IMG/VR virus record: IMGVR_UViG_3300037296_000035
Location: 1-44,053 of that record
Direction: 5' to 3' (one strand)
DNA length: 44,053 bases
Origin: a virus
Shown here: positions 1-44,053 of the stretch, in pieces
Position numbering within the stretch: the stretch's first letter is position 1
How the letters are laid out: each line of letters begins with the position of its first letter
The notes under the pieces: model-generated
Seen by the model: the letters and a program-made list of their open reading frames with translations, nothing else
Told to the model about the DNA's origin: nothing
Databases searched by the model: none
Position numbers and translations under genes: made by a program

Positions 1-970
1 ACTTGCCGCCGTCAAACGCTACTATTAAGTCGTCAACCAGTAAAAATAAAAATGCTATTTTTGCAGCGGCAATAATTGCGGGCGTAAAAATTAGCGCGAC
101 CGCCCCAGAGAAGCCCAGCGCGGAAACCTTGGCTAGAAAAAAAGCAGCGCCCACGGCTGCAATAAACGGGGCAACTCTTATCAGACCTTCAGCCAAGACC
201 CTAATACCGCTCACAGTGGCCTTAACGCCGTCGACAATAAAATCTTTGTTAGCGGCCAGCAGATCCATAAAGTCTTTTGTCAGTGTCGTCAGCTCAGGCG
301 CAAGGCCAACAGAGATCAAACGCTTCACCGCGTCCATGCCAAACCCTAGCGCACCGAGGGCATCGTTAAAGTTCTCTGCGCTCTTGACCTGCTCGGTTGT
401 CAGAATGCCCAACCGACGCGCTTCGGCACTTAGCGCGCCTATCTGTGCGCCTGTTTTGTTCAGCATACTGAGCAGGCTTGCGTCTATTCCTAATGCCTCG
501 GCAAATCCTTTTTGCTCACTCAGGGAAAGCCCAAGCTGACGGAACCGATTGCCTACTTCTGCGAGAACTGCGTCTGCCGATTTAACCTGGCCGCTGGCGG
601 TCCTTACACTAATGCCGAGACGCGAAAAGTCTTCGCTGCCCTTCTGTGCTGCTTCGCCGATCTTAGTGCTCAGGCCACCGATAGATGAGAACAGCGCCTC
701 TGTTGATGAACTGGATTGCTGCGCAACAAATGACAGCTCTTGCAGCTTCTCAAGCGACACTCCGGTTTCTTTGTTAAGGTTAATGAGTGGTTGTAGCGAC
801 TGGCTTGTACTTGCAGCAAAAGCATTGATTCCGACTATCACACCAGCCAGTGCAGCACCCAGTCCAGCCAGTAGCTTGACGCCTTGGCCTAGACTGCCGT
901 TGTAGTTTTTCAGCGGATCAAGCGAGCCTTCGAACCCGAACTTGGTAATTAATTCTGTGACGACGGCCAT
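1..970 (-). CDS. Tape measure protein, allele 1 (partial, runs off window start)
   Basis: An open frame of 323 codons starts at ATG 970 and runs off the window edge, so only the N-terminal part is present. It is homologous over its whole length to the complete tape measure at 37799-39745. Both begin MAVVTELIT, and both share the blocks EAAQKGSEDFSRLGISVR and IRVAPFIAAVGAAF, with many substitutions in between. The hydrophobic, Ala/Gly-rich helical composition and the position just downstream of the frameshifted chaperone fit a tape measure, which sets tail length and is ejected with the DNA. It is a diverged allele, not a copy. Confidence 0.88.
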   Translation of the reverse strand, partial: MAVVTELITKFGFEGSLDPLKNYNGSLGQGVKLLAGLGAALAGVIVGINAFAASTSQSLQPLINLNKETGVSLEKLQELSFVAQQSSSSTEALFSSIGGLSTKIGEAAQKGSEDFSRLGISVRTASGQVKSADAVLAEVGNRFRQLGLSLSEQKGFAEALGIDASLLSMLNKTGAQIGALSAEARRLGILTTEQVKSAENFNDALGALGFGMDAVKRLISVGLAPELTTLTKDFMDLLAANKDFIVDGVKATVSGIRVLAEGLIRVAPFIAAVGAAFFLAKVSALGFSGAVALIFTPAIIAAAKIAFLFLLVDDLIVAFDGGK

Positions 971-1026
971 ACAGTTCGCCTGTGCTGTTTACAATTCGCA
1001 CAAGTATAGCACAGCAGCGGGCTGTG

Positions 1027-1601
1027 TCATCGAGCCCGCTGCGCTTCGTTCATCTGGTACTGCTCAATGGCCGACGCGATTTCTTGATACTCCACCGCGT
1101 CGAGGAAGTCCCGCGTGTCCATCTGCCGGATCTCGGCAAGCGTGCCGTAACCGTGACGAACCAAGGCGTGCTCTATCATCGCCTGGTTGCTAAGGTTTGT
1201 GCGCTTGACAAGGCTGGGTTCGGACAGTGGTATCGGTACCGTTAGCCGCCAAGGTTCCCTTTCAAAAAAGGGTAGCTATATACGCCTAGCATGGTTGTAA
1301 TAAAGATTACGTAGTCTTCCGGGAACTGGTCAAAGTGGCCTTTTAGCTTGCTGAGCTGCTGATCCTCATACAGTACAGTGTCTAAGATTACTTTCTCGAC
1401 TGGCTCAAAATCCGCAGAGTCCAGAAACGAAAAGTCGCCTGCCTGGATCTCGCCTTGGCGCTTAGAGAAAAAAGCAAACACACGCCGCCGCTGGTTGTGC
1501 GTAACGGTCGTTAGCTTGTATTCCCGACCACTTGGCAAGGTTGCAGATTGGTCGTCGTGGATAGCTTTAAGCATGTCAATTGCTGTGTTTTGTTCGGTCA
1601 T
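1027..1601 (-). CDS. Tail assembly chaperone, -1 frameshift product (G-T type), allele 1
   Basis: The 0-frame ORF stops at 1242. A slip of -1 on TTTTTTG at 1263-1269 opens a further 78 codons, ending at TGA 1027-1029 and giving a protein of about 191 residues. The layout (short chaperone, frameshifted extension, tape measure) is that of lambda G/GT and P2 E/E+E'. The extension is coding: against the second allele (39802-40376) 22 codons differ, 17 of them silently in this frame. In the lambda system the extension recruits tail-tube subunits and the tape measure; the same role is inferred here. Confidence 0.87.
1242..1601 (-). CDS. Tail assembly chaperone, unshifted short form (119 aa)
   Basis: The ATG at 1601 follows an AAGGA Shine-Dalgarno and lies 2 bases after the stop of the small membrane gene. 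The product is a soluble 119-residue protein with an acidic middle, ending YPFLKGNLGG at TAA. The slippery run falls in its last ten codons, as expected for a G-type chaperone that should be made in excess of the shifted form. It carries no recognisable catalytic motif. Function is assigned from gene order and the frameshift. It is repeated without change at 40017-40376. Confidence 0.85.
   Translation of the reverse strand: MTEQNTAIDMLKAIHDDQSATLPSGREYKLTTVTHNQRRRVFAFFSKRQGEIQAGDFSFLDSADFEPVEKVILDTVLYEDQQLSKLKGHFDQFPEDYVIFITTMLGVYSYPFLKGNLGG
1263..1269 (-). promoter_or_regulatory. Programmed -1 frameshift slippery heptamer T TTT TTG
   Basis: Read on the minus strand in the chaperone frame, the codons are CCT TTT TTG AAA. 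The heptamer T TTT TTG has the X XXY YYZ form and, from memory, is the one used by the phage P2 E/E+E' tail genes. CCCTTTT overlaps it and could also slip. The 0-frame stop lies only six codons downstream. Confidence 0.85.
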
Positions 1602-1603
1602 TG

Positions 1604-1786
1604 CTATTGTCCTTGTTTAACTATTGAGTTTACCGGCTTGCACTTCTTGCCCACCTGATACGCTAATCCTAAAAAAACATACACTATAAGGCTCATTAAG
1701 AGCCAGCCATTGTCATAGTTGCCAAGGTCCATATGCAGCAAGCCTATCGTAAACAGGCCAGCCGGTGCCGCCAGTAGGCCGGACAT
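1604..1786 (-). CDS. Small two-TM membrane protein inside tail operon (60 aa)
   Basis: I chose ATG 1786 because a TTGAGGG Shine-Dalgarno sits 5 bases upstream. A longer frame from ATG 1855 exists, but that codon lies in the loop of a terminator-like hairpin. The protein has two hydrophobic segments (near residues 2-18 and 28-45) and a basic tail with GKKCKP. A membrane protein between tail tube and tail chaperone is unusual. It could be a lysis or exclusion protein carried as cargo, but nothing in the sequence decides this. It is repeated at 40379-40561. Confidence 0.65.
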   Translation of the reverse strand: MSGLLAAPAGLFTIGLLHMDLGNYDNGWLLMSLIVYVFLGLAYQVGKKCKPVNSIVKQGQ

Positions 1787-1845
1787 GAAAGCCCTCAAGG
1801 TTACAGCTTGTCCGTTGTGGCAGCAAATCAGAAAGGCTACAGAAA

Positions 1846-1866
1846 AGCCCCACATTTCGCAGGGCT
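1846..1866 (-). terminator. Terminator-like hairpin after tail tube gene
   Basis: On the minus strand, AGCCC and GGGCT arms close a loop of about 11 bases and are followed by TTTTCT. It sits just after the tail tube gene. It could attenuate transcription so that sheath and tube are made in excess of chaperone and tape measure. The same hairpin occurs in the second copy at 40621-40641. Confidence 0.5.
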
Positions 1867-1882
1867 CTCAAATCCGACTCTG

Positions 1883-2314
1883 TTACAGGTTCCGCGATCC
1901 ATTCCTAAACCGAATCACGTACTCCTGCAATGCGTTGCCGTCAGTGCTTGATTTGGTGTTGGTCGGCTGGGTGGTGACGCTGCCGTTTTCCAGAATCCAA
2001 GACTCGACACCCGCAACACCATCCCGCGTAAAGCTTTCTTTTGCGCTGCCGTTAATGACAGCCGGTGGCGACTGACGCGCCAGGTTGGCCATGAATACGT
2101 CAGATTCGCTGAACCGCTGAACCCGCAGCATGACGTCGTGTACGCCTCGATCGCTGCGCTCGTTGATGTTTACGCCACCGTTGATGCTGTTGACGTGTGA
2201 AGTGGCTGGGTTGACCGGTGTGATGACGACGTAATCGCCCTCAATCAAATCCACAATGGCTGTACCGTTGAGCACCACCGTTGAACTGTCTACTGCTAAT
2301 GCAATGCCTGCCAT
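1883..2314 (-). CDS. Tail tube protein (DUF3277-like)
   Basis: A 143-residue protein encoded 12 bases after the sheath gene. It is beta-rich, with an N-terminal segment containing LIEGDYVVITP, and later SDVFMANLARQS and SWILENGSV. Size, composition and sheath-tube order match the DUF3277-like tube proteins of contractile-tailed phages. The tube is the inner channel through which DNA passes. The copy at 40658-41089 is identical. Confidence 0.82.
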   Translation of the reverse strand: MAGIALAVDSSTVVLNGTAIVDLIEGDYVVITPVNPATSHVNSINGGVNINERSDRGVHDVMLRVQRFSESDVFMANLARQSPPAVINGSAKESFTRDGVAGVESWILENGSVTTQPTNTKSSTDGNALQEYVIRFRNGSRNL

Positions 2315-2326
2315 GATGCGTGCTCC

Positions 2327-3832
2327 TTAACGGTTTACGTTGACGATGATGTCTACGGAATGAATAGCGCCGGCCAACTTAACCGCGCCCTGTAGTACAG
2401 GAGACTGTCGGGCCTCGCGTGAGTTCTGGGCCTGCGCTGCAAGTGATCCTGCCAGCCAGTAAAAGCCGTTGTTGCTAATGCCGCGACGGAAGGTTTCCAG
2501 ATCGCCAAAGGTGTCAGGGCTTGACCAGGTGCCTGGTGCAAACACGCCTGCGCGTACAAATTGCAACGTGGTTTTTTCTGCTTGGTCAATCAACTGGTTC
2601 ACGCCGCGGGTTGTCTGCGGGATCTTGGTGCTGGTTTGTTTGAGCAGGTTGAACATGTCAATCTGCAAGAAGTCCACGTATGCAATCAGATTATAACGCT
2701 CATCGGTAAAGTTGTTAGCGCCACTGGTCAAAATTGCAGGCGTTAATTTAATGGTCGTGTACAGGTCTAGGCCAACAGTCTGCGCCTGGTTAACCTGGGT
2801 CTGTGTGTATTCCTCTGCTGCCACTGACAGCTCTTTCAGATGCATTGTCAGCGCCGAGTTTTCAGCAGCAAAGTTGACTGTGTGTGCCCGTGCCATGTAC
2901 GACGCCGCCAGCTTGCGGTTGCCGGCTTTGCTAAACAGCATTCGATAGTTGGTCAGGCTTGAGAGTTTGATGTCCCAGACCACGTTTGTCGGGTCAACAG
3001 TCAAGTTGGCCGGTGCGTCGAACACATCATACTGAAGCACGTCGTTAGCCTGGCCAAACTCTGCCAGCGCCTTGGACTCTAAATCAGTCGGGTTGTCGAT
3101 GAACATCGCACCACGGAATTTGACCTGCGCAAACAGTTCTGTGATTGCCGCCAGCTTAGTTTCTACAGCTAAGGTTGCCGCGTCTACGCCTTGAGTCAGG
3201 AAGCCGCCAGAGCCGGTGGTAAGCGCCAAGGTCTGACCGATGAATGTCCCGGTGCCTGGGTCAGTCGCAAAGGTGATGGTGCTAGTTGCGCCGGTTGTGT
3301 CGCTTGTAATCACAAGACGCTGATCACTGATTGAAGCGGTTGCGCCTGTCAGCTCTGCGTCGATAACGTCCACAATCGCCGCCAGCGTGGTTGCGCTCTG
3401 GAAGTCCAGACCGGTCAGCGCTTCGGGCACGCCGTCCACGTCCACGGTTAGGGTTCCGTCTGCTACCTGTTGCAGGCCGCCGACTACGGATGCCTCAGAT
3501 AGCTGTGCGCCGTTTAGGCTTGCCGATGTTGCCATCAGGGTTTCTTCTGCACCGCGCCAATAGCCGATGACCAGGAAGCCACCCGCGTTGGTGGCGTTGG
3601 GTGACGTGCCAAAGAATGAAAGCGCGAAATCGTACGCCTTGCTCGCTGTCCCGAAGTCAGTCGCAACGCTGCCCGAATCGGAATAGATCCGGTAGCGACT
3701 CGCGGATGACAACGGGCCTTGCTGCTCGCTGGTCAGCATTGTGACCACGTTCGGGTTGTCTGCCATTGCCAATGCGCCGCTTTGTAGCAGGGTTACAGAA
3801 ATTACGTTTTTAATGCTTACACTCATGGTCAA
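2327..3832 (-). CDS. Contractile tail sheath protein (DUF3383-like)
   Basis: A 501-residue protein starting MTMSVSIKNVISVTL. It contains the family-like block GGFLVIGYWRG, a central insertion rich in Thr and Gly (about residues 100-215), and a C-terminal part with NNGFYWLAGSLAAQAQ. The size, and the tube gene directly downstream, fit the DUF3383-type sheath of small myoviruses. This protein is the best single evidence for a contractile tail. The ATG is preceded by AGAGGA. The copy at 41102-42607 is identical. Confidence 0.88.
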   Translation of the reverse strand: MTMSVSIKNVISVTLLQSGALAMADNPNVVTMLTSEQQGPLSSASRYRIYSDSGSVATDFGTASKAYDFALSFFGTSPNATNAGGFLVIGYWRGAEETLMATSASLNGAQLSEASVVGGLQQVADGTLTVDVDGVPEALTGLDFQSATTLAAIVDVIDAELTGATASISDQRLVITSDTTGATSTITFATDPGTGTFIGQTLALTTGSGGFLTQGVDAATLAVETKLAAITELFAQVKFRGAMFIDNPTDLESKALAEFGQANDVLQYDVFDAPANLTVDPTNVVWDIKLSSLTNYRMLFSKAGNRKLAASYMARAHTVNFAAENSALTMHLKELSVAAEEYTQTQVNQAQTVGLDLYTTIKLTPAILTSGANNFTDERYNLIAYVDFLQIDMFNLLKQTSTKIPQTTRGVNQLIDQAEKTTLQFVRAGVFAPGTWSSPDTFGDLETFRRGISNNGFYWLAGSLAAQAQNSREARQSPVLQGAVKLAGAIHSVDIIVNVNR

Positions 3833-3869
3833 ATCCTCTGTTTAAAGTGCTGTTACGCTGATTCCATGA

Positions 3870-3879
3870 TAACAGTAAA
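3870..3879 (-). promoter_or_regulatory. Candidate extended -10 promoter / TTTACTGTTA motif before sheath gene
   Basis: In the gap upstream of the sheath gene the minus strand reads TTTACTGTTATCATGG. TGTTATCAT resembles an extended -10 element (TGn plus TATCAT). No clear -35 is present. The TTTACTGTTA core recurs in other intergenic gaps of this genome, and again at 42645-42654. Confidence 0.4.
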
Positions 3880-3883
3880 AGGG

Positions 3884-4279
3884 TCACGGCGTATCTTGTG
3901 GGATTGGTGTCAACCCTAGCGCCGCAATGTGATCCTGCGCTGACTCTTTACGGTCGCCTAAGATAACCGCGATAACGTCCGGGCTTGCAATGCCGCCGTT
4001 GATCTGCAATAGCGCTTGAGCTCGTGTGGCGGCTGCCAAGTCCATGTCCGGTGCGTGGTTAGGGGCTTGTAATGGCTGGCCTGCTATCTGTGCGAATATT
4101 GGCTTGGCTACCGTTGAACACACGGCGTACAAGTTGCCTCCATCGTCCTGATAAGTTGCTGCGCCAAATGTCTGATCGTCTGGGGGTGACTCACCCAACG
4201 CTAACGCTAGTTGATTAGCGTCTGCAATATGGGCGACAGGCGAAGCAATGGTAGCGCGTTGTTTATATTCTGTGGTCAT
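3884..4279 (-). CDS. Hypothetical protein, possibly chaperone for the repeat protein (131 aa)
   Basis: A 131-residue soluble protein encoded 2 bases after the BspA-like repeat gene. It is Ala-rich, with a helical C-terminal part (about residues 80-125). I recognise no domain. A small gene placed directly after a fibre-like protein often encodes its assembly chaperone; that is inference from position only. The copy at 42659-43054 is identical. Confidence 0.6.
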   Translation of the reverse strand: MTTEYKQRATIASPVAHIADANQLALALGESPPDDQTFGAATYQDDGGNLYAVCSTVAKPIFAQIAGQPLQAPNHAPDMDLAAATRAQALLQINGGIASPDVIAVILGDRKESAQDHIAALGLTPIPQDTP

Positions 4280-4281
4280 TT

Positions 4282-5946
4282 TTAATATCCTCCTTCGACG
4301 CTTACTGTCCAGCCCCGTGAACGTAGCGTATCAATAGCCGGTTGCCCTGTATCTACAGAGGGGGCCGAGCCTCCTGACTGATCAAATATTCCTGCTGCGA
4401 TTCCTGATGTGACCAAGGAGACTAAGATTCCGTCTATGCTGGTTTGGTCTAGTGCCGTGTTAAGGAAAGCGGATGTGAAGTCACCGCCTTTAATATTGTC
4501 AAAAGCGTTGGCTGGGAAGCTTGTTAGTGATGAGCATTCATACCACGCGGCATAAAAACGAGTCCCGCTGGAAGTATCGATTAATGGAAAACTAGTTAAT
4601 GAATTACAATTACGCCATGCTAAACGAAAAATAGTACCACTAGATGTATCAATTAATGGAAAACTAGTTAATGAAGTACAATTACGCCATGCTGCATCAA
4701 AACTAGTACCACTAGATGTATCAATTAATGGAAAACTAGTTAATGAAGTACAATTAAGCCATGCTAAACTAAAACGAGTCCCGCTGGAAGTATCGATTAA
4801 TGGGAAGCTTGTTAGTGATGAGCAGTCACGCCACGCGGCATAAAAATCAGTCCCGCTGGAAGTATCGATTAATGGGAAGCTTGTTAGTGATGAGCAGTCA
4901 CGCCACGCGGCATAAAAATCAGTCCCGCTGGAAGTATCAATTAATGGAAAACTAGTTAATGAAGTACAATTACGCCATGCTGAACTAAAACTAGTACCAC
5001 TAGATGTATCAATTAATGGAAAACTAGTTAATGAAGTACAATTATACCATGCTAAAATAAAACGAGTCCCGCTGGAAGTATCGATTAATGGGAAGCTTGT
5101 TAGTGATGAGCAGTCACGCCACGCGGCATAAAAATCAGTCCCGCTGGAAGTATCAATTAATGGAAAACTAGTTAATGAAGTACAATTACGCCATGCTGAA
5201 CTAAAACTAGTACCACTAGATGTATCAATTAATGGAAAACTAGTTAATGAAGTACAATTATACCATGCTAAAATAAAATTAGTACCACTAGATGTATCAA
5301 TTAATGGAAATTCAGTAATTTCTGAACGATCTCTCCAATAATCATTAAAACTAGTAACCTCACTGTAATCAACTCCAGCACCATTCTCAATGAAGTATTC
5401 TTCAGTATTACTCTTTTCAATGTTAGTCATCGCACTGTTAAGAAATACAACTCCATTAATAGCATTACCAGGAAAGTATACACCTCCAATCTCATATTCT
5501 CCGGCAGGAATATCAACTCCATAGCTAACTGTACCTTCGTCAGTGGCTAAAACCATCGTGCCATTCCAGCCACCTGTAGGCACTGTTATAATCAGCGCGT
5601 CGTCTACTTTGTCCAGTGACAACCTATCGGGTGAAGTGTTGTATGTTGGTCTAGCTGCGCTTGTGGATTGTGCCGCGCTGTTCCCATTCCCAGACAGGTC
5701 AATCATCCGCCCAACAGGATCACCGTCCGCCGTAACAGGCACAGTGCCTGCCGCGTCCTGAAACAGCGTAGATATATCGACAGGGGAATAATACGCGCCT
5801 TGCTCACCTAGAAAGAATAAATCCTCTGGCTTAAAAATATAAGGCTTATGCTGCCCCTTACCCCCAAGCTTTAAGCCAAAATTTAGCAAGTCATTTCTCC
5901 CTTTTGTAAAGTTGACATTTATAAGGTTGTCAATACTTGCGGACAT
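4282..5946 (-). CDS. BspA-like repeat protein, candidate receptor-binding or decoration fibre
   Basis: A 554-residue protein. Residues 1-60 look like a virion-anchoring segment. Residues 50-90 hold a module with DISTLFQDAAGTVPV and DLSGNGN that recurs in an early protein at 27422-27721. Residues 120-205 are an AT-rich-coded beta domain. About residue 209 to 473 holds 11 tandem 24-residue repeats of the type SLTSFPLIDTSSGT-xF-xxAW-xxC, resembling BspA/DUF285 leucine-rich repeats. Variation is confined to a few positions around the F, W and C. A cap with SFPANAFDNIKGG ends the protein. The start ATG follows GAGGG. It lies between neck and sheath genes, which could suit a collar or head fibre. 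Confidence 0.75.
   Translation of the reverse strand: MSASIDNLINVNFTKGRNDLLNFGLKLGGKGQHKPYIFKPEDLFFLGEQGAYYSPVDISTLFQDAAGTVPVTADGDPVGRMIDLSGNGNSAAQSTSAARPTYNTSPDRLSLDKVDDALIITVPTGGWNGTMVLATDEGTVSYGVDIPAGEYEIGGVYFPGNAINGVVFLNSAMTNIEKSNTEEYFIENGAGVDYSEVTSFNDYWRDRSEITEFPLIDTSSGTNFILAWYNCTSLTSFPLIDTSSGTSFSSAWRNCTSLTSFPLIDTSSGTDFYAAWRDCSSLTSFPLIDTSSGTRFILAWYNCTSLTSFPLIDTSSGTSFSSAWRNCTSLTSFPLIDTSSGTDFYAAWRDCSSLTSFPLIDTSSGTDFYAAWRDCSSLTSFPLIDTSSGTRFSLAWLNCTSLTSFPLIDTSSGTSFDAAWRNCTSLTSFPLIDTSSGTIFRLAWRNCNSLTSFPLIDTSSGTRFYAAWYECSSLTSFPANAFDNIKGGDFTSAFLNTALDQTSIDGILVSLVTSGIAAGIFDQSGGSAPSVDTGQPAIDTLRSRGWTVSVEGGY
4528..5322 (-). repeat. Eleven 72-bp tandem repeats in two synonymous nucleotide families
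   Basis: The 24-residue repeats are encoded by 72-bp units of two clearly different DNA types. One is AT-rich (on the plus strand, with aaaactagttaatgaagtac); the other is more GC-rich (with gggaagcttgttagtgatga). Both encode nearly the same SLTSFPLIDTSSGT backbone. Switches between types fall inside the conserved DTSS segment, as expected from recombination between units. Confidence 0.9.
4849..5278. repeat. 214-bp exact direct repeat pair (4849-5062 and 5065-5278)
   Basis: Bases 4849-5062 and 5065-5278 match at an offset of 216 bp, that is three 72-bp units. This is a recent segmental duplication inside the repeat gene. The window itself ends at 44053, which corresponds to 5278, exactly where this exact repeat stops. 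Confidence 0.88.
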
Positions 5947-5957
5947 TAGTGCGCCCT

Positions 5958-6233
5958 CTAGGCAAAATGGAACGCGCCGCTTGTAACTTCTACAGTCACG
6001 GCCTCAGTCATTGAAAAATCATCACCCGCCACAAACGCAACAACCGATGTACTGGCGTCACCCCACGTCAACGTAAGCGAGCCATCCTCAACGCAATGCA
6101 CAAGCTGTGGACGCAAGCCGGTATCTGGGTCGGTTACAATGCCGGTCGAGATATTGACAAGACCTTTTCAAAGCGGGAACGCCTGGACAGAATCGCCGGT
6201 CGCGCTGGGTGCCAATCTGATTTGTGATGCCAC
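5958..6233 (-). pseudogene. Small virion-operon gene interrupted by in-frame TGA (91 codons)
   Basis: A GTG at 6233 follows GAGG with good spacing, 14 bases after the preceding gene ends. The frame reads MASQIRLAPSATGDSVQAFPL, then TGA at 6168-6170, then continues in the same frame for 69 codons (KGLVNISTGIV... ending GAFHFA) to TAG 5958. The downstream part has coding character, and the next gene starts 11 bases after the TAG. It could be a nonsense mutation, a sequence error (TCA to TGA) or stop-codon readthrough. The product resembles no family I can name. Confidence 0.6.
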
Positions 6234-6247
6234 GGTAAATCCTCGTG

Positions 6248-6751
6248 TTAGGGTTCAAATTCTATTCCGCGCTCGCTGCGTATTTGCAGCTCTGCGGTAT
6301 CAATTCTCAGTATATCAACATCGACGCTTATGGCGAAACGCACGTTCAGTGTCATGTCCTGCCGTTCGCCATAGGTCATGCCGGCCAGTATTTTAACGTC
6401 GGTTATCGTCGATACCTGATATACCCCTAAGCCTAACGACTCTTGCAGCTCAAGGGCTTTCTGCGACTGTATGAGCAGGCCGAATTGTGTGGCCGTGGTC
6501 CATGCGTTAGGCCCGTAAAACGATAGGGTCAAAGGTGCCTGCCACTGCTGCTGATAAGTCATTTCTTCAGCGGTGTCGTTGTATCTTTCGCCGCTTGCCA
6601 GTCTTTGTGCTGCGCCAAGTGCATCAATGCCGATATGCGCAACGGTAAAATCTTCTATCTCGTAATTTTGGCGACCGATTCGGATTAGCTGCTCGTCATA
6701 ATCCAGCAAGTCGCGCACGAATAACGCTGTCAGTCGCAATGCTTCGTTCAT
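6248..6751 (-). CDS. Neck / tail terminator-like protein (167 aa)
   Basis: A 167-residue protein whose start overlaps the previous stop by four bases. It lies in the slot after the HK97-gp10-like gene and before the sheath, where the tail terminator is encoded. Segments such as QQQWQAPLTLSFYGPNAW and RQDMTLNVRFAISV suggest the alpha/beta fold of the LIC_12616-type neck or terminator proteins. The family match is from memory, and the position supports it. Confidence 0.65.
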   Translation of the reverse strand: MNEALRLTALFVRDLLDYDEQLIRIGRQNYEIEDFTVAHIGIDALGAAQRLASGERYNDTAEEMTYQQQWQAPLTLSFYGPNAWTTATQFGLLIQSQKALELQESLGLGVYQVSTITDVKILAGMTYGERQDMTLNVRFAISVDVDILRIDTAELQIRSERGIEFEP

Positions 6752-7095
6752 GTGGGCGCCACCAGTGGCCGGTTAGTCTCTGCGGCAACGACCTCAAAGT
6801 AGCCATAGCCGCGCCAGGGTCCACGTTCTGTCACGATGTAGTCTTGCCCGTCGTCTTCAATCAGCTCGCCGATCACTATTTCTGCGCGGCTGTGAACGAG
6901 GATATATTCGAGCGCCCAGTCTATCGTTTGCGGGTTTAGCTTCTGCTTCTCAGCTACCTGAACCACACACAACTGCGAACGGGCAACAACGGTCAGCACT
7001 GGCACAAAGTCAACTGTGGTGTTCGTCACGGTCTTAATGACCTTTGGCTGCTCCCACTCAACCAGAGCGTCTGACATATCAACGATGTTGCTCAT
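6748..7095 (-). CDS. Head-tail completion protein (115 aa)
   Basis: A 115-residue protein overlapping both neighbours by four bases. It starts MSNIVDMSDALVEWEQP and has beta-rich segments VDFVPVLTVVARSQL and GQDYIVTERGPWRGYGYFEVVAA. The location between the gp10-like and terminator-like genes suggests a head-closure or stopper role. I do not recognise a specific family. Confidence 0.6.
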   Translation of the reverse strand: MSNIVDMSDALVEWEQPKVIKTVTNTTVDFVPVLTVVARSQLCVVQVAEKQKLNPQTIDWALEYILVHSRAEIVIGELIEDDGQDYIVTERGPWRGYGYFEVVAAETNRPLVAPT

Positions 7096-7562
7096 AAGCC
7101 GCGCACAACATAAGTGATTGAGCCTGACAGGATTTTAGTATTAACAAGAACCTGGCTACTGCCCTTCGCGTCTTTTGTGGCCTGCTGGATGTCTGGCCAC
7201 TCGCCGTAACCGCGTGACGTAAACGCGCCTTTAGAAATGTTCATGGCAATGGTGCCGATTAATCCTAGAGCCTGCTCTGCCGACTTGCCACGCTCAAAAA
7301 CATCTGCAAACTGACTGGCAATGGCCTCTGACAAGTCGTCTTTCTTGGCCGTAAACGGCGTGCGTAAGAACGACCGGCGCGGTACACCTACGCCGTATTC
7401 ATGTATGGCACCGATTGTTGCGACTGTCTGGCCATCGCCGTATATCTTACCTCCGATCTCTTCAGCAGGCAGGCCGACAGCCACAAAGCCGCTCTTGGCC
7501 TTTTCCAAGTTCTTCAGGTAAGCGGTTGTATTGGCCATCATCTGTTGCGGGGTCAGTGTCAT
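7092..7562 (-). CDS. HK97 gp10-like / virion morphogenesis protein
   Basis: About 156 residues. I chose ATG 7562, which overlaps the preceding stop as ATGA; a GTG at 7571 would add three residues. The block YGDGQTVATIGAIHEYGVGVPRRSFLR is the typical signature of HK97 gp10 / Mu gpG-like proteins (IGAIHEYG, PRRSFLR). These act at the head-tail joint and in tail completion. Confidence 0.8.
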   Translation of the reverse strand: MTLTPQQMMANTTAYLKNLEKAKSGFVAVGLPAEEIGGKIYGDGQTVATIGAIHEYGVGVPRRSFLRTPFTAKKDDLSEAIASQFADVFERGKSAEQALGLIGTIAMNISKGAFTSRGYGEWPDIQQATKDAKGSSQVLVNTKILSGSITYVVRGL

Positions 7563-7654
7563 GCGAGCCACCCAGCTATGCTAACGCCTGCCGCAATGCC
7601 CAGCATAAAGGCAGGTATATATGTGAGCACAAACAAAATATCCTGCTTAGTCAT
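7559..7654 (-). CDS. 31-aa single-TM peptide overlapping both neighbours
   Basis: A short frame, MTKQDILFVLTYIPAFMLGI then AAGVSIAGWLA. It starts by ATGA overlap with the connector gene stop (7651-7653) and ends by overlap with the next start. Almost the whole peptide is one hydrophobic helix. The double four-base overlaps argue that it is translated. Function unknown. Confidence 0.5.
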   Translation of the reverse strand: MTKQDILFVLTYIPAFMLGIAAGVSIAGWLA

Positions 7655-8004
7655 ACAAACACCCCGCCGCTGTTACGACTGGTTAGCAGCAAGTAGCGCG
7701 AACCGTAGCGTGTGGTCTGCAACCAAGACTTGCGCTCACTGGCCGGCGCAATGCTTTGACTGTAAGCAATGGACACGCTGCCCACCGATTTGGATTGCAC
7801 AGATTTAATGTTACCACTGCCCGGCAATGTCTCGCCGACCAATAAGTGTGCCAACAAGTTCAGCACAATTTCTTTATCACAGGCCGCGTCGTAACTGCCG
7901 CCAAAATAACACGGCCATATCGGCTCAAGAATCGGCAGGTATTGATCTACCGTTGCAGTCTCAAACTCTGGAAACCGTGTTTTAAAGTCGGCGGTTACTG
8001 TCAT
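7651..8004 (-). CDS. Head-tail connector (DUF4054-like)
   Basis: A 117-residue protein beginning MTVTADFKTRFPEF, typical of adaptor proteins (FKxRFPEF). It continues with helical segments including KEIVLNLLAHLLVGE and the loop SVGSVSIAYSQS, then SWLQTTRYGSRYLLLTSR. This matches DUF4054 connectors found after capsid genes. It would join the portal to the neck. Confidence 0.8.
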   Translation of the reverse strand: MTVTADFKTRFPEFETATVDQYLPILEPIWPCYFGGSYDAACDKEIVLNLLAHLLVGETLPGSGNIKSVQSKSVGSVSIAYSQSIAPASERKSWLQTTRYGSRYLLLTSRNSGGVFV

Positions 8005-8007
8005 GCG

Positions 8008-8244
8008 TTATACCCATTCCAGAAAGCCACAATCGACAGCATTGGCAACGCGCTTGCCTGCTAGGTTGTCAGCCTTGTCTGAGTCCGTGAGCTTGTATGT
8101 TACGCCAGGGTGCACAATTTTGCCGTACATCACTTGGCGCTGACTGGACACGTTCTTGAGCATAGCCGGAGCCACGGGTTCCGCAATCTGTGCCGGTTCC
8201 TGCTTGCTGCCCTTTGGCCTGCCTCGTTGCTTAAAGTCTTGCAT
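8008..8244 (-). CDS. Hypothetical structural-operon protein (78 aa)
   Basis: A 78-residue basic protein with an N-terminal RGRPKGSKQEP segment resembling an AT-hook or simple DNA-binding tail, then a small folded part ending KRVANAVDCGFLEWV. It lies between the capsid and connector genes. No family recognised. Confidence 0.6.
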   Translation of the reverse strand: MQDFKQRGRPKGSKQEPAQIAEPVAPAMLKNVSSQRQVMYGKIVHPGVTYKLTDSDKADNLAGKRVANAVDCGFLEWV

Positions 8245-8261
8245 GTGTCACCTCAAGTAAT

Positions 8262-8285
8262 GCCAGCCCTGTGTGAGCGGCTGGC
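8262..8285 (-). other. Strong RNA hairpin after major capsid gene
   Basis: GCCAGCC and GGCTGGC form a perfect 7-bp GC-rich stem with a 10-base loop, just after the capsid stop. There is no U-run, so it is more likely an mRNA 3'-end stabiliser or partial attenuator than a terminator. Confidence 0.5.
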
Positions 8286-8292
8286 CTCTGCG

Positions 8293-9273
8293 TTACAAGC
8301 CCCGTAGAAACCGAGCTGCGTCGTCTTCGATAACGTCCAAGCCTGCAACGCCGAAGAACGACTCGACATAGTACTTAAAGCCGCGCTGTGATACAGCAGA
8401 CACGTTCAGCGGCACCGGCAAACGGAACTGAATAGCCCGGCGGTTAGAACTAAACGCTACAGTTACAGACGCGCCCCCGGCAATGCTGACTGCTTTGGTG
8501 GTAAGGCCGAAAGTGACAGCCGGGAAGTTGGCTTGTAACGCCCGCAGCACTGTCATTTCTGAGCCTGCACTGTTCAGGATCTTAGTGCTGGCTACGTTGT
8601 AAACCGTGTTAGGCATTACTACCCGGTCAGCCATGTAGGTATCCACGTTCAACACGCCCGCAAACTGCGAGGTTAGCAGCGTGGCGATTTCGTCGTACAG
8701 CCCTTGGCCGGTTGAGTTAATCGCAGTTGCCGCTGCGTTGGCTGTTGCGAACCCGCCATAGTTGAGCAGGCCGGTGGTCTTCTGGGTGCCGTCAGTGCGC
8801 GTTTGGCCGAGGTAGCCAATAGTGTCTAGCTCTCGGTTGTACAGCTCAGCGTGACCCTCAAAAAAGCGGCTTGGCAGGTTGATGTTCTCAAGCTCTGCTT
8901 GCTTCAACTCAATTTCAGAGTAGTCGGACTCGGCCTCTTTGGTGAACACCGGGATGCTGTCATCTTCACCTTCCAAAGTGATTTTGCCAGACGTGTTGGT
9001 GTTGGTGCCGGACTCACGAAACCCGCCAACGGTCTTGAGCTTTAGCTTACGAATTGAGGTAGAGAAGCCGCCTTCGTTGTTCAGGGTGATGCCCTGTTGT
9101 AGAAATGTCAGGCCCGCAAATTCCTGCGTGAAGATCTCGGCGCTAACGTGCTCCAAGTTCCGCGCCAAGATAATGCCGCCCTCGTCTTTGAAGTGCTTCT
9201 TTGCATACACGGCGGCAGCGTCAAAGGACTTGATCCCATAAAGGGATTGTACTCGCTTGATATCAGTCTTCAT
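8293..9273 (-). CDS. Major capsid protein (DUF2184-like)
   Basis: 326 residues from ATG 9273, which follows AAGGGGA at good spacing; a TTG two codons upstream is too close to that site. The protein has FTQEFAGLTFLQQGI near the start, a charged helix with EAESDYSEIELKQAELENIN, and the C-terminal stretch VAGLDVIEDDAARFLRGL. These fit DUF2184-type HK97-fold capsid proteins. It follows the decoration protein and the protease-like gene as expected. Confidence 0.82.
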   Translation of the reverse strand: MKTDIKRVQSLYGIKSFDAAAVYAKKHFKDEGGIILARNLEHVSAEIFTQEFAGLTFLQQGITLNNEGGFSTSIRKLKLKTVGGFRESGTNTNTSGKITLEGEDDSIPVFTKEAESDYSEIELKQAELENINLPSRFFEGHAELYNRELDTIGYLGQTRTDGTQKTTGLLNYGGFATANAAATAINSTGQGLYDEIATLLTSQFAGVLNVDTYMADRVVMPNTVYNVASTKILNSAGSEMTVLRALQANFPAVTFGLTTKAVSIAGGASVTVAFSSNRRAIQFRLPVPLNVSAVSQRGFKYYVESFFGVAGLDVIEDDAARFLRGL

Positions 9274-9285
9274 TATCAATCCCCT

Positions 9286-9768
9286 TTAAAGGTACTTGTT
9301 GATGCGAACGAGCCACACCAGCGCTGATTTTTGTTCCCAGAATACAACGTCGCCAGCGCTTACAATGCCGTCAGTAACAGCAGCCTCGGTGGCCTTGCCA
9401 GCGTCTGCGTTTGCGGCGTTAATGTATTGCACGGGGTCGTAGCGTGAAGGGTCGGCAGTGCCGGTAACGGTGACGGTTGCAAAGCCAAAGTTAATAATCT
9501 CTGCTACCGAGTCAATAGCGGTGCCGGTGGTGCTGTATACGCCAGTACCGATCTCGCCGGTGATCTTGCGCTTGACAATGCCAACGACTACCGGAGTGCC
9601 AGAGCCGTCCATGTTATCAACGCGGCCTGAGTCAAACTTAGCGAAACGGCCCTCTACTAGACCGTTCTCAAAAGTTTCAAAGCTTGATACGTTGTAGGGG
9701 CTTGCGGTAATGACTTCTCCCGCGCCGAGATCCGGGTTGTCCTGTAATACGGTGTTTGCAAAAGACAT
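9286..9768 (-). CDS. Capsid decoration / cement protein (160 aa)
   Basis: A 160-residue beta-rich protein starting MSFANTVLQDNPDLGAGEVI. It contains Gly/Thr/Val-rich strands and ends VFWEQKSALVWLVRINKYL. Its place directly upstream of the capsid gene and its composition match the structural cement proteins usually paired with DUF2184 capsids. Confidence 0.7.
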   Translation of the reverse strand: MSFANTVLQDNPDLGAGEVITASPYNVSSFETFENGLVEGRFAKFDSGRVDNMDGSGTPVVVGIVKRKITGEIGTGVYSTTGTAIDSVAEIINFGFATVTVTGTADPSRYDPVQYINAANADAGKATEAAVTDGIVSAGDVVFWEQKSALVWLVRINKYL

Positions 9769-9771
9769 GGG

Positions 9772-10920
9772 TTATTTCTCCCCCAAGGTTTCAGTAATAC
9801 GAGAAAGCAAACCGGAATCCGGCGCAGTGTCACCAAAGTGCTTATAGTCGGCGCTTGCTTTACGCAGCAACTTGAACGCCACCGGTAGTTCTGAGTCTTC
9901 AAACTTGTCAGGGCTTTGCGTGGCCAATGCATCACGCATAACCGTGCGTGCAGACTTGCCAACGAAATTATAATCAGAGTCTACAAAGTCGCGGGCCTTG
10001 TTGACTACTTCGGAGTACAAACGCACCTGCCCTTTGACCGCACTGGCAACGGCATCTTTAAACTTGGTAGAGTCGGCGAAGTTGTCCTTCTCTTTTTCCA
10101 TGTCTTTCATGTCTTTGTCTTTCATGTCTTTGTCGTCCATGTCCATGTTTTCTTTGTCCATGTCCTTCATGTCCATATCTTCGTCTTCCATGTCGTCCTC
10201 GACAGGCATGGCGCCTTGGTCTTTGGCGTAAGACATGATCTCCTGCATCGCCGGCATTAACTTAACGAGCTGGTCAACGGGAACTTTGCGGATAGCCTCG
10301 GGTAATCCAGTCGCAATCTCTACGATCATATCAAGGCTAACCGAACCCTCGGCGTCGTTAAACGCCTTGTGAATCTTCGGCATGGTATCGCCCTCCAAGG
10401 GCTTATGGGGTGTATCGGGTTTGCGGTCTAAGAAGCTGCACAGAGGACCACAACGGCCAGCGGGGACAGCGGCCAGGTGATGGGGTTGTATGTCAATCTG
10501 TTCAAAGTCAAAGCGGCTGTGTGGCACAAGGTCTGCTTCATAGCCAAGAGATAATTGATGCTTGTCTTTTAAGAGGATTTGCAGCTCGTCACTTACAGCT
10601 AGCTTGTTCTGGACAGCGAGCCGGGAGTGTGTCGGCTCGTCTATCTGGTCAATGACAACAGACGACTCGACACGCGAACCAGATTCAACGGCAGGCCCAT
10701 CCATGCTTACGTGGCCATCGGTCAGCGGTATGCCGGGCATTAAATAAGCAGCGTTCGCAATCGTTGCTGGCGAGCGGTAGACAGTAAACACGCGATCCAA
10801 CGGCTCAAGGCCAAGCTCTGCGCCAAGGTATTCAAGCACGCCGTCACGCACAGACACGGCAGTACGCGCTGTATCTGAGTAGACAGCTAGGTCAGCAAAC
10901 TGTTTGCGAATCGTTGGCAT
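9772..10920 (-). CDS. DUF2213-like head maturation protease / scaffold
   Basis: 382 residues from ATG 10920 with an AAGG site upstream. The N-terminal half has features of DUF2213 (LPGIPLTDGHV-like, here LMPGIPLTDGHV, and QLSLGYEADLVPH with a His). At about residues 240-285 there is a striking low-complexity segment built from DM, KDM and DKE units. A helical C-terminal part follows. In related phages this protein is thought to combine prohead protease and scaffold. The catalytic residues cannot be assigned here with certainty. Confidence 0.7.
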   Translation of the reverse strand: MPTIRKQFADLAVYSDTARTAVSVRDGVLEYLGAELGLEPLDRVFTVYRSPATIANAAYLMPGIPLTDGHVSMDGPAVESGSRVESSVVIDQIDEPTHSRLAVQNKLAVSDELQILLKDKHQLSLGYEADLVPHSRFDFEQIDIQPHHLAAVPAGRCGPLCSFLDRKPDTPHKPLEGDTMPKIHKAFNDAEGSVSLDMIVEIATGLPEAIRKVPVDQLVKLMPAMQEIMSYAKDQGAMPVEDDMEDEDMDMKDMDKENMDMDDKDMKDKDMKDMEKEKDNFADSTKFKDAVASAVKGQVRLYSEVVNKARDFVDSDYNFVGKSARTVMRDALATQSPDKFEDSELPVAFKLLRKASADYKHFGDTAPDSGLLSRITETLGEK

Positions 10921-10946
10921 ATAAAAGCCTTTAACTGGTTTACGCA

Positions 10947-10975
10947 ATTTTAATATGCTAAGGCTATCGTGTCAA
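10947..10975 (-). promoter_or_regulatory. Sigma-70 promoter for capsid gene block
   Basis: On the minus strand TTGACA (10970-10975), a 17-base spacer and TAAAAT (10947-10952) lie in the gap after the Mu F-like gene. The predicted start of transcription falls about 20 bases before the DUF2213-like gene. It would boost the protease, decoration and capsid genes. Confidence 0.7.
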
Positions 10976-10986
10976 ACCGAGCACAA

Positions 10987-11847
10987 TTATACCTCCATCT
11001 CTGGAATAATCAGCTCGTAATCGCAGCGACAATTGTATGACGTGCCAGGCAATAGGAACTGCCCGTTTATTGGAGCACCTTTTGCTAGGTCAAACTCCAC
11101 TCCCTCAAGTGCAAAGTGGCTGGGCTTTGCATTTGGGTATTTTCCACTAGGGTTGCCCCGGACCCTTTCATCTTTTGCGCTGCGCCAGATTGCTCGTGTG
11201 ATGCCAAGGTTCTGCGCCCTAGCCTTGGTTGTCAGGCTGTTAAACGTTGCGATCTGTGTGCGTGCTACCATCTTGGCGTGATTCTTGCGCTGCTCTACCA
11301 TACCGTCAAACTGACTGAGTATTTCCGGCAGACCCTTGCCCTCAGCCATTTGCCTGAGTGTGTTGCTGGTCCACATCTGCAATGTATCGTCGCGGGTCTT
11401 CTTTACCCATTGCTGGGTTTCGGCCTGAAATGCGTTGATCTGAAACGTTAAGCCCTCAGTGGCCTCAAGCTCCTCTCGGTCAATGCCGATTGCGCTAGAC
11501 GCACGCCGGTAGAATTCTGACTTGTTGCGCTTGTTAACTTGATTCGTGTACTTGTTCGTCATCTTGTTTAGGCGCTTGGTGTCGAACTGCTTCAACAGTT
11601 TGCGCTGAACTCGTGCGGCCATTGCAAGAAATATTACTGCAAAGTTTCCCGACTGTGCAGCGTCTGAAAATTTGGCAACTGTATTCTGGTTTAGCTCTTT
11701 GAATATCTGCGTCCGCCAGCGTTGTGCCATTTGATCGACCATATATTCTATGGCGTTGCCAAACTGCCGTATCTCGGACTTAGGTGGCTCGGGTGACTTT
11801 ACTTTCGCGCCGTTTGGACAGCAGACTTCACGCTTCATCATCGCCAC
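10987..11847 (-). CDS. Mu F-like head morphogenesis protein
   Basis: 286 residues. GTG 11847 has GAGGAG seven bases upstream; ATG 11841 is an alternative. The helical N-terminal part is followed by ARTQIATFNSLTTKARAQ and, near the C terminus, IWRSAKDERVRGNPSGKYPN, then PGTSYNCRCDYELI. These are the hallmarks of SPP1 gp7 / Mu F minor head proteins (RT at the helix, RVR, NCRC). The gene overlaps the portal gene, and the protein probably sits inside the head near the portal. Confidence 0.85.
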   Translation of the reverse strand: MAMMKREVCCPNGAKVKSPEPPKSEIRQFGNAIEYMVDQMAQRWRTQIFKELNQNTVAKFSDAAQSGNFAVIFLAMAARVQRKLLKQFDTKRLNKMTNKYTNQVNKRNKSEFYRRASSAIGIDREELEATEGLTFQINAFQAETQQWVKKTRDDTLQMWTSNTLRQMAEGKGLPEILSQFDGMVEQRKNHAKMVARTQIATFNSLTTKARAQNLGITRAIWRSAKDERVRGNPSGKYPNAKPSHFALEGVEFDLAKGAPINGQFLLPGTSYNCRCDYELIIPEMEV

Positions 11848-13087
11848 CCATTAGCTCCTCTAGGCTCATACCGCCCTGCTCAGGCGTCGGAGCCTCGCCT
11901 TGGTCAGGCTTTCCAAACATTTCCTCAAACGGGTCTTTCTCAACTACGCCGTTGTCAGTCAGATACTTGTCGTAGTCGAGGCCCATCTGCCACAGCACAA
12001 GAGCGTTTTTAATAACCTCAGTCTCTTGTCCGATGCGGTCTTTGTCGGTCTGGCCTTGGTTTTCCTTAAACGACACCCGCCCGCGCCCGTGCATGGTCAT
12101 CAGTCGGTTGATCTTGTCCAGCAGATACTCTGATTGCAGCGATTTGATGGTCTGCATGTCCACCTGCCTGTCGCCCTCACCGCTGCCGTTTAGCCCTTTA
12201 GGTGGCTCACCTACTAGAGTGGACAGTGACAAGCCCGTCACCATGGCCAAGCGGCGCAAGGTAATCATGTCTGACTCTGCCAGGTTGCTCAGGGTTTGCT
12301 GTACCGTAACAACCTCGTCTTCTTTGTCGATGACACCAGCGCCGTATGACGACCTCAGATCCTCTAGGCCAGCAAAGTACCGAAGCAGATCGTCCTCTTT
12401 TTTGTCGTTGAGCAGGTCTTTAAACCCGGCGACTTTGTAGAAAACTGTTGATGACTTTTCGAGTATGGCCGGCACGGCACGCTGTACGATTTGATCGCTC
12501 ACCAGTTCGTTGCGGATCAGCTCAAACTCAGATATGCCGCCAAAGAAATACTCGGGCGCGTCAAGCTCAACCGGCTGCACGTAAGTCATATCGACTACGC
12601 GGCTCGGGTGGATGGTGAACCCGCGCACGCTGTACGCCTGGGGCTTGTAATAGTTAGGGCTGGACAGGTTGTGCTCGATGCTCTGGACGTACACCATGTC
12701 GCCGCTGAACACTTGGTAATTGACCCGCGACCAGTCGTTGATTGCTGGCAATGGCTGGCTAAGATCCGCGCCAGGCTCTTGGATGACGATCAGGCCGCGC
12801 CCGAATGAAAGCATGAACTTGCAAGCGTTTTTGACGTGCTGCTGTAATCGGGCCTCGTAATAGTCTTTGTCTATTGCGTTCTCAAATTGCAGTGTTTCGT
12901 TCAGCGCAATGCCAGACTTGACGCGAATGATCTTGCTACCCACGCCCGTCTTATAGATCGCCCGCAGCTCGTCAAAGTCTACCCGCGTGCTGGTCATGCG
13001 GTTGTTGTTGTGCACGTTGCGCCGGTTCGCCAGCTTGTTAGTTAGGCTGGTGATGCCGTCTGCGAATAGCTTTGGGAAACTGGCCAT
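11828..13087 (-). CDS. Portal protein (DUF1073-like)
   Basis: 419 residues. The start overlaps the terminase stop as TAATG. Early helices, then FMLSFGRGLIVIQEPGAD, then a central block with SLSTLVGEPPKGLNGSGEGD are typical of DUF1073 portals. The C terminus is acidic and Gly-rich (EELMGGDDEA). It forms the dodecameric DNA gate and motor platform, next to the large terminase and the F-like protein. Confidence 0.87.
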   Translation of the reverse strand: MASFPKLFADGITSLTNKLANRRNVHNNNRMTSTRVDFDELRAIYKTGVGSKIIRVKSGIALNETLQFENAIDKDYYEARLQQHVKNACKFMLSFGRGLIVIQEPGADLSQPLPAINDWSRVNYQVFSGDMVYVQSIEHNLSSPNYYKPQAYSVRGFTIHPSRVVDMTYVQPVELDAPEYFFGGISEFELIRNELVSDQIVQRAVPAILEKSSTVFYKVAGFKDLLNDKKEDDLLRYFAGLEDLRSSYGAGVIDKEDEVVTVQQTLSNLAESDMITLRRLAMVTGLSLSTLVGEPPKGLNGSGEGDRQVDMQTIKSLQSEYLLDKINRLMTMHGRGRVSFKENQGQTDKDRIGQETEVIKNALVLWQMGLDYDKYLTDNGVVEKDPFEEMFGKPDQGEAPTPEQGGMSLEELMGGDDEA

Positions 13088-14328
13088 TACAATATGTTCC
13101 CGTAGTTGGTAATTTTGCCCTTCATGATAGGCTCTAGCGCGTATCTTATCGCATCTATGGCGTGATTGTCAGCGTCCACGATTTTAGGAAGTATATCACC
13201 TGAATAGCGGTCCACCTTGTAGCTGTACAGATTAAACTCTTTCAAAGTGTTTTTGCATCGCGGATGAATGATGACTTTGCCAAACGATCTGATGAATTCT
13301 ATGCCGTCCTGCACTGAGCCCGGACCCTTCTTGCACGACACTATTCTCCTTATACCATGACGCTGGAGGTAGCTGATTGACTCGGGCCGGGCGTTGTCGG
13401 CGCGTACCGTGTGGCTTTCTACGCCTGGTAAAAGGTCAATCATAACTTTGCTTGTGTCGTCGATTTCAAGGTGCTGCACATAAAGTTCGTGCTCAATGTA
13501 CAAATCACCGTTGTTTGCCCAGCACTTGACGCCGGCTGTTGGGTCTTGCGAGAACCCGAAGTCCAGCCCGAAGTAAGGGCCGTCCCATGTTTTTGTGGGC
13601 ACAAACTCGCGCTGCACATACTTGCCACTGAACACTTGGGCTTGTGAACTTTCCCAAAATTGGCCCTCCCAGATGTGCGCGTATAGCGATGGGTCTAGTC
13701 TCTCCAGTGCGTCGAGGCGCTGCTCTTCTAATATTTTGGAAAAGAACGGATTGTCTTGCCAATTTATTTCAACAATGTGCGACCGGGGCGGAGGTGTGCT
13801 TAGTTGAAATGTCTGAGCCACCCAACTATTGCGCTTCTTTGGGTTGTAGATAATCCAGATCTCAGACTTGTCAGCGCGTATTGTTGGCAACAGATCGACC
13901 CAGCCCGCCGCCGGTATATCTTCTGCCTCCTCGACCACACACAGATCAACCTGTGCAAGCGACTTTATAGATCCGATGTTATGGCGTAGGCCGCGAAAGA
14001 TAAACTCTGTGCCGTTGCTGCGGTGCCGTAGGTAGTCGATGCCAACGTCGTATTGCGTGGATAGCCATGCGCAAGATTCAATCGCGTTTTTTAGCTCTGC
14101 GTGGAATGATTCCTTGATAGAGTTTTGCAGCTCACGAACGCACAAGATGCGCAGGGGATCTATGGCACCCCATACGGCGGCCATCTTTGCGGATGAGAAC
14201 GATTTGCCAGACCCTCGCCCGCCGTGCATTACACGGTATCTCAGGCTGCCTCTAGGCTCAGCAAAGAGTGGGATTAACTTGGGAGGAAGCTCAATGCTTA
14301 GGGTTGACAACGGGTGCAACCAGTTCAA
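13087..14328 (-). CDS. Terminase large subunit
   Basis: About 413 residues. Walker A GGRGSGKS is near residues 36-43, and Walker B is LCVVEEAED. The C-terminal nuclease has FGLDFGFSQDPTAG, VRADNARPE and DADNHAIDAIRYAL, carrying the metal-binding acidic residues. It cuts and pumps DNA into the prohead. No good Shine-Dalgarno precedes the TTG at 14328; a start a few codons downstream is possible. It overlaps the small subunit gene by 38 bases. Confidence 0.92.
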   Translation of the reverse strand: MNWLHPLSTLSIELPPKLIPLFAEPRGSLRYRVMHGGRGSGKSFSSAKMAAVWGAIDPLRILCVRELQNSIKESFHAELKNAIESCAWLSTQYDVGIDYLRHRSNGTEFIFRGLRHNIGSIKSLAQVDLCVVEEAEDIPAAGWVDLLPTIRADKSEIWIIYNPKKRNSWVAQTFQLSTPPPRSHIVEINWQDNPFFSKILEEQRLDALERLDPSLYAHIWEGQFWESSQAQVFSGKYVQREFVPTKTWDGPYFGLDFGFSQDPTAGVKCWANNGDLYIEHELYVQHLEIDDTSKVMIDLLPGVESHTVRADNARPESISYLQRHGIRRIVSCKKGPGSVQDGIEFIRSFGKVIIHPRCKNTLKEFNLYSYKVDRYSGDILPKIVDADNHAIDAIRYALEPIMKGKITNYGNIL

Positions 14329-14695
14329 TGCGAGTGGGGTTTGGCGTCATGCTTGCGTCAGATGATGTGTGGTCTACCTGCTGTTTGTCGTGCCAACTAA
14401 ACCTGTTCTTCATATTAAATATCCAGACCGTTGCATTCCCATCGGCTCCGGTTGTCATTTTCCGCCCCTGACGCTCCCACCAAACTTGGCATAGGTCTTG
14501 CCCGCTTTTTACGGTTCGTCGAAATTCGTCAGAGTCTTCAAGCAAGGTGCCCCACGCTGACTCTCCAAGCGCAAGCAAGCATCGCATTTCAACGGCGCTG
14601 CCACCTTCTTGTCCACAGTCCATAATGATCTGCTCCCAGTCTTGCGGAAGATCGTCTACGGTTGTTCTTGGTCTGCCTACTGGTCTTTTTTCCAT
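14291..14695 (-). CDS. Terminase small subunit
   Basis: 134 residues from ATG 14695, beginning MEKRPVGRPRTTVDDLPQDW, a basic DNA-binding start followed by helices. It contains CLLALGESAWGTLLEDSDEFRRTV and a GRKMTTGADGNATVWIFNMK segment typical of phage small terminases. The frame stays open 44 codons upstream, but that part lacks coding character. A TATAAT element ends only 6 bases before the ATG, so the mRNA may be leaderless. Confidence 0.82.
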   Translation of the reverse strand: MEKRPVGRPRTTVDDLPQDWEQIIMDCGQEGGSAVEMRCLLALGESAWGTLLEDSDEFRRTVKSGQDLCQVWWERQGRKMTTGADGNATVWIFNMKNRFSWHDKQQVDHTSSDASMTPNPTRIELVAPVVNPKH

Positions 14696-14701
14696 ACACC
14701 A

Positions 14702-14707
14702 ATTATA
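14702..14707 (-). promoter_or_regulatory. -10 element immediately upstream of small terminase ATG
   Basis: Minus strand TATAAT, with an AT-rich TTTTTT tract about 16 bases upstream as a poor -35. Transcription would start at or beside the ATG at 14695. No Shine-Dalgarno precedes that ATG. Confidence 0.45.
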
Positions 14708-15107
14708 CACTATTTCGCCCACAAAAAAATCCCTCACTAGGAGGGCAAGGTGCCGGTTTGCAGATACGCGCATCCGGCTGTAGCGCATCCCCCTACTAAT
14801 CGCCGGAGGCAGGCTGTCAAAACTCACTACACGGAAAAAGGCTCCGGCAATGCCGCCGCTTCGAGGTCACGCTTTTAACGTCAGCGACACTCTGGCCCGA
14901 AGCCCTTATCAGTGCTCACTGATGCGCCCAGTGAGGTGCGTTTACGTGTCGCTTCGCAGCGAGATTGTCGCCCGTCCCAGCGTATGCAAGCAAATCGGCT
15001 AAGTCGCACTTCCACCGCGTCCGATGGCTTATTAAAAACCCTTCAGCAAGCTCGCGCAAGATCAGGGCCGTGTTAGGGTTATTATAACACCATCTGCTCT
15101 TAGGTTG
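14708..15107. other. 400-bp non-coding leader upstream of terminase, candidate packaging site
   Basis: I see no convincing gene here. It holds several structured elements: GCGCATCC twice (14768-14775 and 14783-14790); GCCGGAG/CTCCGGC inverted arms (14802-14808 and 14842-14848); the perfect palindrome ATCAGTG-CT-CACTGAT (14908-14923); and a TCGCT-TCGC-AGCGA hairpin (14949-14962). It lies directly upstream of the small terminase, the usual place for a cos or pac region. That role is inferred. Confidence 0.45.
15081..15089 (-). promoter_or_regulatory. Extended -10 promoter, candidate late promoter
   Basis: Minus strand TGTTATAAT is a perfect extended -10 (TGn plus TATAAT). No convincing -35 is seen 17 bases upstream. 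It would drive the non-coding leader and then the terminase-head-tail genes. GTGTTA/TAACAC arms surround it. Confidence 0.55.
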
Positions 15108-15749
15108 TTAGTCCTCTGGCATACTTAGCATTCCGGCGTCATAAAGTGCCTCCACGTCAATATGCGTTGTTGAGCTGCCAGGATAAGGGCAAGCCTCAAT
15201 CGCCGCTCTTACAACTATATCCCGCTCTGACTCTGCGGCCTGTAGCTCTTGAAACGAAAAGTTATAACTTTTCATGTCGTCAACTATATTCCAGTTTCCC
15301 GCCGATCCCTGAACAACAACCAGATCTCCAGGTATCACGACGCACTCAAACCAATCACCGTCAACACCCCACTGCAATTCCCCATGCCATCCTACTGGTG
15401 GCCAGCCGTCTACCCAGTCGCTTGCTGGCGGATCTACAGGGCGTGCAATGTAGCCCTCAACTCCCCATCTTTTTTGCATTTCCAACACAAATTCATCTCC
15501 ACACCAATACCCATCAAACTTGCAAAATACATCTGCTTTCGCATCGTAATGTGTAGCGTCGTCATGTGCCTCTGTCCAGTCTGGCTGGCTTTGAGGGCGT
15601 GCTTCGTAATGAGTCTCACCCCAATCTAGCTGCCTTTCTGCAATAAACTTTTCATCAAGATACCAGCCCTGCTTATTACAAAAACAATCGCCCCTGTTAT
15701 CCCAGTGCGTTGCTCCTTCTGGTGCCTCTGTCCAATCTGGCTTGCTCAT
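15108..15749 (-). CDS. Duplicated-domain protein of unknown function (213 aa)
   Basis: Two tandem units of about 48 residues follow the pattern PDWTEA-ATH-D-D-FC-G-F-WG-Y-ARP (first near residues 4-50, second near 55-103). A Trp-rich segment with DWVDGWPPVGWHGELQWG follows, then a helical C-terminal part. I recall such PDWTEAPEGATH units in other phages without a known function. The conserved Trp, His and Cys are notable. It is the last gene before the terminase leader on this strand. Confidence 0.7.
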   Translation of the reverse strand: MSKPDWTEAPEGATHWDNRGDCFCNKQGWYLDEKFIAERQLDWGETHYEARPQSQPDWTEAHDDATHYDAKADVFCKFDGYWCGDEFVLEMQKRWGVEGYIARPVDPPASDWVDGWPPVGWHGELQWGVDGDWFECVVIPGDLVVVQGSAGNWNIVDDMKSYNFSFQELQAAESERDIVVRAAIEACPYPGSSTTHIDVEALYDAGMLSMPED

Positions 15750-15840
15750 ATCGTTCTCCAGTGCCCTGTACGGGCTTTTAGTTGTATTGGCTAGGGTTGC
15801 CTAGGTTAATCGGTGTTCGTGGCCTGTGCGGCTTGCTGGG

Positions 15841-16605
15841 CTATCTCTCTTCGCAGAATATACCGCATTCGAAATCCATATCTTTCATGGGTCGGCCTTT
15901 TGCTTCTGCGTCTAGTTCATCTAAAAATATTCGCTCGCCTTTGACTCTTACTAGTCTTGCGCCAGTCCTACGTGATTGCTCGGCTCTGGCTGCAAAAACT
16001 TTTGGGTCTTGCTTTCGCACATGGTTCCAATAAGTAGGGCTAGACGCTTTTACGCATCCGATGCAATTCGCATTCGGGTAGCCGCGTTCATAAATTGCAG
16101 GAATTTTTACGCCCGCCTCAAACAATCTATTAAAACATTCGCCCTTAGTGATCTCTTGATCGACTAATATGCCAAGTAAATTCTCTCTTTCCGTTTTCTT
16201 AAAATTAACGTGCCTGTGTTTTTCCTCTGAAGTAAAGCCTAAAACGTGCCAGTCAACGTGATTTTTGCTTTCCCATTTCTGCCTAGCGCGTTTTTTTAGC
16301 TCTACAGTACAAGGTGCCCCGGCATTACCTGCCATGTACGCTTTTTTATCCCAGACTGACACCGCTGACGCATCTGGAAACGACTCGTTAATAACTGACT
16401 CAATTTTGACGCCTAGCCACTTCTCCACGTCTTTTAAAAACCTTTGATTGTCGGCGTCTTCCTCGGCTACCGGGTTGTTTAATATTCTGACCGTGCAAAT
16501 GTCACCGTACAGTCTGACGGTTTCCGCCGCTGCAATTGCACTGGCAGCACCGCATGAAAACCATACGGCAATGGTATCTCCTAATTTTGGCATAATATTA
16601 TTCAC
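15841..16605 (-). CDS. PP-loop ATPase, PAPS-reductase-like
   Basis: 254 residues from GTG 16605, which follows AAGGAG 7 bases upstream and lies 4 bases after the zinc-ribbon gene. The N-terminal motif VWFSCGAASA is the PP-loop variant of phage phosphoadenosine-phosphosulfate-reductase-like proteins. GAPCTVELKKRAR and a C-terminal NCIGCVKA followed by YWNHVRK fit the same superfamily, and another ECGIFC lies at the end. These Cys pairs could bind metal or an Fe-S cluster. Members activate substrates with ATP (adenylation) in sulfur or nucleic-acid modification. The actual substrate is unknown. Confidence 0.75.
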   Translation of the reverse strand: MNNIMPKLGDTIAVWFSCGAASAIAAAETVRLYGDICTVRILNNPVAEEDADNQRFLKDVEKWLGVKIESVINESFPDASAVSVWDKKAYMAGNAGAPCTVELKKRARQKWESKNHVDWHVLGFTSEEKHRHVNFKKTERENLLGILVDQEITKGECFNRLFEAGVKIPAIYERGYPNANCIGCVKASSPTYWNHVRKQDPKVFAARAEQSRRTGARLVRVKGERIFLDELDAEAKGRPMKDMDFECGIFCEER

Positions 16606-16609
16606 AAAT

Positions 16610-16780
16610 TCACTCCTTGTTGCCCTGCACTCCCTGCACATCACAACCTGCGCAATGGCCGTGCTGGTCTATCAGATCCTCTTCGTGCCAGCTTGTAACG
16701 GTGGCCTGGCAGGCTGGGCAGAGTGTCGCGGGTTTTGGCGCACTGCACAGCTTGTTGATGTCGGCTTGGCTGATGTTCAT
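16610..16780 (-). CDS. Small zinc-ribbon protein (56 aa)
   Basis: The frame MNISQADINKLCSAPKPATL continues with CPAC and, about 27 residues later, CAGC, giving two CxxC pairs expected to bind one zinc. Its start overlaps the previous stop as ATGA, and its last codons supply the AAGGAG for the PP-loop gene. Tight coupling suggests it works with that enzyme. Function unknown. Confidence 0.65.
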   Translation of the reverse strand: MNISQADINKLCSAPKPATLCPACQATVTSWHEEDLIDQHGHCAGCDVQGVQGNKE

Positions 16781-16938
16781 GCTATACGTACCAACGTCTG
16801 ATCACTGTCCGGGCCTTGGTGGCTGATGTACCGATCCGGTGTGCCGTCAACAGTCTCGTAGTAATACCGGCGATTCTCAAAGGTCACTCGCACTGTGTCG
16901 CCGTTCAGGTCTTTGTAGTTTCCGATGTGTTCGCTCAT
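16777..16938 (-). CDS. Small hypothetical protein (53 aa)
   Basis: Starts at ATG 16938 with AAAGGAAA upstream and ends in a four-base overlap with the zinc-ribbon gene. It begins MSEHIGNYKDLNGDTVRVTF and has beta-strand alternation with several Tyr. No family recognised. Confidence 0.6.
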   Translation of the reverse strand: MSEHIGNYKDLNGDTVRVTFENRRYYYETVDGTPDRYISHQGPDSDQTLVRIA

Positions 16939-17305
16939 GGTGATTTCCTTTTTTGTGGTTTGGCTGCTTCTGTGAGTTAACAGTAACACAAGTGAGGGAG
17001 GGTGCAATGGTTTTATTGCCCGTCAACAACGTCACAAAATAAAATCCCAACTGTTGACGCCTACAGCCCTTGGGAGAGTAAGGCCCGTCATCAATAAACA
17101 CAAAAGTAACAGTAAAGTTATAGTTATATAGGGGACTGTCTCTTTTGTGATTATTTTTTATCACTTTTTATTTTTTGTAGGGGTGGCTTCTGTTGCGCAT
17201 TTGTGCCGTGACGTTTGATGCCGCCTAGATAACACCATGATAAATAAAGAAAAACCAGAGTCAGTCTCCTGCTCGGGGCGTCTCACAACTTTTAAAACGT
17301 GACGC
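16939..17305. other. Non-coding AT-rich gap below primase; promoter and possible origin features
   Basis: No convincing gene. Just below the primase stop, GGCGTC/GACGCC arms form a hairpin (about 17276-17305). Bases 17090-17180 are very AT-rich, with GTGAT/ATCAC arms and TTTTTATTTTTT. TAACAGTAA occurs twice (16978-16986 and 17107-17115). On the minus strand TTGCAC, a 16-base spacer and TACTGT form a weak promoter for the gene at 16938. AT-richness beside the primase makes it a candidate origin, which is inference only. Confidence 0.4.
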
Positions 17306-20056
17306 CTAGCGGGTAAAACTGATCGGAATCTGTACAGCACGGCTACGTGTCCCCGCAAACCGCACAACACTGTCAGAAGACTTGGCACCTTCAATCCTAC
17401 CCAGTATGCGCCGCCAGCCAGACCCCCAAGGTGTGCCGGTTAGCAGTTTTTCAAGTTCGGCGTGCTTGTTTGCCACTGATAAATGGCTGCCGCTTACAAC
17501 TAAACCGTAACGCTTTAGCACCTCGTTACACTCTGACTGCGTGATCCCGGCGATAACTTCCTGCCCGCTTGCAGAGTCAACAAGTTCACCAACTGACCGA
17601 AGCAAACTACCGCGGTCGCTATCAAACCGAACCTGGCTCTGTAAGATCCGCTGCAAGCAGCTCTCTTCGTCGCTCACCTGCTCGGCCTCTTTAGCGTCGG
17701 AGAAGTCCATTTTCGCCACCCATGTGCGGGCGTCGTCCAGGCTGATCTCATTGTCCCGGTAATACGCGCAAGCTCCGGCAATAAGCGTGCCAACCTGGTC
17801 GCCTAGTCGCTGGCTTCCCAGCACCTCTGCAACGGCCCTAGCGAATGTTTTAGCGTTGACCCGTATCACCGGCATCATTAGGTAAGCCCTTGCCCGTATA
17901 GACGCACAGGCGACGGCTGTCAACGTGTTATCGACGCGCTTGCTGAAGCTGTCAAACCTGTCTTTATCCTCTATTGTTTTTTCGGGTGATGCCAAGGTCA
18001 AAACCGAGAACCGTGATTCGTCCGCGGCCTGTGATAGCGACACGTTGACTGACCCCAGCAAGAACATTGACCGCATACGAAAAGCCATCCCGTTGCCGTT
18101 CACCGTACCCTTGATTATTTCCGCGGTGCTGTCGCTGGAAGATTGGCGAGCCAGCTCTATAACCGTCTGCATTCTGTTTTGACTGCGTTGGTCCTCGCTC
18201 TCGGCTTCGTCAAACACAATGGGCCTAGAATCGCTTTTAAGTTTCTGGCGTATACCGGCCTCTGTTGTGCTGCCCTGCACCATCATCGCGGCAGGGCCTA
18301 GAAGTGGGCCTATGATGTGATCCTGCACCCACGACTTGCCAGCGCCACGCTGTGCCGTTATCCAGATGTGTGGCCGCCAGGACAACGCACCGCAGATAGG
18401 GGCCAACAGACACCAACCGGCCAACATTTGCGCGTGCAGGGGCTTGGTCCAGTTTAGCTGTTCAAACAGTTCAGCAATGGATGTGGCTTCGTCATCGGTT
18501 GCCGGCACCGAGTCCGCGCCGTGTTCAAGCGGCGCTTGTTTCGTGTAAATAAAGCTACTGTCATGGTCAGATATTGCGGTGTGCTCACCGTCTATTAAGA
18601 GCCGATCACCGAGGTGCAGCACTGCCCGGCCCTTGTCGTACCACGCCCCCCGACCGCGCTCACGGTCCTGGCTGTAAATGCCTGCACGTTCACAACTGCG
18701 CATAAGGTCGTTGGCTGCACCCTGCCAGTCCGTGCCCTGCTTGGCCTTTACATAAGCCATCTCCCACCATTCAAGAGGTGCCAGGCCCATCAACTCTGCC
18801 GGGCTTGTATGTGACGCCCGCTTGATTTCGCTGACCTGCTCAGTGCCGCGGGGCAAATAAAAATAGCTGTTGCCCTGGTAGCCAAGGCACCGGAACGGGC
18901 GCATTATTGGTGCTGGCGTTGCCTCGCTCTCCGGACCCGTTGCGCTCTCCGGACCTTTGCCGTCACCGGGCGCACGCTCTTGGCGCTCGCGTGTAAGCCC
19001 CAACAACTCTGCCGCGGCTTTGACTGCCTTTGACACGTCGCCGCTGTGCTCGTATTCACAGTACAAATCAAAAGGGTTTACCGGCTTGCCAGTGTCGTCG
19101 CTGCAAAGCGGGTCACTGGCGTGATGAATAAAGCAGCGGTCTTCACCAGGAAACAGAACGACGCCGGGCAAGTTTGTTGTAGTGTGCGGCGACACGTATC
19201 GGCTTTTTCCCTTGCGTGTGTAGCCGTATTGTTCAAGCACCATACGCAAGTCGTGCGCGTCGTTAAACGCCGTTATGGCGCTGCCCTGTTGTGTTGGCTG
19301 CTTGGGTGCCCGAGGCGGTGGCGGGGCGGCTTTGGGTAGCCACGGGCAGGCGTCGACCAACTGCGGTTTAAAACTGTCCCATGCGTTCCAGATCGCCATC
19401 ATCCACGGCGGCGGCTCTGGCCACTCTGCCAGGGTCTTCGGTGGTTGCACTATCCAGCGGTAAGGCTTCAGGGTATCAGGGTGTATAGACGGCGGCAGGA
19501 CGTCGTACCGCTGCTTGCCCTCGTTAGACACCCGCAGTTCAATAACCGTGTAGGCGCTGAACTGTTTGGCGGTGTCGCGGATCTGGGCTTCTCTTTCTGT
19601 ATTGCCGTCAGCTTTGGCCTTGGCAGCGTCCCGCATCATCTGCTTGTGGATGTCGCCGCTGGGGTCGCCCTCAGAAGGCCAGCTTACTTTGTGGTAATCC
19701 ATGACGCCCGGCTGGCTTGGCACGCGAAACATGCAGCGCATACCCTTGTCAGCGCCCTGTATGGTCGGCACCTTGGAAAGTTCGGCGTCCAGGTCAATGC
19801 CAAACTCTTCAGCGATAAGGCGAAACGACTTCATGCAGTCAATGTCAAGACTGCACATCTGTGACGGGCCAAGCGCCAGGCCGATGTTTAAGTTAGGGTT
19901 TTCTTCCCAGTGCTTGGCGGCTTCGTCTGGGGCTGTGAATGCGCGATTTCCCCAATCGTTCTCTACTGGGAGTTTGCTTTTAGGTTTGATGGGGATTACT
20001 GCAAAGCCGTACCGTTCAGCGTATCGGGCTGCGTACCAATTCGTGGGTTTAGACAT
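17306..20056 (-). CDS. Bifunctional primase-polymerase / replicative helicase (916 aa)
   Basis: Start ATG 20056 has GAGG upstream. The N-terminal part is a prim-pol domain: YGFAVIPIKPKSKLP, the acidic pair LDID near residues 71-73, and YDVLPPSIHPDT. The C-terminal half is an ATPase: ITAQRGAGKSW as Walker A and PIVFDEAE as Walker B, followed by an SSSDSTAEI-type motor segment and SVNVSLSQAADESRF (sensor, arginine finger). It should prime and unwind phage DNA. Combined prim-pol/helicases of this size are common in phages and plasmids. Confidence 0.85.
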   Translation of the reverse strand: MSKPTNWYAARYAERYGFAVIPIKPKSKLPVENDWGNRAFTAPDEAAKHWEENPNLNIGLALGPSQMCSLDIDCMKSFRLIAEEFGIDLDAELSKVPTIQGADKGMRCMFRVPSQPGVMDYHKVSWPSEGDPSGDIHKQMMRDAAKAKADGNTEREAQIRDTAKQFSAYTVIELRVSNEGKQRYDVLPPSIHPDTLKPYRWIVQPPKTLAEWPEPPPWMMAIWNAWDSFKPQLVDACPWLPKAAPPPPRAPKQPTQQGSAITAFNDAHDLRMVLEQYGYTRKGKSRYVSPHTTTNLPGVVLFPGEDRCFIHHASDPLCSDDTGKPVNPFDLYCEYEHSGDVSKAVKAAAELLGLTRERQERAPGDGKGPESATGPESEATPAPIMRPFRCLGYQGNSYFYLPRGTEQVSEIKRASHTSPAELMGLAPLEWWEMAYVKAKQGTDWQGAANDLMRSCERAGIYSQDRERGRGAWYDKGRAVLHLGDRLLIDGEHTAISDHDSSFIYTKQAPLEHGADSVPATDDEATSIAELFEQLNWTKPLHAQMLAGWCLLAPICGALSWRPHIWITAQRGAGKSWVQDHIIGPLLGPAAMMVQGSTTEAGIRQKLKSDSRPIVFDEAESEDQRSQNRMQTVIELARQSSSDSTAEIIKGTVNGNGMAFRMRSMFLLGSVNVSLSQAADESRFSVLTLASPEKTIEDKDRFDSFSKRVDNTLTAVACASIRARAYLMMPVIRVNAKTFARAVAEVLGSQRLGDQVGTLIAGACAYYRDNEISLDDARTWVAKMDFSDAKEAEQVSDEESCLQRILQSQVRFDSDRGSLLRSVGELVDSASGQEVIAGITQSECNEVLKRYGLVVSGSHLSVANKHAELEKLLTGTPWGSGWRRILGRIEGAKSSDSVVRFAGTRSRAVQIPISFTR

Positions 20057-20125
20057 ACATACCTCAGTCAAGGGAGTCGAAAAGAAAAAGCGGCAGGCGT
20101 TGACTAGACGCCGTTCGGATGCCTC

Positions 20126-20476
20126 CTAGCCGCGGATTAATTTTAGCGCGTCTTCTACACTGCGGGCAATACCTGCGATGCCCCCGGCGTTGTTTACGGC
20201 GTTGAGAAACACCATCTGCTCTTTGCTCGGTCGACCCGTGCGCGTCTTTACCTCTATTGCAAAAAACCGGCCACAGGGCGCGATTCCGATTATGTCGCTA
20301 GACCCAACCGCAAGCCCAAACCGGATCATGCGGGCGTCAGTCAACGTCACCTGACCGGCGTCTTTGTGCAGCACCTTGCCAACCCAGGCGCCCGCGGTTT
20401 CGTTTCTGAAAACTAGGCACCCGGCTTTTGATAGCGCCATGAGTATTAGGTTTTGTATTTTGGTTTCTGGGTTCAT
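20126..20476 (-). CDS. VRR-NUC family nuclease (116 aa)
   Basis: 116 residues, with NLILMALSKAGCLVFRNE at the N terminus, FGLAVGSSDIIGIAP, FFAIEVKTRTGRPSKEQ and ending AGGIAGIARSVEDALKLI. The D...E-V-K arrangement is the PD-(D/E)XK core of VRR-NUC nucleases, which cut branched DNA. The start overlaps the previous stop as TGATG. It lies between helicase and primase genes, consistent with a role in resolving replication structures. Confidence 0.87.
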   Translation of the reverse strand: MNPETKIQNLILMALSKAGCLVFRNETAGAWVGKVLHKDAGQVTLTDARMIRFGLAVGSSDIIGIAPCGRFFAIEVKTRTGRPSKEQMVFLNAVNNAGGIAGIARSVEDALKLIRG

Positions 20477-20880
20477 CAGAAAACGTCCTTTTCATTGCTT
20501 TCTTTAAATTTTGAACCCCAGAATCTATCCTCAAAATCTAGATCTGAACTTAAAGAATCAAAATTTTCAGGAAACTCTACCCATTCAATAATGTTACATA
20601 AAAAATATTCTAAAATTTGGTAACACATTCCAGAAGAAAATCCACCGAGAGAGATGGCTTCTGACTGCCTTTCTTGGTTTTCAATAAATTCAGGAGTTGG
20701 ATTTGAGAAAATTAAACCAAGATCAATGGATATGGTTTGATCGGAATATTCACACAAAGCCGGGTCGACAATCTCATCTATCATTGCTCCAAGAGACACT
20801 AAGTCATTTGTTTGCTCAAATATTGCGACCGGCTCTTTTGTTTCTTTTGATCTCACCATCGTTACATCAATATCTATCAT
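20476..20880 (-). CDS. Hypothetical acidic protein, AT-rich gene (134 aa)
   Basis: A 134-residue acidic protein whose start overlaps the helicase stop (ATGA) and whose stop overlaps the nuclease start. Its base composition is clearly more AT-rich than the flanking helicase and nuclease genes, which suggests later insertion into the operon. No recognisable motif; the C-terminal half is rich in Glu, Asp and Phe. Confidence 0.6.
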   Translation of the reverse strand: MIDIDVTMVRSKETKEPVAIFEQTNDLVSLGAMIDEIVDPALCEYSDQTISIDLGLIFSNPTPEFIENQERQSEAISLGGFSSGMCYQILEYFLCNIIEWVEFPENFDSLSSDLDFEDRFWGSKFKESNEKDVF

Positions 20881-22298
20881 CGCCCCACCCTCTTAGCGTT
20901 AGCAAAGTCTTCCACCGTAGCCTTTCGCCCGGCCCTGCTTGCGTGTACGTGAGCAGCCCAGATTGCCGCGCTCTTCATGCCTCGGCGCTGCCCGAGTTTC
21001 ACCAGGTCAACTAGTCCCCTGGCTTCGCCCTGTTCCTGCTTGGCCTGTTTGCGCATTGCAGTTACGTCGATGCGCTCCAGTTCGCCGTCTACCACTTCGA
21101 TCTCTGCTTTTGGCTTGGCTTCCACCGGCTTCCCGCAAGACGGGCAGACATTGACACCGGGCCGAAAAATATGAAAGCAGTGTTTGCATTGCTGAATGCT
21201 AACGTCTGCCTCGTCGTCTGGTTTGCGCTTTTTGCCTTTCTTGCGCCCCTGCAAACTCCATTCGCGGTCATCGTCTGGCAGTCCATGCCGCTTCCAGTTG
21301 CCAACCTGGTCAAGAATAATTAATTTGTCTTTGCCTTTTGACATGCGAAAGCCGCGCCCATTGCCTTGCATGAAAACGATAAGCGATTGAGTAGGGCGCA
21401 ACCACTGAATAACCTCTAGGCTCGGGACGTCAAGCCCTTCAATCAGCAGGTTTACCGCGGTCACCACCAAAGTCTCACCGGCTCGCAGCCTATCAATGAC
21501 CGCCTCTCGCTCTTTGTTGGTCATCTTACCTTCAAGCATTTCAGCCGGAACCCCTGCGGCGTTGTAGCTTTCCATTACGTGCTCTGCGTGCCGAATAGAC
21601 ACGCACATTACCGCAGCCCGTTTCCCGTTGGCATGTTTCTTGTATGTGGCTACCGCGTCACCAGTAATGGTCGGCTTGTCAATTTCATGCTCTAGCTGCT
21701 TTTTATCGTAGTCCCCCATTTTGGTCTTGACCTCCGACAGATCAAGCGGCGATGGTGGCGCGAATATCTCGTATTCGCACAGATAACCTGCGTCGATTAG
21801 CTGCCGAATGGTCGGCCCCTGCACCAGCTCAGTGTACGTGCCGTCCAGACCCTTGCCGTCAGTACGCTGCGGCGTTGCGGTCAAACCAATGACCCTAGCG
21901 TTCGGATACTCCTCAAGAATCTTTTGGTAAGTGCTGGCAGCACTGCGGTGGCACTCGTCAATGATAATCAGGTCCGGCTCTGAGTACAGGTCCATACGAC
22001 GCACCCAGGTCTGTACGCTTGCCACCTGTGCTGCTAGGTAGCTGCGCGTGCGACCGCTGGCAATCTGGCCATGTTCTAGTTTCTGACTCCACAGCGCACG
22101 GCTTGTCTGTGTAAGCAGTTCGTTTTGATGGACACAAAAAACGCTCGTTTTCCCGAGTGCCGCGGCAGTCTGCATCATAAAAACAGTGATGGCCGTCTTG
22201 CCAGCGCCAGTAGGTGCCTGCATTAGCACCCGGCGATTGCGCCGCAATGCTTCACGGGTCTTGTCGATTAAGTCTTCCTGATAGGGGCGCAGCTTCAC
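20877..22298 (-). CDS. SF2 DEAD/DEAH-type helicase with zinc ribbon
   Basis: 473 residues from GTG 22298, overlapping the HTH gene stop. Walker A APTGAGKT is near residues 28-35, DECH near 114-117, then GLTATPQR (motif III), TAVNLLIEGLDVP and QGNGRGFR (motif VI). After the helicase core, CKHC and CPSCG pairs form a zinc ribbon, followed by a basic helical tail. It resembles RadD/Res-type phage helicases acting in replication or recombination. Confidence 0.88.
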   Translation of the reverse strand: MKLRPYQEDLIDKTREALRRNRRVLMQAPTGAGKTAITVFMMQTAAALGKTSVFCVHQNELLTQTSRALWSQKLEHGQIASGRTRSYLAAQVASVQTWVRRMDLYSEPDLIIIDECHRSAASTYQKILEEYPNARVIGLTATPQRTDGKGLDGTYTELVQGPTIRQLIDAGYLCEYEIFAPPSPLDLSEVKTKMGDYDKKQLEHEIDKPTITGDAVATYKKHANGKRAAVMCVSIRHAEHVMESYNAAGVPAEMLEGKMTNKEREAVIDRLRAGETLVVTAVNLLIEGLDVPSLEVIQWLRPTQSLIVFMQGNGRGFRMSKGKDKLIILDQVGNWKRHGLPDDDREWSLQGRKKGKKRKPDDEADVSIQQCKHCFHIFRPGVNVCPSCGKPVEAKPKAEIEVVDGELERIDVTAMRKQAKQEQGEARGLVDLVKLGQRRGMKSAAIWAAHVHASRAGRKATVEDFANAKRVGR

Positions 22299-22465
22299 TT
22301 GTTTGCCTCCAGGTAGTCAGAGAGTGCAACCACAGAGCTGTTGCGCGGGTCTGTTGATAATCCGTCCCTGATTTCTCGGATAGTGTTGACGTGCAGCCCG
22401 GTCGCCTCGGATACCAGGTTAAGCCGACGATCCTTTAATGCCTTGCGAATTTCCAAAACTGTCAT
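22295..22465 (-). CDS. Small HTH regulator, Cro-like (56 aa)
   Basis: The frame MTVLEIRKALKDRRLNLVSE continues ATGLHVNTIREIRDGLSTDP, a clear helix-turn-helix (SEATGLHVNTIREIRDG) of the XRE type in a minimal 56-residue protein. It is first in the minus-strand replication operon, and its stop overlaps the helicase GTG. Directly upstream is the inverted repeat with face-to-face promoters. It is the best candidate for the protein that binds there and sets the balance between the two early operons. Confidence 0.72.
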   Translation of the reverse strand: MTVLEIRKALKDRRLNLVSEATGLHVNTIREIRDGLSTDPRNSSVVALSDYLEANK

Positions 22466-22501
22466 AATTTACGCCTCGGTGGTTGTTATGCCTGATTGGG
22501 T

Positions 22502-22537
22502 GTTGACAATATACGCCAAGCGTTTAATATGGTCAAC
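22502..22537. promoter_or_regulatory. Face-to-face overlapping promoters inside an inverted repeat (early switch)
   Basis: Plus strand: TTGACA (22503-22508), 16 bases, TAATAT (22525-22530). Minus strand: TTGACC (22531-22536), 17 bases, TATATT (22508-22513). Each promoter covers the other. The outer arms GTTGACAATAT (22502-22512) and ATATGGTCAAC (22527-22537) are inverted repeats with one mismatch and a 14-base spacer, a likely operator. The two products are the exonuclease operon (plus) and the HTH-helicase operon (minus). Confidence 0.7.
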
Positions 22538-22566
22538 GTACTTCGACTAACAAGGACTGACTAACC

Positions 22567-23436
22567 ATGAACATAACCGTTATTGAATACAAAGAAGGCA
22601 TGGAGATCGTGCCACCAATGTTCGTAAGCGGTATGCCTAACGACGCATATCACAGCCATCTCAAAGGCATTAGCAGTTCTGGCCTAAAAACAGTCCTGCG
22701 CAGCCCGGCACACTACAAGTTCCAGGCGGCACGCACCCCAAGCCGCGCTATGGAAATCGGCACTGCAATACACACGGCACTGCTGGAGCCTGATCGCTTT
22801 GCTAATGATTACGTTCTGCTGCGCGAGGTTAAGGACCGCCGCGCCAGTGAGTACAAGCAGGCTGTAAAGACGCACGGCACCGAAGTTGTGCTGACAGCAG
22901 GAGAGGCTGACAACGTCATCGGTATGCAAGAGGCTGTGCTTGCTAATCCGTTGATGTGCAGCCGACTGACCGGCGAAGGCTGGCGAGAGCTGTCTTTGTT
23001 TGTGCGCGACCCTGAAACCGCGGTATTGATCCGCGTGCGCTACGACCTGCTGTTGACTGACGGCACCATAGTCGACGTTAAGAAGACGCAAGACGCCAGG
23101 CCAGATCCGTTCAGCCGTGCGATCGACAACTACGGTTATGATCTATCCGCTGCCCTGTACGTTGACGCCTTCGAGTGGGCAACAGGCGAGGAAGCACAGT
23201 TTGAATTCGCCGCGGTAGAAGAAGCCATGCCGCACGGCCACAAGCTGTACCGGCCCTGTGATACAACGCTTGGTGAGGGTCGACGCAAATACCGCGAAGC
23301 TCTTGACACGTTCGCTGCTTGTGAATCGTCAGGTGTATGGCCTTCGCTGCCGTGTGATAAGCCAGAGATCATAAGCCTGCCAGCGTACCGGCTGTCGCAG
23401 ATTGAAAACGCACTAGAAGATGGGGGCATTTACTAA
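22567..23436 (+). CDS. RecE-like PD-(D/E)XK exonuclease (289 aa)
   Basis: 289 residues. SSSGLKTVLRSPAHYKF near residues 36-52, then AMEIGTAIHTALLEPDRF, is typical of the exonuclease VIII C-terminal family. Catalytic positions are the Asp in RVRYD (160) and D-V-K in IVDVKKTQD (170-172), followed by YGYDLSAALYVDAF with the Q/Y motif. It is first in the plus-strand operon, before an unknown partner and SSB, as in phage recombination cassettes. Confidence 0.87.
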   Translation: MNITVIEYKEGMEIVPPMFVSGMPNDAYHSHLKGISSSGLKTVLRSPAHYKFQAARTPSRAMEIGTAIHTALLEPDRFANDYVLLREVKDRRASEYKQAVKTHGTEVVLTAGEADNVIGMQEAVLANPLMCSRLTGEGWRELSLFVRDPETAVLIRVRYDLLLTDGTIVDVKKTQDARPDPFSRAIDNYGYDLSAALYVDAFEWATGEEAQFEFAAVEEAMPHGHKLYRPCDTTLGEGRRKYREALDTFAACESSGVWPSLPCDKPEIISLPAYRLSQIENALEDGGIY

Positions 23437-24047
23437 TGAGCAATGACGTATCATTCGCAATCGAAGCAAAGTCAGACCAACTAAACACGCTGGACATCGT
23501 AGGCGTCGAGCCTATATTGAAGATTACCGGCGTAACCGTAAAACCGCCAGGGACCGAGCAGCCTATCTGGGTACACTTTGAGGGCGACCACAACAAGCCG
23601 TGGAAGCCAAGCAAAGGAATGTTACGGATGCTGGTTGAGGCTTGGGGGCGTGATAGCTCTGCCTGGACGGGCCAGAGCGTTCAGGTTCACGTCGACCCAG
23701 AAGTCAAATGGGCAGGCAAGGCAGTCGGCGGCATACGTATACGCGCATTGACCGGCATCCTAGCCCGCGGCATGACGTTTCTAGTCGCCGAAAGCCGGGC
23801 CACGCGCAAACCTGTACACGTTCCTTTTCTTGAGCTAAAGACAGAAGAATACCCGGCTGATCGTTTTGAAAAAGCACTTCCAGTTATGGCAAAAAAGATG
23901 CAAGAAGGCACAATGACATTGCAGCAGGTTATCGGCCAGTGTCAGAAAACCGGAAAGCTTACCGCGGCTCAGCTTGTTAGCCTTGAGCAGGCGGCACCGG
24001 TTGTAGTTGACAACGCAGAAGACCACGATACAAGCGAGGAAATGTAA
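23436..24047 (+). CDS. Recombination-operon protein of unknown function (203 aa)
   Basis: 203 residues, starting one base into the exonuclease stop and ending directly before SSB. It has KPWKPSKGMLRMLVEAWG, then a beta-rich part with VQVHVDPEVKWAGKAVGGIRI, a helical C-terminal third and an acidic tail (DNAEDHDTSEEM). It does not look like RecT or Erf by any motif I know. Position suggests a single-strand DNA-binding or annealing partner of the exonuclease. This is inference. Confidence 0.6.
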   Translation: MSNDVSFAIEAKSDQLNTLDIVGVEPILKITGVTVKPPGTEQPIWVHFEGDHNKPWKPSKGMLRMLVEAWGRDSSAWTGQSVQVHVDPEVKWAGKAVGGIRIRALTGILARGMTFLVAESRATRKPVHVPFLELKTEEYPADRFEKALPVMAKKMQEGTMTLQQVIGQCQKTGKLTAAQLVSLEQAAPVVVDNAEDHDTSEEM

Positions 24048-24452
24048 ATGAATCTGTTAACACTAACCGGCAATTTAGGTCAAGACTGCGAAGTAAAGCA
24101 AGTTGGCACATCAACAGTATGCAGCTTTAGCGTTGCAATGAAGGCGGGTTTCGGCGACAAGGCCCAGACGGTATGGCTAGACTGTGCAATCTGGGGTAAG
24201 AAAGCAGAAGGTGGCCTACCTGCCTATCTCAAGAAAGGCCAACCGGTAGCTGTTTCTGGTGAGCTGTCTACGTTTGACGCAACTAACGGCAAGACTTACC
24301 TAAAGTTGCGCTGCAATGACGTTGACTTGATCGGTGGTAAGTCTGAGGGCGTGCGGCAAGCGCCAGCACCGCAGATGCGGCAACCTGCGCCAGCACCAGG
24401 CTGGCCCGATCCTGATCCTGTTGATGATTTTCCAGATGACATCCCGTTTTAG
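24048..24452 (+). CDS. ssb: Single-stranded DNA-binding protein
   Basis: 134 residues beginning MNLLTLTGNLGQDCEVKQVG, the classic OB-fold start (TGNLG). It continues WLDCAIWGKKAEGGLPAYLKKG and VSGELSTFDATNGKTYLKL. A Pro-rich linker leads to the acidic tip DDFPDDIPF, which in SSBs binds partner proteins. It protects and organises ssDNA during replication and recombination. Confidence 0.93.
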   Translation: MNLLTLTGNLGQDCEVKQVGTSTVCSFSVAMKAGFGDKAQTVWLDCAIWGKKAEGGLPAYLKKGQPVAVSGELSTFDATNGKTYLKLRCNDVDLIGGKSEGVRQAPAPQMRQPAPAPGWPDPDPVDDFPDDIPF

Positions 24453-24462
24453 GACCGCATAG

Positions 24463-24490
24463 GCAGTGCTTAACGGCGCTGCTTTTCTTT
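24463..24490 (+). terminator. Rho-independent terminator after SSB
   Basis: GCAGTGC (24463-24469) pairs with GCGCTGC (24476-24482) with one G-T wobble and a 6-base loop, followed by TTTTCTTT. It separates the recombination operon from the next promoter. Confidence 0.8.
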
Positions 24491-24499
24491 GCTCTAAGT

Positions 24500-24533
24500 G
24501 TTTACAATAACGCACCAACGGTTTATTGTTAAC
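24500..24533 (+). promoter_or_regulatory. Promoter with inverted-repeat operator for second early operon
   Basis: TTTACA (24501-24506), 17 bases, TATTGT (24524-24529). The arms GTTTACAATAA (24500-24510) and TTATTGTTAAC (24523-24533) are inverted repeats with one mismatch and a 12-base spacer. They match the GTTnACmATAw arms of the site at 22502-22537, suggesting shared control. Confidence 0.62.
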
Positions 24534-24560
24534 TCACGAATAACGAAAAGGAGAAGTGAG

Positions 24561-24929
24561 ATGACCCTAGAAGAAAAGTATACCGAGATGATAAAGCGCT
24601 TCAAGAAAGACGCCTACACGGCTGTCGATGAGGCCATCAATACGATTCATTGCGACATGGCCCCGCACCTTGATAATGACACTGAATTTAATGTTTCCAT
24701 TCAGGCCAGTGAAATAGTAACAGGTATTTTAAGTGGCAAATTTAATCGCGTAGATGATCAAACCATTCGTGCGTCTAGTTACAACGGTATCTCTGTGTTG
24801 ATCACCATGACCACTAACGAATACGACAACATCCGAAAAAACTTGTTGTCAGCAATGCAAGCTTGCCCGAAGGATCTTGAAATCCAGAGCCTGAAAGACC
24901 AACTTAAAAGAGCATGGGAGCGCTACTAA
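24561..24929 (+). CDS. Early hypothetical protein (122 aa)
   Basis: Start ATG 24561, preceded by AAAAGGAGAAGTGAG. A 122-residue protein, largely helical at both ends, with FNVSIQASEIVTGIL in the middle. First gene after the promoter at 24500. No family recognised. Confidence 0.65.
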   Translation: MTLEEKYTEMIKRFKKDAYTAVDEAINTIHCDMAPHLDNDTEFNVSIQASEIVTGILSGKFNRVDDQTIRASSYNGISVLITMTTNEYDNIRKNLLSAMQACPKDLEIQSLKDQLKRAWERY

Positions 24930-24930
24930 G

Positions 24931-25413
24931 ATGCACGCAGATTTAAAGTGGTTAGCAGAGAATGTGAGCAAGTGGGGTGGGACCTTCGGATATAAGCATA
25001 TATTTTTGGAAGATGGCGAGGCAGATTACAACAGTGAGCCTTGCAACTTACGCAAAACCTTTACCCGCGACCAATGGCAAGCCGCCCGCGATGAGCTAGA
25101 AAGCCCATTCAGCAGCCCTGAAGAAGACGAGGCTTGGGCCGAAGCAGAGAAGCGCATGGACATCATAGGCCATAACGGCGGCACAGGTGAACATTACGAA
25201 TCACCCGCAAGCAAGTACCATGTGCAGATCAAAGGCCAGTGGGTTGACGTGTACGACATCCTGACAGCCTACAGCGTGACCAATCCCGCAGATGCACACG
25301 CTATCAAGAAAATGCTTTGCCCTGGCCAACGTGGAGCTAAGGATGGAATACAAGATCGGAAAGAGGCTATTGTAAGTTTGCAGCGGGCTATTGAATTGGA
25401 GCAGGGGCGATGA
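24931..25413 (+). CDS. Early protein with conserved phage C-terminal domain (160 aa)
   Basis: 160 residues. The C-terminal 65 (HVQIKGQWVDVYDILTAYSV, then DAHAIKKMLCPGQRG and ending RAIELEQ) matches a small domain I recall at the end of many phage early proteins, function unknown. The middle contains an acidic SSPEEDEAWAEAEKRM segment. It overlaps the next gene by four bases. Confidence 0.65.
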   Translation: MHADLKWLAENVSKWGGTFGYKHIFLEDGEADYNSEPCNLRKTFTRDQWQAARDELESPFSSPEEDEAWAEAEKRMDIIGHNGGTGEHYESPASKYHVQIKGQWVDVYDILTAYSVTNPADAHAIKKMLCPGQRGAKDGIQDRKEAIVSLQRAIELEQGR

Positions 25414-25649
25414 CCAGCAGAATAGAAACAAGCCGTAGAAACTTTGAGCAGTTCCAAAAGATTGGCCGTGACTTGGGCGACGGACTTGAATGTATGATCT
25501 GGGCGGTGCGCGAACAATACGATTTCCTTAAAGCCCTTCCGCCGAGCAGTCCAGTAGATGCCGCCGATCATTTTAATGTGCTAACTACCCGCGAGGACAG
25601 GCTTCGGAATGTTAGCGATTTTGCGAAGCGATGGGGGTTTGATTTATGA
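25410..25649 (+). CDS. Early hypothetical protein (79 aa)
   Basis: 79 residues, largely helical, with RDLGDGLECMIWAVREQYDF. Four-base overlaps with both neighbours show translational coupling in a compact early operon. No motif recognised. Confidence 0.6.
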   Translation: MTSRIETSRRNFEQFQKIGRDLGDGLECMIWAVREQYDFLKALPPSSPVDAADHFNVLTTREDRLRNVSDFAKRWGFDL

Positions 25650-25849
25650 CATCAGAAGAAAAGCAAGGCAATCGGCTGATGCACGCGAAAATGGAAATCA
25701 AGGCACTTAACATCAAGCTGGCGCAACAAAAAGATTTAATCGAACGCCTGACCGTCATGAACGCAAAAGCACAGTACGACAAGCGAGAGAGCTTCAGGAT
25801 CGCGGACCAGGCTTTTAAATTGTTGGGACAAATAAAGGGGGATGTGTAA
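25646..25849 (+). CDS. Early coiled-coil protein (67 aa)
   Basis: 67 residues, almost entirely charged helix with heptad character (IKALNIKLAQQKDLIERLTV), so a short coiled coil is likely. Its stop overlaps the next ATG by one base (TAATG). Function unknown. Confidence 0.58.
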   Translation: MTSEEKQGNRLMHAKMEIKALNIKLAQQKDLIERLTVMNAKAQYDKRESFRIADQAFKLLGQIKGDV

Positions 25850-26049
25850 TGGCTGACGTCGTAGATGACGCACAAGAAATGACAGAAATGAACTTGCGAA
25901 TTTCGCTACAGAATGCCCGGCAGCAAGTGCGCCAGCACCCCTTCACCGGCTTGTGCAGGAATTGCCACGAGCACATTGACCAGGGTACTTTCTGCCCCGG
26001 GGGTGAGTGCCGAGATGACTATGCAAAGAGAGCCATATTCAACAAATGA
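25849..26049 (+). CDS. Early zinc-finger protein (66 aa)
   Basis: 66 residues: a helical N-terminal half, then CRNCHEHIDQGTFCPGGEC, a likely four-Cys zinc site like those of small DksA-type or DUF2116-type proteins, and a basic end. Such small zinc proteins can act on host transcription. That is a possibility only. Confidence 0.6.
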   Translation: MADVVDDAQEMTEMNLRISLQNARQQVRQHPFTGLCRNCHEHIDQGTFCPGGECRDDYAKRAIFNK

Positions 26050-26068
26050 GAAAAGCCCCGTACTAAGG

Positions 26069-26308
26069 CTACTTTATCAAAATCCGCGCAATCTGCTCAA
26101 TGTGCATGTCTTTGTACTCCACTGGCAGCCCTGCCAGATCAACAAGCGCATCCTGGGCCTTTTTAAAACTTTCTGGCGTAGGGTGCCGCTTCCAAACTTT
26201 CCACAAACTCATCGTGTTGATGCCTAGCCCGGATGCCTTTTGCAGTGTGCGCTGCTCTATCTTCAGGAAGTGGGCAACGTCCAGCAAAATATATACGTCA
26301 AGCCTCAT
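26069..26308 (-). CDS. Small putative HTH protein on the opposite strand (79 aa)
   Basis: 79 residues read against its neighbours. The stretch IEQRTLQKASGLGINTMSLW has helix-turn-helix spacing, followed by KVWKRHPTPESFKKA. It faces the promoter at 26327-26359 divergently, so it may control that promoter or itself. A weak hairpin (AGCC/GGCT then TTTTC) lies just past its stop at about 26050-26066. Confidence 0.5.
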   Translation of the reverse strand: MRLDVYILLDVAHFLKIEQRTLQKASGLGINTMSLWKVWKRHPTPESFKKAQDALVDLAGLPVEYKDMHIEQIARILIK

Positions 26309-26326
26309 AAATTAACCTCTTTTAGT

Positions 26327-26359
26327 GTTTACAGTTAGTCAGTATGGGTATATGGTAAC
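26327..26359 (+). promoter_or_regulatory. Promoter with imperfect inverted repeat for third early operon
   Basis: TTTACA (26328-26333), 17 bases, TATGGT (26351-26356). The outer arms GTTTACAGTTA and TATATGGTAAC are imperfect inverted repeats resembling those at 22502 and 24500. An AAGGAG ribosome site follows before ATG 26384. Confidence 0.55.
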
Positions 26360-26383
26360 ACAACACTAAGGAGAAAATGAAAC

Positions 26384-26602
26384 ATGAAAATGACCGAAGG
26401 CTACTACGTAGACATAAATACCGTACCGGCAATTGCCATTTTGATCGGAGTCATTGTTATTGCGCTGGTGCTCGGCGCTAAACAGAACAACAAAGACCAG
26501 GCGGCCGTGCAGGCCAACTACTGCGAGATGCGAAAGATACACACAGACAGCGGCGGCTCTTACGGGTGGCCAAAACTTGACGGATATGGAGAGTGCAAAT
26601 GA
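26384..26602 (+). CDS. Small single-TM membrane protein (72 aa)
   Basis: 72 residues with one hydrophobic helix (PAIAILIGVIVIALVLGA, near residues 15-32) after a short polar N terminus, then a polar C-terminal half with two Cys. AAGGAG lies 10 bases upstream. It is first gene of its operon. Early phage membrane proteins are often exclusion or host-takeover factors; nothing here decides which. Confidence 0.62.
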   Translation: MKMTEGYYVDINTVPAIAILIGVIVIALVLGAKQNNKDQAAVQANYCEMRKIHTDSGGSYGWPKLDGYGECK

Positions 26603-26931
26603 CCGACCACCACACAGCCGCCCTTGACCACTACCAAGGCTTAGTCGATCAACTAGCTGACGAAGATGCGGCTCTGGAAAAGTACCGCGATGACTTTGCC
26701 GAGATGCTGATGCAAGAGTACACCGAAGACAATCATAGGCTTAGCTGGATGGTTGCAGAGTGGCTTGGCGAGGCAGGGTCGCAGATGGAAGGCTACCTTT
26801 TTTCCGTGCTGACCGATCCTGACTTTGACATGTCAGAGGTATGGCGCGACTGGCTGACAGAGCAGTTTGTCGAGATGGCTAGTGAGATGAGCAGCAAAGA
26901 AATTGACATCTTCCAAGCGGAGTATTTCTGA
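26599..26931 (+). CDS. Early acidic helical protein (110 aa)
   Basis: 110 residues from ATG 26599, overlapping the preceding stop as ATGA. Strongly acidic and helical, Trp-rich in the middle (RLSWMVAEWLGEAGSQ). Acidic small early proteins can mimic DNA or inhibit host enzymes, but no motif supports a specific call. Confidence 0.6.
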   Translation: MTDHHTAALDHYQGLVDQLADEDAALEKYRDDFAEMLMQEYTEDNHRLSWMVAEWLGEAGSQMEGYLFSVLTDPDFDMSEVWRDWLTEQFVEMASEMSSKEIDIFQAEYF

Positions 26932-27425
26932 TGGATAGCAGAGAAGCCTTTGAAAAAGTAGCTGCCCGTCTAGGGTTTGACCTGACGATGAAAAACACGC
27001 AATCAGAAGATGGAGAGTACCTGTACTCGAATGTGCAGGACTCATGGGATTTTTGGCAGGAGGCTTGTGACTGGCGGGCCAGCCGCCAGGCGCTTGATGG
27101 TGAGGCTATTGGCTACGTTGTGCCGAGAATGCTTGAGGCAATGTTGGCCGGCAAGTATTGCGGCATCAGCATGTCCGCCGAGCCAAAGGAAGACGGCATT
27201 GCGGTTTACACCCACCCGGCCAGCGCCGATGCGACAGAGTGCCCATACCCGTGCGGCTGGAGTGACCTGCAATCAATCGCAATAAGAAAAGCTGCGTTTA
27301 TTGCTCGGTCAGCAGAGGACGACATTGGCACACCTTTTGAGGATATTCGGCAGGCTGGATCAGAGCTTGGCCGCATCGCCATTAAACTTTGCAGTTTGGC
27401 CATTAAGCAGGGGCAGGGCAAATGA
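26931..27425 (+). CDS. Early hypothetical protein (164 aa)
   Basis: 164 residues. An N-terminal REAFEKVAARLGFDL helix is followed by DSWDFWQEACDWRASRQ, a pattern frequent in phage early proteins of unknown role (a ...FEAWWxxR... like Trp motif). The C-terminal helix ends KLCSLAIKQGQGK. One-base overlap upstream and four-base overlap downstream. Confidence 0.62.
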   Translation: MDSREAFEKVAARLGFDLTMKNTQSEDGEYLYSNVQDSWDFWQEACDWRASRQALDGEAIGYVVPRMLEAMLAGKYCGISMSAEPKEDGIAVYTHPASADATECPYPCGWSDLQSIAIRKAAFIARSAEDDIGTPFEDIRQAGSELGRIAIKLCSLAIKQGQGK

Positions 27426-27721
27426 TTACCGACAACGGAAGGGTGTACATAGAACTTGCAGAAGAGGCCGAGTGCTGGTGCGACCCCGAAGACGTGTCTA
27501 CTCTATTCCAAGACAAAGAAGGCATTGTTCCCGTGCTAAACATTGGCGACCCAGTGCGGCTATGCGTAGATAAAACTGGAAACGGGAATCATCTTATGCC
27601 CGATGAGGGGTCTTTCTACGGGTGTGACAATGGGCGGCATTACATATCTCTGCCCATTGACCCTGTCACTGGAATTGCTAACCTACACAGTAAAGCAGAC
27701 AACAAAGGTGATGAATTATGA
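27422..27721 (+). CDS. Early protein sharing the STLFQD/SGNGN module of the repeat fibre (99 aa)
   Basis: 99 residues. DVSTLFQDKEGIVPV, GDPV and DKTGNGN align with DISTLFQDAAGTVPV, GDPV and DLSGNGN near residues 57-89 of the BspA-like protein at 4282-5946. In the virion protein this is part of the N-terminal anchoring region; here it stands nearly alone in an early gene. It could compete with or bind the same partner. Four-base overlaps on both sides. Confidence 0.62.
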   Translation: MITDNGRVYIELAEEAECWCDPEDVSTLFQDKEGIVPVLNIGDPVRLCVDKTGNGNHLMPDEGSFYGCDNGRHYISLPIDPVTGIANLHSKADNKGDEL

Positions 27722-28146
27722 GAAACAAGCCAGCCACGCGCCGCGAAATTGAAGAAATCCTGCGCCGGTACAAGCAACGGGATGCACGCAAGATTGAGAG
27801 AAAAGATTATACGATGGTAATGATTGGTGCTCGTTACGATGTAGCGCCCAGCACAGTCAACTACCTAGCCAAAGGTTTCAAGACGAACAGCATAGAAGCC
27901 TGGGTTGTGGCAAAGGTGCGGGCCGAGCATCAGTACGGCGTGCAATTGGATGCGCTTATATTGCAGGACAAGGCAAAGCGGATCGGCGAAGACATGCAGC
28001 GTTCACCACGCAACATAGAAAAGCTGTGGGCACAGCACCGAGTAGCCGAGCCTGTAGTAGTTGATCTGCCTTACTCTGACGGATATCACAGGATTTACAC
28101 AAAGCCGCTCACGCCATCGCCAGGGCCGTTTGTGGCGTACTACTGA
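27718..28146 (+). CDS. Putative HTH DNA-binding protein, last early gene (142 aa)
   Basis: 142 residues. A basic N-terminal helix (RREIEEILRRYKQRDARKIE) precedes MIGARYDVAPSTVNYLAKGF, which fits a helix-turn-helix. A second helical part and a Pro-rich tail follow. As the last plus-strand gene it may be a late-gene activator. Its stop codon overlaps tail-to-tail with the last late gene on the other strand. Confidence 0.55.
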   Translation: MRNKPATRREIEEILRRYKQRDARKIERKDYTMVMIGARYDVAPSTVNYLAKGFKTNSIEAWVVAKVRAEHQYGVQLDALILQDKAKRIGEDMQRSPRNIEKLWAQHRVAEPVVVDLPYSDGYHRIYTKPLTPSPGPFVAYY

Positions 28147-28412
28147 GTCGGTGGATTAGAGCAGGGAGTAGGGGCTTGTTTGCGTAATTCGTGCAGCTCT
28201 TGCTCTCTTTTTTCACGCCGCTTTTGAAAGTGCAAATTCACAAAAAACGTCGCCACGCCGAATCCGGTGGCGATCATCATCATGAGTTCGTTGACTGTCA
28301 TTGCGCCCCAGGTAAACACTATTCCGTTTGTCAGATACGTTGAGCTGGCTGCAATCGACTCTGGCTTTATTGCAGCGACGGGGGCGCTTTCTACTACAGT
28401 CTTTAGAGTCAT
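28140..28412 (-). CDS. Holin-like single-TM protein (90 aa)
   Basis: 90 residues. WGAMTVNELMMMIATGFGVATFFVNLHF spans a hydrophobic helix (about residues 35-62), followed by a strongly charged tail KRREKREQELHELRK. This resembles HP1/T7-class small holins. It is the last gene of the late operon, after the three-TM-type holin, and could be a second holin or antiholin. An extended -10 element lies upstream at 28449-28457. Confidence 0.6.
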   Translation of the reverse strand: MTLKTVVESAPVAAIKPESIAASSTYLTNGIVFTWGAMTVNELMMMIATGFGVATFFVNLHFQKRREKREQELHELRKQAPTPCSNPPTQ

Positions 28413-28448
28413 GCGTCTGGCTCATAATGGTTTGTGTGAATTGCAAGA

Positions 28449-28457
28449 ATTATATCA
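28449..28457 (-). promoter_or_regulatory. Extended -10 promoter before last holin-like gene
   Basis: Minus strand TGATATAAT (TGn plus perfect TATAAT), about 30 bases upstream of ATG 28412. No clear -35 is seen. It would allow separate expression of the holin-like gene. Confidence 0.45.
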
Positions 28458-28459
28458 GT

Positions 28460-28948
28460 TCACTTGCTAAAAATCTTTCCCAGTATTCCAGAGCCGCTGA
28501 TTTCCTTTGTGATTTTCTCCGCACTTCTTCCGATAACATAGCCACCAAGGCCCAGTTTGATTAACCCGAAAAGCGACAGCACAGCTTCTTCTGACAGATT
28601 CTCAGGCGTAAAGCCAAACCAATACGCGCCCACCAGAACGCTAAACCAAACCATAGTTAAAGGCCGCCAGTTGCGTTGTAGCCATGAATCGCCTGACGCT
28701 TCGGCCTGCACGACCTGGCCGCGTACCTCTAACCTAGTCTGTTCAAGGTCAGCCTCTATCTGCCGGATCTTTACGGCGGCCATAGGGTCAGACTGTATTG
28801 CAGCGGCAACAGCGTCCGGTGTGCCGCTTACACCTAACGCAGCGGCAAGCATTGATCCAACCGCGCCACCGGCAGGCCCAGCAAGCATCGACCCTGCCAT
28901 CGGTGCGACAGAGCCAACAACGTCTTTGATTTTGTCCCATGCACTCAT
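28460..28948 (-). CDS. Holin (3-TM type)
   Basis: 162 residues from ATG 28948, which lies across the end of the amidase gene. An amphipathic Gly/Ala-rich N-terminal segment (SMLAGPAGGAVGSMLAAALG) is followed by a helical linker and NWRPLTMVWFSVLVGAYWFGF, then LSLFGLIKLGLGGYVIGRSAEKI. This order (glycine-rich helix, charged linker, WRP, two TM helices) is typical of Holin_3TMs proteins. It would open the inner membrane for the amidase. Confidence 0.8.
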   Translation of the reverse strand: MSAWDKIKDVVGSVAPMAGSMLAGPAGGAVGSMLAAALGVSGTPDAVAAAIQSDPMAAVKIRQIEADLEQTRLEVRGQVVQAEASGDSWLQRNWRPLTMVWFSVLVGAYWFGFTPENLSEEAVLSLFGLIKLGLGGYVIGRSAEKITKEISGSGILGKIFSK

Positions 28949-28949
28949 G

Positions 28950-29378
28950 TCATAGATCCAAGGTGGTAGCCCATGCGTGGGCGTCAAATGTCGGGCACGT
29001 CTTGCCGCTGTCAAAGTCGCGGTGCCCATACACGTCGGCGGCGGTCAGCTTATGGCGCTTGCAGATGTCAGTGACAAGAAACGACAGGCCGCGCCATTGC
29101 GCCGAGGTGAAGTTGCAGCCAGGTTTGCCGCCGACCATGCAGATGCCGAGCGTGCCCCGGTTGTGGCCGTAAACGTGCGCGCCGGTTTCTTCCTCGATGT
29201 CACCATCACCGTCAAGGTCACGGCCAGTTTCTACAAGCCCGCTGCGCCTTACAACGTAGTGATAGCCTATATCCGACCAGCCATTGCCATCAACGTGCCA
29301 GCGGCGTATCTCTGCTGCACCCACGTCCATGCTTGCCGGGGTGTCTGCTGCGTGGATGATTACTTTGCTGATTTTCAT
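28950..29378 (-). CDS. Endolysin, N-acetylmuramoyl-L-alanine amidase (Amidase_2)
   Basis: 142 residues, the size of T7 lysozyme. KVIIHAADTP gives zinc ligand His9; YGHRDFDSGKTCP gives His119, Lys126 and zinc ligand Cys128; GYHYVVRRSG holds the conserved Tyr. GHNRGTLGICMVGG is the usual core. It cleaves the amide bond between MurNAc and L-Ala in peptidoglycan. No signal peptide, so a holin is needed. Confidence 0.93.
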   Translation of the reverse strand: MKISKVIIHAADTPASMDVGAAEIRRWHVDGNGWSDIGYHYVVRRSGLVETGRDLDGDGDIEEETGAHVYGHNRGTLGICMVGGKPGCNFTSAQWRGLSFLVTDICKRHKLTAADVYGHRDFDSGKTCPTFDAHAWATTLDL

Positions 29379-29394
29379 AGCGAACGCTCCTAAT

Positions 29395-29877
29395 TTACCA
29401 AGGCGCTGGCATAACGTAACTCAACGCTACGTAATCAAGCCCCGTATTCGGATCATGTATGCCTGCTGAGCTGTGGTGCACATATTCAAGGCGGAAGACT
29501 TTGCTAAATTCAACGCCCAAGCCTAGCCGGAAGTTGCTGGAACCAATCAAAGTGCTGCCGGTGTTATGGCTAATGCCCAGCCGAACGTATGGCTCCACGC
29601 CCTTGTAGCCCCAGCCGGGCTCAGTAATGTACGACACGGAATATATGGACAACTGATCTTGCTGCCCGTTCTTTGTGTCACCTGCACCCATCAACGTGGC
29701 CTGCACTTCCCAGCCGTTGCGCTCGTATCCGATTTCGCCAACAGTGGCCGAAGAATTTAGGATTGACTTGCCAAGACCGATTTGCACAGTATCGGCGCGG
29801 GCTGTTGCGGCGTATCCGGCTGCGATGAGTATTACGACAAAAAGCGCTACTGCTATTCTGGTTTTGTTCATGGCCAT
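29395..29877 (-). CDS. PagL-like lipid A deacylase / acyloxyacyl hydrolase family outer-membrane protein
   Basis: 160 residues with a signal peptide (VALFVVILIAAGYAATARA, cleavage before DT) and a beta-barrel-like mature part. Near the C terminus, YVHHSSAGI then PNTGLDY matches PagL HYSNAGI...PNxGIE. His134 and Ser136 fit the catalytic pair, and Asp148 occupies the place of the third residue, Glu in PagL. PagL removes the 3-position acyl chain of lipid A in the outer membrane. It lies between the fibre chaperone and the amidase. It may aid outer-membrane rupture, or alter LPS to block superinfection. Confidence 0.75.
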   Translation of the reverse strand: MAMNKTRIAVALFVVILIAAGYAATARADTVQIGLGKSILNSSATVGEIGYERNGWEVQATLMGAGDTKNGQQDQLSIYSVSYITEPGWGYKGVEPYVRLGISHNTGSTLIGSSNFRLGLGVEFSKVFRLEYVHHSSAGIHDPNTGLDYVALSYVMPAPW

Positions 29878-30329
29878 ACAACCTCTGATAAGTCGGTTAA
29901 GGTTCCCGCTGCAATCTGTGTAGCGTACTCGCCCTCGGCTGCAATTAACTGTGCTCGGTGCACGCCTATCGCTCGGTAAGCATCGCGCACGTCAGCCAGC
30001 GGGTGGTTGGCATGGAATACGTTGTCTGAGTTTTTCCAGCGTGCAAACTCATCTAGCCCGGCATAGTCCATAAACGAGATGGCCTCTTGCAGCGCCTGGC
30101 GGTTGCCGGGGTCGCCTGCGTAGCGTATGTCGTTTACGGTCACGCCCTGCTGCTCCTGTGCTTTGCGGGCGGTTGATAGCTGCGCCAGAAGTTGCCCGGC
30201 TGTCGGCGTTCTCAGAATAGCCAAGTCTTCATCACTGATGGCAACCAAGTCTTCTTTGATAAATTCGTCTTGTGAGCCGTCAGATTCGTATGCGTAAATA
30301 TTATCCTGTTCATCTTTATAGTGTTTCAT
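29868..30329 (-). CDS. Tail fibre chaperone-like protein (DUF4376-like)
   Basis: 153 residues. The C-terminal two thirds (RKAQEQQGVTVNDIRYAGDP to about residue 145) match the DUF4376-type domain (short GxR-Y beta part, then helices) often found in tail fibre assembly proteins. It directly follows the tail fibre gene. An acidic N-terminal part starts MKHYKDEQDNIYAYESDGSQ. Confidence 0.7.
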   Translation of the reverse strand: MKHYKDEQDNIYAYESDGSQDEFIKEDLVAISDEDLAILRTPTAGQLLAQLSTARKAQEQQGVTVNDIRYAGDPGNRQALQEAISFMDYAGLDEFARWKNSDNVFHANHPLADVRDAYRAIGVHRAQLIAAEGEYATQIAAGTLTDLSEVVWP

Positions 30330-30358
30330 AAATTACTACCTAAATTTAAGGGGCTGTA

Positions 30359-31951
30359 TTATCTCAACTCTAGCCATTTTATCGGGTAATAAACTCCCCA
30401 GTTGCTAAGCTTGTAGGTATTGGAATTTGGAACTATAAATGAGACTATTTCCATATTGTTATCGTTTGTGGGGACAGCAATTCCGTTAATAGTCAGAACT
30501 GAATCTGCACTTTTAGGGTCAAAAATAATAAAAACCTGTATTGGTTTTCCAGTGCTATTCGTATAGGTTGTATTCTTCACCCTTGAAGATGTAACATTTT
30601 GCCAAGTCTGCCCAACGCCAATTTCTCTTAAAGTCTGATCGCCGGTATTCGTTCCGCTCAGGTTGGTGGCGGATATGTTCCCCGCAAACGTAGCTCCTGA
30701 TAGATTTGCCTTGGCATTAAGAAGGCTGTCAACTTCCGCCTCTGTGTAGGTTGTGGCCTTGTCCGCCTTGGCATTAAGAAGGCCATCAACTTCCGTCTCG
30801 GTGTAGGTTGTAGCCTGATTCGCCTTAGCGTCAAGAAGGCTGTCAACTTCCGCCTCTGTGTAGGTTGTGGCCTTGTCCGCCTTGGCATTAAGAAGGCTGT
30901 CAACTTCTGTTTCAGTGTAGGTTGTAGCCTGATTCGCCTTAGCGTCAAGAAGGCTGTCAACTTCCGCCTCTGTGTAGGTTGTGGCCTTGTCCGCCTTGGC
31001 ATTAAGAAGGCTGTCAACTTCTGTTTCAGTGTAGGTTGTAGCCTTATCGGCATACTGAGTGTCCGTCCACTGCCTTTGACCAATAACAGAAACAGCGTAA
31101 CCACCAGCGGCGGTGTCTGTACTCGTGTTTAAAACAACTCTGGTGCCGTTACCGTCTCCAAGGTTTCCATATACCAGCCCAACTCCTGCGGGCGAGCTTG
31201 TCCAGGTTAATACAGTGTCATATGTGAACCCTGCACCAGCAGCAACACCAGCCTCCAGTTCTTGGATAGTAAGCAGCCTTGCCCCGCGCTCTGCCGCCTC
31301 TTCTACTACCTGTGCAAAAGTAAGCGCTGTTCCAGTGCCTGTACGAAATCCCTGAATGTGTGGATATGCGGTAATGGGTTCTCTAAGGTTTTCTGAAATG
31401 TCTGAACTAGATGCCAGTGTTGTATTGGGGTAGGCAAGACTTCCTGTCAGCTCGTCAACTTCTGTTTCAGTGTAGGTATTGGCTTGGTCAGCTTTGTCGT
31501 CCAACAGGTTGTCAACTTCCGTCTCGGTGTAAGTTGTGGCTTGGTTTGCTTTAGCGTCCACCTGAGCCCGAGTAGGTGCAAGCTCCCAATTTGTGCCGTT
31601 GTCGTTATCTGGGTCTACAGTTGCATCACCGCCATTTTTTAGCCGGTAAATTCCTGCCAATGTAGTGACAACCGAGCCTTGATAACATTCCTGCGACGTG
31701 TTCCACTCCGGTATACCCTGCTGGTGCAGGTACGCAATTAGCTGGCCAAGGGTAAACCCCAGGCCGTTAAAGTCTTGCTTGGTTGGATTAAACGTAGGCC
31801 CGGTAATGCCCCAGCCTCTAAAGAAGTCCGCGACAACATTATCGTCAAGGGTGTCCGACTGAGATGTATCGCCGAAAACAGTTCTTTCTGTGCCTGTTGC
31901 CGAGCTTCCAAACGCTCTTAGGTTGCCGTCATATCTGTCTATCTTTGCCAT
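30359..31951 (-). CDS. Tail fibre protein (530 aa)
   Basis: 530 residues. The N-terminal region (to about 130) begins MAKIDRYDGNLRAFG and has the GITGPTFNPTKQDFNGLGFT segment typical of virion-attached fibre starts. Seven or more TYTETEVD-L-AKA-type 22-residue repeats follow in two blocks, flanking a globular insertion with FRTGTGTALTFAQVV. The C terminus has ANLSGATFAGNISATNLSGTNTGDQT and a beta-sandwich-like tip ending PIKWLELR. It likely binds the host surface. It follows the DUF2612-like gene. Confidence 0.85.
   Translation of the reverse strand: MAKIDRYDGNLRAFGSSATGTERTVFGDTSQSDTLDDNVVADFFRGWGITGPTFNPTKQDFNGLGFTLGQLIAYLHQQGIPEWNTSQECYQGSVVTTLAGIYRLKNGGDATVDPDNDNGTNWELAPTRAQVDAKANQATTYTETEVDNLLDDKADQANTYTETEVDELTGSLAYPNTTLASSSDISENLREPITAYPHIQGFRTGTGTALTFAQVVEEAAERGARLLTIQELEAGVAAGAGFTYDTVLTWTSSPAGVGLVYGNLGDGNGTRVVLNTSTDTAAGGYAVSVIGQRQWTDTQYADKATTYTETEVDSLLNAKADKATTYTEAEVDSLLDAKANQATTYTETEVDSLLNAKADKATTYTEAEVDSLLDAKANQATTYTETEVDGLLNAKADKATTYTEAEVDSLLNAKANLSGATFAGNISATNLSGTNTGDQTLREIGVGQTWQNVTSSRVKNTTYTNSTGKPIQVFIIFDPKSADSVLTINGIAVPTNDNNMEIVSFIVPNSNTYKLSNWGVYYPIKWLELR
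30702..31050 (-). repeat. 66-bp tandem repeats in tail fibre gene
   Basis: Alternating units encode TTYTEAEVDSLLDAKANQA and TTYTETEVDSLLNAKADKA, 22 residues each, in about 132-bp pairs. Near-identical DNA suggests recent expansion. Further single units occur around 31440-31560. Confidence 0.85.
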
Positions 31952-31968
31952 CTAGAAAGCTCCCGTAA

Positions 31969-32577
31969 TTATTCTATAACTGTGATGTATCCGACCCCTT
32001 GAGGTTTAGGGATAAGCGATAAATCCAAAAGCGCATCAAGTGTGGTGCTATTAAAAAGGGGCGACACATGCAGAGTCAGTGTCATGTCATAGTTGTCTGT
32101 AACAAAGGCTAGCCCGCCAAAAATATTTATAACAGCTTGCTGTATTGACAAGGAATCATTGCCGGACATATAGGGGCCAAAAGTGTTCTTGGCGATCTTA
32201 GCACGAATAAACTGTCTGTATGCGTTGTCGTCAAGAACCAGATCAGTTGACGGCGATTCAAATTTATCTTGAAAAGGTGCGCGATCTTCTAAGGGCGAAA
32301 ACTTATCGTCAAAGCCGCGAGAGTTTGGGTTCTCATCAAAGCCAAAGGCAATTTTAGGAATAGAAAAAGGGATTTCTCTGCCTATGCCTACAATTCGCCC
32401 AATGATGTCAAGGCGGTCATCGGTTGCTGTGTCTAGGTCAAATTCCCCTGTGAACGAGTCTATAAACTCAAATGTTTTTTTCCATACGCCTGCTTTAAAC
32501 TCTATCTCGGCGTTAGCTTTTGGCTTCTCCCAATATTGCTTTATTAGGAGGTTAACGTAATCTGACTCAAAGCTCAT
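31969..32577 (-). CDS. Baseplate/tail protein (DUF2612-like, gpI position)
   Basis: 202 residues. The N-terminal part YVNLLIKQYWEKPKANAEIE is followed by DLDTATDDRLDIIGRIVGIGR, the typical DUF2612 core. It overlaps the J-like gene by four bases and precedes the fibre gene, which is the place of P2 gpI. It probably links the baseplate wedge to the fibre. Confidence 0.82.
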   Translation of the reverse strand: MSFESDYVNLLIKQYWEKPKANAEIEFKAGVWKKTFEFIDSFTGEFDLDTATDDRLDIIGRIVGIGREIPFSIPKIAFGFDENPNSRGFDDKFSPLEDRAPFQDKFESPSTDLVLDDNAYRQFIRAKIAKNTFGPYMSGNDSLSIQQAVINIFGGLAFVTDNYDMTLTLHVSPLFNSTTLDALLDLSLIPKPQGVGYITVIE

Positions 32578-33755
32578 GGGATGACCTCTGTTACAGTTAC
32601 GTTATCTGCCAATATTCTGAGCTTGCCGTTCAAAGCAGTAGATATTCGCCCGTCCGTATACGTTGCGCCGTTATCACTGCTGATCTCTAAATTCGTGGGT
32701 ATGAAGTTAGAGCCGCCTCTAAATGCAAGTTGATACAAGTCCCCCGCGAGCAGGTCATCGCCAATGCTGAATTGCTTTGTGGCGATTTCTTGGCGGATAG
32801 CTTCGTCATCTATCGGCAGGTTTGGGTTAATAAAAGTAGCATTTAAGCGAACAAGCACAGAAACAAAAACAGGCCGGTCAAACGTCATGGTGCTAACAAT
32901 GGTAAAGATTGTTCCGTTTGGCCGAGTAAATTCCTCGGTAAAGTCTCCGGTTACAGCGCCAATCATGCCTTTGCCGCCCGTCTTGTTCTTAGTCATAGTC
33001 TCAACAATATTTGCCACTGAGCCGCCTTCGACAACTACAAGCAGACTGTGCGCCGGTATGCTGTCAGAGTCGGTTGTGTCGGTGTCGTTCTCATACACGG
33101 CAACGTCGGTCACGTTAGCCACGCTTGCAAGTGCGTTAAACATCCGGCCTATGCTAGACGACTGCGGTGTTTCAAGCGACCTGTTGCGACGTACCCGAAG
33201 CTCTTGATCCGTTTCTTCGTCAATGCCCACGGTTGCAGATGACGGGTTTGTTACTGAAATGACGCCAATCACCACCGTGACCGGGTTTACAATCGTTGCT
33301 GAATCGGCAGCAATGGCGCCAAAGGCAAGAGCAAACAGCGTGACGGTCGTAGTGCCTGCGGCCAAAGATCTGACGGCAAGAGTGGACCACGACTGGCCAA
33401 GGTCGTCTTCTACAGTGTAATCAATCGGCAGAGTAAGCGGCCTATCGGTCACGACAGTAACGTCAACCTGTGAGCGCGTGGCGGGCCTGCGTGTGATGCC
33501 AGACAGCTTGATGATGGAGTTGAGCGACTGGCCAAGCGCAAAGTCTGGATCGCGCTGATTGTACTCAAGAGCGCCGAACGACTGTGAGTCAAGAACAAGC
33601 TGTGCTTCTATCGCTACGCGCTGGCCGTCGGGACTGTTAAGGTCCAGGTTAATGTCGTCGCCATAAATCACCCGATAGCCTGCCGCCAGCTCGTCGTAAA
33701 TCTCTTGAAACGTCTGTACCTGGATGCCATCGGGCGTAAATTGTGGCGCTGTCAT
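32574..33755 (-). CDS. Baseplate J-like wedge protein
   Basis: 393 residues. It begins FTPDGIQVQTFQEIYDELAA and contains AALVGGDE-like features here as TDQELRVRRNRSLETPQSSS, the hallmark EtDxeLRxRr segment of baseplate J proteins. Earlier part: DINLDLNSPDGQRVAIEAQ. It forms the wedge that triggers sheath contraction, in the order gp25-like, J-like, DUF2612. Confidence 0.9.
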   Translation of the reverse strand: MTAPQFTPDGIQVQTFQEIYDELAAGYRVIYGDDINLDLNSPDGQRVAIEAQLVLDSQSFGALEYNQRDPDFALGQSLNSIIKLSGITRRPATRSQVDVTVVTDRPLTLPIDYTVEDDLGQSWSTLAVRSLAAGTTTVTLFALAFGAIAADSATIVNPVTVVIGVISVTNPSSATVGIDEETDQELRVRRNRSLETPQSSSIGRMFNALASVANVTDVAVYENDTDTTDSDSIPAHSLLVVVEGGSVANIVETMTKNKTGGKGMIGAVTGDFTEEFTRPNGTIFTIVSTMTFDRPVFVSVLVRLNATFINPNLPIDDEAIRQEIATKQFSIGDDLLAGDLYQLAFRGGSNFIPTNLEISSDNGATYTDGRISTALNGKLRILADNVTVTEVIP

Positions 33756-34111
33756 GCTGTAAGCTCCAGAGTTTGCAAGTCTTGTATTTTATAAACGTCG
33801 GTGTACTGTAGCTCTATTGTAACACCACGGTTAGTATTTCGCCGAATTATGCCAAGTCGTTGTATTGAGATCACGCCATCTGTCTGCAACACGGCGGATT
33901 CCACAGCGCGGATTATGCGCTTTTCCGTGCCAATATTGCCCAGCAGTTGTATCCAGTCTATGCCCGCCTCGGTGTTTAAATACCAGTCGTTTCGGAAGGA
34001 TCGCAGTCGCGTCAAAACGTTCTGTGCAATAGCGGCAGAGTCGCGCTTGTATGCCGCCCGGCCCTTGCCGAATCGCCAATCTAAGTTGCTGTCTAGTCCA
34101 CTGACCTGCAT
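33752..34111 (-). CDS. gp25-like baseplate protein
   Basis: 119 residues from ATG 34111, overlapping the spike stop as TAATG. DLDWRFGKGRAA-like start, VLTRLRSFRNDWYLNTEAGI and a C-terminal part ending TVELT-like with LQTLELTA fit gpW/gp25 proteins (LRSFxGEWFLdxeaGi). It nucleates sheath assembly. It overlaps the J-like gene. Confidence 0.85.
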   Translation of the reverse strand: MQVSGLDSNLDWRFGKGRAAYKRDSAAIAQNVLTRLRSFRNDWYLNTEAGIDWIQLLGNIGTEKRIIRAVESAVLQTDGVISIQRLGIIRRNTNRGVTIELQYTDVYKIQDLQTLELTA

Positions 34112-34734
34112 TATTGCGGCCCTCCTGTGCTGCCCGGCCCGGTATCTACGCCGCTGTGAGTGTGTGTGCCAAAGTCTATACCGCCGATAGTTGCAGATGC
34201 CACCACAAGGGCTCCGGTGCAAGTAATATCGCCGTTAACCTGTAAGTCGCCGGTGACGGTTAAGTTGCCCGTCTGAATCATGTTGCCTTGGTGCGTATAG
34301 TCGCCATCCTGATTCGTGTTACCCGTCTGCTGGATTACACTTGGGATAGTGATTGCGCTGGCCAACGGGTTTACGCCGACAATCGCCAGGCCGTCGCTGT
34401 AGTCGTGCATCCTGAACTCAGCAGGGCTTTGAAAGTCTGCACCGCCGTACCATCGGTCAAAGCACCGTTCTGTCAGTATCAGCAGGCAGTAATCACCCAC
34501 GGCTATCGGATACGCTGTGTGACTTCCGCCGCCTTGCATAAATACTGGCGGCACTTTTGTGAACTCGGGCAGCTCTATAGACACCTTGTTAACGACACGG
34601 TTAATGACTGGCTGTACGCTAATTGTTTTGGATTGAACACCCGTCACTTTGGCAATAGTCGCAGTGTGCAAATTGGACATCGCAAAAAAGATTGCGTCAT
34701 TAATGACGTTTATAAGCTGTCGTTTTTCATTCAT
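34111..34734 (-). CDS. Baseplate spike (Gp138 N-terminal family)
   Basis: 207 residues from ATG 34734 (ATGA overlap with the hub gene). The OB-like N-terminal domain has TATIAKVTGVQSKTISVQPV, then PVFMQGGGSHTAYPIAVGDYCLLI and ERCFDRWYGG, all typical of Gp138/gpV spikes. A beta-helix follows with repeating TGNLTVTGDLQVNGDITCTG. The tip has GTHTHSG, a His-x-His metal-binding apex. It punctures the outer membrane. Confidence 0.9.
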   Translation of the reverse strand: MNEKRQLINVINDAIFFAMSNLHTATIAKVTGVQSKTISVQPVINRVVNKVSIELPEFTKVPPVFMQGGGSHTAYPIAVGDYCLLILTERCFDRWYGGADFQSPAEFRMHDYSDGLAIVGVNPLASAITIPSVIQQTGNTNQDGDYTHQGNMIQTGNLTVTGDLQVNGDITCTGALVVASATIGGIDFGTHTHSGVDTGPGSTGGPQ

Positions 34735-35564
34735 AAAACCACCGCTCCTTGCCCCAGAATACCGGTGCACGTTTGGCTCCATGCGTCCCCGTAGTTGTCG
34801 CCGCCATAAGTTATCGTTTCAATCTTGTAAACCCCGTTCATGTAAGGTGCCGTAGAGCTGATTAGCTGTACGCGCCGGCCTATCTTTACCGTGGGGTTAA
34901 TTAGTGTCTGAAACGTCACTTTTTTGCTCTTGCGCGTTGGCGTGCTGATTAATCCCGTTGCCGCGCTAACAACTGGTATAAACCTGCTAGTTACCTCATC
35001 GTCTTTAATAATGTAAAGCTGCTCGTCTTCTATGTACCAGTTCTCACCAGGCCCAACCATCTCGTTTATTAGTTCTACACTGTTTCCTACTAGAACTTTA
35101 GGGCGCGTCAATACAGGCCGCTCGGTTATCTTGCCTACGCCAGTGTTGGTCATGTCTTGCAGAGCTGAATCCACAGCCCGTCGCCCGCCCTCAACCGTCC
35201 TGCTGGTGAAGCTGTTGGCAAAGTCAAAGCCGCCGTCTTGTGATTCTATTGTGGTCACAAGATCCGCCCCCTGACGTTCAGTGCCGCCGGTAAAAATTGT
35301 TCCTTTGAAAATTAGCTCCTGCCGATCCTGATAGCCGCAGGACAGTCGTATGGGTATGCGCTTGTCGTTCTGCTCAGCGTCTTTTGCCAATGCCAGCCGC
35401 TTACGCTCTTCGATGTTGTAAAGCTGAATGCGGGCCTTGTTAAGCCCGCCGCTAGTAGATTTGTCAACCTCAAAGGTGATACGCATGGGTGGCCGGATAA
35501 TTTCGGTGCGCGTGCCTATGTCGATCTCTAGCGTGTAGGTTCTGTTAAATCTTGGGTTGGACAT
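34731..35564 (-). CDS. Baseplate hub protein (277 aa)
   Basis: 277 residues starting MSNPRFNRTYTLEID. It contains ARIQLYNIEERKRLAL, VGPGENWYIEDEQLYII and ends YGDAWSQTCTGILGQG. Strand-rich, with the layout of gp27/hub-type proteins (FxVxK, LYNLSE-like, late W-xT-x). It is the platform for the spike, which directly follows with an overlap. Confidence 0.8.
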   Translation of the reverse strand: MSNPRFNRTYTLEIDIGTRTEIIRPPMRITFEVDKSTSGGLNKARIQLYNIEERKRLALAKDAEQNDKRIPIRLSCGYQDRQELIFKGTIFTGGTERQGADLVTTIESQDGGFDFANSFTSRTVEGGRRAVDSALQDMTNTGVGKITERPVLTRPKVLVGNSVELINEMVGPGENWYIEDEQLYIIKDDEVTSRFIPVVSAATGLISTPTRKSKKVTFQTLINPTVKIGRRVQLISSTAPYMNGVYKIETITYGGDNYGDAWSQTCTGILGQGAVVL

Positions 35565-35569
35565 AGAAA

Positions 35570-35594
35570 AGCCCGCAACTGAGTGTTACGGGCT
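35570..35594 (-). terminator. Terminator of the inserted ParB/RHH unit
   Basis: Minus strand AGCCCG, a 13-base loop and CGGGCT are followed by TTTTCT. It lies just after the small RHH-like gene and 6 bases before the hub gene ATG. It would end transcription started at the unit's own promoter. Confidence 0.68.
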
Positions 35595-35615
35595 AGTATA
35601 GCGGAAATGTGATGG

Positions 35616-35771
35616 TTAGTCTTTAATCGCCCATTGGATCAGTCTGCTGGCGTACTGCGTATCTGTCAGGGTAATCATGGCAGCCTTTTCTGCCTTTTCT
35701 TTTGCCCGGTTGAATGCGGCCACTTGATCTGCCGGGATGGTTACTCGCATTTGCTTTCTGTTGTCACTCAT
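35616..35771 (-). CDS. Small ribbon-helix-helix-like protein (51 aa)
   Basis: The frame MSDNRKQMRVTIPADQVAAF continues to end ASRLIQWAIKD (51 residues). A basic strand (MRVTIP) followed by two helices is the Arc/CopG arrangement. The start overlaps the ParB-like stop as ATGA. It may regulate the promoter at 36608-36636 or host genes. The fold call is from pattern only. Confidence 0.6.
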   Translation of the reverse strand: MSDNRKQMRVTIPADQVAAFNRAKEKAEKAAMITLTDTQYASRLIQWAIKD

Positions 35772-36556
35772 TTTACCCCCTCAAGAGTGTATGTAAATTC
35801 TTTTGGTGGCACCAATCTGTTAAGATTTTCTCCTCTGCAAAACAAATATATGGCTCTCATTAAAGTTTTGCTTGCGTTTTTTCTGTCAGTTGCGCCGCCT
35901 TTTGCGCCACCATTCATTATGAAATTTCTTGCTTTTATCGCCATAAAGTCTTTTTGTGAATTTGGCAGCCCGGACTTAAACACGTTAACAAATTCCCCTA
36001 TTCTAACGACATCCTCATAAGTGGCCGCTATTGCAACGGTCCCTTGAATTATGGCCGCAGACAAGTATTTTTCTTTTTTCCTAAATTTCGATGCCGTGAA
36101 CTTAATGACTGCTCTGTGTTTTTCGCAAAAATCAATGTTTTCGCTTGTTGTTCTTGACGCCTTATTTTGCATTGCCCCGTTGTAGCTAATCTCAAACATA
36201 GCACTTGCTATCACTAAATGTGATTTTTCAACCCAATCTGACATCCCGGCATATTTTATTTCATCCATTTGTGATCTTGGCGCAAGACGATCAATTCCTT
36301 GGCGCTCAACTCCCCATGCAACAACCATGTCAATTGATATTTGTGTCTTAACAATAGCCATAAGGCGATGCTGCCCATCTGCTAGGTTTCCATCTTTGTC
36401 AAAAGCTATGCCTTGGTGATTTGACGCCCACTGGCCTGACGATAAATCTTTTGCATATTTATTGATTGCCCACGCTTTTACTGGCCTGTTAATTTTATTG
36501 TTTTTAAGGAATTCTTTGGCAATGGACGGTGTGACATTTACAATTTCTACGTTCAT
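35768..36556 (-). CDS. ParB/Srx-like domain protein (262 aa), moron
   Basis: 262 residues. VKAWAINKYAKDLSSGQW, then GIAFDKDGNLADGQHRLMAI and VVAWGV form the ParB/sulfiredoxin-like core (the GQHRL motif binds nucleotide). A long helical C-terminal part ends near FTYTLEGVK. The gene is more AT-rich than the baseplate genes on both sides. It has its own promoter and, after the small downstream gene, its own terminator. Role unknown: transcriptional regulator or nucleotide-dependent DNA-binding protein. Confidence 0.78.
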   Translation of the reverse strand: MNVEIVNVTPSIAKEFLKNNKINRPVKAWAINKYAKDLSSGQWASNHQGIAFDKDGNLADGQHRLMAIVKTQISIDMVVAWGVERQGIDRLAPRSQMDEIKYAGMSDWVEKSHLVIASAMFEISYNGAMQNKASRTTSENIDFCEKHRAVIKFTASKFRKKEKYLSAAIIQGTVAIAATYEDVVRIGEFVNVFKSGLPNSQKDFMAIKARNFIMNGGAKGGATDRKNASKTLMRAIYLFCRGENLNRLVPPKEFTYTLEGVK

Positions 36557-36607
36557 AATGATTGCCTTAATATAATTTAGTGGATGCGCCTCTCACAACG
36601 CAAAGCC

Positions 36608-36636
36608 AGATTAAAGCAAAAGCCCCCTTGTGTCAA
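36608..36636 (-). promoter_or_regulatory. Sigma-70 promoter for ParB/RHH moron
   Basis: Minus strand TTGACA (36631-36636), 17 bases, TAATCT (36608-36613). The -35 is perfect and the -10 is weak. Transcription would start about 45 bases before ATG 36556. Confidence 0.55.
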
Positions 36637-36648
36637 CACTTGGGAGCT
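36621..36648 (-). terminator. Terminator-like hairpin after baseplate plug gene
   Basis: Minus strand AGCTCCC and GGGGGCT arms (one G-T pair), with an inner GTG-TTGA-CAC stem, are followed by TTTTG. It overlaps the promoter above. It could reduce readthrough from the baseplate operon into the moron. Confidence 0.5.
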
Positions 36649-36697
36649 TAATTGTTTATTGATGCTATTTGCTACCGGGTACACCGCAATGCTACAC

Positions 36698-37036
36698 CTA
36701 AAATTGCACCTCCACACCGCGAATCAGCTTCATGTCCGCAGCTTCCAGCAAATAGATTTCGCAACGACCTGCGCTGAAGTCTTGACGAGTAAATGGGTCA
36801 ATGCCGTTGCCGCTTTTATCAATGCAGAAAAAATCAAACGGCTGGTTCTGGCTTATCATGTGAAGCACCCCCACCGACATCTTGAGTCCGTACACCTGCC
36901 TAGCGCCAAACTCTACGTCAAAAAGCCATACCTGTGTGCGCGGGTAAAACCTCAAAACGAACGTGATTTCATCTTGTTCAAAAAGGATGGTGTGCCGCTG
37001 GATAGGCTCATCAGTGATGTTTTGTAATCGCTTCAT
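36698..37036 (-). CDS. Baseplate plug-like protein (DUF6983-like, 112 aa)
   Basis: 112 residues, beta-rich. It contains RHTILFEQDEITFVLRFYPR, WLFDVEFGARQVYGLKMSVG and ends LIRGVEVQF. This is the pattern of the small plug family (DUF6983) of simple myovirus baseplates. It lies between the tape-measure-side baseplate gene and the hub, as expected. Confidence 0.75.
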   Translation of the reverse strand: MKRLQNITDEPIQRHTILFEQDEITFVLRFYPRTQVWLFDVEFGARQVYGLKMSVGVLHMISQNQPFDFFCIDKSGNGIDPFTRQDFSAGRCEIYLLEAADMKLIRGVEVQF

Positions 37037-37037
37037 G

Positions 37038-37799
37038 CTAACCCCCAGACACTAGGTTTTTAAAGGAAGTGGCGAGGCTGTCGGCAACGTCATCGCCCTC
37101 TTGAACGCCTTTGTCTTTTGACGATTCCGTTTGCCCATTAGTAGCGGTTGACGCAGCAGGTGCCGCTGTTATTTCTGCAAATATGACATCAGCAAACCGG
37201 AATTGCTGTAGTTCCATTGTAAAGTCTAGCGCGTTTTGTTCGTTGCTTCGGCTAGTTTCAAGCGAAATAATATACATTCTGTCGTAGGTGCGGAACGGCA
37301 TATCAATGCTTATTAGCTGATCCCCCTCCTGCAATGACTCCATTGTGTCGATAAAACTTTCAATGTTGCTTTTGGCCGTGTTGTCTTGGAGGCCCAAATA
37401 CCCAGCTATTCGGTCGCTTGCCTCAAGAAATCTATCAACTTGGCCCACAACATTGTTAAAGTCATTTGCAAGCTCCGACACTCTGCTGAGCTGGGCTTGG
37501 GTTCTAGCCGGCGCGTACTGCGTAATTTTTCCAACTTGTGACTGGGCAGCCTGTAAAGCGGCAATGGCAGGGTTTGGCATGACAAAAGTTTCCGACACAC
37601 TACCTTCGATGCTCAATGTTATTGGGTTGCGAATAATGTGATCGTTGATGTGCGTGCCGTCTTCCAAGAATGTGGTTGGCACAGATGCGCTGCGGTTTAC
37701 CCGCTCACTAACGCGGGCCGCTGTAATAAATCCGCCGATGCCTACCGCTTCTTGCTCATCGTTACCGAACTGGCTGCTAAGATAATCACGAACGCTCAT
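37038..37799 (-). CDS. Baseplate / distal tube protein (253 aa)
   Basis: 253 residues, overlapping the tape measure stop by one base. The N-terminal domain (FITAARVSERVNRSASVPTT, HIIRNPITLSIEGSVSE) resembles distal tube or LysM-adjacent baseplate proteins. A helical middle follows, then DGLISIDMPFRTYDRMYI-like with ISIDMPFRTYDRMYIISLE and LDFTMELQQFRFAD. It probably forms the end ring of the tube, next to the hub. Confidence 0.75.
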   Translation of the reverse strand: MSVRDYLSSQFGNDEQEAVGIGGFITAARVSERVNRSASVPTTFLEDGTHINDHIIRNPITLSIEGSVSETFVMPNPAIAALQAAQSQVGKITQYAPARTQAQLSRVSELANDFNNVVGQVDRFLEASDRIAGYLGLQDNTAKSNIESFIDTMESLQEGDQLISIDMPFRTYDRMYIISLETSRSNEQNALDFTMELQQFRFADVIFAEITAAPAASTATNGQTESSKDKGVQEGDDVADSLATSFKNLVSGG

Positions 37800-39745
37800 T
37801 AACTACCCCCTCTGCCTACTGTCTGATTGCGGGCGTCTTCAAGCTGTCGCTGCAAGCCGTCTGAAGCCGCTTTACCGGCCCGTTCTGGATCTGATGTGCG
37901 AATGTCCATGATAACGTTTTGCTCTACTGTGCTGGACTGCGCGAGGTTGTTGGCTCGCCCGCCGCCTGGCTGAAAGACTTGTGACGACTGGGCCATTGGC
38001 ATTGTGCTTTCTCCGCCACCGAAAAGCCCACTTATAGCGTCCGTAGCCCCACCGAAAAGCCCACTGATGGCCCCGCCTGCCTCGCTGGCAAGATTGCCGA
38101 CAGACTCCGTTGCGTTCCCAACACCTTCGGCTGCTCCGCCGATTAAGCTGACAGCCCAGTCGGGCAGTATGCTTAAAGCCATTTGTTTAATGGAGTCAAA
38201 AGCCGCACCAAAAACATTCTCAAAAGCTATGGCAATGGTGTCTACGAATATCGAAAAACTATCTGTCAAATCAGCAATGCCTTCGGAGAAATTACCGGTC
38301 ATCAGCTTACCGATGCCAGAAAATATACCTCCGAATGTCGCTAAAAAGCCAGTGGCAAGGCCGAGCACGAGGCTAAACACTTCTTTAAATCCGTCTATGA
38401 TGTCAACAAGCACCGGCTGTATGTCAAAACCAAGAAACTCTTGAAAGAAATCAGCTATGACGGACTGGCCACCGCTCAGCGCCTTTGATAGATCATCCAC
38501 CGCAAATAATATTCCAGCAATACCGGCAACTATGAGGGTTACGGGTGAGGTTATAAGCGCCAGAGCACCTGCGAATATAGCCGGGCCAGCCGCAGCGACA
38601 GCAAAGGCGGCAGCAACACCAGCAATCAATCCACTAAACGGTTCCAAAAGATCAAATATTATTTTGGCCCCGCCGGATATTCCGCTGACAAGCTTCCCAA
38701 ATACATCAGCAATACCCTGCAATACCGGTCTAATGTCAAAGCCAAGAAATTCTAAAAAGAAGTTTCTGATAACTGAATTACCACCCTGAAAAGCAACTAT
38801 CAAATCATCCAATACAACTATAACGGCTGCAATCCCAGCAGCAATAAGAATGGCGGGCGAGAACACAAGCGCCAGCGAGCCGGCAAACCCGAGCGTATAA
38901 ACTTTTGCCAGCAAGAAAGCTGCGCCGACTGCCGCTATAAAGGGCGCAACCCTTATGAGGGCGTCAACCAGGTCGCGCAACACACCCACAGTCGCCGTAA
39001 TGCCGTTGATAATAAAGTCTTTGTTGGACGCCAGCAGGCTGGTAAAGTCATTGGCCATTTCTGTCAGCTCGGGCGCAAGGCCAACAGCAATAAACCGCTT
39101 GACCGACTCCATGCCAAACCCTAGCTTGCTAAGCGATTCGTTGTAATCCTCTGCGCTCTTTACTTGTTTGGTCGTAAGCACACCCAGCAGTTGAGACTCT
39201 TCGCGCAGTGCAGCCATTTCCGAGCCGGTTTTATTCATCATACTCAACAGGCTGGGGTCTATGCCAAGTGCTTCAGCAAATCCCTGCTGCTCGCTCATGG
39301 ACAGCCCTAACTGCTTAAAGCGGCTGCTCACTTCTGCCAAAACGGAATCTGTAGACTTTACTTGCCCGTTAGCATCCCTAACGCTAATGCCAAGCCGTGA
39401 AAAATCTTCACTGCCCTTTTGTGCGGCCTCGCCAACCTTAGCGCCTAGTCCGCTAAGTGACGAAAAAAGAGCTTCGCTTGATGAACTGGATTGCTCTGCA
39501 ATGAAAGACAATTCCTGGATCTTCTCGACGGACACACCGGTTTGCGCGTTAAGGTCTATAAGCGGCTGAAGTGATTGACTGATCCCAGTCACAAACTTGC
39601 CGACACCAAGCACGGCAACACCGAGTCCCGCAGCTAGGCCGGCCAGCAAACCAATGCCCTTGCCTAAAGATGAATTGTAACTTTGTAGCGGATCAAGTGA
39701 GCCTTCAAAGCCAAACCTGGTGATTAGTTCCGTGACGACGGCCAT
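37799..39745 (-). CDS. Tape measure protein, allele 2 (complete, 648 aa)
   Basis: 648 residues with long hydrophobic helical stretches. Two tandem internal segments of about 120 residues are visible: DDLIVAFQGGN followed by FFLEFLGFDIRPVL, and DDLSKALSGGQ followed by FFQEFLGFDIQPVL. The C-terminal part is rich in Gly, Ala and Ser, with AGGAISGLFGGATDAISGLF. Its N-terminal half is homologous to the partial allele at 1-970. At about 1.5 angstroms per residue the predicted tail is near 100 nm. Confidence 0.9.
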   Translation of the reverse strand: MAVVTELITRFGFEGSLDPLQSYNSSLGKGIGLLAGLAAGLGVAVLGVGKFVTGISQSLQPLIDLNAQTGVSVEKIQELSFIAEQSSSSSEALFSSLSGLGAKVGEAAQKGSEDFSRLGISVRDANGQVKSTDSVLAEVSSRFKQLGLSMSEQQGFAEALGIDPSLLSMMNKTGSEMAALREESQLLGVLTTKQVKSAEDYNESLSKLGFGMESVKRFIAVGLAPELTEMANDFTSLLASNKDFIINGITATVGVLRDLVDALIRVAPFIAAVGAAFLLAKVYTLGFAGSLALVFSPAILIAAGIAAVIVVLDDLIVAFQGGNSVIRNFFLEFLGFDIRPVLQGIADVFGKLVSGISGGAKIIFDLLEPFSGLIAGVAAAFAVAAAGPAIFAGALALITSPVTLIVAGIAGILFAVDDLSKALSGGQSVIADFFQEFLGFDIQPVLVDIIDGFKEVFSLVLGLATGFLATFGGIFSGIGKLMTGNFSEGIADLTDSFSIFVDTIAIAFENVFGAAFDSIKQMALSILPDWAVSLIGGAAEGVGNATESVGNLASEAGGAISGLFGGATDAISGLFGGGESTMPMAQSSQVFQPGGGRANNLAQSSTVEQNVIMDIRTSDPERAGKAASDGLQRQLEDARNQTVGRGGS

Positions 39746-39801
39746 AGATTGAGCCTATGCTGATTGCATTTCGCACAAGTATAGCACAGCAGCGGGCCGT
39801 G

Positions 39802-40376
39802 TCACCGTGCCCGCTGTGCTTCGTTCATGTGGTACTGCTCGATGGCTGATGCGATTTCTTGATACTCTATCGCGTCGAGGAAGTCCCGCGTGTCCATCTG
39901 CCTTATCTCAACAAGCGTACCGTAACCATGGCGAACCAGAGCGTGTTCTATCATTGCCTGGTTGCTAAGGTTTGTACGCTTGACGATGCTAGGTTCGGAC
40001 AGTGGCGCCGGTACCGTTAGCCGCCAAGGTTCCCTTTCAAAAAAGGGTAGCTATATACGCCTAGCATGGTTGTAATAAAGATTACGTAGTCTTCCGGGAA
40101 CTGGTCAAAGTGGCCTTTTAGCTTGCTGAGCTGCTGATCCTCATACAGTACAGTGTCTAAGATTACTTTCTCGACTGGCTCAAAATCCGCAGAGTCCAGA
40201 AACGAAAAGTCGCCTGCCTGGATCTCGCCTTGGCGCTTAGAGAAAAAAGCAAACACACGCCGCCGCTGGTTGTGCGTAACGGTCGTTAGCTTGTATTCCC
40301 GACCACTTGGCAAGGTTGCAGATTGGTCGTCGTGGATAGCTTTAAGCATGTCAATTGCTGTGTTTTGTTCGGTCAT
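39802..40376 (-). CDS. Tail assembly chaperone, -1 frameshift product, allele 2
   Basis: Same arrangement as at 1027-1601. The 0-frame stop is at 40017, and the slip on TTTTTTG at 40038-40044 opens 78 more codons to TGA 39802-39804. Relative to allele 1 the extension differs at 22 codons, of which only five change the residue (Ile to Ala, Leu to Ile, Ala to Val, Val to Ile, Gln to His). Confidence 0.87.
40017..40376 (-). CDS. Tail assembly chaperone, short form (second copy)
   Basis: Identical to the protein at 1242-1601, with the same AAGGA site and the same gap to the upstream membrane gene. It lies in the duplicated end of the window and is probably the same genomic locus. Confidence 0.85.
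   Translation of the reverse strand: MTEQNTAIDMLKAIHDDQSATLPSGREYKLTTVTHNQRRRVFAFFSKRQGEIQAGDFSFLDSADFEPVEKVILDTVLYEDQQLSKLKGHFDQFPEDYVIFITTMLGVYSYPFLKGNLGG
40038..40044 (-). promoter_or_regulatory. Slippery heptamer T TTT TTG (second copy)
   Basis: Same codons (CCT TTT TTG AAA) as at 1263-1269, leading to the allele 2 extension. Confidence 0.85.
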
Positions 40377-40378
40377 TG

Positions 40379-40561
40379 CTATTGTCCTTGTTTAACTATT
40401 GAGTTTACCGGCTTGCACTTCTTGCCCACCTGATACGCTAATCCTAAAAAAACATACACTATAAGGCTCATTAAGAGCCAGCCATTGTCATAGTTGCCAA
40501 GGTCCATATGCAGCAAGCCTATCGTAAACAGGCCAGCCGGTGCCGCCAGTAGGCCGGACAT
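40379..40561 (-). CDS. Small two-TM membrane protein (second copy)
   Basis: Identical to 1604-1786, including the TTGAGGG site. Part of the repeated end of the window. Confidence 0.65.
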   Translation of the reverse strand: MSGLLAAPAGLFTIGLLHMDLGNYDNGWLLMSLIVYVFLGLAYQVGKKCKPVNSIVKQGQ

Positions 40562-40657
40562 GAAAGCCCTCAAGGTTACAGCTTGTCCGTTGTGGCAGCA
40601 AATCAGAAAGGCTACAGAAAAGCCCCACATTTCGCAGGGCTCTCAAATCCGACTCTG

Positions 40658-41089
40658 TTACAGGTTCCGCGATCCATTCCTAAACCGAATCACGTACTCC
40701 TGCAATGCGTTGCCGTCAGTGCTTGATTTGGTGTTGGTCGGCTGGGTGGTGACGCTGCCGTTTTCCAGAATCCAAGACTCGACACCCGCAACACCATCCC
40801 GCGTAAAGCTTTCTTTTGCGCTGCCGTTAATGACAGCCGGTGGCGACTGACGCGCCAGGTTGGCCATGAATACGTCAGATTCGCTGAACCGCTGAACCCG
40901 CAGCATGACGTCGTGTACGCCTCGATCGCTGCGCTCGTTGATGTTTACGCCACCGTTGATGCTGTTGACGTGTGAAGTGGCTGGGTTGACCGGTGTGATG
41001 ACGACGTAATCGCCCTCAATCAAATCCACAATGGCTGTACCGTTGAGCACCACCGTTGAACTGTCTACTGCTAATGCAATGCCTGCCAT
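40658..41089 (-). CDS. Tail tube protein (second copy)
   Basis: 143-residue DUF3277-like tube protein, identical to 1883-2314. Confidence 0.82.
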   Translation of the reverse strand: MAGIALAVDSSTVVLNGTAIVDLIEGDYVVITPVNPATSHVNSINGGVNINERSDRGVHDVMLRVQRFSESDVFMANLARQSPPAVINGSAKESFTRDGVAGVESWILENGSVTTQPTNTKSSTDGNALQEYVIRFRNGSRNL

Positions 41090-41101
41090 GATGCGTGCTC
41101 C

Positions 41102-42607
41102 TTAACGGTTTACGTTGACGATGATGTCTACGGAATGAATAGCGCCGGCCAACTTAACCGCGCCCTGTAGTACAGGAGACTGTCGGGCCTCGCGTGAGTT
41201 CTGGGCCTGCGCTGCAAGTGATCCTGCCAGCCAGTAAAAGCCGTTGTTGCTAATGCCGCGACGGAAGGTTTCCAGATCGCCAAAGGTGTCAGGGCTTGAC
41301 CAGGTGCCTGGTGCAAACACGCCTGCGCGTACAAATTGCAACGTGGTTTTTTCTGCTTGGTCAATCAACTGGTTCACGCCGCGGGTTGTCTGCGGGATCT
41401 TGGTGCTGGTTTGTTTGAGCAGGTTGAACATGTCAATCTGCAAGAAGTCCACGTATGCAATCAGATTATAACGCTCATCGGTAAAGTTGTTAGCGCCACT
41501 GGTCAAAATTGCAGGCGTTAATTTAATGGTCGTGTACAGGTCTAGGCCAACAGTCTGCGCCTGGTTAACCTGGGTCTGTGTGTATTCCTCTGCTGCCACT
41601 GACAGCTCTTTCAGATGCATTGTCAGCGCCGAGTTTTCAGCAGCAAAGTTGACTGTGTGTGCCCGTGCCATGTACGACGCCGCCAGCTTGCGGTTGCCGG
41701 CTTTGCTAAACAGCATTCGATAGTTGGTCAGGCTTGAGAGTTTGATGTCCCAGACCACGTTTGTCGGGTCAACAGTCAAGTTGGCCGGTGCGTCGAACAC
41801 ATCATACTGAAGCACGTCGTTAGCCTGGCCAAACTCTGCCAGCGCCTTGGACTCTAAATCAGTCGGGTTGTCGATGAACATCGCACCACGGAATTTGACC
41901 TGCGCAAACAGTTCTGTGATTGCCGCCAGCTTAGTTTCTACAGCTAAGGTTGCCGCGTCTACGCCTTGAGTCAGGAAGCCGCCAGAGCCGGTGGTAAGCG
42001 CCAAGGTCTGACCGATGAATGTCCCGGTGCCTGGGTCAGTCGCAAAGGTGATGGTGCTAGTTGCGCCGGTTGTGTCGCTTGTAATCACAAGACGCTGATC
42101 ACTGATTGAAGCGGTTGCGCCTGTCAGCTCTGCGTCGATAACGTCCACAATCGCCGCCAGCGTGGTTGCGCTCTGGAAGTCCAGACCGGTCAGCGCTTCG
42201 GGCACGCCGTCCACGTCCACGGTTAGGGTTCCGTCTGCTACCTGTTGCAGGCCGCCGACTACGGATGCCTCAGATAGCTGTGCGCCGTTTAGGCTTGCCG
42301 ATGTTGCCATCAGGGTTTCTTCTGCACCGCGCCAATAGCCGATGACCAGGAAGCCACCCGCGTTGGTGGCGTTGGGTGACGTGCCAAAGAATGAAAGCGC
42401 GAAATCGTACGCCTTGCTCGCTGTCCCGAAGTCAGTCGCAACGCTGCCCGAATCGGAATAGATCCGGTAGCGACTCGCGGATGACAACGGGCCTTGCTGC
42501 TCGCTGGTCAGCATTGTGACCACGTTCGGGTTGTCTGCCATTGCCAATGCGCCGCTTTGTAGCAGGGTTACAGAAATTACGTTTTTAATGCTTACACTCA
42601 TGGTCAA
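41102..42607 (-). CDS. Tail sheath protein (second copy)
   Basis: 501-residue DUF3383-like sheath, identical to 2327-3832. Confidence 0.88.
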   Translation of the reverse strand: MTMSVSIKNVISVTLLQSGALAMADNPNVVTMLTSEQQGPLSSASRYRIYSDSGSVATDFGTASKAYDFALSFFGTSPNATNAGGFLVIGYWRGAEETLMATSASLNGAQLSEASVVGGLQQVADGTLTVDVDGVPEALTGLDFQSATTLAAIVDVIDAELTGATASISDQRLVITSDTTGATSTITFATDPGTGTFIGQTLALTTGSGGFLTQGVDAATLAVETKLAAITELFAQVKFRGAMFIDNPTDLESKALAEFGQANDVLQYDVFDAPANLTVDPTNVVWDIKLSSLTNYRMLFSKAGNRKLAASYMARAHTVNFAAENSALTMHLKELSVAAEEYTQTQVNQAQTVGLDLYTTIKLTPAILTSGANNFTDERYNLIAYVDFLQIDMFNLLKQTSTKIPQTTRGVNQLIDQAEKTTLQFVRAGVFAPGTWSSPDTFGDLETFRRGISNNGFYWLAGSLAAQAQNSREARQSPVLQGAVKLAGAIHSVDIIVNVNR

Positions 42608-42658
42608 ATCCTCTGTTTAAAGTGCTGTTACGCTGATTCCATGATAACAGTAAAAGGG

Positions 42659-43054
42659 TCACGGCGTATCTTGTGGGATTGGTGTCAACCCTAGCGCCGC
42701 AATGTGATCCTGCGCTGACTCTTTACGGTCGCCTAAGATAACCGCGATAACGTCCGGGCTTGCAATGCCGCCGTTGATCTGCAATAGCGCTTGAGCTCGT
42801 GTGGCGGCTGCCAAGTCCATGTCCGGTGCGTGGTTAGGGGCTTGTAATGGCTGGCCTGCTATCTGTGCGAATATTGGCTTGGCTACCGTTGAACACACGG
42901 CGTACAAGTTGCCTCCATCGTCCTGATAAGTTGCTGCGCCAAATGTCTGATCGTCTGGGGGTGACTCACCCAACGCTAACGCTAGTTGATTAGCGTCTGC
43001 AATATGGGCGACAGGCGAAGCAATGGTAGCGCGTTGTTTATATTCTGTGGTCAT
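42659..43054 (-). CDS. Hypothetical protein after repeat protein (second copy)
   Basis: 131 residues, identical to 3884-4279. Confidence 0.6.
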   Translation of the reverse strand: MTTEYKQRATIASPVAHIADANQLALALGESPPDDQTFGAATYQDDGGNLYAVCSTVAKPIFAQIAGQPLQAPNHAPDMDLAAATRAQALLQINGGIASPDVIAVILGDRKESAQDHIAALGLTPIPQDTP

Positions 43055-43056
43055 TT

Positions 43057-44053
43057 TTAATATCCTCCTTCGACGCTTACTGTCCAGCCCCGTGAACGTA
43101 GCGTATCAATAGCCGGTTGCCCTGTATCTACAGAGGGGGCCGAGCCTCCTGACTGATCAAATATTCCTGCTGCGATTCCTGATGTGACCAAGGAGACTAA
43201 GATTCCGTCTATGCTGGTTTGGTCTAGTGCCGTGTTAAGGAAAGCGGATGTGAAGTCACCGCCTTTAATATTGTCAAAAGCGTTGGCTGGGAAGCTTGTT
43301 AGTGATGAGCATTCATACCACGCGGCATAAAAACGAGTCCCGCTGGAAGTATCGATTAATGGAAAACTAGTTAATGAATTACAATTACGCCATGCTAAAC
43401 GAAAAATAGTACCACTAGATGTATCAATTAATGGAAAACTAGTTAATGAAGTACAATTACGCCATGCTGCATCAAAACTAGTACCACTAGATGTATCAAT
43501 TAATGGAAAACTAGTTAATGAAGTACAATTAAGCCATGCTAAACTAAAACGAGTCCCGCTGGAAGTATCGATTAATGGGAAGCTTGTTAGTGATGAGCAG
43601 TCACGCCACGCGGCATAAAAATCAGTCCCGCTGGAAGTATCGATTAATGGGAAGCTTGTTAGTGATGAGCAGTCACGCCACGCGGCATAAAAATCAGTCC
43701 CGCTGGAAGTATCAATTAATGGAAAACTAGTTAATGAAGTACAATTACGCCATGCTGAACTAAAACTAGTACCACTAGATGTATCAATTAATGGAAAACT
43801 AGTTAATGAAGTACAATTATACCATGCTAAAATAAAACGAGTCCCGCTGGAAGTATCGATTAATGGGAAGCTTGTTAGTGATGAGCAGTCACGCCACGCG
43901 GCATAAAAATCAGTCCCGCTGGAAGTATCAATTAATGGAAAACTAGTTAATGAAGTACAATTACGCCATGCTGAACTAAAACTAGTACCACTAGATGTAT
44001 CAATTAATGGAAAACTAGTTAATGAAGTACAATTATACCATGCTAAAATAAAA
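43057..44053 (-). CDS. BspA-like repeat protein, C-terminal part only (cut by window end)
   Basis: Corresponds to 4282-5278. It contains the cap and most of the tandem repeats; the N-terminal anchor lies beyond the window edge. The sequence is the same as the first copy as far as it goes. Confidence 0.8.
   Translation of the reverse strand, partial: FILAWYNCTSLTSFPLIDTSSGTSFSSAWRNCTSLTSFPLIDTSSGTDFYAAWRDCSSLTSFPLIDTSSGTRFILAWYNCTSLTSFPLIDTSSGTSFSSAWRNCTSLTSFPLIDTSSGTDFYAAWRDCSSLTSFPLIDTSSGTDFYAAWRDCSSLTSFPLIDTSSGTRFSLAWLNCTSLTSFPLIDTSSGTSFDAAWRNCTSLTSFPLIDTSSGTIFRLAWRNCNSLTSFPLIDTSSGTRFYAAWYECSSLTSFPANAFDNIKGGDFTSAFLNTALDQTSIDGILVSLVTSGIAAGIFDQSGGSAPSVDTGQPAIDTLRSRGWTVSVEGGY

Follow-up and report, generated by a model that had tools for sequence, protein, structure and literature searches.

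A gene within the 44,053-nucleotide stretch of DNA analysed here (the window; IMG/VR record IMGVR_UViG_3300037296_000035, a metagenomic contig) probably encodes an LRR-array adhesin whose repeats derive from two phage lineages and have been diversified by recombination and selection, without the involvement of a reverse transcriptase. The gene product is laid out as an N-terminal anchor and linker domain, an 11-unit array (residues 217–480 of the ORF) and a conserved C-terminal cap, and it matched PHROG 34853 and PHROG 9915, both of unknown function. The unit consensus is DTSSGTxFxxAWxxCxSLTSFPLI, and TRF scores of 855–1308 indicate that the array is not a product of chance. A first-pass annotation, made from the sequence alone, had placed eleven 24-residue units at 4528–5322; these are real, and correspond to the array listed below, read in a shifted register.

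4282–5946, (−) strand: array protein gene, ORF of 554 amino acids
4507–5298, (−) strand: repeat array, 11 × 72-bp units of 24 residues each, 264 residues in total
4285–4506, (−) strand: C-terminal cap, conserved in relatives

The contig end falls inside a second copy of the array. The overlapping ends span window positions 1–5278 and 38776–44053; of these, 1234–5278 are exactly identical to 40009–44053, and the adjoining 1.1 kb on the side of the tape-measure gene is 78% identical; this exact end overlap, followed by 22% divergence, indicates that the assembly ran round a genome of ~38.8 kb into a different strain.

The family was sampled by scanning IMG/VR with the C-terminal cap, which returned about 130 relatives, and a second scan added further ones. 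Relatives among phage records included Synechococcus phages S-CBWM1 and S-SKS1 and Nonlabens phages P12024S and P12024L, and prophages with the array gene were found in Psychrobacter sp. FME13 and in a second genome of the same family. Across 62 distinct arrays, 334 of the 355 units were distinct. Variation in these units was concentrated at positions 7, 9, 10, 13, 14 and 16 (entropy 2.1–3.6 bits), which were occupied mainly by N, S, Y, R, T, D, G, L, Q and A; the remaining positions were mostly below 1.1 bits, with positions 4 (S/A, 1.56 bits) and 24 (1.39 bits) intermediate. The first-pass expectation of about five variable positions around F, W and C was right as to their placement around these fixed residues, but the positions are six in number. 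Two departures from a single array of 24-residue units were observed: the FME13 prophage (L102 5686–7014) has 23-residue units in clean tandem two-unit block repeats, and in L029, L044 and L049–L051 one ORF carries two full arrays with caps in tandem, possible donor units. A programmed frameshift was considered for L012 and L017 and rejected, as the one-base indels between units lie near contig ends, mostly in homopolymers, and are probably sequencing errors. The open-access literature yielded no description of such phage BspA arrays, of hypervariable LRRs or of VLR-like phage proteins.

Within the window, the array is written in two DNA dialects (A and B), which can be told apart at 11 backbone sites in each unit, every one of these differences being synonymous. 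Each unit is A throughout, B throughout or a hybrid with one junction, as follows (unit 1 lies farthest from the cap).

5155–5298, (−) strand: units 1–2, dialect A
5083–5154, (−) strand: unit 3, dialect B
5011–5082, (−) strand: unit 4, hybrid, B then A
4939–5010, (−) strand: unit 5, dialect A, identical to unit 2
4795–4938, (−) strand: units 6–7, dialect B, identical to unit 3
4723–4794, (−) strand: unit 8, hybrid, B then A
4579–4722, (−) strand: units 9–10, dialect A, unit 10 ending in B-type ATC
4507–4578, (−) strand: unit 11, dialect B, adjoining the cap

Units 1, 2, 5 and 9 are pure A, units 3, 6, 7 and 11 are pure B, and unit 10 is dialect A save for its last codon. In the two hybrids, units 4 and 8, the DTSSGT part is in dialect B and the remainder in dialect A, with an identical junction in both. 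Two dialects in one array, as originally proposed, are therefore borne out, and they are arranged in blocks. The accompanying proposal, that recombination took place inside DTSS, held only in part: junctions do exist, but they occur at two sites in the unit only, A to B between FPLI and DTSS and B to A between GT and xF, that is, at both edges of DTSSGT rather than inside it. Units 2–3 are the same as units 5–6, and unit 7 the same as unit 6, which indicates block duplication (a 216-bp block plus one copy). The shared junction of units 4 and 8 would fit a copied four-unit block, the variable codons of which changed later.

Both DNA types could be located among other IMG/VR phages, A-type units in contigs L009, L010, L012 and L014 and B-type units in L015, L016, L017 and L023. 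For comparison of the flanks, the window was aligned to relatives in 100-base steps, whereby the following A-like segment was delimited.

5299–5600, (−) strand: mostly AT-rich sequence 5′ of the array, 98–100% identical to A-array phage L010

The match to L010 covered 5301–5600 of the stepwise alignment. On the other side, at ~4201–4400, the window was 92–99% identical to the B-array phages L015, L016, L017 and L023, compared with 66–83% to A-array phages; for L015, L016 and L023 the identity of the 3′ flank was 93–98%. The 5′ flank thus belongs to the A lineage and the 3′ flank to the B lineage, so that the gene is recombinant, with the array as the exchange zone. Judged from these alignments, two parental arrays recombined to give the present one, which was enlarged afterwards through block duplication, and the earlier suggestion of modules from two sources is vindicated in that both lineages were found, with matching flanks. 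Contig L014 is a second mosaic, its A units being accompanied by a last unit that is not of type A and by a different cap. IMG/VR yielded no AT-rich genome that could have donated dialect A. Bacteria were also considered as its source, and set aside; a first genome scan with the cap as query gave no relative, and a second gave only the Psychrobacter prophage, with its 23-residue units in a different dialect.

The alternation of A and B might instead be an assembly chimera of two co-occurring strains, given that sequence from different strains is already combined at the contig ends, that the contig ends inside the array and that repeat arrays are where assemblies fail. We consider this quite improbable, as the unit order is the same at both contig ends over 766 bases, the flanks outside the repeats likewise derive from different lineages, L014 shows a comparable pairing of A units with a foreign last unit and cap, and block-duplicated arrays are present in an isolate prophage (Psychrobacter).

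Variable and silent sites were also compared. For L009 (8 units), 0 of 14 synonymous backbone codons varied versus 11 of 12 first and second positions of variable codons (p = 1.6e-6), and among 22 non-hybrid A units from five contigs only 1 of 13 synonymous backbone codons was variable, although in the cap and the sequence beyond it these phages mostly share 65–86% identity with the window. Many other arrays do differ at silent sites (median 0.32 of codons), so that slow accumulation and selection may suffice there.

Phages with 91–99% identical flanks were found to differ in array number and content. The flanks of L015 and L016 are 98.0% identical, with 14 of 18 variable residues differing, and 16 of 18 differ both for L028/L060 (flank 92.5%) and for L037/L060 (92.4%). 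Nonlabens phages P12024S (L020) and P12024L (L021), with compared flanks 98–99% identical, differ in unit number at the repeat tip, in the residues at the hypervariable positions there and also by synonymous changes, the last of which point to exchange rather than targeted mutation. Between L049 and L050 (99.0% identical), 14 differences fall within a 108-bp array stretch and are followed by 2.9 kb without any; unit 2 of L049 looks as if it carries the copied second half of unit 1, this being the probable direction. This was the one clear conversion-like tract. Separately, clustered multi-base differences among L049, L050 and L051 were observed at L049 3778–3796, 3971–4038 and 4248–4320, ~1.2–1.8 kb past the array gene on its downstream side, and may mark another variable spot. 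Mutual information was clearly above shuffles for adjacent codons only (9–10, 13–14 and 16–17), modest for 10–13 and a few others, and near random for the remaining position pairs.

Some of these observations could be accommodated by an alternative history, in which A and B fused once, very strong positive selection on ordinary point mutations produced the unit diversity, and recombination did no more than copy units. In many cases the variable codons differ by one or two base changes with T retained at the third position, positions 9–10 and 13–14 are linked, and phages reach population sizes at which adaptive change can outpace synonymous drift. Such a history is nevertheless unlikely, as recombination is needed for the near-free combination of the other variable blocks, for the half-unit tract of L049/L050, and for the recurrent identical hybrid junctions and the presence of A-type arrays in different flanks.

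Turnover was also followed among very close relatives. Five contigs, 99.7–99.9% identical and from five samples, had the identical array, and the same array was also shared within the pairs L054/L056, L035/L036 and L090/L092, so that a strain keeps its order and the changes come at the strain level. A repeat order fixed in all isolates had been named beforehand as an outcome that would speak against shuffling; what was found is an order that varies across relatives, yet is fixed among near-identical ones. This bears directly on a dedicated, programmed cassette, whereby arrays would be actively reshuffled within a population in the manner of antigenic variation from silent cassettes. Such a system would account for the extreme focus of variation on six codons and for near-complete array turnover against 91–98% identical flanks, and the double arrays in one ORF (L029, L044 and L049) could serve as donors. 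It is rendered most doubtful by the single array shared by the five contigs and by L054/L056 and L035/L036, and no silent array elsewhere in the window, nor any specific recombinase beside the array, was seen. The self-contained diversification cassette of the first-pass annotation is accordingly weakened, since no dedicated machinery was seen and near-identical contigs keep their array. Recombination and selection, the reading we prefer, could draw on a gene set elsewhere in the window that is a plausible source of short-homology array recombination.

22567–23436, (+) strand: exonuclease VIII-like
23436–24047, (+) strand: phrog_11517, function unknown
24048–24452, (+) strand: SSB

The claim that diversification proceeds without a reverse transcriptase stood up, in that an RVT_1 search of 60 records (12 + 48, many of them fragments) gave no match while the positive controls were detected. 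An A-scaffold pattern search of the window matched the array and its terminal duplicate only, with no template repeat. Moreover, in 22 A-type units, which differ among themselves at each of the six variable codons, none of the 110 silent third-position adenines near these codons was changed. With no RT, no template and silent adenines fixed, a DGR was rejected, and is very unlikely on this sequence evidence. A DGR acting from elsewhere, with a host RT in trans, would fit the observation that four of the six variable codons in dialect A are mostly NNT, as an AAT template could give. Against it stand the same RVT_1 result, the lack of a template copy in the window and the unchanged adenines, as well as the variable codons of dialect B, which retain GC-type third positions, and we regard it as extremely improbable. 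The array protein is similar to Mtd of Bordetella phage BPP-1, a DGR system, in having hypervariable codons within a fixed phage surface-protein scaffold; it differs in having no RT, template or adenine specificity, and in its predicted LRR rather than C-type lectin fold.

For the fold, an AF2 model (441 residues) was obtained with pLDDT 82 and pTM 0.76, in which the array forms a solenoid with short DSSP strands at unit positions 24–1, 7–9 and 12–13. The 50 listed PDB matches were LRR proteins, with low TM-scores (0.12–0.29), and viral structural matches included S-SKS1, P12024S and phage BspA proteins; the predicted fold is of the LRR solenoid type. Residues of the buried type recur at F8, W12, C15 and L18; a single continuous face should therefore be formed by the variable residues lying between these, and from the repeat pattern and composition we infer that the variable residues are exposed on it.

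LRRs of the BspA/DUF285 type (PF13306 and PF03382) occur in bacteria, Trichomonas and some phages. The array resembles them in its xFxxAWxxCxSLTSFP layout, its LRR-type fold neighbours and its phage BspA structural matches, but differs in its 24-residue unit, its near-invariant backbone (at synonymous sites too in some arrays) and its six hypervariable positions. No match of the window protein to PF03382 or PF13306 was found above the curated cut-offs; the S-CBWM1 relative passes PF03382 (26.7 versus 25 bits) and comes near PF13306. Variable lymphocyte receptors (VLRs) of lampreys and hagfish are modular LRR solenoids that combine fixed-scaffold units with variable residues. The phage array has in common with them a modular LRR solenoid, and it gave a weak sequence match to VLR9 (E 0.05). 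As regards module combination, the phage arrays are mosaics in which variable blocks combine almost freely; no active assembly and no germline cassette assembly was seen. In the model, the PLI-D strand at 24–1, matched to the canonical concave strand, is constant and the variable positions (7–16) lie elsewhere, which would point against the VLR pattern.

The array gene lies in a myovirus structural block, with the tail terminator gene (6248–6751) and the DUF3383 tail sheath gene (2327–3832) on either side. There is a separate tail fibre gene (30359–31951); this tail-type gene has its own 57-bp tandem repeats, about six copies, at 30703–31045. In Pseudomonas phage KLEP17-4, the nearest isolate on the basis of terminase, the corresponding position lacks an array gene, and the gene thus has the appearance of an accessory insertion. 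Its immediate neighbours are as follows.

3884–4279, (−) strand: partner gene, 131 amino acids, 58% identical to Carin1 gp38
5958–6233, (−) strand: small upstream gene of ~91 codons, occupying the place of a head-spike base gene

These genes recall Cobetia phage Carin1, with which the window shares a three-gene neighbourhood of a small upstream protein, a protein with a common N-terminal module (48% identity to gp39 over 86 amino acids) and a 131-residue partner. In Carin1, gp38 and gp39 adjoin gp40, the solved spike base 8cjz_h, but gp39 has no repeat array and is annotated as hypothetical only. In the Psychrobacter prophage, too, the array gene is followed by a partner gene, 42% identical. 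The small upstream gene has an in-frame TGA at 6168–6170 in the window and is open in L009, L016 and L031; the small upstream genes gave no sequence match to solved spike bases, Carin1 gp40 included. Because of this synteny with one podophage (Carin1), a head-spike fibre is favoured over a tail fibre as the leading assignment for the array protein, at about even odds. The RcGTA head-spike fibre (Rcc01079/Rcc01080 system) binds capsule (PMC10218006). We infer a role in adhesion, and the array protein is most likely a putative accessory virion adhesin.

The proposed course of events is that the array gene would provide the ~38.8-kb myovirus with this adhesin, the binding part being a BspA/DUF285-like LRR solenoid with six outward-facing hypervariable positions per unit on an otherwise fixed scaffold. 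Recombination would have fused a 5′ half from the A lineage with a 3′ half from the B lineage, crossovers at the short identical stretches flanking DTSSGT would have interleaved A and B units, and unequal crossover would next have duplicated three- and four-unit blocks. Across the family, diversity would arise from point mutations in the six variable codons, from patchy conversion and block duplication within arrays, and from the exchange of array pieces between phages; homogenisation would keep the backbones alike, while strong diversifying selection would keep the variable positions different. That this selection is host-driven, and that the phage's own recombination genes are used, is presumed.

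A bolder extension is that these arrays form an RT-free, VLR-like phage receptor system, a portable LRR array under continual recombination between units and phages, its specificity evolved combinatorially rather than by single mutations; we offer this tentatively, as a possibility on the doubtful side. By analogy, the array protein resembles a phage version of the modular immune receptors, one that ordinary recombination and selection would have built. Where phage receptor proteins are known to be diversified in a targeted way, the mechanism has mostly been a DGR, whereas about 130 viral loci appear here to reach comparable site-focused diversity on a repeat scaffold, with no RT found. They may thus serve as a natural comparison for the reach of recombination and selection alone, with a readable array history, and as a natural library of solenoid binders. 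Cultured Psychrobacter-family prophages and the Nonlabens P12024S and P12024L isolates make binding and turnover directly testable.
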